Part shown: positions 1 through 64,000 of the stretch, one piece after another
How positions within the stretch are numbered: the stretch's first letter is position 1
How the letters are laid out: every line of letters starts with the position of its first letter
Assembly (NCBI GenBank): GCA_002005505.1
Contig: MVGU01000981.1
Span: forward strand, 196,443 to 260,442
Length of the DNA: 64,000 bases
Source: Botryococcus braunii
Taxonomy: Eukaryota > Chlorophyta > Trebouxiophyceae
Direction of reading: 5' to 3'
Notes under the pieces: generated by a model
What the model was told of the DNA's origin: nothing
What the model saw: only the letters and a program-made list of their open reading frames with translations
Database searches by the model: none
Program-made: the position numbers and the translations under genes

Positions 1-40
1 GGCTCAGGCTCCAAGGGTCTCTCACAGGCAGTTGAGGAGG
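1..40 (-). pseudogene. Continuation of Copia-1 gag-pol beyond the TR-GAG insertion
   Basis: If TR-GAG and one copy of its target duplication (agcac) are ignored, the minus-strand reading frame from 2382 runs on into these bases without a stop. It encodes more of the cysteine-bearing hinge between integrase and RT. The RT and RNase H would lie left of the window. Confidence 0.7.
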
Positions 41-45
41 AGCAC

Positions 46-249
46 TGTAACAGGGAAAATCACACAATGGCACGGAGACCAAGAAATAGCAATAAGAGTC
101 TGTTACAAACAGACGGCATCCACCTCATGCTCTATCTTCTCTTGTGTCTTCTTCTCGTTCCTTATGCTCGCGACACTAGGGGCACATTCGAGACACCTAC
201 AACGCGTACACGCGCTACCAAACCGCTAGGGACCAAAACACCTATTACA
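46..249 (-). repeat. 3' LTR of TR-GAG
   Basis: 204 bp, same sequence as 2173-2376 by eye. On the minus strand it starts TGTAATAG and ends CTGTTACA. It is flanked on the outside by agcac. Confidence 0.95.
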
Positions 250-262
250 TCCTCCCCCCCTT
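250..262 (-). other. Polypurine tract of TR-GAG
   Basis: On the minus strand a 13-base purine run (AAGGGGGGGAGGA) lies directly against the 3' LTR start. This is where plus-strand DNA synthesis should be primed. Confidence 0.85.
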
Positions 263-1347
263 ATTGTGAGCGTCCTCGCTCACCGAGCAATATGAGACAC
301 GGATAGAACAGACGGGCCACGCCCAAATTTGGGCATCCGCCACTCCCGTCAGACCCCGGCCTTCTGCCGTCTATGCGGGGTCCCCACCATATAACAACAA
401 TACAGACAAACAAGGCAGGCACACATGCAAGCAAGTCCCGTCCAAGTCCGAGTCCAAGTCCAGCTTACACAAACAACTCCATGACATGACAAGCATAAAA
501 CATCTTAACCGGTTCAATCAAGCATTAATTATCCTCCTGGATGGATCCCATTGTCACTGCTGGGGCACATTCATCTCATCCACCAGGCATGCACAGACTA
601 GGGGCGACTCCCTCGTTGGCCCAGCCCGTTTCCATTCGTCTTCGGGAGTCTTAACTCCTGGAGAACCCCTCTTCGGCGACTCCGTTGGCACACATAGAGC
701 CTTCCCCCAGTGACTAAGGGATGCCAGAGGGCCCACCCGACCTGCCAAGCCCCTCCCGTAAGGACTTGTGGTTTAACCCCAGGAGCCCCACTAGCCCCCT
801 TAGAACATCGACGTACGCATGCGTAACTAGTGTTAAGCTTGTTTGGTACCCCACTGAACAAAACCACAAGGGTCACCGAGTAGCAGGGGCCCCTACTCCC
901 AGTGCATCGTAAAGCCCTGACACGGAGAGAAACTCCCCGGGTACCTGCTGAAGGAGAACTGAATGACGAGCACGCAGAACCCCTCCTGCCACCGCAGTGC
1001 AGTTGGCATTTTAGCAGGCACCTGTGAGGGTGCAAAACACCCTTTGTCAGTATGGCTAGACTCCGCCCCTGCGTACTTGCTCAGTGAAGTAAGGGTTAAG
1101 AAAAAGTATGAGAGAGAGACTCCTCTAGTCTAGGGATAAAACTAACTCTGTCCTCGTCGATGCTTCAGGCCCCTAAATCCTACGGGACGTGCCCAAGGCC
1201 TACCTTTCGACACGGGTCCGGCCTCCCCATGCACAGGTCAGCATGCAGCAATCACAAGCAAGGCAACCCTGAGCTCCCATTCGCTCAGACCATGCTGACA
1301 AGTGCATGAATCAACACAGAGCAATATCAGAACAAATACTTACCATA
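263..1347 (-). other. TR-GAG 3' untranslated region
   Basis: About 1.1 kb between the gag stop and the polypurine tract. I see no frame with similarity to retroelement proteins. The longest minus-strand frame (598-1035) has low-complexity composition and is probably chance. The only structured piece I can support is the motif at 341-390 shared with the gypsy elements of this window. Confidence 0.6.
341..390 (-). other. Conserved 3' motif (GGTGGGGACCCC ... CGGGGTCTG) in TR-GAG
   Basis: On the minus strand GGTGGGGACCCC is followed after about 20 nt by GGCCGGGGTCTG and then ACGGGAG, about 90 bp before the LTR. The same order of blocks occurs in Gypsy-1, -2 and -3 about 100-140 bp before their 3' LTRs. 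GGGGACCCC is itself palindromic. Function unknown; a packaging, stability or 3'-end signal is a guess. Confidence 0.6.
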
Positions 1348-2058
1348 TTACCAACGCTTCTTCTTGAGGCCAGTCTGATCAAAGTAATCTTTTGAGGGGC
1401 AGACACTCTGCTTATGCCCAAAGCCAGTACACTTATGACAACGCAGCACATAAGGTATCTCTGTGTCTGCTCGGCGCTTGAAGTTTACCGCTGCAACTGC
1501 CAAATCTGACACATCGACGACGGGAGGCGACACGACAAGCGTCTCTGCATTTTTCTTGTCTGCAATGTGCTGTGTCTTCACTTCAGCTGATACCCCTGCG
1601 TCATACCGAGCTGTATACTGAAGAAGAGCTGCCAAAGTCTGAAAGTCTTCTCCTGTGGCCGGGTTAAGGGTGACTGCACTCTTCAGGTAGGGGGCCAGCC
1701 CCTTTTTGAAGAGGTGGACCTGGTCTTGAGCCGAGATAGTGTACTCCGTCGAAACATCCCCTACCAAAGACATGAATTCCTGCGTGTACTCCTCAAGGGT
1801 ACCCGCCATTGACGCAGAATCTAGCTTATGCCGTGCAGTGCGTGCATGATCAGCGGAGTCGTACACCATTGCCATGGTTCGCTTAAAAGGAGGCCACGAA
1901 ACTCGGTCTGCAGGTTCCATAGACATTGCAAAAGATAACCATGTTTTGGTCGGCCCGGCACTAAGCCGCTGAACCGCCGTATGAACCTTGTTTTCCTCCG
2001 AGGTTTTGTTGAGCGTGAAATACGACTGAGCAACCCCAACCCAATGGTGAAAAGTCAT
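1348..2058 (-). CDS. gag: Gag of TR-GAG (Ty3/gypsy retrotransposon capsid-nucleocapsid)
   Basis: 236 aa from the first ATG at 2058. The frame is also open upstream through the PBS into the LTR, but without an ATG. The middle part resembles the Gags of Gypsy-1 and Gypsy-2: a GPTKTW stretch, then a Y-D-S segment, then FKKGLAPYLKSAVTLNPATG, the retrotrans_gag core. A CCHC zinc knuckle (C-HK-C-TGFG-H-KQSV-C) lies near the C-terminus and is followed by a basic tail. The protein should form virus-like particles and bind RNA. It is the element's only gene, ends in a normal stop and shows no damage. Whether it assembles alone or co-assembles with a helper Gag cannot be told from sequence. Confidence 0.88.
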   Translation of the reverse strand: MTFHHWVGVAQSYFTLNKTSEENKVHTAVQRLSAGPTKTWLSFAMSMEPADRVSWPPFKRTMAMVYDSADHARTARHKLDSASMAGTLEEYTQEFMSLVGDVSTEYTISAQDQVHLFKKGLAPYLKSAVTLNPATGEDFQTLAALLQYTARYDAGVSAEVKTQHIADKKNAETLVVSPPVVDVSDLAVAAVNFKRRADTEIPYVLRCHKCTGFGHKQSVCPSKDYFDQTGLKKKRW

Positions 2059-2156
2059 CAACGAAGGCTCCAAAATACGAAGTTTACCCACGATTGAAAC
2101 GGAAAGACAAAACAAAACGCACAAAGGTCGACTACAATCCGACGATCGGCAACCAG

Positions 2157-2168
2157 TCGCCGATACCA
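2157..2168 (-). other. Primer-binding site of TR-GAG
   Basis: TGGTATCGGCGA on the minus strand, 4 nt inside the 5' LTR end. It is identical to the sites of Gypsy-1, -2 and -3 here. It pairs with a tRNA whose 3' end is TCGCCGATACCA. The first seven bases fit initiator tRNA-Met; the rest do not match the plant form I know. Confidence 0.8.
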
Positions 2169-2172
2169 GAAA

Positions 2173-2376
2173 TGTAACAGGGAAAATCACACAATGGCAC
2201 GGAGACCAAGAAATAGCAATAAGAGTCTGTTACAAACAGACGGCATCCACCTCATGCTCTATCTTCTCTTGTGTCTTCTTCTCGTTCCTTATGCTCGCGA
2301 CACTAGGGGCACATTCGAGACACCTACAACGCGTACACGCGCTACCAAACCGCTAGGGACCAAAACACCTATTACA
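2173..2376 (-). repeat. 5' LTR of TR-GAG
   Basis: 204 bp, the partner of 46-249, followed on the outside by the target duplication agcac (2377-2381). Confidence 0.95.
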
Positions 2377-5300
2377 AGCACTGTTCAGTGCTGAGCTTCC
2401 CCTCATCCTCATATTGGGAGAGTCCGGAACTCTCACACTTTGTCACTTCAGGATGTGACCTCTCGTCCCTCACAGGATCCTCCCATGCACAGGTACCTCT
2501 CAGCTTGCACTGGTAATTTGGCACACTCTCACATTGTCTGTGCAGCTGATTCACCTCCTCATCATGTCTCTTACATGGGTACTGGGAGGCTGTCCCAGTA
2601 CTGCTCTCACATGCATTACTGACTTTTCCTGAGAAGTTAGAGATGCACTTCTCAGTTCTGTGGCTGTCACCACTTTCCCTCCCCTGTTCACGTGGCAGGA
2701 GAAGGGAGCCAGTCTCTCTCAAATCAGATTCATCCCTTACAAACATCTCATTCACTGGACAGGACCCTTCCATGCAACTCAGCTCCCCGGGACCATTTTC
2801 AGCCGAGTTTGTGGCTGCTCCTCTCACAGCACTAACATTCAGAACAGGTCTCTCATGGTGAAGTCCCTCTGCCTGCACTTCCCCTGGTCCCAGTGACAGT
2901 GTGTCACTTTCAGTAATCCCCTCTTCTCCCTTGCACTCTCCCACCTCCTGTGACAGCAGGAGTTCCTTAGTTTGAGTACGTTGCTCAAGCCTTTGAGCCC
3001 GGGTTAAACCACTCGAAGGTAAATTAGAATTCTTCAGTGCGGCAGGCCTCAGCAACTCCTGGGCTCGCAGCATTTGTTGCTGTTGTTCGTTGTCAGGAAG
3101 AGTGCCACGAGCCAGCTCCAGTGCTGCTTCAGTGGTCTGTTGGATGTTCTGCGGGTCTCCCTCTCTTCGATGATCAGGGTCGGGCTCAGCCTTCTCAGGG
3201 GGTCCTTGGCCGTCTGGAACAGTGGTCTGCTGTAGATTAGGAGCTGGTTCTGCCTCGCATTCTGCTTCCTGAGTCTCTGCCTCAGCAGACCTTGGACTGG
3301 GAGAGATAACTGACACAGGGAACTGACGGGAAGCATGGTTTTCAGAGGGACTGGGGCACTGGAACTCCAGGGATTGGGTTGGAAGTTCACTCATGCCAAC
3401 TCTGGAGGCTCCCCTGAGATGTTTCACAAAGACAACATCCCTACTCTCTCTCCATACCCCTCCCCCCATGTATATGCGGTAGGCTTTGGAAGATGCAGAA
3501 TATCCTGTGAGCATGCCTGGAGCAGTTTTGGGGGCAAATACAGGTCTCTGTACGTCTGGTACGTGGACATAAGCCAAGCAGCCCCAAGTGCGCAGAAGTG
3601 ACACATCTGGCTTGTAGCCCCAAAATAATTCAAGAGGAGTAAGGTTCCTGCCAGAACAAGGGCCCATATTGAGTAGGGTACAAGCTGTCTCGAGCGCCTC
3701 CTTCCAGAGGGTTGGGCTTGCTGCTGCGAAGGCAAGGATAGTCCGGGTTCTCTCCTTCAGCGTGCGGTTTGCTCGTTCTGCTACTCCATTTTGCTGTGGG
3801 GTGTAGGGGGCTGAGGTCTCCAGCTTAGTTCCTTGAGATGCACAGAACTCCTTGAACTTGGCGTTAATAAATTCTGTGCCCCGATCACATCTGATGCACT
3901 TCACTGTCGTTTTCCTTTGGGTTTGCCAATATACCAAAAGGTCTCTGACTGCAGCACTTATGGTGTCCTTGGATTTAACTGGAATGACAGCTTTCCACTG
4001 TGAGGATTCATCCACCACTGTAACCCACAGACGTTCCCCAGTAATGGCTGCAGGAGTGATGGGACCCACTGTGTCAATGTGCACTCTGTCAAGGGGTTCA
4101 AGGGCAGGTCTGCTGCTAGTCCCGAAAGAGGGTCTGGCTGTCTTTCCCTCAATACATGCCTCACAGTGCACTGGACAATTATCACAAGGAAAGAGGGAAG
4201 TGTCAATTCCAGTCACCAGTTCTTCCTTTGCAAGGCGCTGCATCCATGGTTCTCCTGGGTGTCCCATCCTGCTGTGCCACAAGTAGCGTCTGGAGCAGTT
4301 GTGAGACGTGTTGCTGGATTTTGAGGTCTTGGCTGCATTGACAGTCAGCTTGGGGTGACTGCTTCCCCTGACTGCCACTAAATGATGGATATAGTACAGG
4401 CCCGTTTCAGCAACAACCGAAACCCTCCAACTGTTTGGACCACTGACATGCACGAATGCCCCAACACTGTCTGTGTGGAATACTGCACCATCCCTTAAGG
4501 CAGCTGAGACAGACAGGATATTTGTACTGGCTGAAGGAACACATTGCACGTGGTGAATCCAAAAAGGAATGCCTTGGGGGCTTAAGACACAGACTGATCC
4601 AGAGGCAATAATGCTCCCAGTAGCATCAGATGTAGCTAGATGCAACGGAATTGGTTTGGAATGAACAGTGGGATTATGCAGAAGGGCTGGATCATTCACA
4701 AGGTGGACTGATGCTCCACTATCCACCAGCCAGGAGTGCAGAGGGGGTTTGCGCAAGGTCCGGTCCAAGATATTGTGGGACACTGCATAGTGCCTACCTT
4801 CAGGTGGGGGAGGAGGAGGAGCAGGCGGTTGGAACCAGGCAGGAAATGCATCTGCCTGAGGGTGAGCCATCTGAGCAGCAGGTGGAGGAAGACCTCCCAT
4901 AAGTGGCTGCCCCTGGGTCCACATACCCTGCAGCTGCTGCACTGCTGCCACAACGTTTCTCTGGGTCTCCTCATCTCTGTGTCGCTTACGGCAATCCCTC
5001 CAGTAATGCCCCTTTTTAATGCAATACTTGCACACTCCTCTGGTATCAGACTGTCCGGTTGAGGGCGAAGGACTGGCTCCACTGAATGCTCCAGGGGTGC
5101 TGACTCTGTTGCTGCCTTGAGGAACAGCCAAAACTCGTGGCTGACGTGGGGCAGTCTCATCAAACCCCAGAGCGACGGCTGTGGTCCTCAGCAGGCCTCC
5201 CAGCTTGTTGAGTGGGGTCCCTGCTGCTGTTGACAGGCTGCCTGTCTCCTTGGCTGCTTCCGGTAGACCCTGCACAATTTGGGTAGCTACAAAGCTATCC

Positions 5301-5851
5301 AGAAGAGGATGATTATTCCTCTGAAGACATGCCTTCAGATTCAGCATGCGACTCACATATTGGGAAATGGTCTCGTCGTGCTTCATCCCCTGACTCATTT
5401 CCAACAGCCAGTCCATGTTGGCTTGGAGATTATAACCCCCAATGAACTTCCTACAGATATATTCATATGCAACATATGCAGAGGATAAATCAGACAATTC
5501 CCCGTGCCACTCTTCTGGTACAGATTCATACAGCAACAGCAGTGCTGCAGCATCATGCGTGGTCCCAGGCATGTCCTCAAGTACTGCAGGCAGTGATCCC
5601 TTGGCCTCATTTGCTGCAAGGTACGCATTCTTCCAAATCATAATGTTGTGTCCCTTTTCTTTTAGCTTGATATGTACCTTCACAAGTGTAGGAATCACCT
5701 TTGGCAACTCATCACCTTCTCCCCTAGACGTGCTGGGAGTGCAAGGCTCTCTCACAGGTGTTGAGGTAGTGGTCTCACTCACAGACGCAGAGCTTCCACT
5801 AGATGACTGACTCTTCTTCTTAGAAGTCATAGTGTACACACTAAATGTCAT
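2377..5851 (-). pseudogene. gag-pol: Copia-1 gag-pol, N-terminal two thirds (broken by TR-GAG)
   Basis: One open frame of about 1,158 codons from ATG 5851 (an in-frame GTG lies 9 nt upstream; a second ATG is at 5830). In order: copia Gag; CCHC knuckle C-KY-C-IKKG-H-YWRD-C near residue 280; aspartic protease SWLVDSGASVHLVND near 380; integrase HHCC zinc site (LWHSRMGHPG ... CDNCPVHC, residues about 525-570) and catalytic core with HIDTVGPI and RCDRGTEF; then a long acidic, cysteine-bearing hinge. RT and RNase H should follow but the frame is cut at 2381 by TR-GAG, with the rest off the window. No internal stop is seen, so the element may have been intact when hit. The start lies 20 nt after the ORF0 stop. 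Confidence 0.9.
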
Positions 5852-5871
5852 AGTGTGCACACTTAAACCAC

Positions 5872-6369
5872 TTACTCCACAATGCCTTCAAGGTCTGAAT
5901 CAGTTTCCCACTCAGACTCGTCACGAATGTTAGGGATCAGCAAATCTTGAAAGGCCTTCACTGGAATAGTTGCCAGTGCAGACTCAACAGCCAAATATGC
6001 AGTGTGCTCAGCAAATTCTTGCTCTCTGTTGAGCCACTTCGTTACACTACAATACCTCCGAAATTTCTCTTTGGTGATGAAACCTGGTTCCAAATTAACG
6101 AATGATTGCTCCCAAGGAGTGAACTTGTATGCTGGATACGTGGGAAATCTTGAACCAAACCACGCTGGCAGAGGGAGAGGTCGTCCAACGTACAGATGAA
6201 ACACGTAGTCTTTTACAATGGCAGCCCGTTCGTCAGGAGTCCGATCTCCTTGCTGTCCTCCGTTTCTGATTCTATCGTTGTACGAAAGCGGACCGGTTCT
6301 TAACCGAACAGGAACGTTGACGTTGGTAGTTTTGCGAGCAGTCTGCTTCGGTCTGCGGCGCTTGGCCAT
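5872..6369 (-). CDS. ORF0 of Copia-1, conserved upstream protein of unknown function
   Basis: 165 aa from ATG 6369 (MAKRRRP...). The frame is open further up but only from a TTG. Homologues lie in the same place in Copia-3 (10429-10953) and Copia-5 (35883-36407). Shared features: a short basic start; a DERAAIVKDYV block matching EERAFLVKDFV in the others; a PxWF ... FPTYPAYKFTPWEQSFVN segment with a following PGF; an alanine-rich helix (TAYLAVESALATI); and an acidic tail. No signal peptide or membrane segment is evident. I do not recognise the family. It lies between the PBS and gag-pol, so it is read from the same full-length RNA, and gag-pol would need reinitiation or leaky scanning. Conservation in three diverged copies argues for real coding function. 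Confidence 0.82.
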   Translation of the reverse strand: MAKRRRPKQTARKTTNVNVPVRLRTGPLSYNDRIRNGGQQGDRTPDERAAIVKDYVFHLYVGRPLPLPAWFGSRFPTYPAYKFTPWEQSFVNLEPGFITKEKFRRYCSVTKWLNREQEFAEHTAYLAVESALATIPVKAFQDLLIPNIRDESEWETDSDLEGIVE

Positions 6370-6420
6370 ACAGCTTCTCGTCTCCGATTCTTGAGCCAGC
6401 CACACACTCAACGAGAGAGT

Positions 6421-6435
6421 GGTGGGCCCATAACC
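6421..6435 (-). other. Primer-binding site of Copia-1 (half initiator tRNA-Met)
   Basis: GGTTATGGGCCCACC on the minus strand, directly after the LTR end. It is complementary to the anticodon stem-loop of plant-type initiator tRNA-Met (GGUGGGCCCAUAACC), not to a tRNA 3' end. This is the half-tRNA priming known from Drosophila copia. Confidence 0.85.
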
Positions 6436-6450
6436 TGTTAGGTTATGGGC
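6426..6450 (-). other. U5/PBS inverted repeat in Copia-1
   Basis: On the minus strand GCCCATAACC lies inside the LTR end, then 5 nt (TAACA), then GGTTATGGGC of the PBS: a perfect 10 bp stem with a 5-nt loop across the LTR/PBS junction. The LTR arm equals the anticodon-loop sequence of the primer tRNA. Confidence 0.85.
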
Positions 6451-7130
6451 TTGGCGTATTCCTGTGTGGTGGCAGCACGGAGGGTGTTAGACCAGTGTCG
6501 GCTCTACTGTGCGAAGAGAAGTAGAGAAGGAGACACTGTCAATCAAGGACTGATTGGCAACGTGAGTGAAGCACCCGAAGTGCTGTGATAGTCCCAATCA
6601 AGTCTATTACAACATGCACTCTATCACTCTCGTAACAACGGAATTCAAACTACCCTAGTCTGTTCTCACTCAGTTATGGGCAGTCTCATTGTCCGATGAA
6701 CGGAAAGTCAAGCACATACACCTAACATGATAAACTAAAAGCATTCAGAGCCTCAAACAAGCTATCCTAACTACACACACATTACCTGTGTGGTGGCAGC
6801 ACGGAGGGTGTTAGACCAGTGTCGGCTCTACTGTGCGAAGAGAAGTAGAGAAGGAGACACTGTCAATCAAGGACTGATTGGCAACGTGAGTGAAGCACCC
6901 GAAGTGCTGTGATAGTCCCAATCAAGTGCCTTGCCTTGCTGCGCAGCCACCACTACCTTCTTGCAACAAACGTGTGTGTAACTTGCGTTATCGCTATCCA
7001 CATTCAAATGTACATAACCTAGTGCTGAGTCACGTCTCTGCCCTATTTGTCTTGTATTATTGTCTCTGGCGGAATTGCCAATATTACTCCTCTGAGGGAA
7101 AGGCACTAATTATTATTATCTATTACAACA
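6436..7130 (-). repeat. 5' LTR of Copia-1
   Basis: 695 bp. On the minus strand it begins TGTTGTAATAG, with the head motif TTTCCCTCAGAGGAGTAATA shared with Copia-3 and Copia-5, and ends CCTAACA against the PBS. It holds a 142 bp internal duplication (6462-6927). Confidence 0.88.
6462..6927 (-). repeat. Copia-1 LTR exon-like block duplicated around a putative intron
   Basis: Minus strand. Copy 1 is 6786-6927 and copy 2 is 6462-6603, each 142 bp and apparently identical, starting ACTTGATTGGGAC and ending CACACAG. Copy 1 is followed by GTAATG (donor-like) and copy 2 by GAATACG (acceptor-like CAG|G). The predicted intron is 6785 to 6462, 324 bp, and contains copy 2. Confidence 0.72.
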
Positions 7131-8992
7131 ATGGGACCCACAGTATCCACATGGACTCTATCGAGTGGGTTATGTGCAGGCCTGGAAGATACAGGGAAAG
7201 GAGGTCTGGAGTGTTTCCCTTGTATACACGATTCACATTGCTTGGGGCACTCAGAGCAGGGAGCAAGGGAGATATTGATTCCTGTAACCAGATCTTCCTT
7301 GGAGAACCTCTGCATGCTGCTGGCACCAGGATGACCTAACCTAGCATGCCATAGAGATCTCTCGCTACACACGTGTCCTTTCCTAAGATGAGACGCCTCA
7401 GCCATGTGATCAATATGTCTGCAGCCAACTTGCTGCCCTCTGACAGGACTAACAAACTCCAAAAAAAACAGACCTCGTGCGCGGGTGATATCTCCACACC
7501 ACCCTTCAGGTCCCTTCATGGCTGTGTAACCACCTGCAGTGTCAGTCAGGAAAGATGCTCCATCCTGAATTGTACCGGTGACTGAAATGAGGTTGGTATG
7601 CGCAGAAGGAACACACTGCACATTGTGCAGCCAGAATACTTCGTGCCTTGCATTCACAAGGCATACAGACCCAGATGCAATGATTCCTCCCTTGGCGTCT
7701 GAGGTTGCCAAGTGCAGAGGAAGAGGCTGTCCATGCATAACTGGATAATGGAGCAATGAGAGATCATTGACTATATGCTCAGAGGCACCACTATCTATTA
7801 ACCAAGATGTGCTGCTAGCTCCATGCGAAGTTGGGGCAAGCACATTGAGAGAGATAAACATCGCCTCACCAGAAGGAGGGGGTGGAGGTGGTAAATGCCA
7901 CCCCGGAAACGTGTGTTGACTTGTTGGATAGTTATATGCTGAAGGTAGTCCAGGGCTGGAAGCGGATGAAGGCGGGCCACCCCGGCCAGATCCATGGTCC
8001 CACCAGGCTTGAGGAGACGACTGTGGGCCTCCCTGGCCCCAGTAAGCTGCAGGCCCAACGCTTGCCGCTTGCATGTTTTGATGCAGAGCCTGCAGCTGCC
8101 TGAGCGGTCCGCAGTCAGTCATGAAGTGGCCCTTTGCCTTGCAGAAGTGGCATGTAAGCTCCTCTCTGGGCCTTCTTGCCCTGCCAGGTCCACGCCCCCT
8201 GCCACCAAAAGTAGTTGCAGAGGGGCCAGCGGGAGGCTGTTCGTTTGCTGGTAGTGCTGCTCCAACTCCCGGTACTGCTCCCACTCCTGGTGCAGCTCCA
8301 GCGCTTGATGACGCTCCAGCTACCCCCCCAGAGGGACCAGCCACTGCTGCAGCTGCCATGGCCTGAGGTGTTCCCTCTGCAGGTGGGTCCTTGTACCCAC
8401 GGCTGGCTGCGGCGCGCAGGGTTCTTTGAATCAGCTCCAATGGCGGCTTGTCAGTTGCCATAACCTCCAGGGACTCGAGCCTCAGCACAGGAGGGAGGCC
8501 CTTCACCATCAGCTCCCCAACATTGTGGTCCAAGAGGATGAACGCGTTGTTTCTGAGACTTGTAGCCAGATCCATCATTCTGTAGAGGTAGACCTTGAGT
8601 GTCTCCCCTGTCTTGATGCCCTGCTCCATTTCCTTGTACCACTCAAGGTTGATGTCTTGGTTGCTCCCTCCAGTGTGACTGTTCTTCACCCACGTGATGA
8701 AGTCGAACGCTGCTTTGTGGCATGAGATCTGAGAATGCCAGATGACTGGAACTGATTGGATCAGCCACTGCTTGATGGCTGAGTTCTCCACCGACCCTGG
8801 CATTGGCCTCTCCAAAGCCGCTCTGACCCCCTTGGTGTTTGCGCACGCCTCCAAAGCTTCATACCAAAATTCAAAATTGCGCCCTCCATCATCAAGCATG
8901 ACAGTCATCTTTGGATTAGAGGTATTGGGGATGTAGGCTGCCTTGTCAATCTCCACCTTTGGTTCTGCAGTGGCTGATTGTGTCCCGGTCAT
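7131..8992 (-). pseudogene. gag-pol: Copia-2 gag-pol, N-terminal part (truncated by Copia-1)
   Basis: About 620 codons from ATG 8992. Copia-type Gag; an Ala/Gly/Pro-rich linker; CCHC knuckle C-HF-C-KAKG-H-FMTD-C; protease SWLIDSGASEHIVND; integrase zinc site (LWHARLGHPGASSMQRF ... CSECPKQCESC) and the first catalytic Asp in VHVDTVGPI. There the coding sequence stops, because the last codons are LTR sequence of Copia-1. The rest of integrase, RT and RNase H are missing from the window. No earlier stop or frameshift is seen, so the break is the insertion itself. Confidence 0.88.
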
Positions 8993-9458
8993 AGACTACC
9001 CTGGAGTGGCCCCACTGACTTCTCCAGGTTGAGACATTGCTGTTTCACTGCTACTTTCCTTTTCTTTGCCCCTTTTTGTCATACTATTGTCACTTCACCA
9101 GCCAAACTTACTCATAAACTTCTGGAATGCAGCAATACCCTACAATTCCCTCCATGTCATGGAAATTTACCAGCCAGTCTTGCACAGTAGTAGCAGATAT
9201 GTTCCCCTCAGAAGTTTGCGCCGGAGTCCGGCCCGACTCACTCAGTGCTTCTAGACAACGTCTATGAATGATAAAGCACAGCTAGAACTTCAATTATGAA
9301 TTTCCCAGAAAGGTAAACTGTGAGTAAGATAACGGTCCTGGTACACTCGAGTTCCCTTGCGCCGCTGCGCCATGCTCGAGCTCCTTTGTTGACGCTTACG
9401 TCTGACCCATCCGTAGACGACCTTCACTCCTGCTTTTACTTGGCTCAGCTGGAAGGGC
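8993..9458 (-). other. Copia-2 5' leader between PBS and gag
   Basis: 466 bp with no frame resembling the ORF0 found in Copia-1, -3 and -5. Presumably an untranslated leader. I see no other structure in it. Confidence 0.55.
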
Positions 9459-9472
9459 GTGGGCCCATAACC
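9459..9472 (-). other. Primer-binding site of Copia-2 (half initiator tRNA-Met)
   Basis: GGTTATGGGCCCAC on the minus strand, immediately after LTR end TTTCACA. It matches the anticodon stem-loop complement of initiator tRNA-Met. Confidence 0.85.
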
Positions 9473-9489
9473 TGTGAAAGGTTATGGGC
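9463..9489 (-). other. U5/PBS inverted repeat in Copia-2
   Basis: Minus strand: GCCCATAACC in U5, a 7-nt loop (TTTCACA), then GGTTATGGGC of the PBS, a perfect 10 bp stem. Same arrangement as Copia-1, although the surrounding LTRs differ. Confidence 0.85.
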
Positions 9490-10166
9490 AATCGGCTTTC
9501 CCTGTACAAAGCAGATAGGTCGTCAATAGACGAAGTTACTCCAGCTACAGTCCGTACGACTGTCTGCTGAGTGCCCCACACAACTGTAGGACAAGACTAG
9601 CATCTGGTGATGCCCAGCATCTTTCACAACCAGTTCCGTTACATCATTATCTTGTACACAAGCACCGATCAAGCAATCACTAGATAAGGCTCTAGACGGC
9701 TACGTTCAAGTACATGCCTATACTCCCTGAAGTCACTGTCCCTTATCTGTTTGAGTGACTACAGGGTACACTAAGCTTGTTCACTCTCACAATAGCAACA
9801 ATGATACAACACACACTGCCGCACCGTACCTGTACAAAGCAGACAGGTCGTCAATAGACGAAGTTACTCCAGCTACAGTCCGTACGACTGTCTGCTGAGT
9901 GCCACACACAACTGTAGGACAAGACTAGCATCTGGTACTGCCCAGCATCTTTCACAACCAGTTGGTATTCACTCCGGTGGGGCAGCCTTAAGAGTTCATC
10001 CGACAAACGTGTGATCTAGATAGGATTGTACCTTATGTTCGAAAACGTCCAGAATCTGCCGTGTCTCAAGGTACCTTATGTTCTCAATGGACCCATATCC
10101 TAATAGTGCACACATGAAGATCACTTAAAGCACAAGGCATTCAATAATAATGTTCAGAACTCAACA
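9473..10166 (-). repeat. 5' LTR of Copia-2
   Basis: 694 bp, minus strand TGTTGAG...TTTCACA. The outer end falls inside the Copia-3 LTR. It holds a 134 bp internal duplication. Confidence 0.82.
9502..9963 (-). repeat. Copia-2 LTR exon-like block duplicated around a putative intron
   Basis: Minus strand. Copy 1 is 9830-9963 and copy 2 is 9502-9635, each 134 bp with only a few differences, starting AACTGGTTGTG and ending TTTGTACAG. Copy 1 is followed by GTACGG and copy 2 by GGAAAGCC. The predicted intron is 9829 to 9502, 328 bp. Confidence 0.7.
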
Positions 10167-10362
10167 TATATGCTCCTCGAAGGGTTGAGGCACTTGATTG
10201 GGACATCAAAAGCACTTCGGGTGTTTGCTACTTCACTGTTGCCAGTCAAGTCATCGCATTCACAGTCGACACTGCTTGTTACTCGACACACAACAAGAGT
10301 GTCGCCGGGCTAAACACCCTCGTGCCGGGTCATACAGGGAACGCCGAACTCAGAAGTTTACA
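10167..10362 (+). repeat. Copia-3 5' LTR, right part
   Basis: Matches 23849-24048 of the 3' LTR apart from a 4-nt deletion and a few substitutions. Starts at the TATA region, where Copia-2 inserted, and ends GTTTACA. Contains a single exon-like block (ACTTGATTGGG ... CATACAG). Confidence 0.88.
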
Positions 10363-10376
10363 GGTTATGGGCCCAC
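10363..10376 (+). other. Primer-binding site of Copia-3 (half initiator tRNA-Met)
   Basis: GGTTATGGGCCCAC directly after LTR end TTTACA. Same half-tRNA site as the other four copias with a visible PBS. Confidence 0.85.
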
Positions 10377-10428
10377 GACTTTTCTGCTGAGGCATGAAAA
10401 ATGTATGACTTGGGCACAGTAGTCTGCG

Positions 10429-10953
10429 ATGGCGCGAAAGAGACCAACCGGACGTATGAGCACGGGCGGAAGTAGACCTCCTCCACCTCCACCTCCTCCT
10501 CCAACATATAACGAGCGAAGAAAGGCAGGAGGAGAGAAAGGACCACGGACGATAGAAGAACGAGCATTCCTGGTGAAGGACTTCGTCCACGAAGCTCACG
10601 GACGGGGAGCACTCACACCCCCTCAGTGGTTCCGAGAACATTTTCCGACATATCCAGCTTATAAATTCACTGTTTGGGAAATCTCATTCATCAACGGAGA
10701 GCCAGGATATCTGACACGAGCAATTTTTGAGAGGTGCTTACAGCAAACGGGAGGTCCATCGCACGAAGCTTATTGGACAGAGAAAGCCGCCTACGCAGCG
10801 ATTGAGCTAGCTTTGAGCAGCCTGGGAGACGACTTCATTGATCGTCTAATTCTCTACGGCGAGGGCGAATTTCACGTGGACGAGTGGGTCACAGAGGACG
10901 ACAGTGAGGACGAGGACGGAGACTCCAGACTGTCAGAAAGGAGCGACGACTGA
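10429..10953 (+). CDS. ORF0 of Copia-3, conserved upstream protein of unknown function
   Basis: 174 aa. Basic start (MARKRPTGRM), a run of nine prolines, then the conserved core: TIEERAFLVKDFV, PPQWFREHFPTYPAYKFTVW and SFINGEPG, a glutamine-rich turn, an alanine-rich helix (KAAYAAIELALSSL) and a strongly acidic C-terminus (EDDSEDEDGD). Homologous to ORF0 of Copia-1 and Copia-5. The frame is intact although gag-pol of this copy is wrecked. The stop (TGA 10951-10953) is 15 nt before the Gag ATG and happens to be in the same frame. No known domain recognised. A nuclear or RNA-binding accessory role is only a guess from the basic start. Confidence 0.83.
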   Translation: MARKRPTGRMSTGGSRPPPPPPPPPTYNERRKAGGEKGPRTIEERAFLVKDFVHEAHGRGALTPPQWFREHFPTYPAYKFTVWEISFINGEPGYLTRAIFERCLQQTGGPSHEAYWTEKAAYAAIELALSSLGDDFIDRLILYGEGEFHVDEWVTEDDSEDEDGDSRLSERSDD

Positions 10954-10968
10954 CAGGGTCCCAACAGC

Positions 10969-13497
10969 ATGAAGAAGAAGGGTACCAGCACCAGCTCAGA
11001 ATCTAAGTCAGCAGGAGAGGAGTCCACATCAACTCCTACCAGGGAGCCTTGCACTCCCAGCACCTCCAGAGGGGAAGGAGACACCCTTCCCAAGGTCATT
11101 GCCACTCAGGTCAAGGTACATATAAAACTGCTACGTAAGGGCCAGAACTTTGTGGTGTGGGACAATGCTTTCACTGCAGCAAATGATGCCAAAGGTTCGT
11201 TGCCAGCCATTCAACAAGCTATGCCTGGGACTACCCACAATGCAGCAGCATTGTTGCTGCTGTATGAATCAGTACCAGAAGACTGGTTGGGGGAGCTGTC
11301 AAGTAAGCCATCGGCATATGACGCATATGTGTATATTTGTAGGAAGTTTGTGGGAGGCTACAATACTCAGGCCAATGCTGACTGGTTAAAGGAGATGTCC
11401 CGTGGCATGAAACAAGGTGAAACCATTTCCCAGTATGTCAATAGGATTATCAATCTGAAAGGTTGCTTGAAACGAAATGGACATGATCTTCTAGATGGGC
11501 ACGTGGCCACACAGATTGTGCAGGGCCTGCCAGCAGCTGCCAACCCCCTGGACTACTGCCTACAGCCGTTGCTTATCCCTTGGACCAACTAGCAGACCTC
11601 ATCTCCACCACAGCAGAAGCAACGGGCTACGATGATGACCCAGATCTGCCTGCAGTGGTCATGACTGCACAACCAGTGCAGGCTGCTGCAGCCCCTGCCC
11701 CTACTGCATGTGCTTTGACTCAGACCAGACAGCCTGCAGACACAGAGACCAAGGTGGAAGTACGTGGTACATGCAACTACTGCCACAAAAGGGGACACTT
11801 CTGGAGAGACTGCCGCAAGAGACAGAGGGACGCCGAAACCCAGAGGAATGTGGTAGCAGCAGTGCAGCAACTGGCAGGCATGTGGCCCCAAGGTCAGTTT
11901 CCTGGAGGACCCCAGCCCCCACCAGCAGTCCAGCATGTCTTCGCAGCAGTGGGAGCGTTCCCACTGCTGCACCCACCACCTGGTCCACCTTCTCCCCCAC
12001 CTGAAGGTATGCCACACGTGGTATCCTATAATGTTCTCAAACCATGCAAGGGGAGAATTTCCAAACAGTCATGGTTGGCAGACAGTGGAGCGTCAGTCCA
12101 TCTTGTCAATGATCTGTCACTGTTACATGCTCCCACGGTCCATGCTGCTCCTATCCCTCTGCAGCTGGCCACGTCTGATGCAACAGGAGGAATTATTGCC
12201 ACTGGATCAATCTGCCTATTGAACCTATCCCGCTGTGGCTGCATCATGTCCAGTGTGTTCCCTCTGCAACGATGAACATCTTGTCTGTTTCTGCTGCCCT
12301 TCGTGATGGAGCTTGCTTTACCACAGACAGCATGGGTGCTTTTACCACAGTCTCTGGCCCGAATGGCTGGAAGATGCCCGTTAGAGCAGAAAAAGGTCTT
12401 TATTATATACATGACTGATTATCTGTTCCCCCAGTACAATGGTTGTTACCAGTGGCAGCTGCAGTGAAGAGCAAATCCAAGAAGAACCTGCAGCATGATT
12501 GTGCGAAACGCTTTCTGTGGCACAGCAGAATGGGACATCCGGGTGAACCATGGATGCAGCGCCTGAGCAATGAACAGCTGGTCACAGGCATTGATACCTC
12601 CCTGTCATCCTGTGAGAACTGTCCAAAGTATTGTGAAGCATGCATTGAGGGGAAGCACACCCGTCCTCCCTTTGGTGAAAGTTCCAGGCCTGCAATAAAT
12701 CCTCTTGACAGAATCCATATTGACACTGTGGGCCCCATTTCACCAGCAGCCATCTCTGGGGAACGTTTTTGGGTGACTGTAGCTGATGAGGCATCTGGAT
12801 GGAAGGCTGTCCTACCAGTAAAGTCAAAGGATGTAATTGCCTCAGTTGTCAGGGACCTGATCCTATTTTGGCAGACAGAAAGAGGGACAGCTGTCAAGTG
12901 CATTCGGTGTGACAGAGGCACAGAATTTATTAATTCCAGATTCAAGGAGTTCTGTGCATCTCAGGGCACTAAGCTGGAGATGTCTGCCCCCTACACACCC
13001 CAGCAGAACGGGATAGCAGAGCGAGCCAACAGGACCTTGAAGGAGCGAACCAGAACCCTCCTCAATTTTGCTGGTGCCAGCCCAGTCATGTAGAAAGAGG
13101 CCCTAGAAACAGCCTGCATCCTCCTGAATATGGGACCCAGTACAGGCAGGCCTCTCACTCCTTGTGAATTATTCATGGGATACAAGCCAGATGTGTCACT
13201 TCTTCGTACGTGGGGATGCCTGGCATTTGTGCATGTGCCCGATCAGCAGAGGGGGGTATTTGCACCAAAGGCTGTGCCTGGCATGTTCACTGGCTGTTCC
13301 CCAGTGTCCAAGGCATATCGTATTTATCTGGGAGGGGGGGTCTGGAGAGAGAGCAGAGATGTCCAATTTGTGGAACACATCCGAGGAGCCTCTCGGGTGG
13401 GAATGTCTACCCTCCCTGACCAGCCACTACAGTTCACGTATCCTGAGGATTTGCCAGCTCAGCAGCATATCAGCGACCCGACAGTCTCCTCACCTCA
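10969..13497 (+). pseudogene. gag-pol: Copia-3 gag-PR-IN, 5' part (frameshifted, interrupted by Gypsy-1)
   Basis: Begins MKKKGTSTSS. The Gag (UBN2-like copia capsid) is intact to about 11550, where an indel shifts frame. The next frame (11580-12275) has knuckle C-NY-C-HKRG-H-FWRD-C and protease SWLADSGASVHLVND. A second shift falls near 12220 and a TGA stop at about 12415. Integrase (12443-13497) has its HHCC zinc site and core but a TAG at 13091-13093 where Copia-5 has Trp. Gypsy-1 then enters at 13498, just after integrase. The damage pattern says this copy is old and inactive. Confidence 0.88.
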
Positions 13498-13973
13498 TGT
13501 GATGGAATGTAGGGATTTCCCGGCATTTCTGGACATTTCCCTTACCCCCTAGCCTAGGCGCACATGTAGCGCACATGTCGTACGAGCAACGCGAGTACGC
13601 ACGTGCCTAGCGTCTAGCCTTGGCTTCCTAGCCGTCGAATTCCATTGGATAGTTATGGACGTTACTCTCATAGTAGGATTCTAGGATATTTTCTAGATAC
13701 TATTGTAGAGGTTTGGTGGACTAGTGCGCTACCATTGGAGGAACGTGAACACACGATCACGAACCACGGGAAGGAACGGATAGAGACGTAAGCCACGGGA
13801 AGACACGCACTCAGGTAATCTGGAAGCTTAGTAGACCACAAGTAGGGAGTGGAAGCTCCGTGAGGTGGGGGTTACTTGTAATTGGAAAGAGCGTCCAACT
13901 TGTCGGCCATCCGGCCTTGTCTCTCTCTCTCTCACAACTTGGAAATTCTCTCTAACTTGTGCATTCTACTACA
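13498..13973 (+). repeat. 5' LTR of Gypsy-1
   Basis: 476 bp, TGTGATGG...CTACTACA, essentially the same as 20442-20917. A (CT)n tract precedes the U5 end. Confidence 0.95.
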
Positions 13974-13975
13974 TC

Positions 13976-13987
13976 TGGTATCGGCGA
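13976..13987 (+). other. Primer-binding site of Gypsy-1
   Basis: TGGTATCGGCGA, 2 nt after the LTR. Same site as TR-GAG, Gypsy-2 and Gypsy-3. Confidence 0.85.
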
Positions 13988-14091
13988 GATGCCGAATTGT
14001 TCTCTGCAAGTCTTTCGCGTGGTGGAAGGAGGAAAGTCGTAGGAGGGAGATCGTTCGATGGAAGGTCCTAACTCTCATATGTGGGCCGTAG

Positions 14092-15330
14092 ATGTCACCG
14101 CCCACTTCTGGGAAGTTTAAAAACCTTTCTTCGGAAGAAAGAGAATTTTTGGAAGCGTTGGAAAGCTCAGGGGAGCTGGTAGAGGACTTGATGGAGGGGG
14201 CATCTCGCGATCCGTCGCCCGCTCCGTCCACACCAAAGACAAAGAAGATCAAGTTAACCAATAAAATAAAGGAGCAGTTATTTTTGGAATTTAAGGAAAA
14301 GCTTCTTGCCGAAAGGCAAGTTGGAGGGGATGGGGTGGAGGAGACTCCTCGCCCTAGTGGACAAGTAAGAGCAACTCCTCCTTCTTTGTTTTCGGGAAAG
14401 AGGGGATCTTTTTGCTATTTTGCAAGGAAGTTGGAAGGCTATGCAAAACTAACCAATGTGCCTGCAGGAAAGTGGGTGGCCTTGGGAGTGCAATTGATGG
14501 AAGAAAGACCTACAAAAGTTTGGGACACACATGTAAGGAAACTAGAAAAGGAAGGGATACATGAGCATACATTAGAATGGAAGGATTTTAAAACTTTTAT
14601 GGTTAAAAGATATGATTCCACAGACACAGTGGCCATTGCCAGGGCAAAATTAGACAAAGTCTTTCAAGGAAATGAGACTGTCGAGAGATATATTGAAAGA
14701 TTTATGTCTCTCTTAGCAGATGTAGAGGTTGACTATCAAATAGCCATGCAAGACCAGTTACATCTTTTTACCAAGGGTCTTAATACTCCTCTCAAACTTG
14801 CATGCACTGTGAACCCTGCAACAGGCAGTCCTTTCACTGATCTGGAAGACATTTGCACTTATGTTGTTAAATATGAGGCAAGTCTCAAAAGCACATATGT
14901 GGATGCACAGGGACCCAAGAGGAAGAGGGTCTACACCCAGACACCTCAAGTGGCAGCAGGAGTGGTGGAACAACAGCCCCCTGCACCACCTTCCTTGGGT
15001 TTGGTGGGAGCACCCCCTTTTGGGTCCGGGAGAAAAATTGATTCTAGAACCTCTATTCCAAAGGATAGGGAATGCTATTTTTGTCATAAACTAGGCCGCG
15101 AGTCATGGCAGTGTGTTGCTAAAAAGCAATATCTAGCTGCCAAAGCTCAAGCTAGTGGGCACACCCCATCAAATTTTCAGCCTGGATTCTATCCGAGGCA
15201 AGGAAACAATCAACCAGTGGCAGCACCACTGCAAGGTGTTCCACCTCCCTCACACATTGGGCCTAAGGGATTTAACAAGGGAAAACATTGGAAAGGGAAA
15301 GGGAAGGGCAAGGGCCCTAAACAAGATTAG
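14092..15330 (+). CDS. gag: Gag of Gypsy-1
   Basis: 412 aa. N-terminal charged region; retrotrans_gag core (SLFSGKRGSFCYFARKL; VERYIERFMSLLADVEVDY; FTKGLNTPLKLACTVNPATG); Pro/Gln-rich linker; a knuckle-like C-YF-C-HKLG-R-ESWQ-C, in which Arg stands where the CCHC histidine should be (the Gypsy-2 homologue has His); and a Lys/Gly-rich RNA-binding tail (KGKHWKGKGKGKG). The frame is otherwise open. The stop TAG is followed two bases later by the pol ATG, in a different frame. Confidence 0.9.
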   Translation: MSPPTSGKFKNLSSEEREFLEALESSGELVEDLMEGASRDPSPAPSTPKTKKIKLTNKIKEQLFLEFKEKLLAERQVGGDGVEETPRPSGQVRATPPSLFSGKRGSFCYFARKLEGYAKLTNVPAGKWVALGVQLMEERPTKVWDTHVRKLEKEGIHEHTLEWKDFKTFMVKRYDSTDTVAIARAKLDKVFQGNETVERYIERFMSLLADVEVDYQIAMQDQLHLFTKGLNTPLKLACTVNPATGSPFTDLEDICTYVVKYEASLKSTYVDAQGPKRKRVYTQTPQVAAGVVEQQPPAPPSLGLVGAPPFGSGRKIDSRTSIPKDRECYFCHKLGRESWQCVAKKQYLAAKAQASGHTPSNFQPGFYPRQGNNQPVAAPLQGVPPPSHIGPKGFNKGKHWKGKGKGKGPKQD

Positions 15331-15332
15331 TC

Positions 15333-18300
15333 ATGAATGAAATTTGTTTTTCATATTTAACTTTTCTTGTTCAGAAGTCCTTGGGAAGTTGGAATACACC
15401 TCTGATTGTTCCTGGCAAACACAAAGCTGAGACTTGTATTGAATCTTTTCTTGCTGAACGAAAAGAAAATTCACAAGTCAGTGCATGCTTTGTGATAGGC
15501 CAGAAGGTGTGGAAAAGTAGGAGTTTCTTTTTGCGGTTACGCTCTCGCGCAAACCTGAAAATTCTTGCTAGGGGCGCAAAAGGGGAATGCTTTTCTTTTC
15601 AAGGGCAGCAATGTACATTTCCTTTTTCCTTTGTTTTAGCTTATGCAGCACCCAAAGCATCTTGTCAGTTGGGTTCAACGTCAAGTGCTGCACCTCTTAA
15701 CCTCACATTTCCTGTCATGACAAGGGGACAACAATGTAAAGCTTTAATGGACACCGGGGCCACACACTCTTTTGTCCGGGAAAAAGTTTTGCACGGTTTG
15801 AGGTATAACAAGAGGACTTCACCCGTCACACTTGCTGATGGGACAGTAACACACACAAATGGGAAAGTGGATTTGAGTGTCCGGTTTGCTCCATCTATCA
15901 TTACGAGACACTCCTTTCTTGTGTGTGACTCAATAATGGAAGGAATTGACATTATTTTGGTACAGGATTGGCTAGCACCACGACATGCTAATGTTAATGT
16001 GAGAGCTGGCAAGGCTCATATTAGACACAATAACAAATGGGTCTTGTTAAACAAACATGGCAAAGGCTTGGGAAAGACGTTGGGATGGGGAATCAAATTA
16101 GGAAACACCAGGAAAGGGAAACGGGATCATTGGAAAACCTGCTTGTTCAATGTCATGGCCAAGGATGAACATGTTGGTTGGGATGAACAGGAAGAGATGC
16201 CACCTTGGGTGGACATGGACGACCCCTCGACGGAGTCATCCGGGACTTCCTTACACAACTCTGCGCCGGGGGATACCTCGGGCACGGACCCGGATATGGA
16301 GAGTTGCCTAGAAGTGGAGAAGGAAGTGGAAGAGGAAGAGGAAAGGGAAGAGGAAAAGGAAGAGGAAGAGGGAGAATCCAAGGTCACCACGGGTAAGCCT
16401 TCGGACCCTCTAGAGGAAATTTGTGCTAAAAAGCCTGAGCGGCTAGCACACTTGCTCCGGGAGTACAAGGACATTTTTCCAAATGGGCTACCAGGACTAC
16501 CCCCACACCGACAAGTCTATCACACTATTAATGTGCAGGAAGGAATAACTCCTCCAAACCGTCCTGCTTACCGCTTGTCCGTGGAAGAAACTGAGGAATG
16601 TGAGCGAACTGTGGATGAACTACTTTCTAAGGGACACATACGCCCCTCATGTTCACCATATGCTTCACCGGTCTTGTTTGTGAGGAAGAAGGAGGGCACA
16701 TACCGAATGGTTATAGACTACAGGGCATTAAATAAAATCACCATTCATGATAGGTACCCTCTCCCTCGCATAGACGACTTGCTTGATAAACTTAAAGGTG
16801 CTAAGATTTTCTCAAGTCTGGACCTCCTCAGTGGTTATCATCAAGTAAGGCTAAAGGAGGAAGACATTCCTAAAACAGCGTTTCGTACACCCTTTGGGCT
16901 GAATGAGTTCTTAGTGCTTCCTTTTGGACTCACCAACGCCCCCGCTACCTTTCAACGCCTAATGAATGAAATCTTTCATGATTTCATAAGGGAAGGGTTT
17001 GTGGTAGTGTACCTTGACGATGTTCTAATTTTCAGTCGGGATGAAGAGGAGCATTATGCTCATCTTCGGAAGGTGTTCCAACGCCTTCGGGAAAAGGAAT
17101 TGTTTGCAAAACTTGCCAAATGTGAATTCTTATGCTCAGAACTCAAATACCTCGGGCATATCATTGGCAAGGATGGACTGAAAGTGGACCCCCAAAAGGT
17201 GGAGGTAGTCAAGGATTGGCCCACACCCCAAAACGTCACCGACGTGCGTAGATTTTTGGGGCTTGCAAATTATTTTCGAAAATTTATTCAGGGGTTCAGC
17301 TCACTTGCTGCACCTTTGACTAAACTGTCCAGTAGCAAAAGTTCTTGGACTTGGGGAAAGGAGCAAGATGAGGCCCTTGCGGCTCTCAAGGATGCATTAA
17401 TACAGGCACCCATACTATCACTGCCAGACCTTCGTAAACCCTTCCAGGTAATTTGTGATGCGAGTGATTTTGGGGTTGGCGCTGTACTATTGCAGGAAGG
17501 TCGAGTCATTGCTTATTACAGTAAGAAGCTCAATAGTGCAGAAAGGAACTATTCTGCAACTGAGAGGGAGTTACTTGCTGTAGTGTATGCCTTTACTGAA
17601 TGGAGATGTTATGTCCTAGGGAAACAAGTCACTGTCACCACAGACCATAAGTGTAACACTTTTCTTCAGCAACAAGTTGGTTTAAGCCCTCGGAGGGCAC
17701 GGTGGGCTGAGAAGTTGCAGGAGTTCAACATTCTTTGGGTTTGGGAGCCTGGAAAGACTAACGTTGCGGATGCGTTGTCCAGGAACCCAGTCCTCCAGGG
17801 ACAGCTCCAGGGACAACAGCAGCGCAACGTCTCCACGGAGCCCAACCCCGGGAAGGGGATCAATGCAACCTCGATGGATGGGGACGGGAGGGCCCGCTCG
17901 GGCTCCATCACCCTCGGGTCTGACGGGTGTGACACCTTCTTGGAATTGTTGAAGGGTGCTTACGCACATGATTCGTGGTTGGGAACAAGGGCAAATAGGA
18001 GAAAAGTTCACTTTACGGACGGGGTTTGGGAATTTGGAAGGGAGGGAAGAAAATATGTGCCTGCATTTTATGAAGTCCGGGATAAGGAAGGTCCAGTTGC
18101 TAGGAATCTGCGGCAGGACATATTGAAAGCTTTGCATGAACCTCCTTCTGTTGGTCATCCAGGCTTTGCGAAGATGTATGATCTAGTGAAGCGGGACTGG
18201 TGGTGGCCGGGAATGGCGGAGGATGTGCGGGAGTATGTGAAGTATTGTGATTCATGCCAGCGGGTGAAGGCCTCAAACCAGTTACCCGCAGGACTCTTAC

Positions 18301-19493
18301 ACCCTTTACAAATCCCCACAAGGAAATGGCAAAGCATCTCAATGGATTTCATCACGGGACTGCCTAAAAGCAAACACGGGCATAACGCAATATGGGTAGT
18401 GGTTGACAGGTTGAGCAAATGTGCCCACTTTGCCCCTACCACTACCAATGCAGATGCTTATGAAGTTGCTGTTCTGATGAGGGATAAAGTATGGAAGTAT
18501 CACGGTTTCCCTGAGGAAATTGTTTCGGACCGAGATCCTCGGTTTGTGAATAATTTCATGAACACACTTCTAAGTCTGACGGGGTGCAAGCCGGCTCAAA
18601 CTACGGCATATCATCCTCAGTCAGATGGTCAAACGGAACGGGTGAATAGGATCTTGGAAGATTTTCTGAAACACTATGTCAAGGATAACCCAAAGGAGTG
18701 GGAGGATTACCTTTCAGTGGCGGAATTTGCCTACAACAACTCTTGGCAAACTTCCCTAAACTCCACACCCTTCAGGTTAACATATGGGCAAGATCCAAAT
18801 ATACCGTTTGCGGTGGGACACATGGAGGGCACTAAGGTGGATAGGGCTGATCTCTTCATGAGAAAAATGCAAGACAAAATCACCCTTGCAAGGAAGTGTT
18901 TGCGTGCAGCTCAAGACCGTCAGACGGCCTATGCCAACCGGCATAGGAGGGAGGCCATCTACCAGGAAGGGGACTATGTCCTCCTTTCAAACCGTGCGGC
19001 CCCCACGCTAACTTCAAACAGATTCAGCAAGCTGCAGCCCAGGCACGTGGGACCCTTCAGGGTCATGGCGGTCACGCCCGACAACGTTAACTTCGTCACA
19101 CTGGATCTTCCGGACCGGCTGGACATCCACCCCCGCATAAATGTCTGCTATTTGAAGCCATACTGGACACGTGAGGAGGCGCAGTCGCGTGGATACTGCC
19201 CCCCAAAAGTCATCACCAAAGCGGATGGCACCACTCACCTGGAGTGGGTAGTGGATGCACTAGTCGATCACCGGCTGTTGCACGACAAGGATGGGTACTC
19301 CTACCATTTTGAGGATGGCACACCCTTTCTCGAGTACCTTGTAAAGTGGGCAGGCCATGGGGCCACAGCGGACTCATGGGAATCTCAGGAGGCATTCGAG
19401 ACCCATCCCGGGCTGGTTAATACCTATCATAGACTCCAGGGGCTCGCCCCGCCCATTTGGGACCAGGTGGCGCTGCGCGACACCTTCCCTTGA
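15333..19493 (+). CDS. pol: Pol of Gypsy-1: PR-RT-RNase H-IN-chromodomain
   Basis: 1386 aa from an ATG just after the gag stop (TAGTCATG), so reinitiation is more likely than a long frameshift overlap; an in-frame TAA lies at 15318. Domains: aspartic protease DTGATHSF (about residue 140); a very acidic Glu-rich linker (about 325-355); RT from about 440 with VVYLDDVLIFSR near 558; RNase H (DASDFGVGAVL, about 709; TDHKCNTF); integrase HHCC (HEPPSVGHPG ... YCDSCQ, from about 935) and DDE core (MDFITGLP, VSDRDPRF, SDGQTERVNR); a C-terminal chromodomain-like module (YLVKWAGHGATADSWE, about 1308-1370). All key residues seem present. Chromodomains of chromoviruses are known to steer integration towards marked histones. 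Confidence 0.93.
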   Translation: MNEICFSYLTFLVQKSLGSWNTPLIVPGKHKAETCIESFLAERKENSQVSACFVIGQKVWKSRSFFLRLRSRANLKILARGAKGECFSFQGQQCTFPFSFVLAYAAPKASCQLGSTSSAAPLNLTFPVMTRGQQCKALMDTGATHSFVREKVLHGLRYNKRTSPVTLADGTVTHTNGKVDLSVRFAPSIITRHSFLVCDSIMEGIDIILVQDWLAPRHANVNVRAGKAHIRHNNKWVLLNKHGKGLGKTLGWGIKLGNTRKGKRDHWKTCLFNVMAKDEHVGWDEQEEMPPWVDMDDPSTESSGTSLHNSAPGDTSGTDPDMESCLEVEKEVEEEEEREEEKEEEEGESKVTTGKPSDPLEEICAKKPERLAHLLREYKDIFPNGLPGLPPHRQVYHTINVQEGITPPNRPAYRLSVEETEECERTVDELLSKGHIRPSCSPYASPVLFVRKKEGTYRMVIDYRALNKITIHDRYPLPRIDDLLDKLKGAKIFSSLDLLSGYHQVRLKEEDIPKTAFRTPFGLNEFLVLPFGLTNAPATFQRLMNEIFHDFIREGFVVVYLDDVLIFSRDEEEHYAHLRKVFQRLREKELFAKLAKCEFLCSELKYLGHIIGKDGLKVDPQKVEVVKDWPTPQNVTDVRRFLGLANYFRKFIQGFSSLAAPLTKLSSSKSSWTWGKEQDEALAALKDALIQAPILSLPDLRKPFQVICDASDFGVGAVLLQEGRVIAYYSKKLNSAERNYSATERELLAVVYAFTEWRCYVLGKQVTVTTDHKCNTFLQQQVGLSPRRARWAEKLQEFNILWVWEPGKTNVADALSRNPVLQGQLQGQQQRNVSTEPNPGKGINATSMDGDGRARSGSITLGSDGCDTFLELLKGAYAHDSWLGTRANRRKVHFTDGVWEFGREGRKYVPAFYEVRDKEGPVARNLRQDILKALHEPPSVGHPGFAKMYDLVKRDWWWPGMAEDVREYVKYCDSCQRVKASNQLPAGLLHPLQIPTRKWQSISMDFITGLPKSKHGHNAIWVVVDRLSKCAHFAPTTTNADAYEVAVLMRDKVWKYHGFPEEIVSDRDPRFVNNFMNTLLSLTGCKPAQTTAYHPQSDGQTERVNRILEDFLKHYVKDNPKEWEDYLSVAEFAYNNSWQTSLNSTPFRLTYGQDPNIPFAVGHMEGTKVDRADLFMRKMQDKITLARKCLRAAQDRQTAYANRHRREAIYQEGDYVLLSNRAAPTLTSNRFSKLQPRHVGPFRVMAVTPDNVNFVTLDLPDRLDIHPRINVCYLKPYWTREEAQSRGYCPPKVITKADGTTHLEWVVDALVDHRLLHDKDGYSYHFEDGTPFLEYLVKWAGHGATADSWESQEAFETHPGLVNTYHRLQGLAPPIWDQVALRDTFP

Positions 19494-19780
19494 ACGGGCC
19501 TCTCCGGACGGTTGTCCCCCTCATTCCACTTGTGGAGTTCCCACCTGGTGTCTGGGAATACATGGGACGGGACCTATGGTAGGGACTGTATATCTTGTGT
19601 ACTTTGGGACAAGGGACGGGGTAGGTTGCCTACCTCGGTATGTGTGGCATGAGGCCTCATACCGCTTCGATGCATTGAACTCGGGGTTCTGCATTCAGGG
19701 ATGGGAATTGAAGTACACATGGCGCGCAACCGCAGTCTGCTTAACTAGCACTTGGGACGTGGGCTTGAAGTACAGAAGTG

Positions 19781-19852
19781 ACTTGGAACCCTTGGCTATG
19801 GGCTACTTGGAACCCTTGGATATGGGCTACTTGGAACCCTTGGATATGGACT
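19781..19852 (+). repeat. Three 24 bp tandem repeats in Gypsy-1 3' UTR
   Basis: Units start ACTTGGAACCCTTGG at 19781, 19805 and 19829 with one or two differences. A degenerate fourth follows at 19853. Confidence 0.9.
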
Positions 19853-20220
19853 ACTTGGCATCTTGGGATGGATTTCTTTCTATGTACTATATGTGTACCT
19901 TATGTGTACAGTATGTGTACAGTATGGACAATGTATCATAAAGAAACTGTGTTGTATGGATAGCCACTTTAGGAAAGCATTGTGGACTGAGCTACACCTG
20001 TGTCATATTTATCTTGTTCGGATTGTTTATCTGTTGTGTCACAAGCATTGTATTGTTTTAATAAATAATAAATAGGGATGTGTCCATAAAGGCGGACTTG
20101 GATAGTTCGAAAGGAATAAGGCGAACGTTCGTCGTAGTTCGCCGTAATTTATCGTAATTATCGTACCGTGTCGTATCGTATCGTACAGTATTGTACTTAG
20201 GACGGGAATAAAGCACACCT

Positions 20221-20248
20221 AATAAATAAATTTAAAAAAAAAAAAAAA
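20221..20248 (+). other. Internal poly(A) tract with upstream AATAAA
   Basis: AATAAATAAA (20221-20230) followed by TTT and 15 A residues (20234-20248), inside the element and upstream of its PPT. Looks like a captured RNA 3' end. Confidence 0.6.
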
Positions 20249-20293
20249 TGGACGCTTTAGTCAATTGCTTGGGATGATAGGGAATAACTTGGA

Positions 20294-20337
20294 GGCGGGG
20301 ACCCTAATGTAACCCATTCGGCAAGGGTCTAACGGCG
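20294..20337 (+). other. Conserved 3' motif in Gypsy-1
   Basis: GGCGGGGACCC, about 18 nt, then TTCGGCAAGGGTCTAACGG. A weaker version of the motif in TR-GAG, Gypsy-2 and Gypsy-3, about 105 bp before the LTR. Confidence 0.5.
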
Positions 20338-20428
20338 CTGGTGGATGGGCCGTTCGGTGACGACCATTCCCTTATAATTGTGGTCTACTGTATGTGTGTA
20401 TGTGGCTGCATGAGGACATGCAGGAATT

Positions 20429-20441
20429 AAGGGGGGGATGA
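20429..20441 (+). other. Polypurine tract of Gypsy-1
   Basis: AAGGGGGGGATGA immediately before the 3' LTR. Confidence 0.85.
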
Positions 20442-20917
20442 TGTGATGGAATGTAGGGATTTCCCGGCATTTCTGGACATTTCCCTTACCCCCTAGCCTA
20501 GGCGCACATGTAGCGCACATGTCGTACGAGCAACGCGAGTACGCACGTGCCTAGCGTCTAGCCTTGGCTTCCTAGCCGTCGAATTCCATTGGATAGTTAT
20601 GGACGTTACTCTCATAGTAGGATTCTAGGATATTTTCTAGATACTATTGTAGAGGTTTGGTGGACTAGTGCGCTACCATTGGAGGAACGTGAACACACGA
20701 TCACGAACCACGGGAAGGAACGGATAGAGACGTAAGCCACGGGAAGACACGCACTCAGGTAATCTGGAAGCTTAGTAGACCACAAGTAGGGAGTGGAAGC
20801 TCCGTGAGGTGGGGGTTACTTGTAATTGGAAAGAGCGTCCAACTTGTCGGCCATCCGGCCTTGTCTCTCTCTCTCTCACAACTTGGAAATTCTCTCTAAC
20901 TTGTGCATTCTACTACA
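20442..20917 (+). repeat. 3' LTR of Gypsy-1
   Basis: 476 bp, partner of 13498-13973, followed by cctca. Confidence 0.95.
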
Positions 20918-20922
20918 CCTCA

Positions 20923-23630
20923 GTGCAGCACTCAGAATCAGGTTGTCAGAGCTCCCTGCCCCAGCAGCAGACCTGACAGCACCCTCCCAGGACCCCCTGA
21001 CCAAGCTGCAACCGAGCCGGCATGTCAGGGGAAGTCTTCCCAAGAGGAGGGCGCTCCAGAAATTGGTCATGGACCAAGTGAGAAACCACCGCAGCTAAAT
21101 CTGGACCAGTCCGGAGCACTGGATACACTTCAGCGACTTGCGCGAGGAGGCTCTGACAGTGGGCAGCATCAACGGACCTTGGAGCGAGCACAGCAGTCCC
21201 TCCGGAATACACCTCCTGCTACTGTAACTCCGCCTTTGAATGGACCCTCTCGGGCCCAACGCTATGAGCATCGCACTGCTGCTCGCGAGCTCCTGCTGGC
21301 ACAGGAGAAGGGAGAGAGCTGTGAGCGAGTGGGGGTGACTGAAGGTGACACCGAGTCACAGGGACCAGGGGAAGTGCAGGAAAAAAGTCAGGATCCTGAG
21401 AGACCTGAACTACATGTGAGTGATGAGAGGGGGACAGTCTCTTATCAGACTGAAAATGGTCCAAGCGAGCTGAGATGTATGGGTGGGACCTGTTCAGTGC
21501 CTGAGGGGATTGTTAGAGATGTGAGTACTGTCTGTAATGCCCAAAGACAAAGTGGTGCCACCCTCACAAGTGTGGGCCTTGCTTGTGAGGGTGCGGTTGG
21601 GCCTGCGCCCCAGCGCTCATGTTTGGTGGGGAGCAGACAGAGAGAGAGAGAGACATGGGCACAACACCAAGACAGACTAAGTGTCCAAGCTGTGCAGAGT
21701 GGTTCAATTGCCTGTGAGAGCTCTGACGTGGCTGAAACCCGTCAGACATGTAAGAGTGTGGATGAGGAGGTGAATCGGAAGCTTGGACAGTGTGAGAATT
21801 TGCCCAATTATAAGAGCTTTCCGAGAGATACCTGTGTCTGGGAGGATGATGTGAGAGTGCGAAGCAGTAAGCTCGAAAGGGCAAACTGTGAGTCTCAGAG
21901 AGAGAGAGAGAGCAGCGAGGAAAGTCAGAATCCTCACAAACTGCGCCCATGTGCAGTGCGGCGACATTCAGCGAAAGAGTAGTGGGTGAGAGAGAGAGTG
22001 AGAGCAAGCCAGATCAGGGGAAGCACACAGGGGTACGGTTTGGGAAGATTAGTGTGCCTTCCAGCTTGAGGGAGGCACAGAGTCCCCTCAGTGGGAATAT
22101 TGGAAGGCTGCTATGCAAGAAGAGCAGAATTCCTTGGATGCCCACGAGGTCATGGAGTATGTCCCTAGACCTCGGGGCCATAAGGTGATTCCAGTTCATT
22201 GGATCTTTTCCGTGAAAATGGATGCCCATGGCAATGTGCTGAGGTTCAAGGCTAGGCTGGTAGCTCAAGGATGCAGGCAAATTCCTGGAGTAGATGTCAT
22301 GGAAGTCTTTGCCCCAACTAGCAGCTATGGATCTAGGAGAGCCTTACTGTCAGTGGCTGCACAAGAGGGTCTTGAAATTCACCAGGTGGATGTCAAGACT
22401 GCGTTCCTGAATGGGGAATTAGAGGAGGAAGTGTATGTCACACAACCTCTTAGGTTTGAAAATGGGGATGGTAACACAGTGTGTCGCTTGAAGAAGGCAT
22501 TGTATGGCCTGAAGCAAGCTCCAAGGGCATGGCATAAGACCCTTAATGAGAAGCTGCATACCATGGGCTATGAAGTGTGCAAGAGTGATGCTGGTGTCTA
22601 TGTGAAGTGTTCAGTAGATGGAGGAAAGTCATTTGTGTTGATTTATGTAGATGATCTACTGATAGTTTCAAAGGGAATGGGAGAGATTGAGAGAGTGAAG
22701 GGGTTACTCAAGCAAGAGTTCACCATTCATGATTTAGGAGAGGTGAAAGATTTTCTGGGCTGTCAAGTGATGAGAGATAGGGATAAAGGGCTCATTTCAT
22801 TAAGTTGCATCCCTAAGATTGATGCACTGGTTGAGAAATTTGGGCTGGATCTGGAGTCTGTGGGGCCCGACACCCCTATGACCAAAGATTTTGTGGCCAC
22901 ACAGCGACCTATGTCCAAGGACAACAGTGACAGCATTGGTGCTGGGAGCCCACTTCCACCAGGACACAGGTACTGTGAACTGGTTGGGTCACTGTTGTAC
23001 ATTGCAAATACCACCAGGCCTGATATTTCACAGGCTGTGGGAGTGCTTTCCAGGTACAGGATTACCCCTACTACTGCTCACTGGAATGAAGCCATCAGAG
23101 TGTTGAAATATCTGAAGGCAACCAGAGATCTCGTGTTGGTCCTTGGAGGGAAGGACACAGAGCTTGAGGGTTTTGTTGATGCAGATTATGGTGGGGATCA
23201 AGATCATCGATTTTCCACTACAGGGTATGTAATCAGAGTGTTTGGTGGAGCTGTAGTTTGGGGGAGCAAGAAGCAGTCTGCAATTGCCACATCCACTGTA
23301 GAAGCTGAGTTCATGGCAGCAAGTGCAGCTGTCAAAGAGGCCAATTGGATGAAGGGATTCCTTGAGGAAATTGGGATTTCCCCGTGGATTGTCAAGATTC
23401 ACTGTGATAATCAGGGATGCATCAATCATCTCAGAAATCCAGTGTTCTCTAAGCATACCAAGCATATCGCTATCAGCTTCCACTTTGCGCGGGAAGCTAT
23501 TGCATTGGGTCAAGTTGATGTGAAATACGTTCCTTCTGCAAGGAATGTGGCAGATATATTCACGAAGCCTTTAACAAGGCAGGTATTTCAGGGACATCGT
23601 GAGGCTCTGGGTTTGGCCAAGTTTTTGTGA
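20923..23630 (+). pseudogene. gag-pol: Copia-3 gag-pol, 3' part: hinge, RT and RNase H
   Basis: Resumes the Copia-3 frame after Gypsy-1. First a long hydrophilic hinge with spaced cysteines (20923-21982), then a frameshift near 21960 and another near 22080 relative to Copia-5. RT and RNase H (about 505 codons to 23630) are then open: IPVHWIFSVKMDAHG, KTAFLNGELEEEVY, YGLKQAPRAWH, active site YVDDLLIV, and RNase H DADYGGDQDHRFSTTGYV with SKKQSAIATSTVEAE. The RT core retains its motifs, so decay is concentrated in the hinge. Confidence 0.88.
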
Positions 23631-23639
23631 GGAAAAGGC

Positions 23640-23648
23640 AAGGGGAAG
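23640..23648 (+). other. Polypurine tract of Copia-3
   Basis: AAGGGGAAG before the LTR, the same tract as in Copia-4 and Copia-5. Confidence 0.8.
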
Positions 23649-24048
23649 TGTTATAATAGTGACTGAACATTTTGGTGCCTTTCCCTCAGAAGAGTAATAG
23701 TGGCCAGATCAGCTCCAATTACCAGTGAGACCACTTATTAAAGTGAGTAATAGGTGGCAAAACCTAGGAGTTCTGCCAGAACCAATCTAGACCAATTGCA
23801 CGTTAATAAGAGAGGATGAGGTAATCAGACACGGTTTGCTCGAAAGGATATATGCTCCTGGCTCGAAGGGTTCAGGCACTTGATTGGGACATCAAAAGCA
23901 CTTCGGGTGTTTGCTACTTCACTGTTGCCAGTCAAGTCATCGCATTCACAGTCGACACTGCTTGTTACTCGACACACAACAAGAGTGTCGCCGGGCTAAA
24001 CACACTCGTGCCGGGTCATACAGGGAACGCCGAACTCAGAAGTTTACA
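23649..24048 (+). repeat. 3' LTR of Copia-3, single-block form
   Basis: 400 bp, TGTTATAATAG...GTTTACA. TATA box at 23849; the block starts ACTTGATTGGG at 23878 (29 bp downstream) and ends CATACAG at 24023; a 25 nt tail follows. Homologous to the Copia-5 LTR (728 bp), but the 328 bp between donor and acceptor is absent. Confidence 0.9.
23849..23854 (+). promoter_or_regulatory. TATA box in Copia-3 3' LTR
   Basis: GGATATATGC, 29 bp upstream of the block start ACTTG, which is the likely cap site. Confidence 0.6.
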
Positions 24049-24387
24049 GAAATGAATGTCAACTACTGTGTTCATGATGATTATCAGGGAGCTTATGATG
24101 ATTTCAAAGCTCAAACTATTATCACTCAAGCATGTACTGAGCAATATTCTGTTCAGATTACTGTCTTGACAAGTGCTTACCATATGTGGAACAAGCTGCT
24201 GCAGGTGTTTAACGCTAGAGCAGCAGCTAGGCTGATGAGCCTCCACAGGGAGCAAAAGTTATTTGCCATGAAGCCAGGTGAAAAACCATCTGACTACGTG
24301 TTAAGGTGCAGGAAAATTGCAAACAACCTCAAATCACTAGGAGAGCAGTGTTCTGAGGTTTGCCAGTGCTCCATGATCATTGAAGGC
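24049..24387 (+). pseudogene. gag: Copia-H gag, middle part
   Basis: About 113 codons of copia Gag (UBN2-like: YQGAYDDFKAQTIITQ, then MWNKLLQVFNARAAARLMSL, then PSDYVLRCRKIANNLKSLG). Cut on the left by Copia-3 and on the right by Copia-4. Joined across the Copia-4 insertion the reading goes IIEG|LTEEY without loss. Confidence 0.85.
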
Positions 24388-25266
24388 TGTTGAATGAATT
24401 GGTCAATACTGTACTTAGTGACATCCCCTGTCACATGCCATCAACAGCAGTGTAAACTATAGCCTTTATAGCCCTTTATGAACGGTATAGATCATACTCG
24501 TACCTCAATGACATAACACGTGACTTGTACGATATGCGTTCTCAATAGACATTACGTATGGTAGTACTTTAGGATCCCTGCAGTCCGAGCCATCCCTGGG
24601 CAGCCCAGGAACGGCTCGGTACTTGTCCGAAGCATGTTGGTATCCTTGACCAACCTCTACTGTTGGAGAGTGCTGTGTGCTGTTCCTGGAAACGTTGTAG
24701 CGTGGACGGTTTTTCCCACAGGCTACGAACTGACGCTGCCGTCGTGCCATCACTGCAGGTGTGTTTAGGATTCTCAAAGTCGTTCCAGATACGATTGTGC
24801 TCAAACATTCAGACCAGTTAGATATTACTGCTGTGTGCATTGATGAGAGTGCATGACGAGAGCGCACTGAATGTTTGACCTCATTGAGACTTATGTTGAC
24901 GTCCACCGTTGTGGCGGTAAGATAGTTTCACTGTACAAACATCACAAAGAGACCTTGCTGAGTTACTGATGAACTATTATTGTATTCTAGTGACGTAAAG
25001 TAGACATCGCAAGGCCTCTTTGGTGCTGAACTCTGCTATCAGGCAAGGCGTAGTGTTACGTGGTCTTTAGCAAGAGTGAGAGCAGTTAACATCATTTGTA
25101 AGACTTGTCCGAAGCATGTTGGTATCCTTGACCAACCTCTACTGTTGGAGAGTGCTGTGTGCTGTTCCTGGAAACGTTGTAGCGTGGACGGTTTTTCCCA
25201 CAGGCTACGAACTGACGCTGCCGTCGTGCCATCACTGCAGGTGACGCCGCAAGCAGAAATGCTTGA
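24388..25266 (+). repeat. 5' LTR of Copia-4
   Basis: 879 bp, TGTTGAATG...ATGCTTGA, identical by eye to 30745-31623. Small ORFs inside it occur in both copies and are not taken as genes. Confidence 0.93.
24621..25240 (+). repeat. Copia-4 5' LTR exon-like block duplicated around a putative intron
   Basis: Copy 1 is 24621-24758 and copy 2 is 25103-25240, 138 bp each and identical by eye, starting ACTTGTCCGAAGC and ending CACTGCAG. Copy 1 is followed by GTGTGTTTAGG, copy 2 by GTGACGCC and the U5 tail. The predicted intron is 24759-25240, 482 bp. The sequence is unrelated to the blocks of the other families, but the layout is the same. Confidence 0.7.
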
Positions 25267-25280
25267 GGTTATGGGCCCAC
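25267..25280 (+). other. Primer-binding site of Copia-4 (half initiator tRNA-Met)
   Basis: GGTTATGGGCCCAC directly after LTR end GCTTGA. Confidence 0.85.
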
Positions 25281-25574
25281 GCTTTCCAAGCTGAGCTTGC
25301 AGTGACGCACGACAGATTTCCAGGGAGAAAAGGGGTTTCGGACCCCGCTTCGAGACTGCGAGCTTCACTGACGAGTGAGGTCTGGCCGTTCAAACATATC
25401 GAGCTAGTCACGTAAAATTATTCCTTCTGTAGTGCTGGAAGGAATTGTTGTACAGTAGCAACTGGGCTGGGAAAGCAGAAGTACTTCTGGGACTGATCAA
25501 CTCAGTGTCAGAGCTAGGAAGAAGTGCTTCCAGGGGAAGTCATTTAAGGCTTGGAGTGAAGAACTGGCTTGATC

Positions 25575-28500
25575 ATGAAAACTAGAAGCAGACAAGTGAT
25601 CATGAAAACGAGAAGTAAGCACACTGCAACGGAGTCTGGATCAGCTGGGTCTGGCTCCTCCATCAGTGCATCACCCAGCCAGCCAGCAAACTCCACTGCG
25701 CAGAGTGGAGAGATGTGCATCGCAATGACGAAAACCGGTGGCGTCGTCACCACGAATGTCAAATGTCCAGTGACTCTGGACAGAGAGGGAGTGGAATTTC
25801 CACTCTGGGATCTGGCATATGTGGCAGCCTGTGGCCTCAAAAGGTGCAAGGCAGCCATTGAAGCTCCAATGCCAGACACAGAGGAGAATGCAGCAGCGCT
25901 CCTAATGCTGATTGAGAGCGTCCCCAAGGCGTGGGGTGCCAAGCTGGCTGCAATGCAAGTGGCAGCCAATGCCTACCAGTGGGTTCGAGAGCGTTTTACT
26001 GGAGGGGCAGACCAGGAGGTAACAGCACGCTGGCTGGAGCTCCTACACACCAGCATGGGAGAGACAGAAACGTTGGAGGACTACTACAACAGGAAGGTGG
26101 CACTCTTCCATGCACTCAAGCGAAATGGGCACTCCATCATGGAGAGAGAAGCCAAGCTGGCAATCATCAAGGGCCTGCCAGAGGAAGCGAAGGAGACTGG
26201 GATGTTCTCCTCATCTGCTGGGAAGGATCTGGAGGGACTGTGGGAGATCATCTCCACCACAGCCAAGGGACTGGGCTTCAACGACCAGGTCCCCAGAGTC
26301 ACCCCTGTGGCCAGGGCAGCCATCACACCAGCCTACTCCACCACACCAGGGACTGCAAGCCCACAGGAGACCCAAGCTGGAGGCCAGGGGGGCCAAGCTT
26401 CATCGACCAAGGTGGAGGGACGGGACCGGCGTGACAACAGGCGCTGCCGCTACTGCAACAAGCTAGGCCATTTTGAGAGGAACTGCCTCAAGAAGGAGGC
26501 GGACGAGAAGATGCAACAGAACCTGCAGCAAGTCATGGCTGCAATGGCCAATCTGCTTCCGCAATTCCAAAATCAAGCGTCGGCTGCAGTGGCTCGACCT
26601 CCGGAGGGCAGCGGGAACGGCAACAACTTTTTCCCCGGGGGATATCCACCACCCTCTGGTATGTCTGCCATGATTTCTCTGAATGTCTTAACACCAACAC
26701 GCGTCATGCCAGAAGCGAGAAGTTTTCTGGTGGACAGTGGAGCCACCATCCACCTAGTCAATGATCTGTCCCTGCTACATTCCCCCACCCTGCACAGAAA
26801 TCCCATTCCTTTGCATATGGCTACGTCAGATGCCACGGGACAGATAATTGCAACTGGTTCCCTATGCTTGAGCAGTGCAGAACAGCAACCCCTGTGGCTT
26901 CACAATGTGCATTGTGTTCCTTCAGCTACAGCTAATCTGATTTCAGTGACAGCTGCTATACGTGATGGGGCTAGTTTTGTGACAGACAGTGTGGGAAGTT
27001 ACACTGGTATGCGTGGCGCTCAAAACTGGTCTTGTTCAGTTGCACAGAGAAATGGCCTGTATTTCTTGCAGAAGGTCAGTCCAGTCAGAAACCCTGTCTC
27101 TGTGTTCGTTAACACAGCCAGAGCACCAGTCGCTCATGATTGCAGATTGAGAGCACTGTGGCACAGTAGACTGGGGCACCCAGGGGAGGTTAATATGAGG
27201 CGACTGCAGTCTGAAGATTTGGTCCTGGGCATCCCTGTATCTCTCTCCCCTTGCGCAAACTGTCACTCTTCATGTGAAGCGTGCATTCAAGGAAAGCACA
27301 GTCGTCCCCCTTTTGGAACCAGTTCCAGAGCAGCCACTGAGCCCCTTGAGAGAATTCATTTGGACACAGTTGGCCCCATCTCCCCTACAGCTATTACTGG
27401 GGAGCGCTTCTTTGTCACGATTGTGGATGAGGCTACGCACTACGTCATAGCCCTGGCAGTAAAAACCAAGGATGCAATCAGCAGTGCAGTCAGAGACCTC
27501 CTGATTTTTTGGCAGAGGCAGTTGAACCGCTCTGTTAAGTGCATTCGTACTGACAGGGGGACAGAATTCCTCAACAGTACATTGAAGGGTTTCTGTACGC
27601 AGGAGGGAATTAAATTTGAGACCTCTGCAGCATACACGCCTCAGCAAAATGGCGTTGCTGAACGGATGAACCGAACAATCAAGGAGAAGGCCAGAACACT
27701 CATGTTGCATGCAGCTGCCAAACAGTCACTCTGGAAGGAAGCAGTGGAGACAGCCTGCATCCTGTACAATATGGGACCTGTGACTGGACGTGACAAGACG
27801 CCTTATGAAGCCTTCCATGGGGTAAAGCCCGATGTATCCCTGCTCAGGACTTTTGGCTGTCTAGCACATGTGCACATACCTGATCACCAAAGGGGAGTGT
27901 TTGAGTCTAAGACCTCCCCTGGTCTCTTCACAGGGTATTCCAGTGTGTCAAAGGCATATAGAATTTATATGGGAAACGGGATTTGGAAAGAAAGCAGAGA
28001 TGTTACTTTTCTGGAGCACTTAAGGGGCGCAGACAGAGTGGGGCTTAGCACCATGTCTCCTGTGAGTCCAAATGCAGTCCAGCAGCCCTTTGCCTTGCCT
28101 TTTGTACAACAGGAGGGCCAGCAGTCCTTGGGTCAGTTGTCTTTTTGGGACTCAGATGATCCTGAGCCTCTCTGCAACCGAGAGGTCAACGTGCAGCAGT
28201 CCGGACCTGACTCCCCCTGTGCAACCACCCCCTGTGCAACTACCCCATGTGCAATCAACCCCTGTGAGAATTCTGAGACTTCAAGTGTCAACGTGGACGG
28301 GGAGCCCACTTCCTCGGAGCTGAGCCATACGCAGTCCGGCCACAGCTGGTCCGTACTCGGACACATGGAGAACCTGGCGCGAGGAGGCGAGGAGACCAAG
28401 TCACACATGCAACGTTTGAATAATGTGCAAGAATGTGTTCGAATGGAAGTTGGGGCCATGGGTGTCCGAGGGCAAGACGGGCTGACCCGGCAGCAACGGT

Positions 28501-30719
28501 ATGATCAGAGAGTAGCAGCACGTGAGACTGCAGCTGAGGTCACTGTGGAACATGATGGAGATGTGAGTGATGGAGAGAATAGGAGAATGTCAGAGGCCAT
28601 TTGCCCAGGGGAAGCAACGGAAGCTCAGCCTAATGGACAGGACTTGGCCAGGCTGGAGGGCATGTCTGATCATGTAAGCGCTGAGAGTGAGGCAAGAGAG
28701 GTCAGTTTGGAGATTTCCAATCAGACACTTGATGGACAAAGGGAGTCTTCAGATGGCCAGGCTCTGCGTGCTTGTGAGGGACACACTGGGGAGTCACAGG
28801 TGTGTTGTGAGAGTACAAGCGTGGATGAGAGAGACACCACTGCAGGGTGTCGCACAGTGCCAGATTATGCTGCGCCTTTAAGTGATGAGTGCATTTGGGA
28901 CATGATGAGTGATGTAAGACCCAGATTGAGTGGAGCAGCATGTGAATCCTCCAAGGAGAGAAAGCTGCAGACACCTCCAGAGTGGGAGAGAGTCAGAGAG
29001 GTGTGTAACGCAGTAACCTCGAGCGAAAGAGTAGTGGAAGCACGTGCGTGTGAGCCTAGAGAGGATAGCCATGTTGTGCATGATCACAATCTGAATCCTG
29101 CAAAGGGTAAGATACCTGGGGTGAGGTGGTCCAAGGTGCCAATCCCTGGAAACCTCAGGGAGGCGCAAAGATCCCCTCAGTGGGAATTCTGGCGCCAGGC
29201 AATGCAAGAGGAGCAAGATTCTCTTGATGCGCACGAGGTGATGGAGTACGTTGAGAGACCCAGGGGACACAAGGTGATCCCTGTGCATTGGATCTTCTCT
29301 GTGAAGACTGATGCACATGGGAACGTGTTGAGATTTAAGGCTCGGCTTGTAGCCCAGGGCTGTAGACAGATTCCTGGAGTTGATGTAGATGAGGTCTTTG
29401 CACCCACCAGTAGCTATGGGTCCAGGAGGACTTTGCTAGCAACTGCTGCAGCAAAGAACATGGAAATTCACCAGGTGGATATAAAGACCGCCTTTTTGAA
29501 TGGTGAATTAGAGGAGGAGGTGTATGTGACACAGCCTCCTGGGTTTGATAATGGCAACCCCAACATTGTGTGCAGACTGCGTAAGGCCCTTTATGGCCTG
29601 AAGCAGGCTCCCAGGGCTTGGCACAAGACCCTGAATGAGAAGCTGCTGAGTATGGGATATGAAGTGTGTAAGAGCGATGCGGGAGTTTACATAAAGAGAC
29701 ACGAGGATGGGGAGCTGTCATACATGCTTGTGTATGTTGATGATCTTTTGATTGTGGCAATGGGTGCGGAAGAGATAGAATGGGTGAAAAAGGAGCTGTT
29801 GGCAAGCTTCAAGATTCATGACCTTGGTGAAGTCAAGGACTTCTTGGGCTGCCAGATCCTGAGAGATAGAGAGAATCGGTGCTTATCACTGAGCTGCGTG
29901 CCTAAGATTGATGCACTGTGTGAGAAGTTTGGGGTGAGTGCTGAGTCACGTACAGTCGATACTCCCATGAGTAAAGACTTTGTGATGTCTGGGATGCCGC
30001 AGGTTACAGTGGGTGAGACCAGCTTTGGGTCTGGGACTCCACTGCCTCCCGGGCATAGATATTGTGAGCTTGTTGGGTCTCTGTTGTATATTGCTAATAC
30101 AACTCGACCTGATATAGCTCAGGCTGTGGGTGTTCTGTCCCGTTACCGGAACGCTCCCACCACTGCCCACATGAATGAGGGCTTGAGGGTATTGAGGTAT
30201 CTTCAGTCTACTCGAGAGTGTGTCTTAGTGCTGGGAGGGAAAGGGCCTGTGTTAGAAGGTCATGTTGATGCAGATTATGCTGGCGATATTGACAGCAGGC
30301 ATTCTACCTCGGGATATGTGCTATCAGTGTTTGGCAGTGCTGTGGTCTGGGGTAGTAAGAAGCAACACTCAGTTGCTACCTCCACTGTGGAAGCAGAATT
30401 CATGGCAACCAGTCTGGCTATTAAGGAGCTTAACTGGCTGCGTGGGTTCATGGAGGAAATCGGAACTCCTCCTTGGTCAGTGAAGCTATACTGTGACAAT
30501 CAGGGGTGCATTGCTAACCTGAAAAACCCACTGTATAGCAAGTATACTAAGCACATTGCAGTGTGCTTCCACTTTGCACGTGAAGCTATTGCAAAGGGGC
30601 AGGTTACACTCTGCTATGTGGAGTCTGCAAGGAACAAGGCAGACATGCTGACAAAGCCTCTCGCTCGCCCTGCCTTCCAGATGCACAGGCGAGGGTTTGG
30701 ACTTGTGAAGATGACATAG
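25575..30719 (+). CDS. gag-pol: Copia-4 Gag-Pol polyprotein (intact)
   Basis: 1714 aa from ATG 25575 (the open frame starts two codons earlier at a TTG). Order: copia Gag (about 1-250); CCHC knuckle C-RY-C-NKLG-H-FERN-C (about 291); protease SFLVDSGATIHLVND (about 385); integrase zinc site LWHSRLGHPGEVNMRRL ... CANCHSSC (about 530) and core HLDTVGPIS, IRTDRGTEF, QQNGVAERMNR; hinge (about 830-1190) with a PCATTPCAINPCENS repeat and spaced Cys; RT (about 1233) with YVDDLLIV near 1388; RNase H DADYAGDIDSRHSTSGYV (about 1565). Copia order (IN before RT). No stop, frameshift or lost catalytic residue seen. Confidence 0.95.
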   Translation: MKTRSRQVIMKTRSKHTATESGSAGSGSSISASPSQPANSTAQSGEMCIAMTKTGGVVTTNVKCPVTLDREGVEFPLWDLAYVAACGLKRCKAAIEAPMPDTEENAAALLMLIESVPKAWGAKLAAMQVAANAYQWVRERFTGGADQEVTARWLELLHTSMGETETLEDYYNRKVALFHALKRNGHSIMEREAKLAIIKGLPEEAKETGMFSSSAGKDLEGLWEIISTTAKGLGFNDQVPRVTPVARAAITPAYSTTPGTASPQETQAGGQGGQASSTKVEGRDRRDNRRCRYCNKLGHFERNCLKKEADEKMQQNLQQVMAAMANLLPQFQNQASAAVARPPEGSGNGNNFFPGGYPPPSGMSAMISLNVLTPTRVMPEARSFLVDSGATIHLVNDLSLLHSPTLHRNPIPLHMATSDATGQIIATGSLCLSSAEQQPLWLHNVHCVPSATANLISVTAAIRDGASFVTDSVGSYTGMRGAQNWSCSVAQRNGLYFLQKVSPVRNPVSVFVNTARAPVAHDCRLRALWHSRLGHPGEVNMRRLQSEDLVLGIPVSLSPCANCHSSCEACIQGKHSRPPFGTSSRAATEPLERIHLDTVGPISPTAITGERFFVTIVDEATHYVIALAVKTKDAISSAVRDLLIFWQRQLNRSVKCIRTDRGTEFLNSTLKGFCTQEGIKFETSAAYTPQQNGVAERMNRTIKEKARTLMLHAAAKQSLWKEAVETACILYNMGPVTGRDKTPYEAFHGVKPDVSLLRTFGCLAHVHIPDHQRGVFESKTSPGLFTGYSSVSKAYRIYMGNGIWKESRDVTFLEHLRGADRVGLSTMSPVSPNAVQQPFALPFVQQEGQQSLGQLSFWDSDDPEPLCNREVNVQQSGPDSPCATTPCATTPCAINPCENSETSSVNVDGEPTSSELSHTQSGHSWSVLGHMENLARGGEETKSHMQRLNNVQECVRMEVGAMGVRGQDGLTRQQRYDQRVAARETAAEVTVEHDGDVSDGENRRMSEAICPGEATEAQPNGQDLARLEGMSDHVSAESEAREVSLEISNQTLDGQRESSDGQALRACEGHTGESQVCCESTSVDERDTTAGCRTVPDYAAPLSDECIWDMMSDVRPRLSGAACESSKERKLQTPPEWERVREVCNAVTSSERVVEARACEPREDSHVVHDHNLNPAKGKIPGVRWSKVPIPGNLREAQRSPQWEFWRQAMQEEQDSLDAHEVMEYVERPRGHKVIPVHWIFSVKTDAHGNVLRFKARLVAQGCRQIPGVDVDEVFAPTSSYGSRRTLLATAAAKNMEIHQVDIKTAFLNGELEEEVYVTQPPGFDNGNPNIVCRLRKALYGLKQAPRAWHKTLNEKLLSMGYEVCKSDAGVYIKRHEDGELSYMLVYVDDLLIVAMGAEEIEWVKKELLASFKIHDLGEVKDFLGCQILRDRENRCLSLSCVPKIDALCEKFGVSAESRTVDTPMSKDFVMSGMPQVTVGETSFGSGTPLPPGHRYCELVGSLLYIANTTRPDIAQAVGVLSRYRNAPTTAHMNEGLRVLRYLQSTRECVLVLGGKGPVLEGHVDADYAGDIDSRHSTSGYVLSVFGSAVVWGSKKQHSVATSTVEAEFMATSLAIKELNWLRGFMEEIGTPPWSVKLYCDNQGCIANLKNPLYSKYTKHIAVCFHFAREAIAKGQVTLCYVESARNKADMLTKPLARPAFQMHRRGFGLVKMT

Positions 30720-30735
30720 GTGACAGGGTGCTGTC

Positions 30736-30744
30736 AAGGGGAAG
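30736..30744 (+). other. Polypurine tract of Copia-4
   Basis: AAGGGGAAG against the 3' LTR, the same as in Copia-3 and Copia-5. Confidence 0.85.
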
Positions 30745-31623
30745 TGTTGAATGAATTGGTCAATACTGTACTTAGTGACATCCCCTGTCACATGCCATCA
30801 ACAGCAGTGTAAACTATAGCCTTTATAGCCCTTTATGAACGGTATAGATCATACTCGTACCTCAATGACATAACACGTGACTTGTACGATATGCGTTCTC
30901 AATAGACATTACGTATGGTAGTACTTTAGGATCCCTGCAGTCCGAGCCATCCCTGGGCAGCCCAGGAACGGCTCGGTACTTGTCCGAAGCATGTTGGTAT
31001 CCTTGACCAACCTCTACTGTTGGAGAGTGCTGTGTGCTGTTCCTGGAAACGTTGTAGCGTGGACGGTTTTTCCCACAGGCTACGAACTGACGCTGCCGTC
31101 GTGCCATCACTGCAGGTGTGTTTAGGATTCTCAAAGTCGTTCCAGATACGATTGTGCTCAAACATTCAGACCAGTTAGATATTACTGCTGTGTGCATTGA
31201 TGAGAGTGCATGACGAGAGCGCACTGAATGTTTGACCTCATTGAGACTTATGTTGACGTCCACCGTTGTGGCGGTAAGATAGTTTCACTGTACAAACATC
31301 ACAAAGAGACCTTGCTGAGTTACTGATGAACTATTATTGTATTCTAGTGACGTAAAGTAGACATCGCAAGGCCTCTTTGGTGCTGAACTCTGCTATCAGG
31401 CAAGGCGTAGTGTTACGTGGTCTTTAGCAAGAGTGAGAGCAGTTAACATCATTTGTAAGACTTGTCCGAAGCATGTTGGTATCCTTGACCAACCTCTACT
31501 GTTGGAGAGTGCTGTGTGCTGTTCCTGGAAACGTTGTAGCGTGGACGGTTTTTCCCACAGGCTACGAACTGACGCTGCCGTCGTGCCATCACTGCAGGTG
31601 ACGCCGCAAGCAGAAATGCTTGA
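30745..31623 (+). repeat. 3' LTR of Copia-4
   Basis: 879 bp, partner of 24388-25266. Blocks at 30978-31115 and 31460-31597, with the same putative intron between them. Confidence 0.93.
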
Positions 31624-31628
31624 AAGGC

Positions 31629-32930
31629 CTCACTGAAGAGTATGAGGTAGATAGGCGTTTACAGCTGTCTGTGTGCAACAACTATCCAAATGTGCACCAA
31701 CTCCAGCATGTTCTTGAGTTAACATATATGGACCTTCAAGCAAAGAAGCCATATAATCCTCCAAACACCTCAAACCCCAAACCTTATAGGAATCAAGGTG
31801 GGGGTGGTCAGCCTGCATGCAGGCAAGGTGGTTCAGGTGGGGCTGGTCCAGGTGCTCACCAGGCAGAAGTGCCTAAAAATACTAACCGTGAAAATTCAGG
31901 GACAGGGCAACTTGCGTTTCAACAGCAGGGAAGGCCTGTACTAATTTGCCAGTACTGCAGGAATCCAGGACACACCAAGTCAACGTGTCCTAAGCTTGCA
32001 GCACAGGAGAGGAGGGCACAAACTAATTGTGTACAAAGGGATACAGTAATTTCCCAACCTTCTCTACCTGCTTGGCTTATAGATTCAGGGTCAACTGATC
32101 ACATTTCTCCTTCAAGTGACAATATGATAAATTATGTCAAGTTTGATGTGCCACAACGTCTGATTGTGGCAAATGGCAAGTCAGAGGAAATTATAGGAGA
32201 AGGTTCCATGCAAGTGTTCCTCGAGTCTGGCAGTTCCTTGTTCCTGCACAATGTCAAGCATGTTCCCTCTAGCAAGAAGTATCTTCTATCCGTGGGCAAA
32301 GCTTAATTAGATGGTATCAATGTCAATATTATGGGTATCGAGTGTTACCTTACAGATTCTAATGGGTACCATTTGGGAAATGCTGAGCATGCTTTCCCTT
32401 ATCAGTGGCTGGTGGACTTAGCTCTACCAGACAAGCATGTTTCTTTTCATCCAGAAACTAAGTTTGTGGAGGCATGCAATGTTCAGGTGCTTCACAGGGA
32501 TGTAGACCTGTGGCATCAGAGGCTGGGGCACTTGTCTCCAGCCTATATGGTAAGAATGATGAAGGGAAAAATGGTCAAGGGAATGAAACTCCCCTCTTCT
32601 GATTTCTCCAGTTCTATTGGTACAAAAGGTGTCTGCAGTGCCTGCTTGCATGGGAAACAAACTGTGCAATCTTTTAAACCAACAGGCACTGCTTGCACTA
32701 GTAAACTAGAGGTTGTGCATATGGACCTTATGGGTCCAGTCTCACCAGAAACTTATGATGATGAGAAGTATGCACTTAATGTATTAGATGAATTTTCTGA
32801 GATGTCAGCAACCATTCTACTCAAGTCAGAAGCAGATGCATCAAGAGAGGCAGTTAATTTATTGACTGAGTGGCAGACCCAGCACGAGTGCAAGGTTAAG
32901 TTTATCAGGACCGACAATGGTACTGAGTTT
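31629..32930 (+). pseudogene. gag-pol: Copia-H gag end, protease and integrase start
   Basis: Continues Copia-H after Copia-4. Gly/Gln-rich linker; CCHC knuckle C-QY-C-RNPG-H-TKST-C; protease AWLIDSGSTDHIS; an in-frame TAA at 32304-32306, after which the same frame resumes; integrase zinc site (LWHQRLGHLSPAYM ... CSACLHGK) and first core motifs HMDLMGPVS and IRTDNGTEF. Cut by Copia-5 at 32931 and resuming at 55325. The single stop is the only coding lesion seen. Confidence 0.88.
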
Positions 32931-33132
32931 TGTTATAATAGTGAAAGAACAATTAGTGACTTTCCCTCAGAAGAGTAATAGTGGCCAGGCTTCTCTGAAG
33001 CAATCATTGTGAACAATCTCAGAGGTTGAGTAATGGATGGCAGAACTCTAGAGTTCTGCCATAATTGATCTAGACTGATTCCACTTAGGAGAAAGAGAGT
33101 AATGCAATTTGACACGTTCTTGCTAGAAAGGA

Positions 33133-33138
33133 TATAAG
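33133..33138 (+). promoter_or_regulatory. TATA box in Copia-5 5' LTR
   Basis: GGATATAAGC; TATAAG starts 28 bp upstream of the block start ACTTG at 33161, the likely transcription start. Confidence 0.7.
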
Positions 33139-33360
33139 CAGCCGGCATGAAGGGCTCGGCACTTGTTTGGGACTGAAAGAGCACTCCGGGTGCTTATCTC
33201 TGATCAGTTGCCACAAGTGTCAACACATAGTCGGGCTCTGCTTGCTCTCCTACACACAGCAAGAGACCCGACCGAGCTTAACACCCTTCGTGCCGGGACA
33301 TACAGGTAAAGTGCTGCATCTTAGTGTGACTTGTATGAACAATTGATTAGGAAGAGGTCT

Positions 33361-33849
33361 TGTAGTGAGGTGACGCGTGCGGTGCCGCGTCTGCGTACCT
33401 CATGCGGCTCGCCTTTCGAATTCTGTGCAGGTCTTTCGAATTACGTGCACGCCTGCATGTGTGCGCATGTGTCTTCACGCACGTCGTACTACGAGAGGCT
33501 TCACAATATAGGATGTTCATGAAATGTCCAAAAGGATGCCCTCTCGTCATCCTTCTCGTGGTGCTCGCGAGAGCATCTTATAGAAGGGCGATGTAGCCGG
33601 GTTCACCACAAGTTGGACTCACACTTCGAGAGACACACTTATCTTTGGGGCCTGGATATATCTGTTGCATATTATATTGTATTGGCGTTGGCCATATTGT
33701 TTATTGGAGACTCGGAATCGCCTGCGTGAGGAGGAGCTGCGTATTGTAAGAGGAATCGGCGTCACGTTTACTGTCTCGCGGTGTCACCCCTTCCTTAAAC
33801 CCTAGTATCTCTTATTATTAAACTTGCATACACGTCTCCCTTTGTTTCA
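33361..33849 (+). repeat. 5' LTR of Gypsy-3
   Basis: 489 bp, TGTAGTGAGG...TTTGTTTCA, partner of 35034-35522. Confidence 0.93.
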
Positions 33850-33851
33850 TT

Positions 33852-33863
33852 TGGTATCGGCGA
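33852..33863 (+). other. Primer-binding site of Gypsy-3
   Basis: TGGTATCGGCGA, 2 nt past the LTR. Confidence 0.85.
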
Positions 33864-33884
33864 TTAGGGTTTAGGGTGGACGTG

Positions 33885-34141
33885 GAATTTTGGAAGCATT
33901 GCATGACCCGCCTCATGTTGGCCACACTGGAGTAACTCGCATGTATGAGCTTCTCACAAGGGAATGGTATTGGCCTGGAATGTATGAGGATGTCAAAGCC
34001 TATGTTGCTCATTGTGACTCTTGCCAGCGGGTCAAGGCTCGGAATACTTTGCCTGCTGGTCTTCTTCACCCTTTACAAATACCAGTCAGGAAGTGGCAAA
34101 GTGTGTCTATGGACTTTATTACCAACCTCAAGTGGAAATGA
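33885..34141 (+). pseudogene. Gypsy-3 integrase zinc-domain fragment
   Basis: The leader joins directly to LEALHDPPHVGH ... YCPG-like integrase N-terminus (HHCC: H-x4-H, CDSC) and ends in MDFITNL. It closely matches 52420-52660 of Gypsy-2. Everything from gag to RNase H has been deleted between the leader and this piece. No credible start. Confidence 0.85.
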
Positions 34142-34257
34142 TGCTATTTGATTTGTCGTGGATAGGCTTAACAAGTGTGCTCATTTTGCTGCTACAACAA
34201 TGAATGCTGATGCTTATACTCTAGCACAATTGTTAAGGACATGGGTGTGGATGTATC

Positions 34258-34509
34258 GTGGATCCCGGGTGTGGTGGCATTGTGGACCACAAGCCACTCA
34301 TGGACGACCGCGGCCGCACTCTCTACGACCCGGATGGAACCCCGCATATGCAATACCTTGTGCGATGGAAAGGTTACACGCCCGACGACGATACGTGGGA
34401 ACCACTCACGAATTTTACGCGCTGCCGCCAGCAAGTGGAGCAGTACAGAGGGAGTCACGGGTTGCCTCCATTGCCTCCCAGGGGCACAATCCCTCGGATT
34501 CGCCCTTAG
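34258..34509 (+). pseudogene. Gypsy-3 C-terminal chromodomain fragment
   Basis: About 80 codons matching the Gypsy-2 C-terminus (DHKPLMDDRGRTLYDPDG, then YLVRWKGYTPDDDTWEPL). The integrase core between this and the upstream fragment is deleted. Ends in a normal stop. Confidence 0.85.
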
Positions 34510-35020
34510 GCCCCGTCGACCGGTTGGCCCTCCTTGGAGGGGTCTCTCTGTATGGCCATATGGACTGTGGATAGGCTAGGGTAAGGCTGCCTTACCCGGT
34601 AGGGTGGACCATGGGTCCCTTACCTGGATAGATCATTGTGCACATTAGGCTCGACATGGCCGCTTCACTTCATTGCCACTGGACACGGAACTTTGGACTC
34701 TGGAACTTTGGACTCGAACTTGGTTTGAACCTCACTTGAACTTTGCCTTATGGACTTGTGGACTTCTCGACTTATGAACTTCTAGACTTTTGGCTCTACG
34801 TGGACTTAGCTGTTTCCTCCGTTTCGTCTTTTGTCATGTTTGTCATGAATGATACTTATTCTTATTTCTATATGGTGGGGACCCCGATACGCAGCGATCG
34901 GCTGGGGTCTGGCAACACGGGAGGCGGGTTGCCCGTAGGTAGTATTCTGAGTCTCCGCATGTTGGAAGGTCTTTTGTTGTTTTGTTGCGCTCTGCCTTCT
35001 GCGCGGGGACGCACAGGAAT
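34510..35020 (+). other. Gypsy-3 3' untranslated region
   Basis: About 510 bp. Degenerate GGACTT/GAACTT repeats at about 34680-34810, then the conserved motif. No gene. Confidence 0.7.
34874..34922 (+). other. Conserved 3' motif in Gypsy-3
   Basis: GGTGGGGACCCCGATACGC, then CGGCTGGGGTCTGGCAACAC and GGGAG. Nearly the same as in Gypsy-2. Confidence 0.7.
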
Positions 35021-35033
35021 AGGGGGGGGAGTA
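35021..35033 (+). other. Polypurine tract of Gypsy-3
   Basis: AGGGGGGGGAGTA before the 3' LTR. Confidence 0.85.
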
Positions 35034-35522
35034 TGTAGTGAGGTGACGCGTGCGGTGCCGCGTCTGCGTACCTCATGCGGCTCGCCTTTCGAATTCTGTG
35101 CAGGTCTTTCGAATTACGTGCACGCCTGCATGTGTGCGCATGTGTCTTCACGCACGTCGTACTACGAGAGGCTTCACAATATAGGATGTTCATGAAATGT
35201 CCAAAAGGATGCCCTCTCGTCATCCTTCTCGTGGTGCTCGCGAGAGCATCTTATAGAAGGGCGATGTAGCCGGGTTCACCACAAGTTGGACTCACACTTC
35301 GAGAGACACACTTATCTTTGGGGCCTGGATATATCTGTTGCATGTTATATTGTATTGGCGTTGGCCATATTGTTTATTGGAGACTCGGAATCGCCTGCGT
35401 GAGGAGGAGCTGCGTATTGTAAGAGGAATCGGCGTCACGTTTACTGTCTCGCGGTGTCACCCCTTCCTTAAACCCTAGTATCTCTTATTATTAAACTTGC
35501 ATACACGTCTCCCTTTGTTTCA
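35034..35522 (+). repeat. 3' LTR of Gypsy-3
   Basis: 489 bp, followed by ggtct. Confidence 0.93.
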
Positions 35523-35825
35523 GGTCTAGATAAGAGTATTAGAGTGTTGCTAATGCTTGGCTCATCGAACAATGGTAATGCGGACTATCTGTCGATGCGT
35601 AGAAGAGGTAGTTTGAATTCCTTGGCGTTGAGAGAGAGCAAGAAGTAATGTAATGACTTGTTTGGGACTGAAAGAGCACTCCGGGTGCTTATCTCTGATC
35701 AGTTGCCACAAGTGTCAACACATAGTCGGGCTCTGCTTGCTCTCCTACACACAGCAAGAGACCCGACCGAGCTTAACACCCTTCGTGCCGGGACATACAG
35801 GGAACATTACGCCCAGATTTGTACA

Positions 35826-35839
35826 GGTTATGGGCCCAC
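35826..35839 (+). other. Primer-binding site of Copia-5 (half initiator tRNA-Met)
   Basis: GGTTATGGGCCCAC directly after LTR end TTTGTACA. Confidence 0.85.
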
Positions 35840-35882
35840 CAACTCTTGAGCTGGGCAACTGAATGTATGTTCCGAGCCTACG

Positions 35883-36407
35883 ATGGGACGAACGAAGCAG
35901 AGCGGAAGGATGTCGACCGGCGGTAAAAGACCTTTTATACCCCCACCTGCTTCACCACCTACATACGATAGCCTGAGGCGAGCTGGAGGAGATACGGGAC
36001 CGAGAACACCAGAAGAACGAGCATTCCTGGTGAAGGATTTTGTCAGCCGCGCGTACGGACTGGGTAAAGTCGAACAGCCTCAGTGGTTCAGACGACGATT
36101 CTCTGCATACCCAGCCTACAAAGTAACTGCGTGGGAGTGTTCATTCATCAACGCGGATCCAGGCTTCGTCACGCGAGCATTATTTGAACGGCATCTACAA
36201 CAGATCGGAGGACCCAGCAAACCCGAATACTGGGAAGAAAGGGCAGCCTACACAGCAGTGGAGTGTGCTCTCGCCACTCTTGACGAGGACTTCCTACTTT
36301 CCCTTTTGGGCAGCAGAAAAGGATTCAGCCCAGAGGAGTGGTGCACGGACCCAGATAACGGAGACGAAGACGGGGACTCGCAGCGTTCAGAACCTAACGA
36401 AGACTGA
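35883..36407 (+). CDS. ORF0 of Copia-5, conserved upstream protein of unknown function
   Basis: 174 aa, intact. Basic start (MGRTKQSGRMSTGGKRP), Pro-rich segment, the conserved core TPEERAFLVKDFV then QPQWFRRRFSAYPAYKVTAW and SFINADPGFVTRALFERHL, an alanine-rich helix AAYTAVECALATL, and an acidic tail DPDNGDEDGD. About the same length as its Copia-3 homologue, and the two share MSTGG near the start. It lies 43 nt after the PBS and 16 nt before the Gag ATG, in another frame, so Gag-Pol needs reinitiation or leaky scanning. No recognisable fold, Cys cluster or membrane segment. Unlike Rider or SIRE accessory genes it is upstream, not downstream, of pol. Confidence 0.85.
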   Translation: MGRTKQSGRMSTGGKRPFIPPPASPPTYDSLRRAGGDTGPRTPEERAFLVKDFVSRAYGLGKVEQPQWFRRRFSAYPAYKVTAWECSFINADPGFVTRALFERHLQQIGGPSKPEYWEERAAYTAVECALATLDEDFLLSLLGSRKGFSPEEWCTDPDNGDEDGDSQRSEPNED

Positions 36408-36423
36408 GTGACATTCGAGCAAC

Positions 36424-39400
36424 ATGGCGAGGAAGAGATCTAAATCAAGGGAGCCATCAGAGGAGGAGCCCACAACAGAGGAGGCGTCTACATCGTCCCC
36501 CACACGACAGCCGTGTACACCCAGTACATCAAAGGGTGAGGGAGATGTACTTCCCAAGGTCATAGCCACCCAAGTCAAGGTGCATATTAAGCTGGATCGT
36601 CATGGCACAAATTTTGTGGTATGGGACAATGCCTTTACTGCGGCCAACAGTGCTAAAGGTTCTTTTCCTGCCATTCAGTCAGCCATGCCTGGGACTATCC
36701 ATAATGCGGCTGCAATGCTTCTGCTGTATGAGTCAGTTCCAGAGGAATGGTTAGGGGAAGTGTCAAGTAAGCCGTCGGCATATGATGCATATCTGTTCAT
36801 TTGCAAGAAATTTGTTGGTGGTTACAACACTCAAGCCAATGCAGACTGGCTGAAGGAAATGTCAAGAGGGATGAGACGTGGAGAAACAACCTCTCAGTAT
36901 GTGTCCAGAATGATAAATCTCAAAAGCTGCTTGAAACGCAATGGACATGACCTCTTGGATGGTCATGTGGCCACTCAGATAGTGCAGGGACTGCCAGCTG
37001 CATCCAATCCTCCCGGGCTGCTACCCACTGCAGTAGCTTACCCCCTGGATGAGCTGGCTGCTCTCATTTCCACCACAGCAGAGGCTTCTGGCTACAACGA
37101 TGATGGAGAACAGCCTGCCATGGTGATGAAAGCAATGCCTGCTCAACTAGAGGCAGCCCCAGCCCCTTCTACTAGCGGGGCCATTCCCTCCAGACAGCCG
37201 GCAGACACAGAATCAAGGGGAGAAGTGAGAGGCACGTGCAACTACTGCCACAAGAAAGGCCATTTCTGGAGAGACTGCCGCAAACGCCAAAGGGATGCAG
37301 AGACACAACGCAATGTGGTGGCAGCTGTACAACACCTGGCTGCCATGTGGCCCCAAGGGCAGTTTCCTGGAGCACCTCAGCCACCTCCAAGCGTGCAGCA
37401 TGCATTCCCAGGCACTGGAGCGTTCCCACTGCTGCACCCTCCTCCAGGCCCACCTTCTCCTCCCTCAGAAGGTATGCCATACGTGGTATCATATAATGTG
37501 GTGGATGGCAGTAAACACCAACAGTCCAAACAGTCGTGGCTTGTGGACAGTGGAGCGTCTGTACATCTTGTGAACAACCTTTCCCTGCTGCATGCCCCTA
37601 CAGTACATGACCACCCTATTCCACTGCTGCTCGCTACATCTGATGCCACTGGGGGTATTGTTGCTACTGGGTCAGTGTGTCTCATGTCCTCTCAGCATGT
37701 TCCAGTGTGGCTGCATCATGTCCAGTGTGTTCCCTCAGCCACCACCAATATTTTATCAGTATCTGCTGCTCTGCGTGATGGAATCCGGTTCAGTACAGAT
37801 AGACTGGGAGCATTCACTGCTGTCTCAGGACCGAGTGGTTGGCAGATGCCTGTGAAAGCAGAGAATGGCCTGTATTATATCCATAACTGCCTCCCAGTAG
37901 CACCAGTGAAGGTTCCTTATTCAGTAACAGCTGCTCTGAAGAAGAAATGCTCCAAAGCTCAAAGCCATGACTGTGCCAAACGTTTCCTGTGGCACAGCAG
38001 ATTGGGACACCCAGGAGATCCATGGATGAAACGCCTGAGCAGTGAGCAACTGGTTACTGGCCTAGACACCTTATTGTCCCCTTGTGAAAAGTGTCTTAAG
38101 TACTGTGAAGCTTGCATTGAGGGGAAGCATGCACGTCCCCCATTTGGTGAAAGCTCTAGACCTGCTGAGAAACCCCTTGACAGAATCCACATTGACACTG
38201 TGGGCCCCATATCACCAGCAGCCATTACTGGGGAACGCTTTTGGGTAACTGTAACTGATGAGGCATCTGGGTGGAAGGCTGTGCTGCCAGTGAAGTCAAA
38301 AGATGTAATTGGAGCTGTTGTCAGAGACCTAATTTTGTATTGGCAAACTGAGAAGGAAACTACAGTGAAGTGCATCCGCTGTGACAGAGGCACAGAGTTC
38401 TTAAATGCCAAGTTCAAGGAATTTTGTGCATCCCAGGGCACTAAGCTGGAGACATCTGCCCCATATACCCCTCAGCAGAATGGAGTTGCTGAGAGAGCCA
38501 ACAGGACCCTCAAGGAGCGCACCAGAACCCTCCTCAATTTTGCTGCAGCAAGCCCTGTTATGTGGAAGGAAGCCCTGGAGACAGCCTGCACCCTCCTAAA
38601 TATGGGACCCAGCACAGGCAGGCCCCTATCTCCCTGCGAAATGTTCATGGGATATAAACCAGATGTATCCTTGCTGCGCACATGGGGATGCCTTGCATTT
38701 GTACACGTTCCTGATCAGCAGAGGGGGGCATTTGCACCAAAGGCTGGGGCTGGGATGTTCACTGGTTACTCTCCAGTGTCAAAGGCATACCGTGTCTATA
38801 TGGGAGGGGGGATCTGGAGAGAGAGCAGAGATGTCCAATTTGTGGAACACATTCGAGGAGCTACTCGGGTGGGAATGGCAGTTCTCCCTGACCAGCCTCA
38901 GCAGTTCTCATACCCTGAAGACTTACCAGGGCAAATGCACAGCAGCAACCCAGTGGTGTCATTGCCACAGTGCAGCACGCAGAATCAGACTGTCGGCAGC
39001 CCATGCTCCAGCATTAGACCTGACAGCTCCTTCCCAGTACCCTCTGACCAGGCTGCAACTGAGCCTGCTAGTCAGGGGAAGCCTTCCCAAGAGGAGGGCA
39101 TTCCCAATGTGACTCCTGAATCAAGCACGGGAGAACAGCCACCGGACTTGGATCAGTCCGGGGCTCTGGACGCAATTCAACGACTGGCGCGAGGAAGTTC
39201 GGACAGCGGGCAACACCAATGGATATTAGAGCGAGCACAGCAGTCACTGCGTAACACTCATCCGGCAACGACCATTCCGCCTCCGGACGGACTGTCGCGG
39301 GCTCAACGCTATGAGCAACGAACTGCGGCTCGAGATATCCTGCTGGCACAGGATAAGGGAGAGAGCTGTGAGCGAGAGGGGATGACTGAAGGTGACACAG

Positions 39401-41674
39401 AGTCACAGGGACCAGGGGAAGTGCAGGAATTGGGTCAGGACACCGAGAGACCTGCTTCACTTGTAAGAGATGAGAGGGGGGCAGTCTCTGATCAGACTGT
39501 AGATGGTCCAAGCGAGCTGAGCTGTATGGGTGGGACCTGCTCAGTGCCTGAGAGACATGTTAGAGATGGGAACTCAATCTGTGATGCCCAAGGACAATGT
39601 GGTGCCAGCCACGCAAGTGTGGGCCATGCATGGGAGTGTGCTGCTGGGCCTGCGCCCCAGCGCTCATGTCTAGTAGGGAGCAGACAGAGAGAGAGAGAGA
39701 CATGGGCACAGCCTCAAGACAGACCAAGAGCTCATGCAATGCAGAGTGGTTCAAATGCCTGTGAGAGTCCAGACGGGACTGCAAACCGTCAGCCATGTGA
39801 GAGTGTGTCTGAGGAGGTGAATCGGAAGCCTGGACAGTGTGAGAATTCCCCCAATTACAAGAGCTTTCCGGGAGGTACCTGTGTTTGGGAAGATGATGTG
39901 AGAGTGTCTGGCAGCAAGCTTGAGAGGGCAAGCTGTGAGTCTAAGAGAGAGAAAGAGCAGAGGGGGAGATCTGGATCTTTGCCCACAGTCCCCACGTGCA
40001 GTGCGGCGACATTCAGCGAAAGAGTAGTGGGTGACAGTGAGAGTGAGAGTAAGCAAGATCAGGGGAAGCACACTGGGGTGCGATTTGGGAAGATTAGTGT
40101 GCCTTCCAGTCTAAAGGAGGCCCAGCAGTCCCCACAGTGGGAATATTGGAAGGCTGCTATGCAGGAGGAGCAAAACTCCTTAGATGCTCATGAGGTGATG
40201 GAGTTTGTTCCAAGACCTCGTGGTCACAAAGTAATCCCAGTTCACTGGATTTTCTCAGTGAAAATGGATGCTCATGGTAATGTGCTGAGGTTCAAGGCTA
40301 GGCTGGTGGCTCAAGGGTGTAGGCATTCCAGGAGTGGATGTAATGGAGGTATTTGCTCCCACCAGCAGTTATGGGTCTAGGAGAGCTTTGCTGTCAGTGG
40401 CCGCACAAGAGGGTCTTGAAATTCACCAGGTGGATGTCAAGACTGCATTTTTAAATGGTGAATTAGAGGAGGAGGTCTATGTCACACAACCTCCTGGGTT
40501 TGAAAATGGGGATGGTAACACAGTGTGTCGCTTGAAGAAGGCTTTGTATGGCCTGAAGCAAGCTCCAAGGGCATGGCATAAGACCCTTAATGAGAAGCTA
40601 CATACCATGGGGTATGAGGTGTGCAAGAGTGATGCTGGTGTCTATTTGAAATGTTCTGTGGATGGAGGAAAATCCTTTGTGCTGATTTATGTTGATGATC
40701 TATTGATAGTTTCCAAGGGCATGGGTGAGATTGAGAGAGTGAAAGGGTTGCTTAAGCAGGAGTTCACCATTCATGATCTAGGAGAGGTGAAAGATTTTTT
40801 GGGCTGCCAAGTGATGAGAGATAGAGAGAAAGGGTTGATTTCATTGAGCTGCATCCCCAAGATTGATGCACTAGTTGAGAAATTTGGGCTGGATCTGGAG
40901 TCTGTGGGGCCTGACACCCCTATGACTAAGGATTTTGTGGCCACACAGCGACCTATGTCTAAGGACAACAGTGCCAGCATTGGAGCTGGGAGTCCCTTGC
41001 CACTAGGACACAGATATTGTGAACTGGTTGGGTCACTGTTGTACATTGCAAACACCACTAGGCCTGATATTTCCCAGGCTGTGGGAGTGCTTTCCAGGTA
41101 CAGGATTACTCCCACTACTGCTCACTGGAATGAAGCCATCAGAGTGCTGAAATATCTGAAGGCTACCAAGGATCTTGTTTTGGTGCTTGGAGGGAAGGAC
41201 ACAGAGCTGGAGGGCTTTGTTGATGCAGATTATGGTGGTGATCAGGATCATCGGTTTTCCACGACTGGTTACGTAATTCGTGTTTTGGGAGGAGCAGTAG
41301 TTTGGGGAAGCAAGAAGCAGTCTGCAGTTGCCACTTCCACTGTAGAGGCTGAGTTTATGGCGACAAGTGCAGCTGTCAGAGAGGCCAATTGGATGAAGGG
41401 ATTCCTGGAAGAAATTGGTATTTCTCCATGGATTGTGAAGATCCACTGTGATAATCAGGGATGCATCAATCATCTCAGAAATCCAGTGTTCTCTAAGCAT
41501 ACCAAGCACATTGCAATCAGCTTTCATTTTGCTCGGGAAGCTATTGCATTAGGGCAAGTTGATGTGAAATACGTTCCTTCTGCCAGGAATGTGGCAGATA
41601 TATTTACCAAGCCGTTGACAAGGCAGGTATTTCAGGGCCATCGTGAGGCTCTAGGACTGGCCAAGTTTTTGTGA
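36424..41674 (+). pseudogene. gag-pol: Copia-5 Gag-Pol with a single 2-nt deletion
   Basis: Open from ATG 36424 to about 40320, where a 2-nt deletion (AGGCATTCC here, AGGCAAATTCC in Copia-3) shifts frame early in RT. The frame then runs 40334-41674. Domains: copia Gag; knuckle C-NY-C-HKKG-H-FWRD-C (about 272); protease SWLVDSGASVHLVNN (about 373); integrase zinc site (about 522), HIDTVGPIS, CDRGTEF and QQNGVAERANR; a hinge of about 400 residues with spaced Cys and a NYKSFPGGTCVWEDDVR segment; RT with YVDDLLIV; RNase H DADYGGDQDHRFSTTGYV. Apart from the deletion all motifs look intact, so it died recently. Confidence 0.92.
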
Positions 41675-41683
41675 GGAAAAGTC

Positions 41684-41692
41684 AAGGGGAAG
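41684..41692 (+). other. Polypurine tract of Copia-5
   Basis: AAGGGGAAG before the 3' LTR. Confidence 0.85.
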
Positions 41693-41883
41693 TGTTATAA
41701 TAGTGAAAGAACAATTAGTGACTTTCCCTCAGAAGAGTAATAGTGGCCAGGCTTCTCTGAAGCAATCATTGTGAACAATCTCAGAGGTTGAGTAATGGAT
41801 GGCAGAACTCTAGAGTTCTGCCATAATTGATCTAGACTGATTCCACTTAGGAGAAAGAGAGTAATGCAATTTGACACGTTCTT

Positions 41884-42333
41884 TGTAGTGAGGTGCCGCG
41901 TCAGCGCGACGCGTCTCACGTAGGATGTGCGCGTAGTTCATGTTTCTTCGTGCCCTTTGGGATACGAGTAGATCTCGTTGTCCTTATGTGTAGGAAAATG
42001 ACTGTAATATCCTAGTGGGTCTCCTCTTGTCATCCATATCGTTATGCTCGCGAGAGCATGTCGTAGAGGGACGACGTAGCCGGATCCGCGCATAGGTGGA
42101 CTAGGAACTCGGGTGGTTATCATTGTCTTTGGGTTTTCTGCAACAAGCGAGGCATCTAGAAAGTCCTATATTGTTCATTATATATTGTTCTTTGGAGACT
42201 CGGACGACCTGCGTGAGGAGGGCTGCGAACTTGTAACGGATTGGAACTTCGATTTCTACCTTCGGTGTCACCCTTGCCTGAAACCCTTGCGTAGCTTGTT
42301 ATAAATCTTAGCTACACGTCTCACTTCGTTAAA
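41884..42333 (+). repeat. 5' LTR of Gypsy-2
   Basis: 450 bp, TGTAGTGAGG...CGTTAAA, the same by eye as 54328-54777. Confidence 0.92.
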
Positions 42334-42334
42334 T

Positions 42335-42346
42335 TGGTATCGGCGA
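42335..42346 (+). other. Primer-binding site of Gypsy-2
   Basis: TGGTATCGGCGA, 1 nt after the LTR. Confidence 0.85.
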
Positions 42347-42412
42347 GGCGGTTAGAGCCTCGAACCGAAGGGAGACGTAGGGAAGGTTGTAATTGCATTG
42401 TTCCATTGCAAC

Positions 42413-43621
42413 ATGATGGCGGTTAAACGGAAAGGAAACAAGTACTCCGGTCTCCCCCTTAAAGAGAAAGAAATTTTGGAAGGTTTGGAAAAGGAAGGTA
42501 TTGAAGTCGATGATCTTTTGGAAGAGTCCGAAACGGAATTGCATCTGGCCCCATCGCCCAAACCGACCACACCCAAAACGAAACCCAAACCCACTCCTTT
42601 GAAGACACCCTTGAAGAAAAATAAGACTAAATCCCTAATTCTACGGTTATTGAAGCGGATTGAGGCCTTGGAGGGAGAACGAGCATCCAAGCGGACGTCA
42701 TCCACCACTAACGTCGTGCGTGTGCCTACACCAGCCATGTTTACAGGAAAAAGAGGAAGCTTCCAATTCTTTGCTAGTAAGGTGGAATCATATGTGAACA
42801 TTTCAAATGTGTCAAGGGACAAGTGGGTGGCAGTCGCGCTGCAATGTATGGAGGAGCGACCTACAAAGGTGTGGGGGACATACCTCAAAAGGAAGGAAAG
42901 GGAAGGAGGTCAAACAGAGCCAACATGGGAAGACTTTAAAAATTTTATGGGAAATCGATACGACTCTACAGATTTGGTTATGGCTGCCCGGCAAAAATTA
43001 GACCATGTTTATCAAGGGCAAGAAAGCGTTGAAAGATACATAGAAAGGTTTATTTCCTTGTTGAGTGATGTAGAAACCGAATATGACATCTGCGAAAATG
43101 ATAAAATATATATGTTCCTCAAAGGCCTGAATGCTCCTATTAGAGTTGCTTGCACAGTTAACCCTCAAACTGGTGTCAGGTTCACAAGCCTCGACTCATT
43201 GTGCACTTATGTGGTGCAATATGAAAGCAACTTAAAATCAGGGGGGATGCTGAGGGGACAGGAAGGAAGGAAGGTTCTCAACGTTGTGAAGAGGACTCCA
43301 ACAAGCACGCCGGCATACTTTCCGGGATTCACCCAGGGGCCTGTGCTTGGAGCCGTCGGACACAACGTTGGTGGGAAGTTAGATTTTCGGACAAGCGTCC
43401 CCTCCGAGCGCCAGTGTTATTTCTGCAAAAACTTTGGTCACGAGCAATGGCAATGTCAGGCCAAGCGGGACTACTTGCAAAGGAAGAGCAGGCGCGACAG
43501 TCAATTGCCCCCACCTCCTCCTTTCCCCTCTAATCAAGCTCGAGGTGGGCAGTGGAAGGGCCGTGGTGGCCGGGGAGCACATTGGAAGGGAAAAGGGCCG
43601 GGGCATAATCCTCAAAAGTAA
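42413..43621 (+). CDS. gag: Gag of Gypsy-2
   Basis: 402 aa from ATG 42413 (the frame is open five codons earlier from a TTG). Lys-rich N-terminus (PKTKPKPTPLKTPLKKNK), then retrotrans_gag core (AMFTGKRGSFQFFASKVESY; VERYIERFISLLSDVETEY; FLKGLNAPIRVACTVNPQTG), a complete CCHC knuckle C-YF-C-KNFG-H-EQWQ-C, and a Gly/Arg/Lys-rich tail. Intact. Close relative of Gypsy-1 Gag and of the TR-GAG Gag. Pol starts 11 nt after the stop in another frame. Confidence 0.9.
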   Translation: MMAVKRKGNKYSGLPLKEKEILEGLEKEGIEVDDLLEESETELHLAPSPKPTTPKTKPKPTPLKTPLKKNKTKSLILRLLKRIEALEGERASKRTSSTTNVVRVPTPAMFTGKRGSFQFFASKVESYVNISNVSRDKWVAVALQCMEERPTKVWGTYLKRKEREGGQTEPTWEDFKNFMGNRYDSTDLVMAARQKLDHVYQGQESVERYIERFISLLSDVETEYDICENDKIYMFLKGLNAPIRVACTVNPQTGVRFTSLDSLCTYVVQYESNLKSGGMLRGQEGRKVLNVVKRTPTSTPAYFPGFTQGPVLGAVGHNVGGKLDFRTSVPSERQCYFCKNFGHEQWQCQAKRDYLQRKSRRDSQLPPPPPFPSNQARGGQWKGRGGRGAHWKGKGPGHNPQK

Positions 43622-43632
43622 ATTCTGAAGCC

Positions 43633-44438
43633 ATGGATGCCACTTGCTTGCATGTTTTGCACTCTCTTGTGGCCTCCAATTTGGGAAAGGAAGGGGTGAA
43701 CCTTGTGGTGCCAAATGTTAGGAAGGCTGAATCTGAGATTTCCAAGTTTTTATGGGAACAAAGGTGCAACCCGTCCCTCACTTGTTGTTTCATTGTGGGA
43801 AGGAAAACTTGGAAAAGTAAGAGTCTCTATGCTCACCGTATGCAAGGAAGGATTGTAGAAGTGTGTTCAGGAAGGAAGGGACAGGCGGTGGACATGAATG
43901 GTCAAACTAGTGTATACCCATTCTCTTTTGTATGTTGTGTGGTTCCCCCAAGACCCACACTCACCATGGGAAGTGTTACTACTGACTCTCCGCTAGCTAT
44001 GACCTTTCCGGCGAATGTTAAGGGGAAAATCCTTTCAGTGTTGTTTGATAGTGGGGCATCTCATTCGTTTATTAAAAGTGATACTTTGCAAGGGCTAGGG
44101 GTGCGATACAAACCCGCATGCATATCCGTGACTCTTGCTAATGGAAGTGTGTCCGATACGAAAGGAACGGTAGATGTGTCGTTTACACTCAAGCCTGGTA
44201 TAACTTCCCGTCACAACTTCATTGTAAGCCCTGCCATGATTGATGGGGTAGACATGATTTTGGGGCAGGACTGGATGGAAGAAAGAGGAGTCTCAATTGA
44301 TTTTTGTGTGAAGGCTGCTTAATTTAGACATAATGGGAAGTCGGTCACCCTAAAACACGCAAATTCATCGTTGCCAGTGGGGCCAAAACTTGTTTGGGGT
44401 TTACAAGCACAAGAGAGGAAGGAAGGAAGGAAGGATAG
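43633..44438 (+). pseudogene. pol: Gypsy-2 pol, protease part (stop codon, then cut by Gypsy-4)
   Basis: Starts at ATG 43633 in a good context (GCCATGG). About 229 codons to a TAA at 44320-44322, then the same frame stays open to the Gypsy-4 insertion at 44439. Protease DSGASHSF with the second motif ILGQDW. Continues at 50388. The TAA lies just after the protease, where Gypsy-1 reads straight through, so it is most likely a mutation, though suppression cannot be excluded. Confidence 0.85.
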
Positions 44439-44601
44439 TGTAGCGCGCGGCAGGCAGACTCCGCCAGGGTTAGCCCCGTCGGATGCCAAGCGGTACATTA
44501 GGCCAGGCGTAGCCTCTTTAGGCTTCGCGCTAGCACATACGGTGTGGCGCTCGGGCCACACTGGCACTTTCATCGGTGCAAACAATTCGGATAACTTTAC
44601 A
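44439..44601 (+). repeat. 5' LTR of Gypsy-4
   Basis: 163 bp, TGTAGCGCGCGG...ACTTTACA. Very short for a Ty3/gypsy LTR. Confidence 0.94.
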
Positions 44602-44603
44602 TT

Positions 44604-44616
44604 TGGTGCCCCATAT
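44604..44616 (+). other. Primer-binding site of Gypsy-4 (probable)
   Basis: TGGTGCCCCATAT, 2 nt after the LTR. Fits a tRNA ending GGCACCA; I cannot name the tRNA. Confidence 0.6.
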
Positions 44617-44705
44617 CGGTCACTTCTGCTTTGATTGGCTTGACAAAACTTTTTTTAAGCATCTTTGCTTTTCGGTTTGGGGTTGCGCTCCTTTGTTTGG
44701 GTTTA

Positions 44706-46193
44706 ATGGCTCTCGTTTTGCCGCCGATCCCGACCGACCTCGTCCCTTTGGTGGGCAAACCTCCTCGATACACGCTAAGGAGGCTCCCATACCCTGGAAA
44801 TACTAGACCTTATTATTCATATCTGAAAGAGTTGGATATTGAGGTGCCAGATATTCCAGAGGGTGTTGACCCGGTCGACTCGACTTCGGGTTATGACTGG
44901 AAGGGCTTGCTTTCCAAGGTTTTTGACTTTGAGACTGCTGAGGAAGCTCTTGAGTGGGCAAGGCTCGGCATTGTTGAAGTCATCAACGATTTGAAAGAGG
45001 CTCGGGCACTTATGACGGAGTGTGCCGATTCAGTTCGGCACCCGTCCTCTGAGGGCGACGATGGCCTAGGCCTTGCACAATGTTCCAAAGATTTAGTGGA
45101 AGCTTCCACTATTTGGGCAAAAGTTGTGTGGAGGTATTGGCTTTGGTGCGCTGCGGCGCGCGCTTTTTATGCTCGGATCCCGAGTCATGTCCTACACGAC
45201 AGAAGGGTGACCAGCATAGAGTCGTCCGTCCAGGCTCTTAACACTGATATTGGGTCTTTGGGAACCCAAGTTGGCAGCCTGGACGGCAAGATGGACGCGA
45301 TTATGCGTTTGCTGCAAGGATCGGGGGGGGGACAAGGTGCGTCTCCCTCGCCTATGCCTTTCGTTGCTCCTAAAACGAGGCCTCCAGCGCCTATTTTTAA
45401 TGGAAGCAAGGATGGGACTAAGATAACAACTTGGTTCGAGCAGTTTGCGGCATACGCGGCGTTGTTGCAGCTCACTCCTGACACGCTTGTGGATCACGCA
45501 TCCTTGTGTCTTTCTGGGAAAGCAGCTGAACAATGGGCTTTGATTAAAAAGTCTTTGGCTTTGCATGGCAAGGATGTGAAAGACTTTGATTTGTTCAAAG
45601 CTGAATTGTTGGCCAACTTTGTCGATATGTCAGTGGAAGACACCGTGCGATATCGTTTGGCGCAACTTAAACAATCTGGAACAGTGGCTCAATACTATAC
45701 TGCCTTTAGGGCAATAACAGTTGAGGCAGTCACATATCCAGTAACTGGGCCTGAAGCTTGTGCAGCTTTTCGGGCTGGCCTAAAACCCGCTCTACTTGAA
45801 CTCATTATGAAGGATGCCTCGGTAAGGCGTGAGATGAGCAATGTGGAGGCGGTGGTGAAAGCTGCCAAAGAGGCTGAATCTTTGTTGGCTATGCTTTCAG
45901 GTGTCTCCAAGGGAAAGGAGAAGGTCTATGGGGACCGCGAGGAGGGAGAAGTACCTCGGGACCGTGGGACCAAGCGTCCCGCCCATAACCATCCCAAGGG
46001 AGCCACACGCCACTTGGGCAAACTTCAGAAGAAGTACGGCCTAAGCCAGGACAGGCGAGAGGCGGCTGGGAAGCTGGCCGCTGGCGTCTGTTTCGAATGC
46101 AACAAGCCCGGCCATTTTGCATTCGAATGCCCTCTCAAGAAGGGGTCTTCTGGCAAGAAGACAAGCCCCGGCGCGGGACCTTCTAATGCTTGA
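44706..46193 (+). CDS. gag: Gag of Gypsy-4
   Basis: 495 aa from the first ATG at 44706 (the frame is open to a TTG at 44631). An N-terminal Pro-rich and Trp-rich region I do not recognise; a coiled-coil-like stretch (SIESSVQALNTDIGSLGT and following, about residues 170-205); retrotrans_gag core (FNGSKDGTKITTWFEQFAAY; FVDMSVEDTVRYRLAQLKQ; FRAGLKPALLELIM); a CCHC knuckle C-FE-C-NKPG-H-FAFE-C near the end; and a basic Ser/Gly tail. Ends in TGA at 46191-46193, after which the same frame is open into Pol. Confidence 0.9.
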   Translation: MALVLPPIPTDLVPLVGKPPRYTLRRLPYPGNTRPYYSYLKELDIEVPDIPEGVDPVDSTSGYDWKGLLSKVFDFETAEEALEWARLGIVEVINDLKEARALMTECADSVRHPSSEGDDGLGLAQCSKDLVEASTIWAKVVWRYWLWCAAARAFYARIPSHVLHDRRVTSIESSVQALNTDIGSLGTQVGSLDGKMDAIMRLLQGSGGGQGASPSPMPFVAPKTRPPAPIFNGSKDGTKITTWFEQFAAYAALLQLTPDTLVDHASLCLSGKAAEQWALIKKSLALHGKDVKDFDLFKAELLANFVDMSVEDTVRYRLAQLKQSGTVAQYYTAFRAITVEAVTYPVTGPEACAAFRAGLKPALLELIMKDASVRREMSNVEAVVKAAKEAESLLAMLSGVSKGKEKVYGDREEGEVPRDRGTKRPAHNHPKGATRHLGKLQKKYGLSQDRREAAGKLAAGVCFECNKPGHFAFECPLKKGSSGKKTSPGAGPSNA

Positions 46194-49100
46194 AGGTGTG
46201 GGCCTTCGCTTGGCGATGTAGGCCCTGCATGTTTGACGTCTATTCATGCATTTGCTTGTCAAGAAGCCGTGTCACAGCTTGTGATGGTGTTTCCTGCCGA
46301 GGTGCAGGGGAGCAAGGCCACGGCGATGCTGGACTCTGGAGCTTCTTGCAATGTGGTCAGTGCAGACTTTGCTAAAGCCCTTCACTTGGAGATTGTGCCG
46401 CCGAAGGGGGATTCTTTAAGCATTAAGTTGGCTGACGGGAGAACTGTAAACCATATCGGATGTGCTGTCTTAGACATTGTCATCCAGGGGGTACAGTTTG
46501 CTAAGGTGTCGTGTCTTGTGCTAGACTTTGCCATGGATTGGAATGTGCTGTTGGGGACTCCCTGGCTAAAGACATTCCGTGCAAATCTCATGTTTGAAGA
46601 GGACACCGTTAGGGGGTATACAAGAAAGAACAAGCCGTTCGTTTTGCGTTGCCCGCCTAAGGAGGAGAGGCCTTTGAAGGGTTCAGAAGTGGAGGATGTG
46701 CCTAGATTGGTTTTGTCTGCGGTGCAGGCTAGAAGGTTAAGCAGAAAAGGCTGTCAGTCCTTTCTGGCAATTGTAACCGATCTGTCTACCGATCCGAATG
46801 TCTCCATTCCTTCTCCTAACTCTCCTGTTGTTGACATACTCAGTGAATTCCAAGATGTTTTCCCTGAAGATGTCCCGCACCTTCCGCCTGAGAGGCAAGG
46901 GGTTAGACACACTATACCCTTGAGCGATCCACATGCTCGTCCACCGTCTCGTCCGTTGTACCGGCTTTCACGCTTAGAGTATGATGAGGCGTTACGCCAG
47001 ACAAAGCTATTGTTGGACAAAGGGTATATCCAGCCGTCTACATCACCCTATGGTGCGCCCATTCTTTTTGTGCAAAAGAAGGATGGAAGCCTCCGGATGG
47101 TCATTGATTACCGAGCTTTGAATCGACAGACGGTCAAGAACAGGTATCCGATGCCTCGTATCGATGATACTCTTGATCAACTGCAGGGTTCTACAGTGTT
47201 CTCTAGTCTTGACCTCACGTCTGGCTATCACCAGATCCGGATCACAGATGAGGATATGCCAAAGACAGCTTTCAGAACACCCGCGGGGTTGTTCGAGTGG
47301 CGGGTTTTGCCATTTGGGCTGACTAATGCCCCGGCCACGTTTCAAACTGCCATGAATGCTATCTTTGCTCCTTACCTGCACAAGTTTGTGCTCGTGTACC
47401 TTGATGACATCCTCATCTACAGCAAGTCCATTGAAGAGCATAGGGAGCATCTCCGCAAAGTCCTTGAACTGTTGCGGCAGCATAAGTTGTATGCTAACCT
47501 AAAGAAGTGCTCTTTCGCCAAGGATGAGCTGGAGTACTTGGGCCATTTAGTCTCAGCCGATGGGATTAAAGTGGACCCACGTAAGGTGGCTTCAGTTGCT
47601 AATTGGAGCACACCGAAGAATGTTGGCGAGTTGCGGTCTTTCCTGGGGCTGGCAACTTACTTTCGCAAGTTTGTTCGCAATTTTGCAGCACTTGCATCGC
47701 CACTGTACAGACTCCTACGCCAAGGTGTGACCTGGGTATGGAGTGCTGGGTGTGTTCGGGCGTTTACCGAGATTAAACATGCCTTGACACATGCACCTTG
47801 CTTAGCGTATCCTGACTTCTCAAAGCCGTTTGAGGTCCATTGCGATGCGTCTTTGGCAGGGTTGGGGGCCGTGTTGTACCAGGAGGGTCGCCCAGTTGCC
47901 TACGAGAGTCGTCGCTTGACTCCCGCTGAGGTTAACTATCCTACTGGGGAGCAAGAACTTCTAGCTGTGGTGCATGCATTGACAGTCTGGAGGTGCTACC
48001 TAGAGGGGGCCCCTGAGTTTCGTGTAGTCACGGACCACAAGGCTATCACTTATTTGGACACTTTGCCTACTTTAAGTAGACGGCAAACCAGGTGGGCAGA
48101 GTTCCTTTCAAGGTTCAATTTTCGCATGGACTATGCCCCCGGCACGTCCAATGTGGTGGCTGACGCTCTGAGTCGGCATCCGTCCGACTATGAGGCTCCT
48201 TGTCCAATCATCAATGGCGTGGTGATTGGTGGGTGTTCGCACCCGGCGCACCGTTGTCTGCCAACGCTCTCTCTTTGTGCCTTGGTTGGCACTATCCGCT
48301 CTGCGGGGGAGGGGAGTGCTGCGGCCGGGGTTGCTCTGTCTTGGAAGGACAAATTTGTCCAGGGTTATACTCAAGACCCATGGTTCCAAGATAAGCAGAA
48401 TGTTGAAGGTCTGCTAGACTTTGACGGCTTCCTTCTAAGGGAGGGGAAGGCCGTGGTTCCGGATGCTTTCGGGCTGCGAGCTCACATCCTCAAGGAACTG
48501 CATGATAGCCCGTATGCTGGCCATCAAGGAGTGAAGAAAACCTTGGCCCTGGTAAGGCGCCATTATTGGTGGCCTACCATGCTTGCTGACATCGAACGTT
48601 ACGTGCTAACGTGCCACTTGTGTCAGAAGAACAAGGCTCGGAACACTTTGCCTGCGGGGTTGCTGCAACCTTTACAGTTGCCGCTGAATCCTTGGCACAC
48701 GGTGACTATGGATTTCATTACCCAATTGCCTAGGACAGGCAAGGGTCATGATGCCATTTTCGTCGTAGTGGATAAGCTGACCAAGATGGTGCATCTTATG
48801 CCCACAACCACCAAGGCTACGGCTGAGCAGACGGCTAAGCTGTACGTTGACAATGTGTGGAAGTTGCATGGTGTTCCCCAAGTGGTGGTGTCCGATAGAG
48901 ATAAGCTCTTCACCAGCCACTTTGCTAGAGCTTTGTGTCAATCCATTGGGACTCGACAAGCCATGTCAACAGCCTACCATCCGCAGACGGATGGGCAGAC
49001 TGAGAGAGTGAATCGAGTGCTCGAGGACATGCTACGCATGTATGTGGCCAAGTCCCAGGATGATTGGGATGAGAAGTTGGTCTGTGCAGAATTCGCGATC

Positions 49101-49790
49101 AATAATTGCGATCACGAGTCCACGGGGTCCTCGCCGTTTTTGCTGAACTACGGGTTTCACCCCCACCTGCCAGTCGCGATTCTCCCCAATAGACGGGTAC
49201 CTGGTGCGTCTGACTTTGTTCAGGGCATGCAACGCCTCATCAATGAGGCCAGGATGACCCATCGGGTGGCCACTGCGAGACAAGCGCAGTATGCCAACAC
49301 CAAACGAAGGGACGTTCAATTTGGTGTGGGGGACTGGGTCCTCCTCTCCTCAAAGAACCTCCGTTTCAAGGTGGGCACGCCCAAGCTCCTCCCGCGTTGG
49401 GTAGGGCCGTTCCAAGTCGTGAAACGTGTGGGTACCCAAGCTTATGAGCTTGACCTCCCGGCACGATGGAGGATTCATGATGTCTTTCATGTCTCCAACC
49501 TGGAACGGTACCGGCGGGATGGTTCGATGCAACCCCCACCACCTGCCGAGGTGCTGGAGGGGGAAGATGAGTACGAGGTGGAAGCCTTAATGGACCACCG
49601 TCGTGTCAATTCACGTGGCCGTCCCAAGTATGAGTACCTTGTCCGTTGGAAGGGTTACTCGTCAGAGCATGACACCTGGGAAGAGGAACGGAATTTGACA
49701 AATGCTCCCAATGTTGTAAAGGGATACTGGGACACAGTCAACGCACGGGCACCACGAGGCGGGGCACGCCGTCGTGGGCAGGTTGACTAG
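46194..49790 (+). CDS. pol: Pol of Gypsy-4: PR-RT-RNase H-IN-chromodomain, in frame after a TGA
   Basis: The frame of Gag continues without another stop from the TGA to 49790. The first ATG in Pol (46281) lies well inside the N-terminal region, so expression by readthrough of the UGA is the natural reading. Domains: protease AMLDSGASCNVV (nt 46324); RT with LVYLDDILIYS (nt about 47395); RNase H DASLAGLGAVLYQ (about 47843) and TDHKAITYL; integrase zinc site HDSPYAGHQGVKKT ... CHLCQ (about 48500), core MDFITQLP, VVSDRDKLF, TDGQTERVNR; then a canonical chromodomain (YEVEALMDHR ... YLVRWKGYSSEHDTWE, nt 49570-49735). All catalytic residues present. Confidence 0.93.
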   Translation, partial: RCGPSLGDVGPACLTSIHAFACQEAVSQLVMVFPAEVQGSKATAMLDSGASCNVVSADFAKALHLEIVPPKGDSLSIKLADGRTVNHIGCAVLDIVIQGVQFAKVSCLVLDFAMDWNVLLGTPWLKTFRANLMFEEDTVRGYTRKNKPFVLRCPPKEERPLKGSEVEDVPRLVLSAVQARRLSRKGCQSFLAIVTDLSTDPNVSIPSPNSPVVDILSEFQDVFPEDVPHLPPERQGVRHTIPLSDPHARPPSRPLYRLSRLEYDEALRQTKLLLDKGYIQPSTSPYGAPILFVQKKDGSLRMVIDYRALNRQTVKNRYPMPRIDDTLDQLQGSTVFSSLDLTSGYHQIRITDEDMPKTAFRTPAGLFEWRVLPFGLTNAPATFQTAMNAIFAPYLHKFVLVYLDDILIYSKSIEEHREHLRKVLELLRQHKLYANLKKCSFAKDELEYLGHLVSADGIKVDPRKVASVANWSTPKNVGELRSFLGLATYFRKFVRNFAALASPLYRLLRQGVTWVWSAGCVRAFTEIKHALTHAPCLAYPDFSKPFEVHCDASLAGLGAVLYQEGRPVAYESRRLTPAEVNYPTGEQELLAVVHALTVWRCYLEGAPEFRVVTDHKAITYLDTLPTLSRRQTRWAEFLSRFNFRMDYAPGTSNVVADALSRHPSDYEAPCPIINGVVIGGCSHPAHRCLPTLSLCALVGTIRSAGEGSAAAGVALSWKDKFVQGYTQDPWFQDKQNVEGLLDFDGFLLREGKAVVPDAFGLRAHILKELHDSPYAGHQGVKKTLALVRRHYWWPTMLADIERYVLTCHLCQKNKARNTLPAGLLQPLQLPLNPWHTVTMDFITQLPRTGKGHDAIFVVVDKLTKMVHLMPTTTKATAEQTAKLYVDNVWKLHGVPQVVVSDRDKLFTSHFARALCQSIGTRQAMSTAYHPQTDGQTERVNRVLEDMLRMYVAKSQDDWDEKLVCAEFAINNCDHESTGSSPFLLNYGFHPHLPVAILPNRRVPGASDFVQGMQRLINEARMTHRVATARQAQYANTKRRDVQFGVGDWVLLSSKNLRFKVGTPKLLPRWVGPFQVVKRVGTQAYELDLPARWRIHDVFHVSNLERYRRDGSMQPPPPAEVLEGEDEYEVEALMDHRRVNSRGRPKYEYLVRWKGYSSEHDTWEEERNLTNAPNVVKGYWDTVNARAPRGGARRRGQVD

Positions 49791-50206
49791 GGGAAACACA
49801 GCAGCACGAGCCTGTCAAGCTGCGTCACCGGGGGGTCGTGGTTTACCCATACGTTCGCGTGATCACAGAACGTCCCCTGACTTGGTGGCTAAGTGTCGTC
49901 CAGCCCCGGCCCCTACTATCCGCCCTGAAGCTAGCAACTTCACTGCTTCTTCATGGGAACCTGTACACGTGGAGTGTACATTTGTTCACGCCGACGACTG
50001 CCCTTTGGGCCCCGTCACTGCGGGATTCTGGTCTAGGCGTACCATAGAGATACCTCAGGCAAGTGTACACCCAGGCTGCGGTCTGGTGTCTGGAGGAGAC
50101 TCGCCGGCTCAAAGTGTGATGTATAGAAGTGTGGCAGTGACCTTCTATACACCTCTGCCTGTGACTGCGGCTTGCTTTGGCAGGCCTCCCGGGAGCTCGG
50201 TCACCT
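49791..50206 (+). other. Gypsy-4 3' untranslated region
   Basis: About 415 bp between the pol stop and the PPT. No convincing gene; small overlapping ORFs look like chance. The GGGGACCC motif of the other gypsies is not evident. Confidence 0.6.
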
Positions 50207-50219
50207 AGGAGGGGGAGAA
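50207..50219 (+). other. Polypurine tract of Gypsy-4
   Basis: AGGAGGGGGAGAA directly before the 3' LTR. Confidence 0.88.
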
Positions 50220-50382
50220 TGTAGCGCGCGGCAGGCAGACTCCGCCAGGGTTAGCCCCGTCGGATGCCAAGCGGTACATTAGGCCAGGCGTAGCCTCTTT
50301 AGGCTTCGCGCTAGCACATACGGTGTGGCGCTCGGGCCACACTGGCACTTTCATCGGTGCAAACAATTCGGATAACTTTACA
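50220..50382 (+). repeat. 3' LTR of Gypsy-4
   Basis: 163 bp, the same as 44439-44601 by eye, followed by gatag. Confidence 0.95.
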
Positions 50383-50387
50383 GATAG

Positions 50388-53300
50388 GAATGGAAAAGGA
50401 TGGAAGGGTCAAGATGTTTGGAAGGTTTGTTTGTATACTGTGCTTGTGAATGAGCAGGCTGAACTGGTGGACATCACCGGGGAGGACGCCTCAAGTGAGG
50501 CCGACCTGGCGGACACCGACAAATCTATGGACGACACCCCCGTCGTCACAAAACCCCCCTGTAGTACCGGTATGACTTTCACTCATCAAATAAATGACAT
50601 GTTGGAAGGCAAGCCACAGGCCCTGAAAGCCTTGTTACTTGCAAATGAGGACTTGCTTGCAAAACAACTCCCGGGGTTACCCCCGGAGCGGGAAGTGTTT
50701 CACACAATAAATTTGGAAGAAGGACATCGGCCCCCCAATAGGCCCGCGTACCGTCTTGCTCCAAGTGAGCTTGCGGAATGCGAAAAAACGGTTGATGAGT
50801 TGTTAAAATTGGGATTGATCAGGCCAAGTTGCTCACCATTTGCATCACCTGTTTTGTTTGTTAGAAAGAAGGATGGAAGTTTGCGTATGGTAATAGACTA
50901 CCGTCCCCTGAATAAAATTACCATCTCGGATAGGTACCCTCTCCCCAGAATTGACGATCTGTTGGATAGGCTTAAGGGAGCCAAGGTGTTTTCGAGCTTG
51001 GACTTGTTGTCTGGGTACCATCAAGTGCGACTTCGCAAGGAGGATGTGCCTAAAACTGCCTTCAGGACCCCTTTTGGCTTGTACGAATTTCTTGTACTTC
51101 CCTATGGTTTGACCAACGCGCCCGCGACATTTCAACGGCTTATGAATGAGGTTTTTCACGACTTTATAAGGGAAGGCTTTGTGGTTGTATACTTGGATGA
51201 TGTGCTCATTTATAGCAAAACGGAAGAGGAACACCTTCTGCAGTTGGACAGAGTTTTCACCCGTCTACGCGAACACCAACTCCTGGCAAAACTTGTCAAA
51301 TGCTCTTTCTTTGAGAAACAATTGAAATACTTGGGACACATCATTGGGGAAAATGGGTTGGAAGTGGATATGGATAAAGTCAAGGTGGTGCAGGAGTGGC
51401 CTACGCCCACAAACGTAACGGAAGTTAGGAGGTTTCTTGGGTTGTCTAATTACTTTCGAAAGTTTATTCAGAACTACAGTATCCTGGCAACCCCATTGAC
51501 AGCTCTCTCTGGGGCAAAAGCACCTTGGAAGTGGGGACAGGAACAACAGGAAGCATTTGACAACATAAAGGAAGCTTTGGTAAGTGCCCCTATCTTAACA
51601 CTCCCGGACGCACGTCGGCCATTTAAGGTAGTGTGCGATGCATGCGATTACGGCGTGGGAGCTGTGCTATTTCAAGATGGGAAGGTTTGTGCGTATTTCA
51701 GTAAAAAGTTGGGAGCAAGCGAGAGGAACTACAGTGCCACGGAACGGGAGTTATTGGCTGTAGTGTATGCTCTCACGGAATGGAGATGTTATTTGTTAGG
51801 TAAGCCAGTAACGGTGGTGACGGATCACAAGTGCAACACCTTTTTGGGTCAACAGGTGGGGCTTAGTCCTCGGAGGGCTCGGTGGGCCGAGCGCCTGCAG
51901 GAGTTTGAGATTGAATGGGTATGGGAACCGGGCAAGACCAACATTGCGGGTCCGCTCTCCAGGTGTCACTTCACTCAACACCCTGGACCTGGGGGGAGGG
52001 ACAATGGGGCTGCTGTGGCCGGGGCTGCCCTCCGGCGCAAGCGTCGGCGCACCAGTCCGGACTCCCTCACCCCCTCCAGCCGGGATGTCGAGGGTACCCT
52101 CACAGCTCGGGTCCGCAAGGTCCCCAAGGTCACGCTCCCGGGGCCCGCTCACGAGACCCCAAGCTCCCTCGGCACGATGGAGCAAATCGGGTTGGCCAGC
52201 CCGAGTGAGCTTACCCGCGAGACTGATGGGTACGAATCCCTACTTGGCAAACTTGAGAAGGCTTACACATACGATCCGTGGTTGGCAGCGCGTGCGAATA
52301 GAAGGAAGGTTAGTCAAAAGGGAGGCTTTTGGGAGAGGAATGGACGGAAATATGTTCCTGCATTGTTTGAGGAAAGGAAAGATGGGGAACTTGTCGTGGA
52401 GAACCTACGACGTGAAATTTTGGAAGCTTTACATGATCCACCTCATGTTGGTCACCCTGGAGTAACTCGCATGTACGAGCTTGTCACAAGGGAATGGTAT
52501 TGGCCGGGAATGTATGAGGATGTCAAAGCCTATGTTGCTCATTGTGACTCTTGTCAACGAGTCAAGGCTCGGAATACTTTGCCTGCTGGTCTTCTTCACC
52601 CCTTACAAATACCAGCAAGGAAGTGGCAAAGTGTGTCTATGGACTTTATTACTAACCTCCCAAAGACCCCAAGTGGACATGATGCGATTTGGGTTGTTGT
52701 GGATAGGCTTAGCAAGTGTGCTCATTTTGCTGCTACAACCATGAATGCTGATGCTTATACTGTAGCACAATTGCTAAGGACACGGGTGTGGATGTATCAT
52801 GGGTGTCCGGAGGAAATTGTTTCTGATCGGGATCCCCGCTTTGTGAGTAAGTTTATGAAGGCATTACATGAACTTACGGGATGTCGACCTGCCCTTTCAA
52901 CTGCCTTCCATCCTCAAACGGATGGTCAAACCGAAAGGACAAACCGCATCTTGGGAGATTATCTGAAACACTATGTGGCGGATCATGGGAAGGACTGGGA
53001 TAGTTACTTGCCTGAAGCAGAATTCGCATATAACAACGCATGGCAAACCTCAATAAACACCACACCCTTTCGGCTCACGTATGGCCAAGATCCAAACGTG
53101 CCGTTTGCGAATGGCCACTTGGGCAAAACTGGAATTGGGAATGCGGATGACTTTGTGCGGAAGATGGGCTCAGACATCCGACGGGCACAAAAGTTTTTGG
53201 CTGCAGCCCAAGACCGTCAGGCCGCCTATGCGAATAGGCGCCGTAGCAATGTCACCTTCGCCACCGGTGACTTCGTGCTGGTGGACCGGGACTTCTTTGC

Positions 53301-53769
53301 AGTGCACCGCAAACTTCCACACAAGTTTGCGCCTCGCCGCGTGGGGCCCTTCAAGGTCCTTGACTCTCCCGGTCCCAATGCTTACCGTCTGGACTTCCCC
53401 GACGGCTACGACCACTACCACCCCGTAGTCAATGTGAATTTCCTCACCCTCTACCGCACTGCAGAGGGCGCCCGCGTGCGCACGCCGCCGCCGCCCCCGC
53501 ACCTCGTCAACAATCACATTGAGTATGAGGTTGAGACCATTCTGGATCACAAGCCGCGCACCGATGACCGCGGCCGTGCTCTGTACGACCCGGACGGGTC
53601 CCCTCATCTGCAGTATCTCGTCCGCAGGAAGGGCCACGATCCCAGCGAGGACAGTTGGGAGCCACTCAACCATTTCACGCGTTGCCACAAGAAAGTGGAA
53701 GAATACAGAGAGAGTCACGGGCTCCCGCCATTGCCTCCCAAGGGCACGACTCCTAGGGTCCACCCTTAG
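50388..53769 (+). pseudogene. pol: Gypsy-2 pol, RT-RNase H-IN-chromodomain part
   Basis: Resumes the Gypsy-2 frame after Gypsy-4 and is open for about 1,127 codons. An open frame reaching back into the Gypsy-4 LTR is a chance fusion. RT (SCSPFASPVLFVRKKDGSLR; YLDDVLIYS near nt 51190), RNase H (DACDYGVGAVLF, nt 51640; TDHKCNTF), integrase zinc site HDPPHVGHPG ... CDSCQ (nt 52434), core MDFITNLP, VSDRDPRF, TDGQTERTNR, GPF-type tail, and a chromodomain-like end (LDHKPRTDD ... YLVRRKGHDPSEDSWE). The domains look functional; only the upstream TAA and the insertion disable it. Confidence 0.9.
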
Positions 53770-54311
53770 GGTCCCGTCGACCGGTTGGCCCTCCTTGGAG
53801 GGGTCTCTCTGTATGGCCATATGGACTTTGGATAGGCTAGGGTAAGGCTGCCTTACCCGGTAGGGTTGACCATGGGTCCCTTACCTGGATAGATTTTTGT
53901 GCACATTAGGTGTATGGCCTTTTCACTTCACTACCACACCTGATCAATATGGTGCAATACTGGCCTAATAATGGACTATATGTGGAAATTGAACTCCCCT
54001 TGGACTCTGGACTTTTGGACATCTGGACTTTTAGCTCTGCCCTTGTGTCTCATTTTGGCTGTTCATCATGTGGACTTTCGTTTTTCTTTCAGTGTTTTGT
54101 CTTTTGTTCTGTTAGTCATGCCTGATCCTTGTTCTTATTGCATTCTGGTGGGGACCCCGATACGCAGCATTCGGCTGGGGTCTGGCAACACGGGAGGCGG
54201 GTTGCCCGTAGGTCTAAGTCTGAGTCTCCGCATGTTGGAAGGTCTTGTTCCTTTGTTTGTCTTGTCTGTTTGTTGTTGCGCTCTGCCTTCTGCGCGGGGA
54301 CGCACAGGAAT
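53770..54311 (+). other. Gypsy-2 3' untranslated region
   Basis: About 540 bp. Degenerate TTGGAC/GGACTT repeats near 53990-54030, then the conserved motif. Its first part is very close to the corresponding part of Gypsy-3 (from 34507). No gene. Confidence 0.7.
54147..54196 (+). other. Conserved 3' motif in Gypsy-2
   Basis: GGTGGGGACCCCGATACGC, then TCGGCTGGGGTCTGGCAAC and CGGGAG, about 130 bp before the 3' LTR. Confidence 0.7.
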
Positions 54312-54327
54312 AGGGGGGGGGGGAGTA
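54312..54327 (+). other. Polypurine tract of Gypsy-2
   Basis: A, a run of G, then AGTA, adjacent to the 3' LTR. Confidence 0.85.
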
Positions 54328-54777
54328 TGTAGTGAGGTGCCGCGTCAGCGCGACGCGTCTCACGTAGGATGTGCGCGTAGTTCATGTTTCTTCGTGCCCT
54401 TTGGGATACGAGTAGATCTCGTTGTCCTTATGTGTAGGAAAATGACTGTAATATCCTAGTGGGTCTCCTCTTGTCATCCATATCGTTATGCTCGCGAGAG
54501 CATGTCGTAGAGGGACGACGTAGCCGGATCCGCGCATAGGTGGACTAGGAACTCGGGTGGTTATCATTGTCTTTGGGTTTTCTGCAACAAGCGAGGCATC
54601 TAGAAAGTCCTATATTGTTCATTATATATTGTTCTTTGGAGACTCGGACGACCTGCGTGAGGAGGGCTGCGAACTTGTAACGGATTGGAACTTCGATTTC
54701 TACCTTCGGTGTCACCCTTGCCTGAAACCCTTGCGTAGCTTGTTATAAATCTTAGCTACACGTCTCACTTCGTTAAA
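54328..54777 (+). repeat. 3' LTR of Gypsy-2
   Basis: 450 bp, followed by target duplication ttctt. Confidence 0.92.
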
Positions 54778-54793
54778 TTCTTGATAGAAAGGA

Positions 54794-54799
54794 TATAAG
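54794..54799 (+). promoter_or_regulatory. TATA box in Copia-5 3' LTR
   Basis: GGATATAAGC; TATAAG starts 28 bp before the block start at 54822. Gypsy-2 inserted 11 bp upstream and so separated the core promoter from U3. Confidence 0.7.
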
Positions 54800-54821
54800 C
54801 AGCCGGCATGAAGGGCTCAGC

Positions 54822-55294
54822 ACTTGTTTGGGACTGAAAGAGCACTCCGGGTGCTTATCTCTGATCAGTTGCCACAAGTGTCAACACATAGTCGGGCTCT
54901 GCTTGCTCTCCTACACACAGCAAGAGACCCGACCGAGCTTAACACCCTTCGTGCCGGGACATACAGGTAAAGTGCTGCATCTTAGTGTGACTTGTATGAA
55001 CAATTGATTAGGAAGAGGTCTAGATAAGAGTATTAGAGTGTTGCTAATGCTTGGCTCATCGAACAATGGTAATGCGGACTATCTGTCGATGCGTAGAAGA
55101 GGTAGTTTGAATTCCTTGGCGTTGAGAGAGAGCAAGAAGTAATGTAATGACTTGTTTGGGACTGAAAGAGCACTCCGGGTGCTTATCTCTGATCAGTTGC
55201 CACAAGTGTCAACACATAGTCGGGCTCTGCTTGCTCTCCTACACACAGCAAGAGACCCGACCGAGCTTATCACCCTTCGTGCCGGGACATACAG
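54822..55294 (+). repeat. Copia-5 3' LTR exon-like block duplicated around a putative intron (uninterrupted copy)
   Basis: Copy 1 is 54822-54966 and copy 2 is 55150-55294, 145 bp each with one difference noticed (gcttaacacc against gcttatcacc). Donor CAG|GTAAAG at 54966/54967, acceptor ACATACAG|GG at 55294/55295, intron 328 bp, then a 25 nt tail to the LTR end. Confidence 0.77.
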
Positions 55295-55324
55295 GGAACA
55301 TTACGCCCAGATTTGTACAAGTTT

Positions 55325-56264
55325 TCTGGTTTAGAAAAGTTCTGCAGGAAAAATGGTGCAGTCCACCAAAAGACTGCACCATATGCCCATCAACAAAATG
55401 GGAAAATTGAGAGGCTGAACAGGACTCTGCAGGAGAAAGCAAGAGCCATGCTGACTGCCTCGAGCCTACCTCCAGAATATTGGGGTGACTCTCTCTTAAC
55501 TGCAAACTATGTTAGGAATTTGTCTGCAGTTTCAAATCATGATAAGACCCCATTTGAGATGTGGTTTGGCACTGTTCCTGATGTCAGTCACTTACGTGTT
55601 TTTGGGAGCAAGTGTCATGTCGTGATTGAAAAGTCCAAAAGGGATGGTAAATTTAGCCCTGTCAGGAAGGAGGGTATTTTCTTGGGCTATGATGGGCACA
55701 GCAAGAATTATCGTGTTCTCATAGATTCCAAAGTCACAGTGTGTGCAAGACAATTTGTCAAGTTTGAGGAGGCTTTGTCTGATGATGATGAAATGCCTGA
55801 TCTCCTTGATGTTGTGAATGAAGAAGAGGATTTTCCTGTAGATTCTGAAACTGCAATCAATGGAGAAGATGTGCATGAAACTTCTGAAGATTTGTCTCCT
55901 GTTTCTTTTGCCCCTTTGGGCACTGATCCAAGTGTCATAAGGTTTGATCAATTAAACCTTGAAAGGGCTAAGTTCATAAGTCAAGATAATGCTAACCTTG
56001 GGGAAAATCAGGGCACTGCAGATCCTGAATCCCATGGCTCGGACCCGCGTCCCGTTCAGGATGTTCCACAAGTGGTCCTCCAACAAGGTATAGTTAATGA
56101 GGCTCCTGATGTCCAACTTGAGCCTGTTGAGTTTGATTTTCTAGGTGCTGGTGTTTCACACTCACATGCTGGTCTCTTTGGGGGTAGATATCCTGACAGA
56201 GTTAGGAATACAGTACTCCAAAATGAAGCAAATTTAGCTGAAATTTTCAGTGGTTATGTGCAAG
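55325..56264 (+). pseudogene. pol: Copia-H integrase C-terminal part and hinge
   Basis: Joins in frame to 32930 across Copia-5 (TEF|SGLEKFCRKNGAVHQ). Encodes the rest of the integrase core (HQQNGKIERLNRTLQEKAR carries the last catalytic Glu), LTANYVRN and DVSHLRVFG, then an acidic hinge (SDDDEMPDLLD). It ends where a new TG...-bounded sequence begins at 56265, which supplies the stop. RT and RNase H must lie beyond Gypsy-5, outside the window. Confidence 0.88.
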
Positions 56265-57615
56265 TGTAGCGTGCTTTACAGGGTTCCGTGCCCAACGGTA
56301 CCCCCACAAAATTTTTCGGTTAGTTAGCGAGATTCAGTCGGGCTGCGGGGTTATAAATGTAGGTTCGAATCGATTGGTCGGATCGCCACCCAGGGATTAC
56401 GGCCCTGAGACCTAGCTGTTACGGTGTGATAATTGATTTACGGTCCGGGGAAAGGCTCCGGATTGCGGATTCGGCTGGCCGGCTTGTTTCTGGTTGGCCG
56501 GACTATTTTAGTCGGTGAGGCGCGCGGCTACCTAGCTGTGCGGCTACGGTTGAGAGGACTTAAACGATTGCGTCTTTCACGGTTCTGTTATTACTAAAAC
56601 TATATTTGGCGAGCTTGCAAGGCTATTCAAGGTTGTATCTATTCTTCCTTGGCTCGAGGGCTTGGGACGATTGTTCCTTACGGCTTGGGTGCGTGGCACT
56701 GAACGTGCGGCTTGTTCTAGGTGCTGTTGCTTCACCTAAGTGTTGCTTATAACTGTATTTAATGTTCGGTCTCGTCTAAAGTGTTTGCACTTACTCGTAC
56801 TCGATGGCGTCGTTGCGGATCCCCGCGTGGGTATTACGGCTCCTTGTCTTATGGTACTACGTTACTCGCACAAAGTTGTTGCTGGGGTGTTGCTCAATAC
56901 TTTCGATAATCTTATGTAAATGAGACAATCAGGCAGGTTTCACTGCAGGTATTGCTTTGGTGGGACTAACAACGATCATTCAATCAGGACTCATTAACAC
57001 ACTATCGGGGCGCGGCCCGGACAGGAGGCAGATTTTGTGGCAAACCTTTTACAACCATACTTTCTGGAATCTCACTGTAACTGTGAGGGGGAGGCATCCC
57101 TCTTTATATAGACAACCGGCGCTTTCACATGTATACCGGCGTAGCTCTCACGCAGCTAACTTTTAGGAATAGACCTGAAACGGTCTTGATCGGCTTAGAG
57201 TTGCCAAATCATCAATCTTTAGGTTCAGGTACATCCGTCGGCATCTATCGGTAGGTGCCTTTAAGTGCCGATCACTTCCATGGGGCGACACCACACAGCA
57301 CCCACGACAAGGTAAATCTATTCAGTCTGAAGCCCATGTCTACTTCTGGCTGTACTCCCTAACACGGGACTTCCTGAGGGTCCTAATTGGCCTTGAAAGG
57401 GGCCAGAAATCAGGAGCCACAGGGCAAAAGGTCTTGCCCATTTTCTAGGTCTTATTCCCCAATGGGATGAACATGTACCATCACAATTTCCACTCGATTC
57501 CGAGCTGTCAAATGTCTCTCTTTCGTCGGCATCATATTTCCACCGGTTTCGCATCATAAACACAACAATTATTGATTGTCCACTTGCAGTCACAGCCACA
57601 CGCCATTTCACGACA
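56265..57615 (-). repeat. Probable 3' LTR of Gypsy-5
   Basis: About 1351 bp if it runs from minus-strand TGTCGTG (57615) to CGCTACA (56265). Supported by its position between the G tract and the Copia-H break and by a minus-strand TATA box near 57105. A 13 bp repeat (TGTAGCGTGCTTT) at 56265 and 57618 leaves the right border uncertain by about 15 bp. No second copy is in the window. Confidence 0.55.
57101..57110 (-). promoter_or_regulatory. TATA box in the presumed Gypsy-5 LTR
   Basis: TATATAAAGA on the minus strand in an otherwise unremarkable stretch, about 500 bp into the presumed LTR. Confidence 0.5.
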
Positions 57616-57630
57616 TATGTAGCGTGCTTT

Positions 57631-57645
57631 CCCCCCCCCCCCCCC
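57631..57645 (-). other. G15 tract, probable polypurine tract of Gypsy-5
   Basis: Fifteen G on the minus strand followed by AAAG, next to the presumed LTR. Confidence 0.6.
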
Positions 57646-57877
57646 TAAAAGGAGAGAAAGACTGTGAAACGTCTTTCTGGTGCTTGGTTATAAAGATAAG
57701 GTACGATCATCCGAGCATAAGGTACATCATGCAGGTATCTCAAGTGCAGCTTGTCCTCCACAGGGAGGCACAACTCCGTTATTTAAACAGTACTATTGTT
57801 CATGTCTTTCAGTCTTGTATGATTCTCAATAAGATTCTATTGCTTGTTTGTTCTCAAGCCTACTTTCAGGCTGGATT
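57646..57877 (-). other. Gypsy-5 3' untranslated region
   Basis: About 230 bp between the pol stop and the G tract. Nothing recognisable. Confidence 0.6.
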
Positions 57878-60800
57878 TTAACGGCGGTCGTGATGGTACT
57901 TTCCAATAGTGTGGATGGATTGCCTCCACATCTTTCCTTTCGAATTTTGGATAACAAGCGTGCTGTCGTCGTAGTACTCCTTGAAGATGAAGGGGCCCAC
58001 AAAGGGTGGGGCCAACTTGTGCTTCTTTCGATTTTTGACGGCTATTAAGTCTCCAGGCTGTAGGTTACGTAGCCCTTCTTCAATCTCTCGTCCACGCTTG
58101 GTGGGCTTCAGCTTCTGAGCGTATTCTCTTTTCTGGCGCTCTTGGGCGCGCAAAATGTTGGTGTGGGCGGCTGCTATCTCCTCTTGATGTCTCTCGCGGG
58201 GGCAACTTCCTTCCCCGCCTGCCATGTCCGGCGTGGTGCTTGGTAAAGTCTTGTTGTCGATAGGTAGGGTGGCTGCTCTTCCGTACAACAACCGGAAGGG
58301 GCTGTGCTTGGTGGAACCCTGGGGACCCGTCCGGTACCCCAAAAGAATGTCAGGGAGCTTGCGGTCCCATGCTCCAGGGCTTTCAAGGGCGGCTTGCCCG
58401 AGCTTCTCTTTCAAAGTGCCATGAAACCTCTCGACGAGGCCGTTGGCTTGTGGATGGTATGGGCTGGTCTTTCTTACTTCTATGAAGCATTGGTCCATTA
58501 ATGTCTGGAATTCTCCTTGCCATTCCTGGCCATTGTCCGTAATAACAATCTGGGGGCAGCCGTGCCGTGCCAGAATCTCTTCTTTGAAAAATTTTGCGGT
58601 AGTCGATGCCTCTTTGTTTGGGATAATCTTGGCCTCCACCCATTTGGTGAGGTAGTCTATGGCGGCGGCAGTGTACACTTTCTCTCGCCCCGAGGGCGCA
58701 TCCATGGGTCCTGTCAGGTCCACTCCAATCATATGGAAGACCCCCGTGACGGCTACGGGAGTCAGCTCCACCGGCTTGGTGAGCTGAATGGTCCTGAATT
58801 GACATCCAGGGCAATGCTGGATGTATATTTTGACGTCGAGGGACATATCTGTCCAGTAAAAGCGCTCCTTTATAAGATGTATTGTACGGTTAATTCCGTA
58901 GTGGCCCATGTCATCGTGTAGCTCCTTAATGATGTCAAGTCTGTCCTCGTACCATGGTACGGTACGTGGGCCAAATCCTCTTGTGGCCTTTCGTACAAGT
59001 GGCCAGTTGCGGGTCCTCCATTCAATAGGGAATTCTTCGGCGGCAAAGTAGTAGTTCTGGGCCCGGCGTGCTATTCGCTTAGCATCCTTGCGGCTTGTCC
59101 CCGGTCGGTGTCGTTTGTCGGCGGCTAGGTAGTCAAGTACTTCTTCATCGTCCACAATGTCACGAGTGGGGACGGCATCTGCAATCTGGTCACATAAAGG
59201 GCATAGCCAGGGTCCCCTGGGTACCCGGGCCAGTGCAGGCTCCAAACAGTCGATGTGGTATCCGTGGTTGCAGAGGTCACATAGTAGCATGGTCTCCTCA
59301 TCATCTCTTCCCGTGCATACTTGGCACGGTACATCCTCCATAAGCGGCGGGCTGTCAAAACGCGTACGCGGTGTAGTCATAGGTTCTTGGCTGGCCAGGG
59401 CGGCAGAACGGCCAGATAAAGTCTCAGTAGGCGGCGGCAGGTCATAAACCTGTGTTGATTCAATTCTCATCTCCGGAAGGCAGCCCCTAGAAGGGGGTGC
59501 ATCATCCTCCGGGGTCGTCATGCGGCGTAGGGTTGGTGAAGTTACTATCTCTCCGCGCTGGGTGATGTCGGGCGCGGGTGGCTGGTAAGGTTGGTCCAGG
59601 TCCATTGTGTCTCCAGCAGGCGGCATTTTTTCCTTGTCAAAGGTCATGGTGTAGCAGCAGTGCATGCGGTTCTCCTCATTATTTTCTTCTTCTAGCGGCG
59701 GCGGCGGCGGCTCTTCACTGTAGTCTTCTCCAGGGGGCGGCATTAGGCGTAGACGAGAAAGGCAGTCCACATTCCCATGCAAGGTCCCCGAGCGGTGCTG
59801 GATGTCAAAGTCATATTCTTGTAGTTCGATGGCGTATCGTGCTAGCTTGCCGGACAAATTGCGTGTGGTGAGTAACCACTTTAAAGCTTTGTGGTCTGTT
59901 ACTATAGTAAATTGAACTCCATAGAGGTAGGGGCGGAATAGCTTCACGGCCCACACTATGGCAAGCAGCTCCCCATCCGTTGGAGAGTAGTTGAGCTCTG
60001 CTCCTTGTAAAGTTTTGCTGGCGTATGCGATCACATGGTCACCATCCTCGAGCTCCTGGCCCAGAATAGCGGCGGCGGCTCCGGGCTGCCAGTCAGTATA
60101 TAGCGTGAATTTCTTGTTGAAGTCGGGGTATCGTAGAAGCGGCGCATCCACTAGCATGGCCTTGATGGCTTCGAAGGCGGCTTGGCAGTCAGTGGTCCAG
60201 TTGAAAACAACCCCCTTTTTCGTGAGCCGCGTCAAAGGGGCAGATATGGCGGCCATGTTGTGCAGAAATCTCCTGTAGTAGTTTGCAAGTCCCAGAAAGG
60301 ACCTGACTTCGGTAACGTTCGTCGGCGGTGCTGCGTTGAGTACTGCCTCAACCTTGGAAGGGTTGGGCTTTATGCCTTGGGGCGTAATAATGTATCCTAA
60401 GTACAACACTTCACTGCAACATAACTCACACTTGGCTGGGTTGGCTCTAAAGCCCACCGCATGGAAGCGTTCAAGCACTAATTTCAGATGTGTGAGGTGG
60501 TCCTCAAATGTGCGGCTGTATATCAAACAGTCATCTAGATACATGACACAACACTTTCCTATTAAGTCTTGCAACAGAGTGTTAACAAATCTCTGTAGCG
60601 TAGCCGGGGCGTTACGCAAGCCGAACGGCATTGATACAAACTCGAATAAACCTTCTTTGGTAGTAAAAGCGGTTTTTGCACGGTCCTCTGGGGCTACTGG
60701 TATCAACCAGAAGGCTGACTTGCAATCAATCTTACTCAAGTATTCCAACCCCTGACCTAAGGAATCTAGGGTCTCATCTATCCTAGGCATGGGGTAATTG

Positions 60801-63800
60801 TCCCGTCTGGTAACTGCATTTAACGGACGGTAGTCAATACAAAACCGGACAGAGCCATCCGGCTTGCCTACTAACACAGGCGAACTAGACCAAGGAGAGC
60901 TGGAAGGCACTATCACTCCAGCCTCTAGCATTTTGTGAACTTCTTCCTCGATCACCTGATCCTCCGAACGGGACAAGCGATAAGGGCGTGTTTTAATGGG
61001 GACCGCATCCCCAGTGTCTATGCGGTGGTGCATCAAGGTGGTTCTTTCTTGTACTATACCTGGGGTGAATACATCCTTGTACTCCTGTACTAATCTCTCA
61101 ATCTCTTGTTCTCTCATAGGACCCAATTTTCGCATCCCGGTGGTGATTTTTAACATGGGATCGGGGTCCTGTTTCATCTTTTCAGTATTTATTATCTCTC
61201 TCAACTTCTGCATACCAGGATCTTCCTTCCTAAGGGAGGTGGGGACACGAACAATTATGACAGGCCATCTGGTAGGGCCATAACGACGTCGCGGACCTGC
61301 AGGGTCCTCTCCCGGGGCTGTGAAAAGCTGCACACCAGGAGGGTATTGTTTGATGATCTCAAATTGCTCCATTACTGTAGGAAACCAAGGGGCAGAAGGC
61401 CACCATGGTAGCACAAGTACTGCACTAGTGGTAAAGGGACTACTGGTGAAACACGCGAGGCAGTGATTCACAACTCTGTCAATTATCGAAAAAGGTGGGT
61501 TGCAATATATACTCAAATGGGTCCAGCTCTGCTGTAAACAATCGTCCTCAGCGGACCAAAACAAAGGTAACTGAGAGTTGTGACCTTGGAGATCACAACA
61601 TGCGTCGAGGTCAAAAGGACCCCACTGTGTTTCAATTTCTCTAAAAATATTAGTTTCTAACATCCAATCTTCAGTCATGTAAGGATGGGCTGCTAACTCA
61701 AGCTCTCGACCCTCGTTGCTTACTGTCGCATTGTAAATCTCAATCTCACTTTCGGAAGAGAAAGCCTCATGCTCCTCCGAATACTCTTCCTCCTCATCGG
61801 AGGGTTCAGTACTAGGAATTTCTCCCTCACTCCCGGAATAAAGGTCTGTTTCTTCCTGGGATTCTTCTGACAGATCGTTCTCAATGTTTAAAATTTCGTT
61901 CGGTAGGCCGGGTACCCCAGGTACCCTTGGGTCGGCGGGATGACCCGCGGGACCATCGAAATCTATTCCTGGGACTCTCGCGACGCAATATCGGTTGCTG
62001 CTTTTACTGGCAGGCATGACAGTGATGGGAACTCTCCCCATCATTTGTGGTTCTATTCGAAAAGACATCTCTTGCTTGGCGAAGCTTATCTCGGCGTGAG
62101 CCTGAGTAAGCCAATCTGTTCCAAGAAGTACATCATAAGAAGTCGCTCCACTAACAAATACGTCAATTGGTATTACTAAGCCCTCAACTCCTACAGGGAG
62201 CTTGCGAATAATGCCCCAAGGAGTGGACATTTTCCCATCTGCACACGAGTATCTAAGACGTGAAGGCTCAATCTGGTCAATTAAAATTAACTGTCGTGCG
62301 GCTGATTGTGAAATCATTGTGTTTGTGGCACCAGTATCAATGATGCCATCCTCAAATACTAAGTCATTAATGATTATAGGTACGGTGGCAACAGTAGTGT
62401 TCACCGGATTCCTTTGCAGGTTTGATTGTGGCATTTGCGTTGAAGGTGACTCCTCGTTGTCAGTCCTGCTAGTTGAGGTGGTCCCTCCAGAAACGTAGAT
62501 AACTTCCGCATTGGTAGCTCTCGCTGGCGGCGGGTCTCGCTGTCTGTCACGCAGGAATTCCTCACGGGACTCCTTTAGCTCCTTGATTGACTTGTTGAAC
62601 TCCTCCTCGCTGATGTGGTTCAGGTAGGTTTGTACGGTGAGCTTCATGGGAAGCCCTTTAATCTGCTGTATGGGTTCTGCCGTTGCTGGTGCGATGGCCA
62701 CTGGTCTCCTGTAGGCGGCGGGACGTGCGGCATTAGGTAGGGGAGGCAATCCTCCAAGGTCCACGTGTGGACGCGCTGCTGGCTCCCTTGCAGGTGCAGG
62801 CGGGGGTGCTGCTGGTGTTGTAGGTTCTACTGGTTGTCTCTGAGCTGGTGCAGGCCGAGGGGCGGCAGGCCTTGGTATGTTTCTTGGGTCAACTGTAGTG
62901 TCCTCCAGATTGTTGGGGCGGCGCCGAAGCAGCGGTTGGTTTGCTTCAGGTGGACTTTCTGCTGGCCTCTTAGTGGCATATATAGGATACACGGGAAAAG
63001 GATCCGTAAATCCATCATACATTATTGTGGCGTGCTCCGGGGGCGGTTGCTCGGGTTGCTGTTCATGCTCCACAAACTTGGTGAAGTTGGCTGTGGGCTG
63101 TCGCTGTAGTTCTGCGATTTGAATTCGTAGTCTCTCCATCTCCCTTGTGAGGGTGTCAATGTCATTAATTGGGGTTGGCGCAGGTGCCTCCCTTGGTGGG
63201 TTGATTGGAGCAATCTGTCTAGGCGGTACTGCTGGCTGCTGGTTGCGTCGCTCCGGAAAGTCTCGCTGACGCTGCCAATTTCTGTTGTCTCTATTGTTCT
63301 CTCTCTGATTTTGCTGCGGCGGCGGGCGTGCTGCACGCTGATCCACATTGTCATCGGCGCGGCGATTCCATTGCTCAATCCTCTCGCGCACCGGCACTTC
63401 TATGGTCTGGTTTGAATACATGCCCCCTAAAGGCGCGTGTCCGAATGTTTGTTCATAATCAGCTGCCAATTTTATAATGTCGGCTAACGCTCCTTTGCCG
63501 GGGTAGGTCATTTGAACCCTCTCACGTAGATGTGGTACTAGACCTTTAACAAATAGTTGTGTTATCATTCTGGGTGGCAGAGAGTTCTGCAAGTAACCCA
63601 CTAATTTCCTAAATCTGTCAGCATAACTCCTAACAGTCTCATTGGATTGTTGTGTGCATGTGTCTAGTTTCACCATAAGGGTGTCCTCGTCGAGGCCAAA
63701 TCTTTCGAGAAAAGCCTCCTTGCATTCATCCCAGTCATTAAAGTCATCTTGATTTGCACGAAACCAGGTATATGCTTCTTCACGCATTGCGTGTTTGACA

Positions 63801-63850
63801 AATCGTAAAACTCGATCGCCACAAATGGTTGATCTCAATAAACAACTCAA
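57878..63850 (-). CDS. gag-pol: Gypsy-5 Gag-Pol polyprotein with MTase-like domain and PHD finger
   Basis: At least 1990 codons in one frame. The frame is open upstream to about 63937, and position 63850 is only a TTG, so the true start is further up, perhaps in another exon. Residues counted from 63850: Gag about 1-150 without a CCHC knuckle; Pro/Gln/Arg-rich linker with a short coiled coil (about 231-250); protease IIDTGATNTM (503) and DVLLGTDWL (573); acidic linker; MTase-like domain 724-873; RT about 960-1150 with YLDD 1104-1107; RNase H with D1253, E1294 and D1319; PHD finger 1509-1553; integrase HHCC (H1645, H1650, C1680, C1683) and D1711, D1772, E1807; GPF module near 1950; no chromodomain. 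No stop or frameshift seen. Pol order PR-RT-RH-IN fits Ty3/gypsy. Confidence 0.93.
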   Translation of the reverse strand: MSCLLRSTICGDRVLRFVKHAMREEAYTWFRANQDDFNDWDECKEAFLERFGLDEDTLMVKLDTCTQQSNETVRSYADRFRKLVGYLQNSLPPRMITQLFVKGLVPHLRERVQMTYPGKGALADIIKLAADYEQTFGHAPLGGMYSNQTIEVPVRERIEQWNRRADDNVDQRAARPPPQQNQRENNRDNRNWQRQRDFPERRNQQPAVPPRQIAPINPPREAPAPTPINDIDTLTREMERLRIQIAELQRQPTANFTKFVEHEQQPEQPPPEHATIMYDGFTDPFPVYPIYATKRPAESPPEANQPLLRRRPNNLEDTTVDPRNIPRPAAPRPAPAQRQPVEPTTPAAPPPAPAREPAARPHVDLGGLPPLPNAARPAAYRRPVAIAPATAEPIQQIKGLPMKLTVQTYLNHISEEEFNKSIKELKESREEFLRDRQRDPPPARATNAEVIYVSGGTTSTSRTDNEESPSTQMPQSNLQRNPVNTTVATVPIIINDLVFEDGIIDTGATNTMISQSAARQLILIDQIEPSRLRYSCADGKMSTPWGIIRKLPVGVEGLVIPIDVFVSGATSYDVLLGTDWLTQAHAEISFAKQEMSFRIEPQMMGRVPITVMPASKSSNRYCVARVPGIDFDGPAGHPADPRVPGVPGLPNEILNIENDLSEESQEETDLYSGSEGEIPSTEPSDEEEEYSEEHEAFSSESEIEIYNATVSNEGRELELAAHPYMTEDWMLETNIFREIETQWGPFDLDACCDLQGHNSQLPLFWSAEDDCLQQSWTHLSIYCNPPFSIIDRVVNHCLACFTSSPFTTSAVLVLPWWPSAPWFPTVMEQFEIIKQYPPGVQLFTAPGEDPAGPRRRYGPTRWPVIIVRVPTSLRKEDPGMQKLREIINTEKMKQDPDPMLKITTGMRKLGPMREQEIERLVQEYKDVFTPGIVQERTTLMHHRIDTGDAVPIKTRPYRLSRSEDQVIEEEVHKMLEAGVIVPSSSPWSSSPVLVGKPDGSVRFCIDYRPLNAVTRRDNYPMPRIDETLDSLGQGLEYLSKIDCKSAFWLIPVAPEDRAKTAFTTKEGLFEFVSMPFGLRNAPATLQRFVNTLLQDLIGKCCVMYLDDCLIYSRTFEDHLTHLKLVLERFHAVGFRANPAKCELCCSEVLYLGYIITPQGIKPNPSKVEAVLNAAPPTNVTEVRSFLGLANYYRRFLHNMAAISAPLTRLTKKGVVFNWTTDCQAAFEAIKAMLVDAPLLRYPDFNKKFTLYTDWQPGAAAAILGQELEDGDHVIAYASKTLQGAELNYSPTDGELLAIVWAVKLFRPYLYGVQFTIVTDHKALKWLLTTRNLSGKLARYAIELQEYDFDIQHRSGTLHGNVDCLSRLRLMPPPGEDYSEEPPPPPLEEENNEENRMHCCYTMTFDKEKMPPAGDTMDLDQPYQPPAPDITQRGEIVTSPTLRRMTTPEDDAPPSRGCLPEMRIESTQVYDLPPPTETLSGRSAALASQEPMTTPRTRFDSPPLMEDVPCQVCTGRDDEETMLLCDLCNHGYHIDCLEPALARVPRGPWLCPLCDQIADAVPTRDIVDDEEVLDYLAADKRHRPGTSRKDAKRIARRAQNYYFAAEEFPIEWRTRNWPLVRKATRGFGPRTVPWYEDRLDIIKELHDDMGHYGINRTIHLIKERFYWTDMSLDVKIYIQHCPGCQFRTIQLTKPVELTPVAVTGVFHMIGVDLTGPMDAPSGREKVYTAAAIDYLTKWVEAKIIPNKEASTTAKFFKEEILARHGCPQIVITDNGQEWQGEFQTLMDQCFIEVRKTSPYHPQANGLVERFHGTLKEKLGQAALESPGAWDRKLPDILLGYRTGPQGSTKHSPFRLLYGRAATLPIDNKTLPSTTPDMAGGEGSCPRERHQEEIAAAHTNILRAQERQKREYAQKLKPTKRGREIEEGLRNLQPGDLIAVKNRKKHKLAPPFVGPFIFKEYYDDSTLVIQNSKGKMWRQSIHTIGKYHHDRR
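59183..59332 (-). other. PHD finger encoded within Gypsy-5 Pol
   Basis: Residues about 1507-1556: C1509, C1512, C1524, C1527, H1532, C1535, C1550, C1553, a Cys4-His-Cys3 pattern with PHD spacing, and Trp1548 two residues before the seventh ligand (GPWLC), as is typical. PHD fingers bind histone H3 tails. Between RNase H and integrase it could stand in for the missing chromodomain. Confidence 0.9.
61232..61681 (-). other. N6-adenine methyltransferase-like domain encoded within Gypsy-5 Pol
   Basis: Residues about 724-873: W and LF-like start, GPFDLDACCD, later LQQSWTHLSIYCNPPFSII with the NPPF catalytic-type motif (784-787), SAVLVLPWWPSAPWFP, and RWPVIIVRV at the end. The order of motifs fits phage-type Dam methylases (Pfam DNA_N_6_adenine_MTase) and the related domain of DIRS retroelements. 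NPPF is kept, so activity is conceivable. Confidence 0.8.
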
Positions 63851-64000
63851 AGACTCAAGCCACTGAAAAGGGTCTTCTATGGCTTTCCATAGAAAAATTC
63901 TAAAAAAAAATCTCCATAGAAAAAAAAGCGCTCAGAGCCAACAACTATAGAGATTACGCTCGGGTCACAACAATAATGTCAGATATGCTTACTGGCTATT
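63851..64000 (-). other. Upstream coding extension and possible splice acceptor of Gypsy-5 Gag
   Basis: The Gag frame continues upstream (EDPFQWLES before residue 1) to a stop near 63937 without an ATG. A T9 run followed by AG at about 63900 resembles a 3' splice site, so the first Gag exon may lie outside the window. Confidence 0.4.

Follow-up and report, generated by a model that had tools for sequence, protein, structure and literature searches.

Introduction

Elements that copy themselves through spliced RNA should lose their introns, and it is this loss that classically demonstrates an RNA intermediate. In the plant elements Ogre and EVADE the introns sit in the internal region, outside the LTR. 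Drosophila copia and Volvox Osser belong to the Ty1/Copia elements that use an internal fragment of tRNA-iMet as primer, and we know of no intron and no cDNA copy of the leader in the LTRs of either.

Ogre and EVADE are described as LTR retrotransposons with spliceosomal introns that serve subgenomic RNAs, and an intron inserted into Ty1 as lost through retrotransposition (PMC12786077). For HIV-1 and the foamy viruses, U1 at the major splice donor suppresses the poly(A) site of the 5' LTR (PMC12789967).

Here we analysed a 64,000-nt stretch of the Botryococcus braunii genome (contig MVGU01000981.1, positions 196,443 to 260,442; hereafter the window) that holds the element Copia-5. We consider it very likely that in Ty1/Copia LTRs of this kind a spliceosomal intron survives reverse transcription, the LTR carrying one or more unspliced first exons and, downstream of them, their spliced cDNA. 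The initial annotation of this DNA knew of no LTR built in such a way. We likewise found no LTR with an intron and its cDNA copy in the open-access literature; subscription journals lay largely outside this search, and priority is unproved.

Results

The Copia-5 element and its two-copy LTR

Target duplications of AGTTT at 32926-32930 and 55320-55324 define the ends of Copia-5 (Table 1). The LTR termini are TG...CA (TGTTATAATAG...TTTGTACA) with the 5-bp duplication on both sides, as in Ty1/Copia elements. The order of its domains, integrase upstream of reverse transcriptase (RVT_2), makes Copia-5 a Ty1/Copia element: in the frame 36412-40377, rve spanned 586-687 and RVT_2 began with a match at 1261-1304, both matches being below the curated cut-off, and the remainder of RVT_2 was found in 40289-41671. 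Copia-5 shares this domain order with copia and Osser, and also a PBS complementary to the anticodon arm of tRNA-Met. The PBS adjoins the left LTR, and the right LTR abuts the interrupted target gene. The extended complement of the PBS occurred at three places in the genome, two of which were called as tRNA-Met (CAT) genes and the third not as a tRNA. A protein search gave a best identity of 73% among the 120 listed of 6834 matches. The viral contigs searched for relatives gave no protein match, and at five viral-contig loci with CAGGTTATGGGCCCAC (three of which share one sequence) nothing LTR-like was seen in the 700 nt before each.

The right LTR had been described as uninterrupted. This is correct for the part downstream of 54783, where the stretch from the TATA box through copy 1, spacer and copy 2 to the LTR end is unbroken, but neither Copia-5 LTR is whole. 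A gypsy-like element (41884-54777, duplication TTCTT) cuts the right LTR upstream of the TATA box, and another insert (33361-35522, duplication GGTCT) cuts the left LTR within the spacer.

Our coordinates bear out the initial annotation in its description of two direct copies of 145 bp, 183 bp apart, the first beginning 28 bp past a TATA box. The copies of the right LTR are thus 328 nt apart from start to start, and they differ at a single position, 54942 A in copy 1 and 55270 T in copy 2. The annotation had also placed a donor, GTAAAG, after copy 1 and an acceptor where copy 2 ends, and both motifs were present: copy 1 ends GGACATACAG|GTAAAG (donor-like, CAG|GTAAAG) and copy 2 ends GGACATACAG|GGAACA, its acceptor-like CAG being separated by 25 nt, as the annotation had stated, from the LTR end at 55319. 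Together with a YTNAY motif, the GT...AG ends fit a predicted spliceosomal intron. The mismatch at 55270 falls on the adenine of this branch-site-like motif (TTAAC to TTATC); both copies of the left LTR have the usual A.

Table 1. Features of Copia-5 and of related LTRs in the window
Feature	Position	Strand	Basis or remarks
Left Copia-5 LTR	32931..35825	+	copy 1 33161-33305, copy 2 35656-35800, mutually identical
PBS GGTTATGGGCCCAC	35826..35839	+	complementary to tRNA-Met anticodon arm
Right Copia-5 LTR, 5' part (U3)	41693..41883	+	100% match to 32931-33121
Right Copia-5 LTR, rest	54783..55319	+	target duplication AGTTT at 55320-55324
TATAA box	54794..54798	+	28 nt (counted from first T, 54794) before copy 1
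Copy 1, predicted exon 1; first base is predicted transcription start	54822..54966	+	145 nt
Predicted intron, GTAAAG ... ACATACAG (spacer and copy 2)	54967..55294	+	328 nt; ends from sequence
TGTAA, predicted poly(A) signal	55143..55147	+	sequence; 7 nt before copy 2
Copy 2, predicted exon-1 cDNA, ending at predicted 3' splice site	55150..55294	+	145 nt
Tail, from block to LTR end	55295..55319	+	25 nt
LTR of another Copia element, layout as in Copia-5	24388..25266	+	copies from 24621 and 25103; donor GCAG|GTGTGT
LTR end, same PBS and two-copy layout as Copia-5	6436..6927	-	copy 1 6927-6786, copy 2 6603-6462
LTR end, same PBS and two-copy layout as Copia-5	9473..9963	-	copy 1 9963-9830, copy 2 9635-9502
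Single-copy LTR end, block joined directly to tail	10192..10362	+	no spacer; no TGTAA just before block

The two-copy layout across the genome

A pattern that combined the sequence before the predicted start, the beginning of the block and the tail at the two-copy spacing matched the genome 65 times, and its reversed control not once; the Copia-5 layout therefore exceeds chance. Counted among these matches are 12 same-strand pairs of two-copy LTRs at 6.5-7.1 kb, as expected of elements with the predicted intron in both LTRs.

The 14-mer of the PBS had 1898 matches in the genome (reversed control, 0). Ninety of 100 listed PBS places, which come from the first contigs and were not randomly drawn, were combined with the window and further loci to give 101 PBS instances, and 41 instances whose last 300 nt equalled those of another were dropped. 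A repeated block was present in 49 of the 60 distinct upstream stretches that were left. The other 11 comprised seven single-copy LTRs, whose block runs directly into the tail, the left Copia-5 LTR (its copy 1 lies beyond the insert) and L074, L082 and L084, in which no block start could be recognised. Across all 101 instances, a 40-nt seed taken near the PBS had two occurrences in 86 and a single occurrence in 13; one further instance had three, and another, which held two LTRs, had four. The seed does not work on the clade-2 LTR L027. The two-copy layout is thus common to many Copia families of this genome, and the single-copy LTRs (7/60) indicate that it is not always kept.

Clade 1: block borders, predicted signals and likeness of the copies

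Clade 1 comprised 45 LTRs, or 44 with two copies once a three-copy LTR (L089) was set aside. AG|GT after copy 1 together with AG at the end of copy 2 was found in 42 of the 44; the acceptor is changed in L009, and L071 is degraded. These 42 LTRs fell into ten groups at 90% identity. Copies within one LTR were 0.997 alike (28/42 exact, lowest 0.97), and the likeness between groups was 0.43-0.83 with a mean of 0.60. Within groups, copy 2 mirrored 170 of the 217 pairwise differences seen in copy 1; mirroring was weakest in L016 (37/75) and L013 (2/6). One of the ten, L068, is a form of another group with a 41-nt deletion, and the deletion is present in both of its copies. The block boundaries and this joint evolution of the copies can be read directly from the DNA.

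Within 12 nt upstream of copy 2, TGTAA was present in 41 of the 42 LTRs (L072 being the miss); it preceded copy 1 in none. The UGUAA of chlorophytes is most frequent about 17 nt upstream of the cleavage site (PMC1868727), and we regard the TGTAA before copy 2 as a predicted poly(A) signal of the chlorophyte type. With the peak near -17 and the motif just before copy 2, cleavage would be expected about 10 nt inside copy 2. L072 lacks the TGTAA, and its copy 2 starts 12 nt upstream of the point at which that copy starts in related LTRs; this LTR looks as if an upstream start had served. A YTNAY motif lay 18-38 nt before the acceptor in all ten group representatives (2.6 expected from shuffles). 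Near-identical elements could be compared in nine groups with at least three members: the base preceding copy 2 varied in four groups, and the base preceding copy 1 in none. A TATA word within 60 nt before copy 1 was found in only two of the ten representatives.

One might suppose that transcription begins at copy 2, copy 1 being a remnant of an earlier LTR, since copy 2 adjoins the PBS in the manner of an ordinary R-U5 and single-copy LTRs exist. A remnant, however, would not remain 99.7% alike. We rejected a start at copy 2, which is hardly credible, on the placement of the signals: the TATAA of Copia-5 precedes copy 1, and TGTAA precedes copy 2 and never copy 1.

Because copy 1 has no internal intron in clade 1, we infer splicing in these LTRs, Copia-5 included, from the shared layout, the AG|GT and AG ends, the branch-site-like motif and the renewal of the copies.

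Clade 2: second copies made of exons

A second group of elements, with a different LTR tail, had 89 PBS sites by pattern. We read it at 14 LTRs, four from the sample and ten fetched additionally. In all 14 the second copy is the first copy minus its introns, of which there are two internal ones in 11 LTRs and one in three, each of 85-92 nt. GT..AG stood at the exact joining point at 24 of 25 internal junctions (the other is in L113), so that these sequences qualify as spliceosomal (GT-AG) introns by their removal from the exon-only copy; the LTRs form about four families, so that the junctions do not count as independent. After the last exon comes GT in the first copy, and the second copy runs on into the tail. 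The second copy is immediately preceded by TGTAA in 11 of the 14, with TGTGA in L110 and TGTAG in L111 and L113. The copies of L036 differ by 8-9% in two exons, and L107 has other sequence upstream of exon a. At L050, from 850 bases before the PBS, a clade-2 element starts exactly at the end of a clade-1 LTR and replaces the PBS of that element.

These second copies bear on whether the repeats are a plain tandem duplication of promoter or enhancer sequence, with no splicing, whose likeness is kept by gene conversion of DNA or unequal crossing-over. Direct repeats are common in LTRs, and the three-copy L089 and the single-copy LTRs are forms that unequal crossing-over could leave; in clade 1 alone, a DNA deletion between the copies and an RNA route would yield the same product. 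Duplication at the DNA level cannot, however, remove introns, so that the clade-2 second copy must derive from spliced RNA. Nor does it account for block edges that lie at AG|GT and just past TGTAA across groups. Plain tandem duplication is thus very unlikely, and we rejected it on the clade-2 second copies.

The absence of the GT..AG introns from the clade-2 second copy indicates that the leader RNA was spliced before reverse transcription and that the copy adjoining the PBS is its cDNA. We take these exon-only second copies, which are a matter of aligned sequence, as the decisive evidence for splicing ahead of reverse transcription. They also lend support to the initial annotation, which had proposed a splice from copy 1 to the end of copy 2 in Copia-5. 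That proposal did not extend to the occurrence of the layout in many families, to its upkeep by strand transfer or to the TGTAA within the predicted intron.

A model for restoration of the intron

It is highly probable, in our judgement, that the intron is self-restoring: the LTR would store an intron-bearing leader beside its own cDNA, and reverse transcription of the spliced RNA would rebuild the introns in each cycle. We infer the start site, the poly(A) site and the order of the transfer steps as follows. In the 5' LTR, transcription would begin with the first base of copy 1. The intron, consisting of the spacer and copy 2, would then be spliced from the 5' leader to give exon 1 joined to the tail and PBS, which would also take the TGTAA signal out of the 5' end of the RNA. 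At the 3' LTR, cleavage and polyadenylation would occur about 10 nt into copy 2, and here the intron would stay, because the RNA would stop short of the acceptor that ends copy 2. Minus-strand strong-stop cDNA, made of the tail and exon 1, would anneal by its 3' terminus to the beginning of copy 2, where the RNA ends, and extension would copy the spacer, copy 1 and U3 to produce new LTRs with the order U3, copy 1, spacer, copy 2, tail. Copy 2 would thereby be newly made from spliced exon 1 in each cycle and the intron restored, with the left edge of copy 2 set by the transcription start and its right edge by the position of the splice donor. Such strand transfer would maintain the layout and account for an acceptor end that repeats exon 1.

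The same steps would give rise to the variant forms. A ragged transfer junction would leave a variable base before copy 2, and single-copy LTRs (7/60) would arise when the cDNA lands on copy 1. The rare three-copy forms would come from unspliced RNA: L089 has the order block, spacer, block, spacer, block upstream of the PBS, the product expected from an unspliced strong-stop template. Cap-proximal exon definition is a likely reason why the 5' LTR would be spliced and not polyadenylated. Against the model stand the TATA word in only two of ten representatives, the weak mirroring in L016 and L013, the divergence of L036 and the seven single-copy LTRs.

Some of these points would suit a weaker form of the model, in which splicing and cDNA transfer are real but occasional, the packaged RNA is mostly unspliced and transferred in the normal way, and renewal of copy 2 is infrequent. 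The single-copy LTRs, the 8-9% divergence between the copies of L036 and the one three-copy LTR, which fits an unspliced template, could all be read in this way. An unspliced template ending in copy 2 should, however, add one copy per cycle, and only one of 45 clade-1 LTRs has three copies; moreover, the copies are identical in 28 of 42 LTRs, and TGTAA marks copy 2 and not copy 1. We regard merely occasional splicing as unlikely, and favor renewal of copy 2 in every cycle.

Discussion

One to three LTR introns seem to be retained in a large number of Copia families, and the sequences suggest how. Unlike the introns of Ogre and EVADE, which are not known to be rebuilt in replication, the LTR intron proposed here would be. 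As in the Ty1 experiment, spliced RNA would template reverse transcription; the intron inserted into Ty1 is gone for good, whereas in our model it would be restored from the 3' LTR. The predicted donor of these LTRs lies close to the 5' end, and their predicted poly(A) signal is present in both LTRs and needed only at the 3' end, features in which they resemble HIV-1 and the foamy viruses. The genomic RNA of those viruses stays unspliced, whereas here the intron that holds the signal would leave the RNA that is copied.

If the model is correct, splicing may remove a premature 5' poly(A) signal, and perhaps boost expression, without loss of the intron. This would answer an old problem of LTRs, how the 5' LTR can disregard a poly(A) signal on which the 3' LTR relies. 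In genome studies, repeats in direct orientation within an LTR may then prove to be leader cDNA, and LTR splicing of this kind can escape short reads.

Other LTRs in the window

With the same PBS as Copia-5, the window contains three more two-copy LTRs and one single-copy LTR (Table 1). The Copia element at 24388 has a second LTR, 30745-31623, identical to the first. The sequence GCCCATAA, complementary to the PBS just downstream, occurs in 21 of 49 LTR tails, including those at 6436-6461 and 9473-9501 in the window, and could form a hairpin with the PBS. On the minus strand at 57881-63931 lies a gypsy-like gag-pol frame of 2017 codons that also has a Dam-type DNA adenine methyltransferase domain and a PHD finger.
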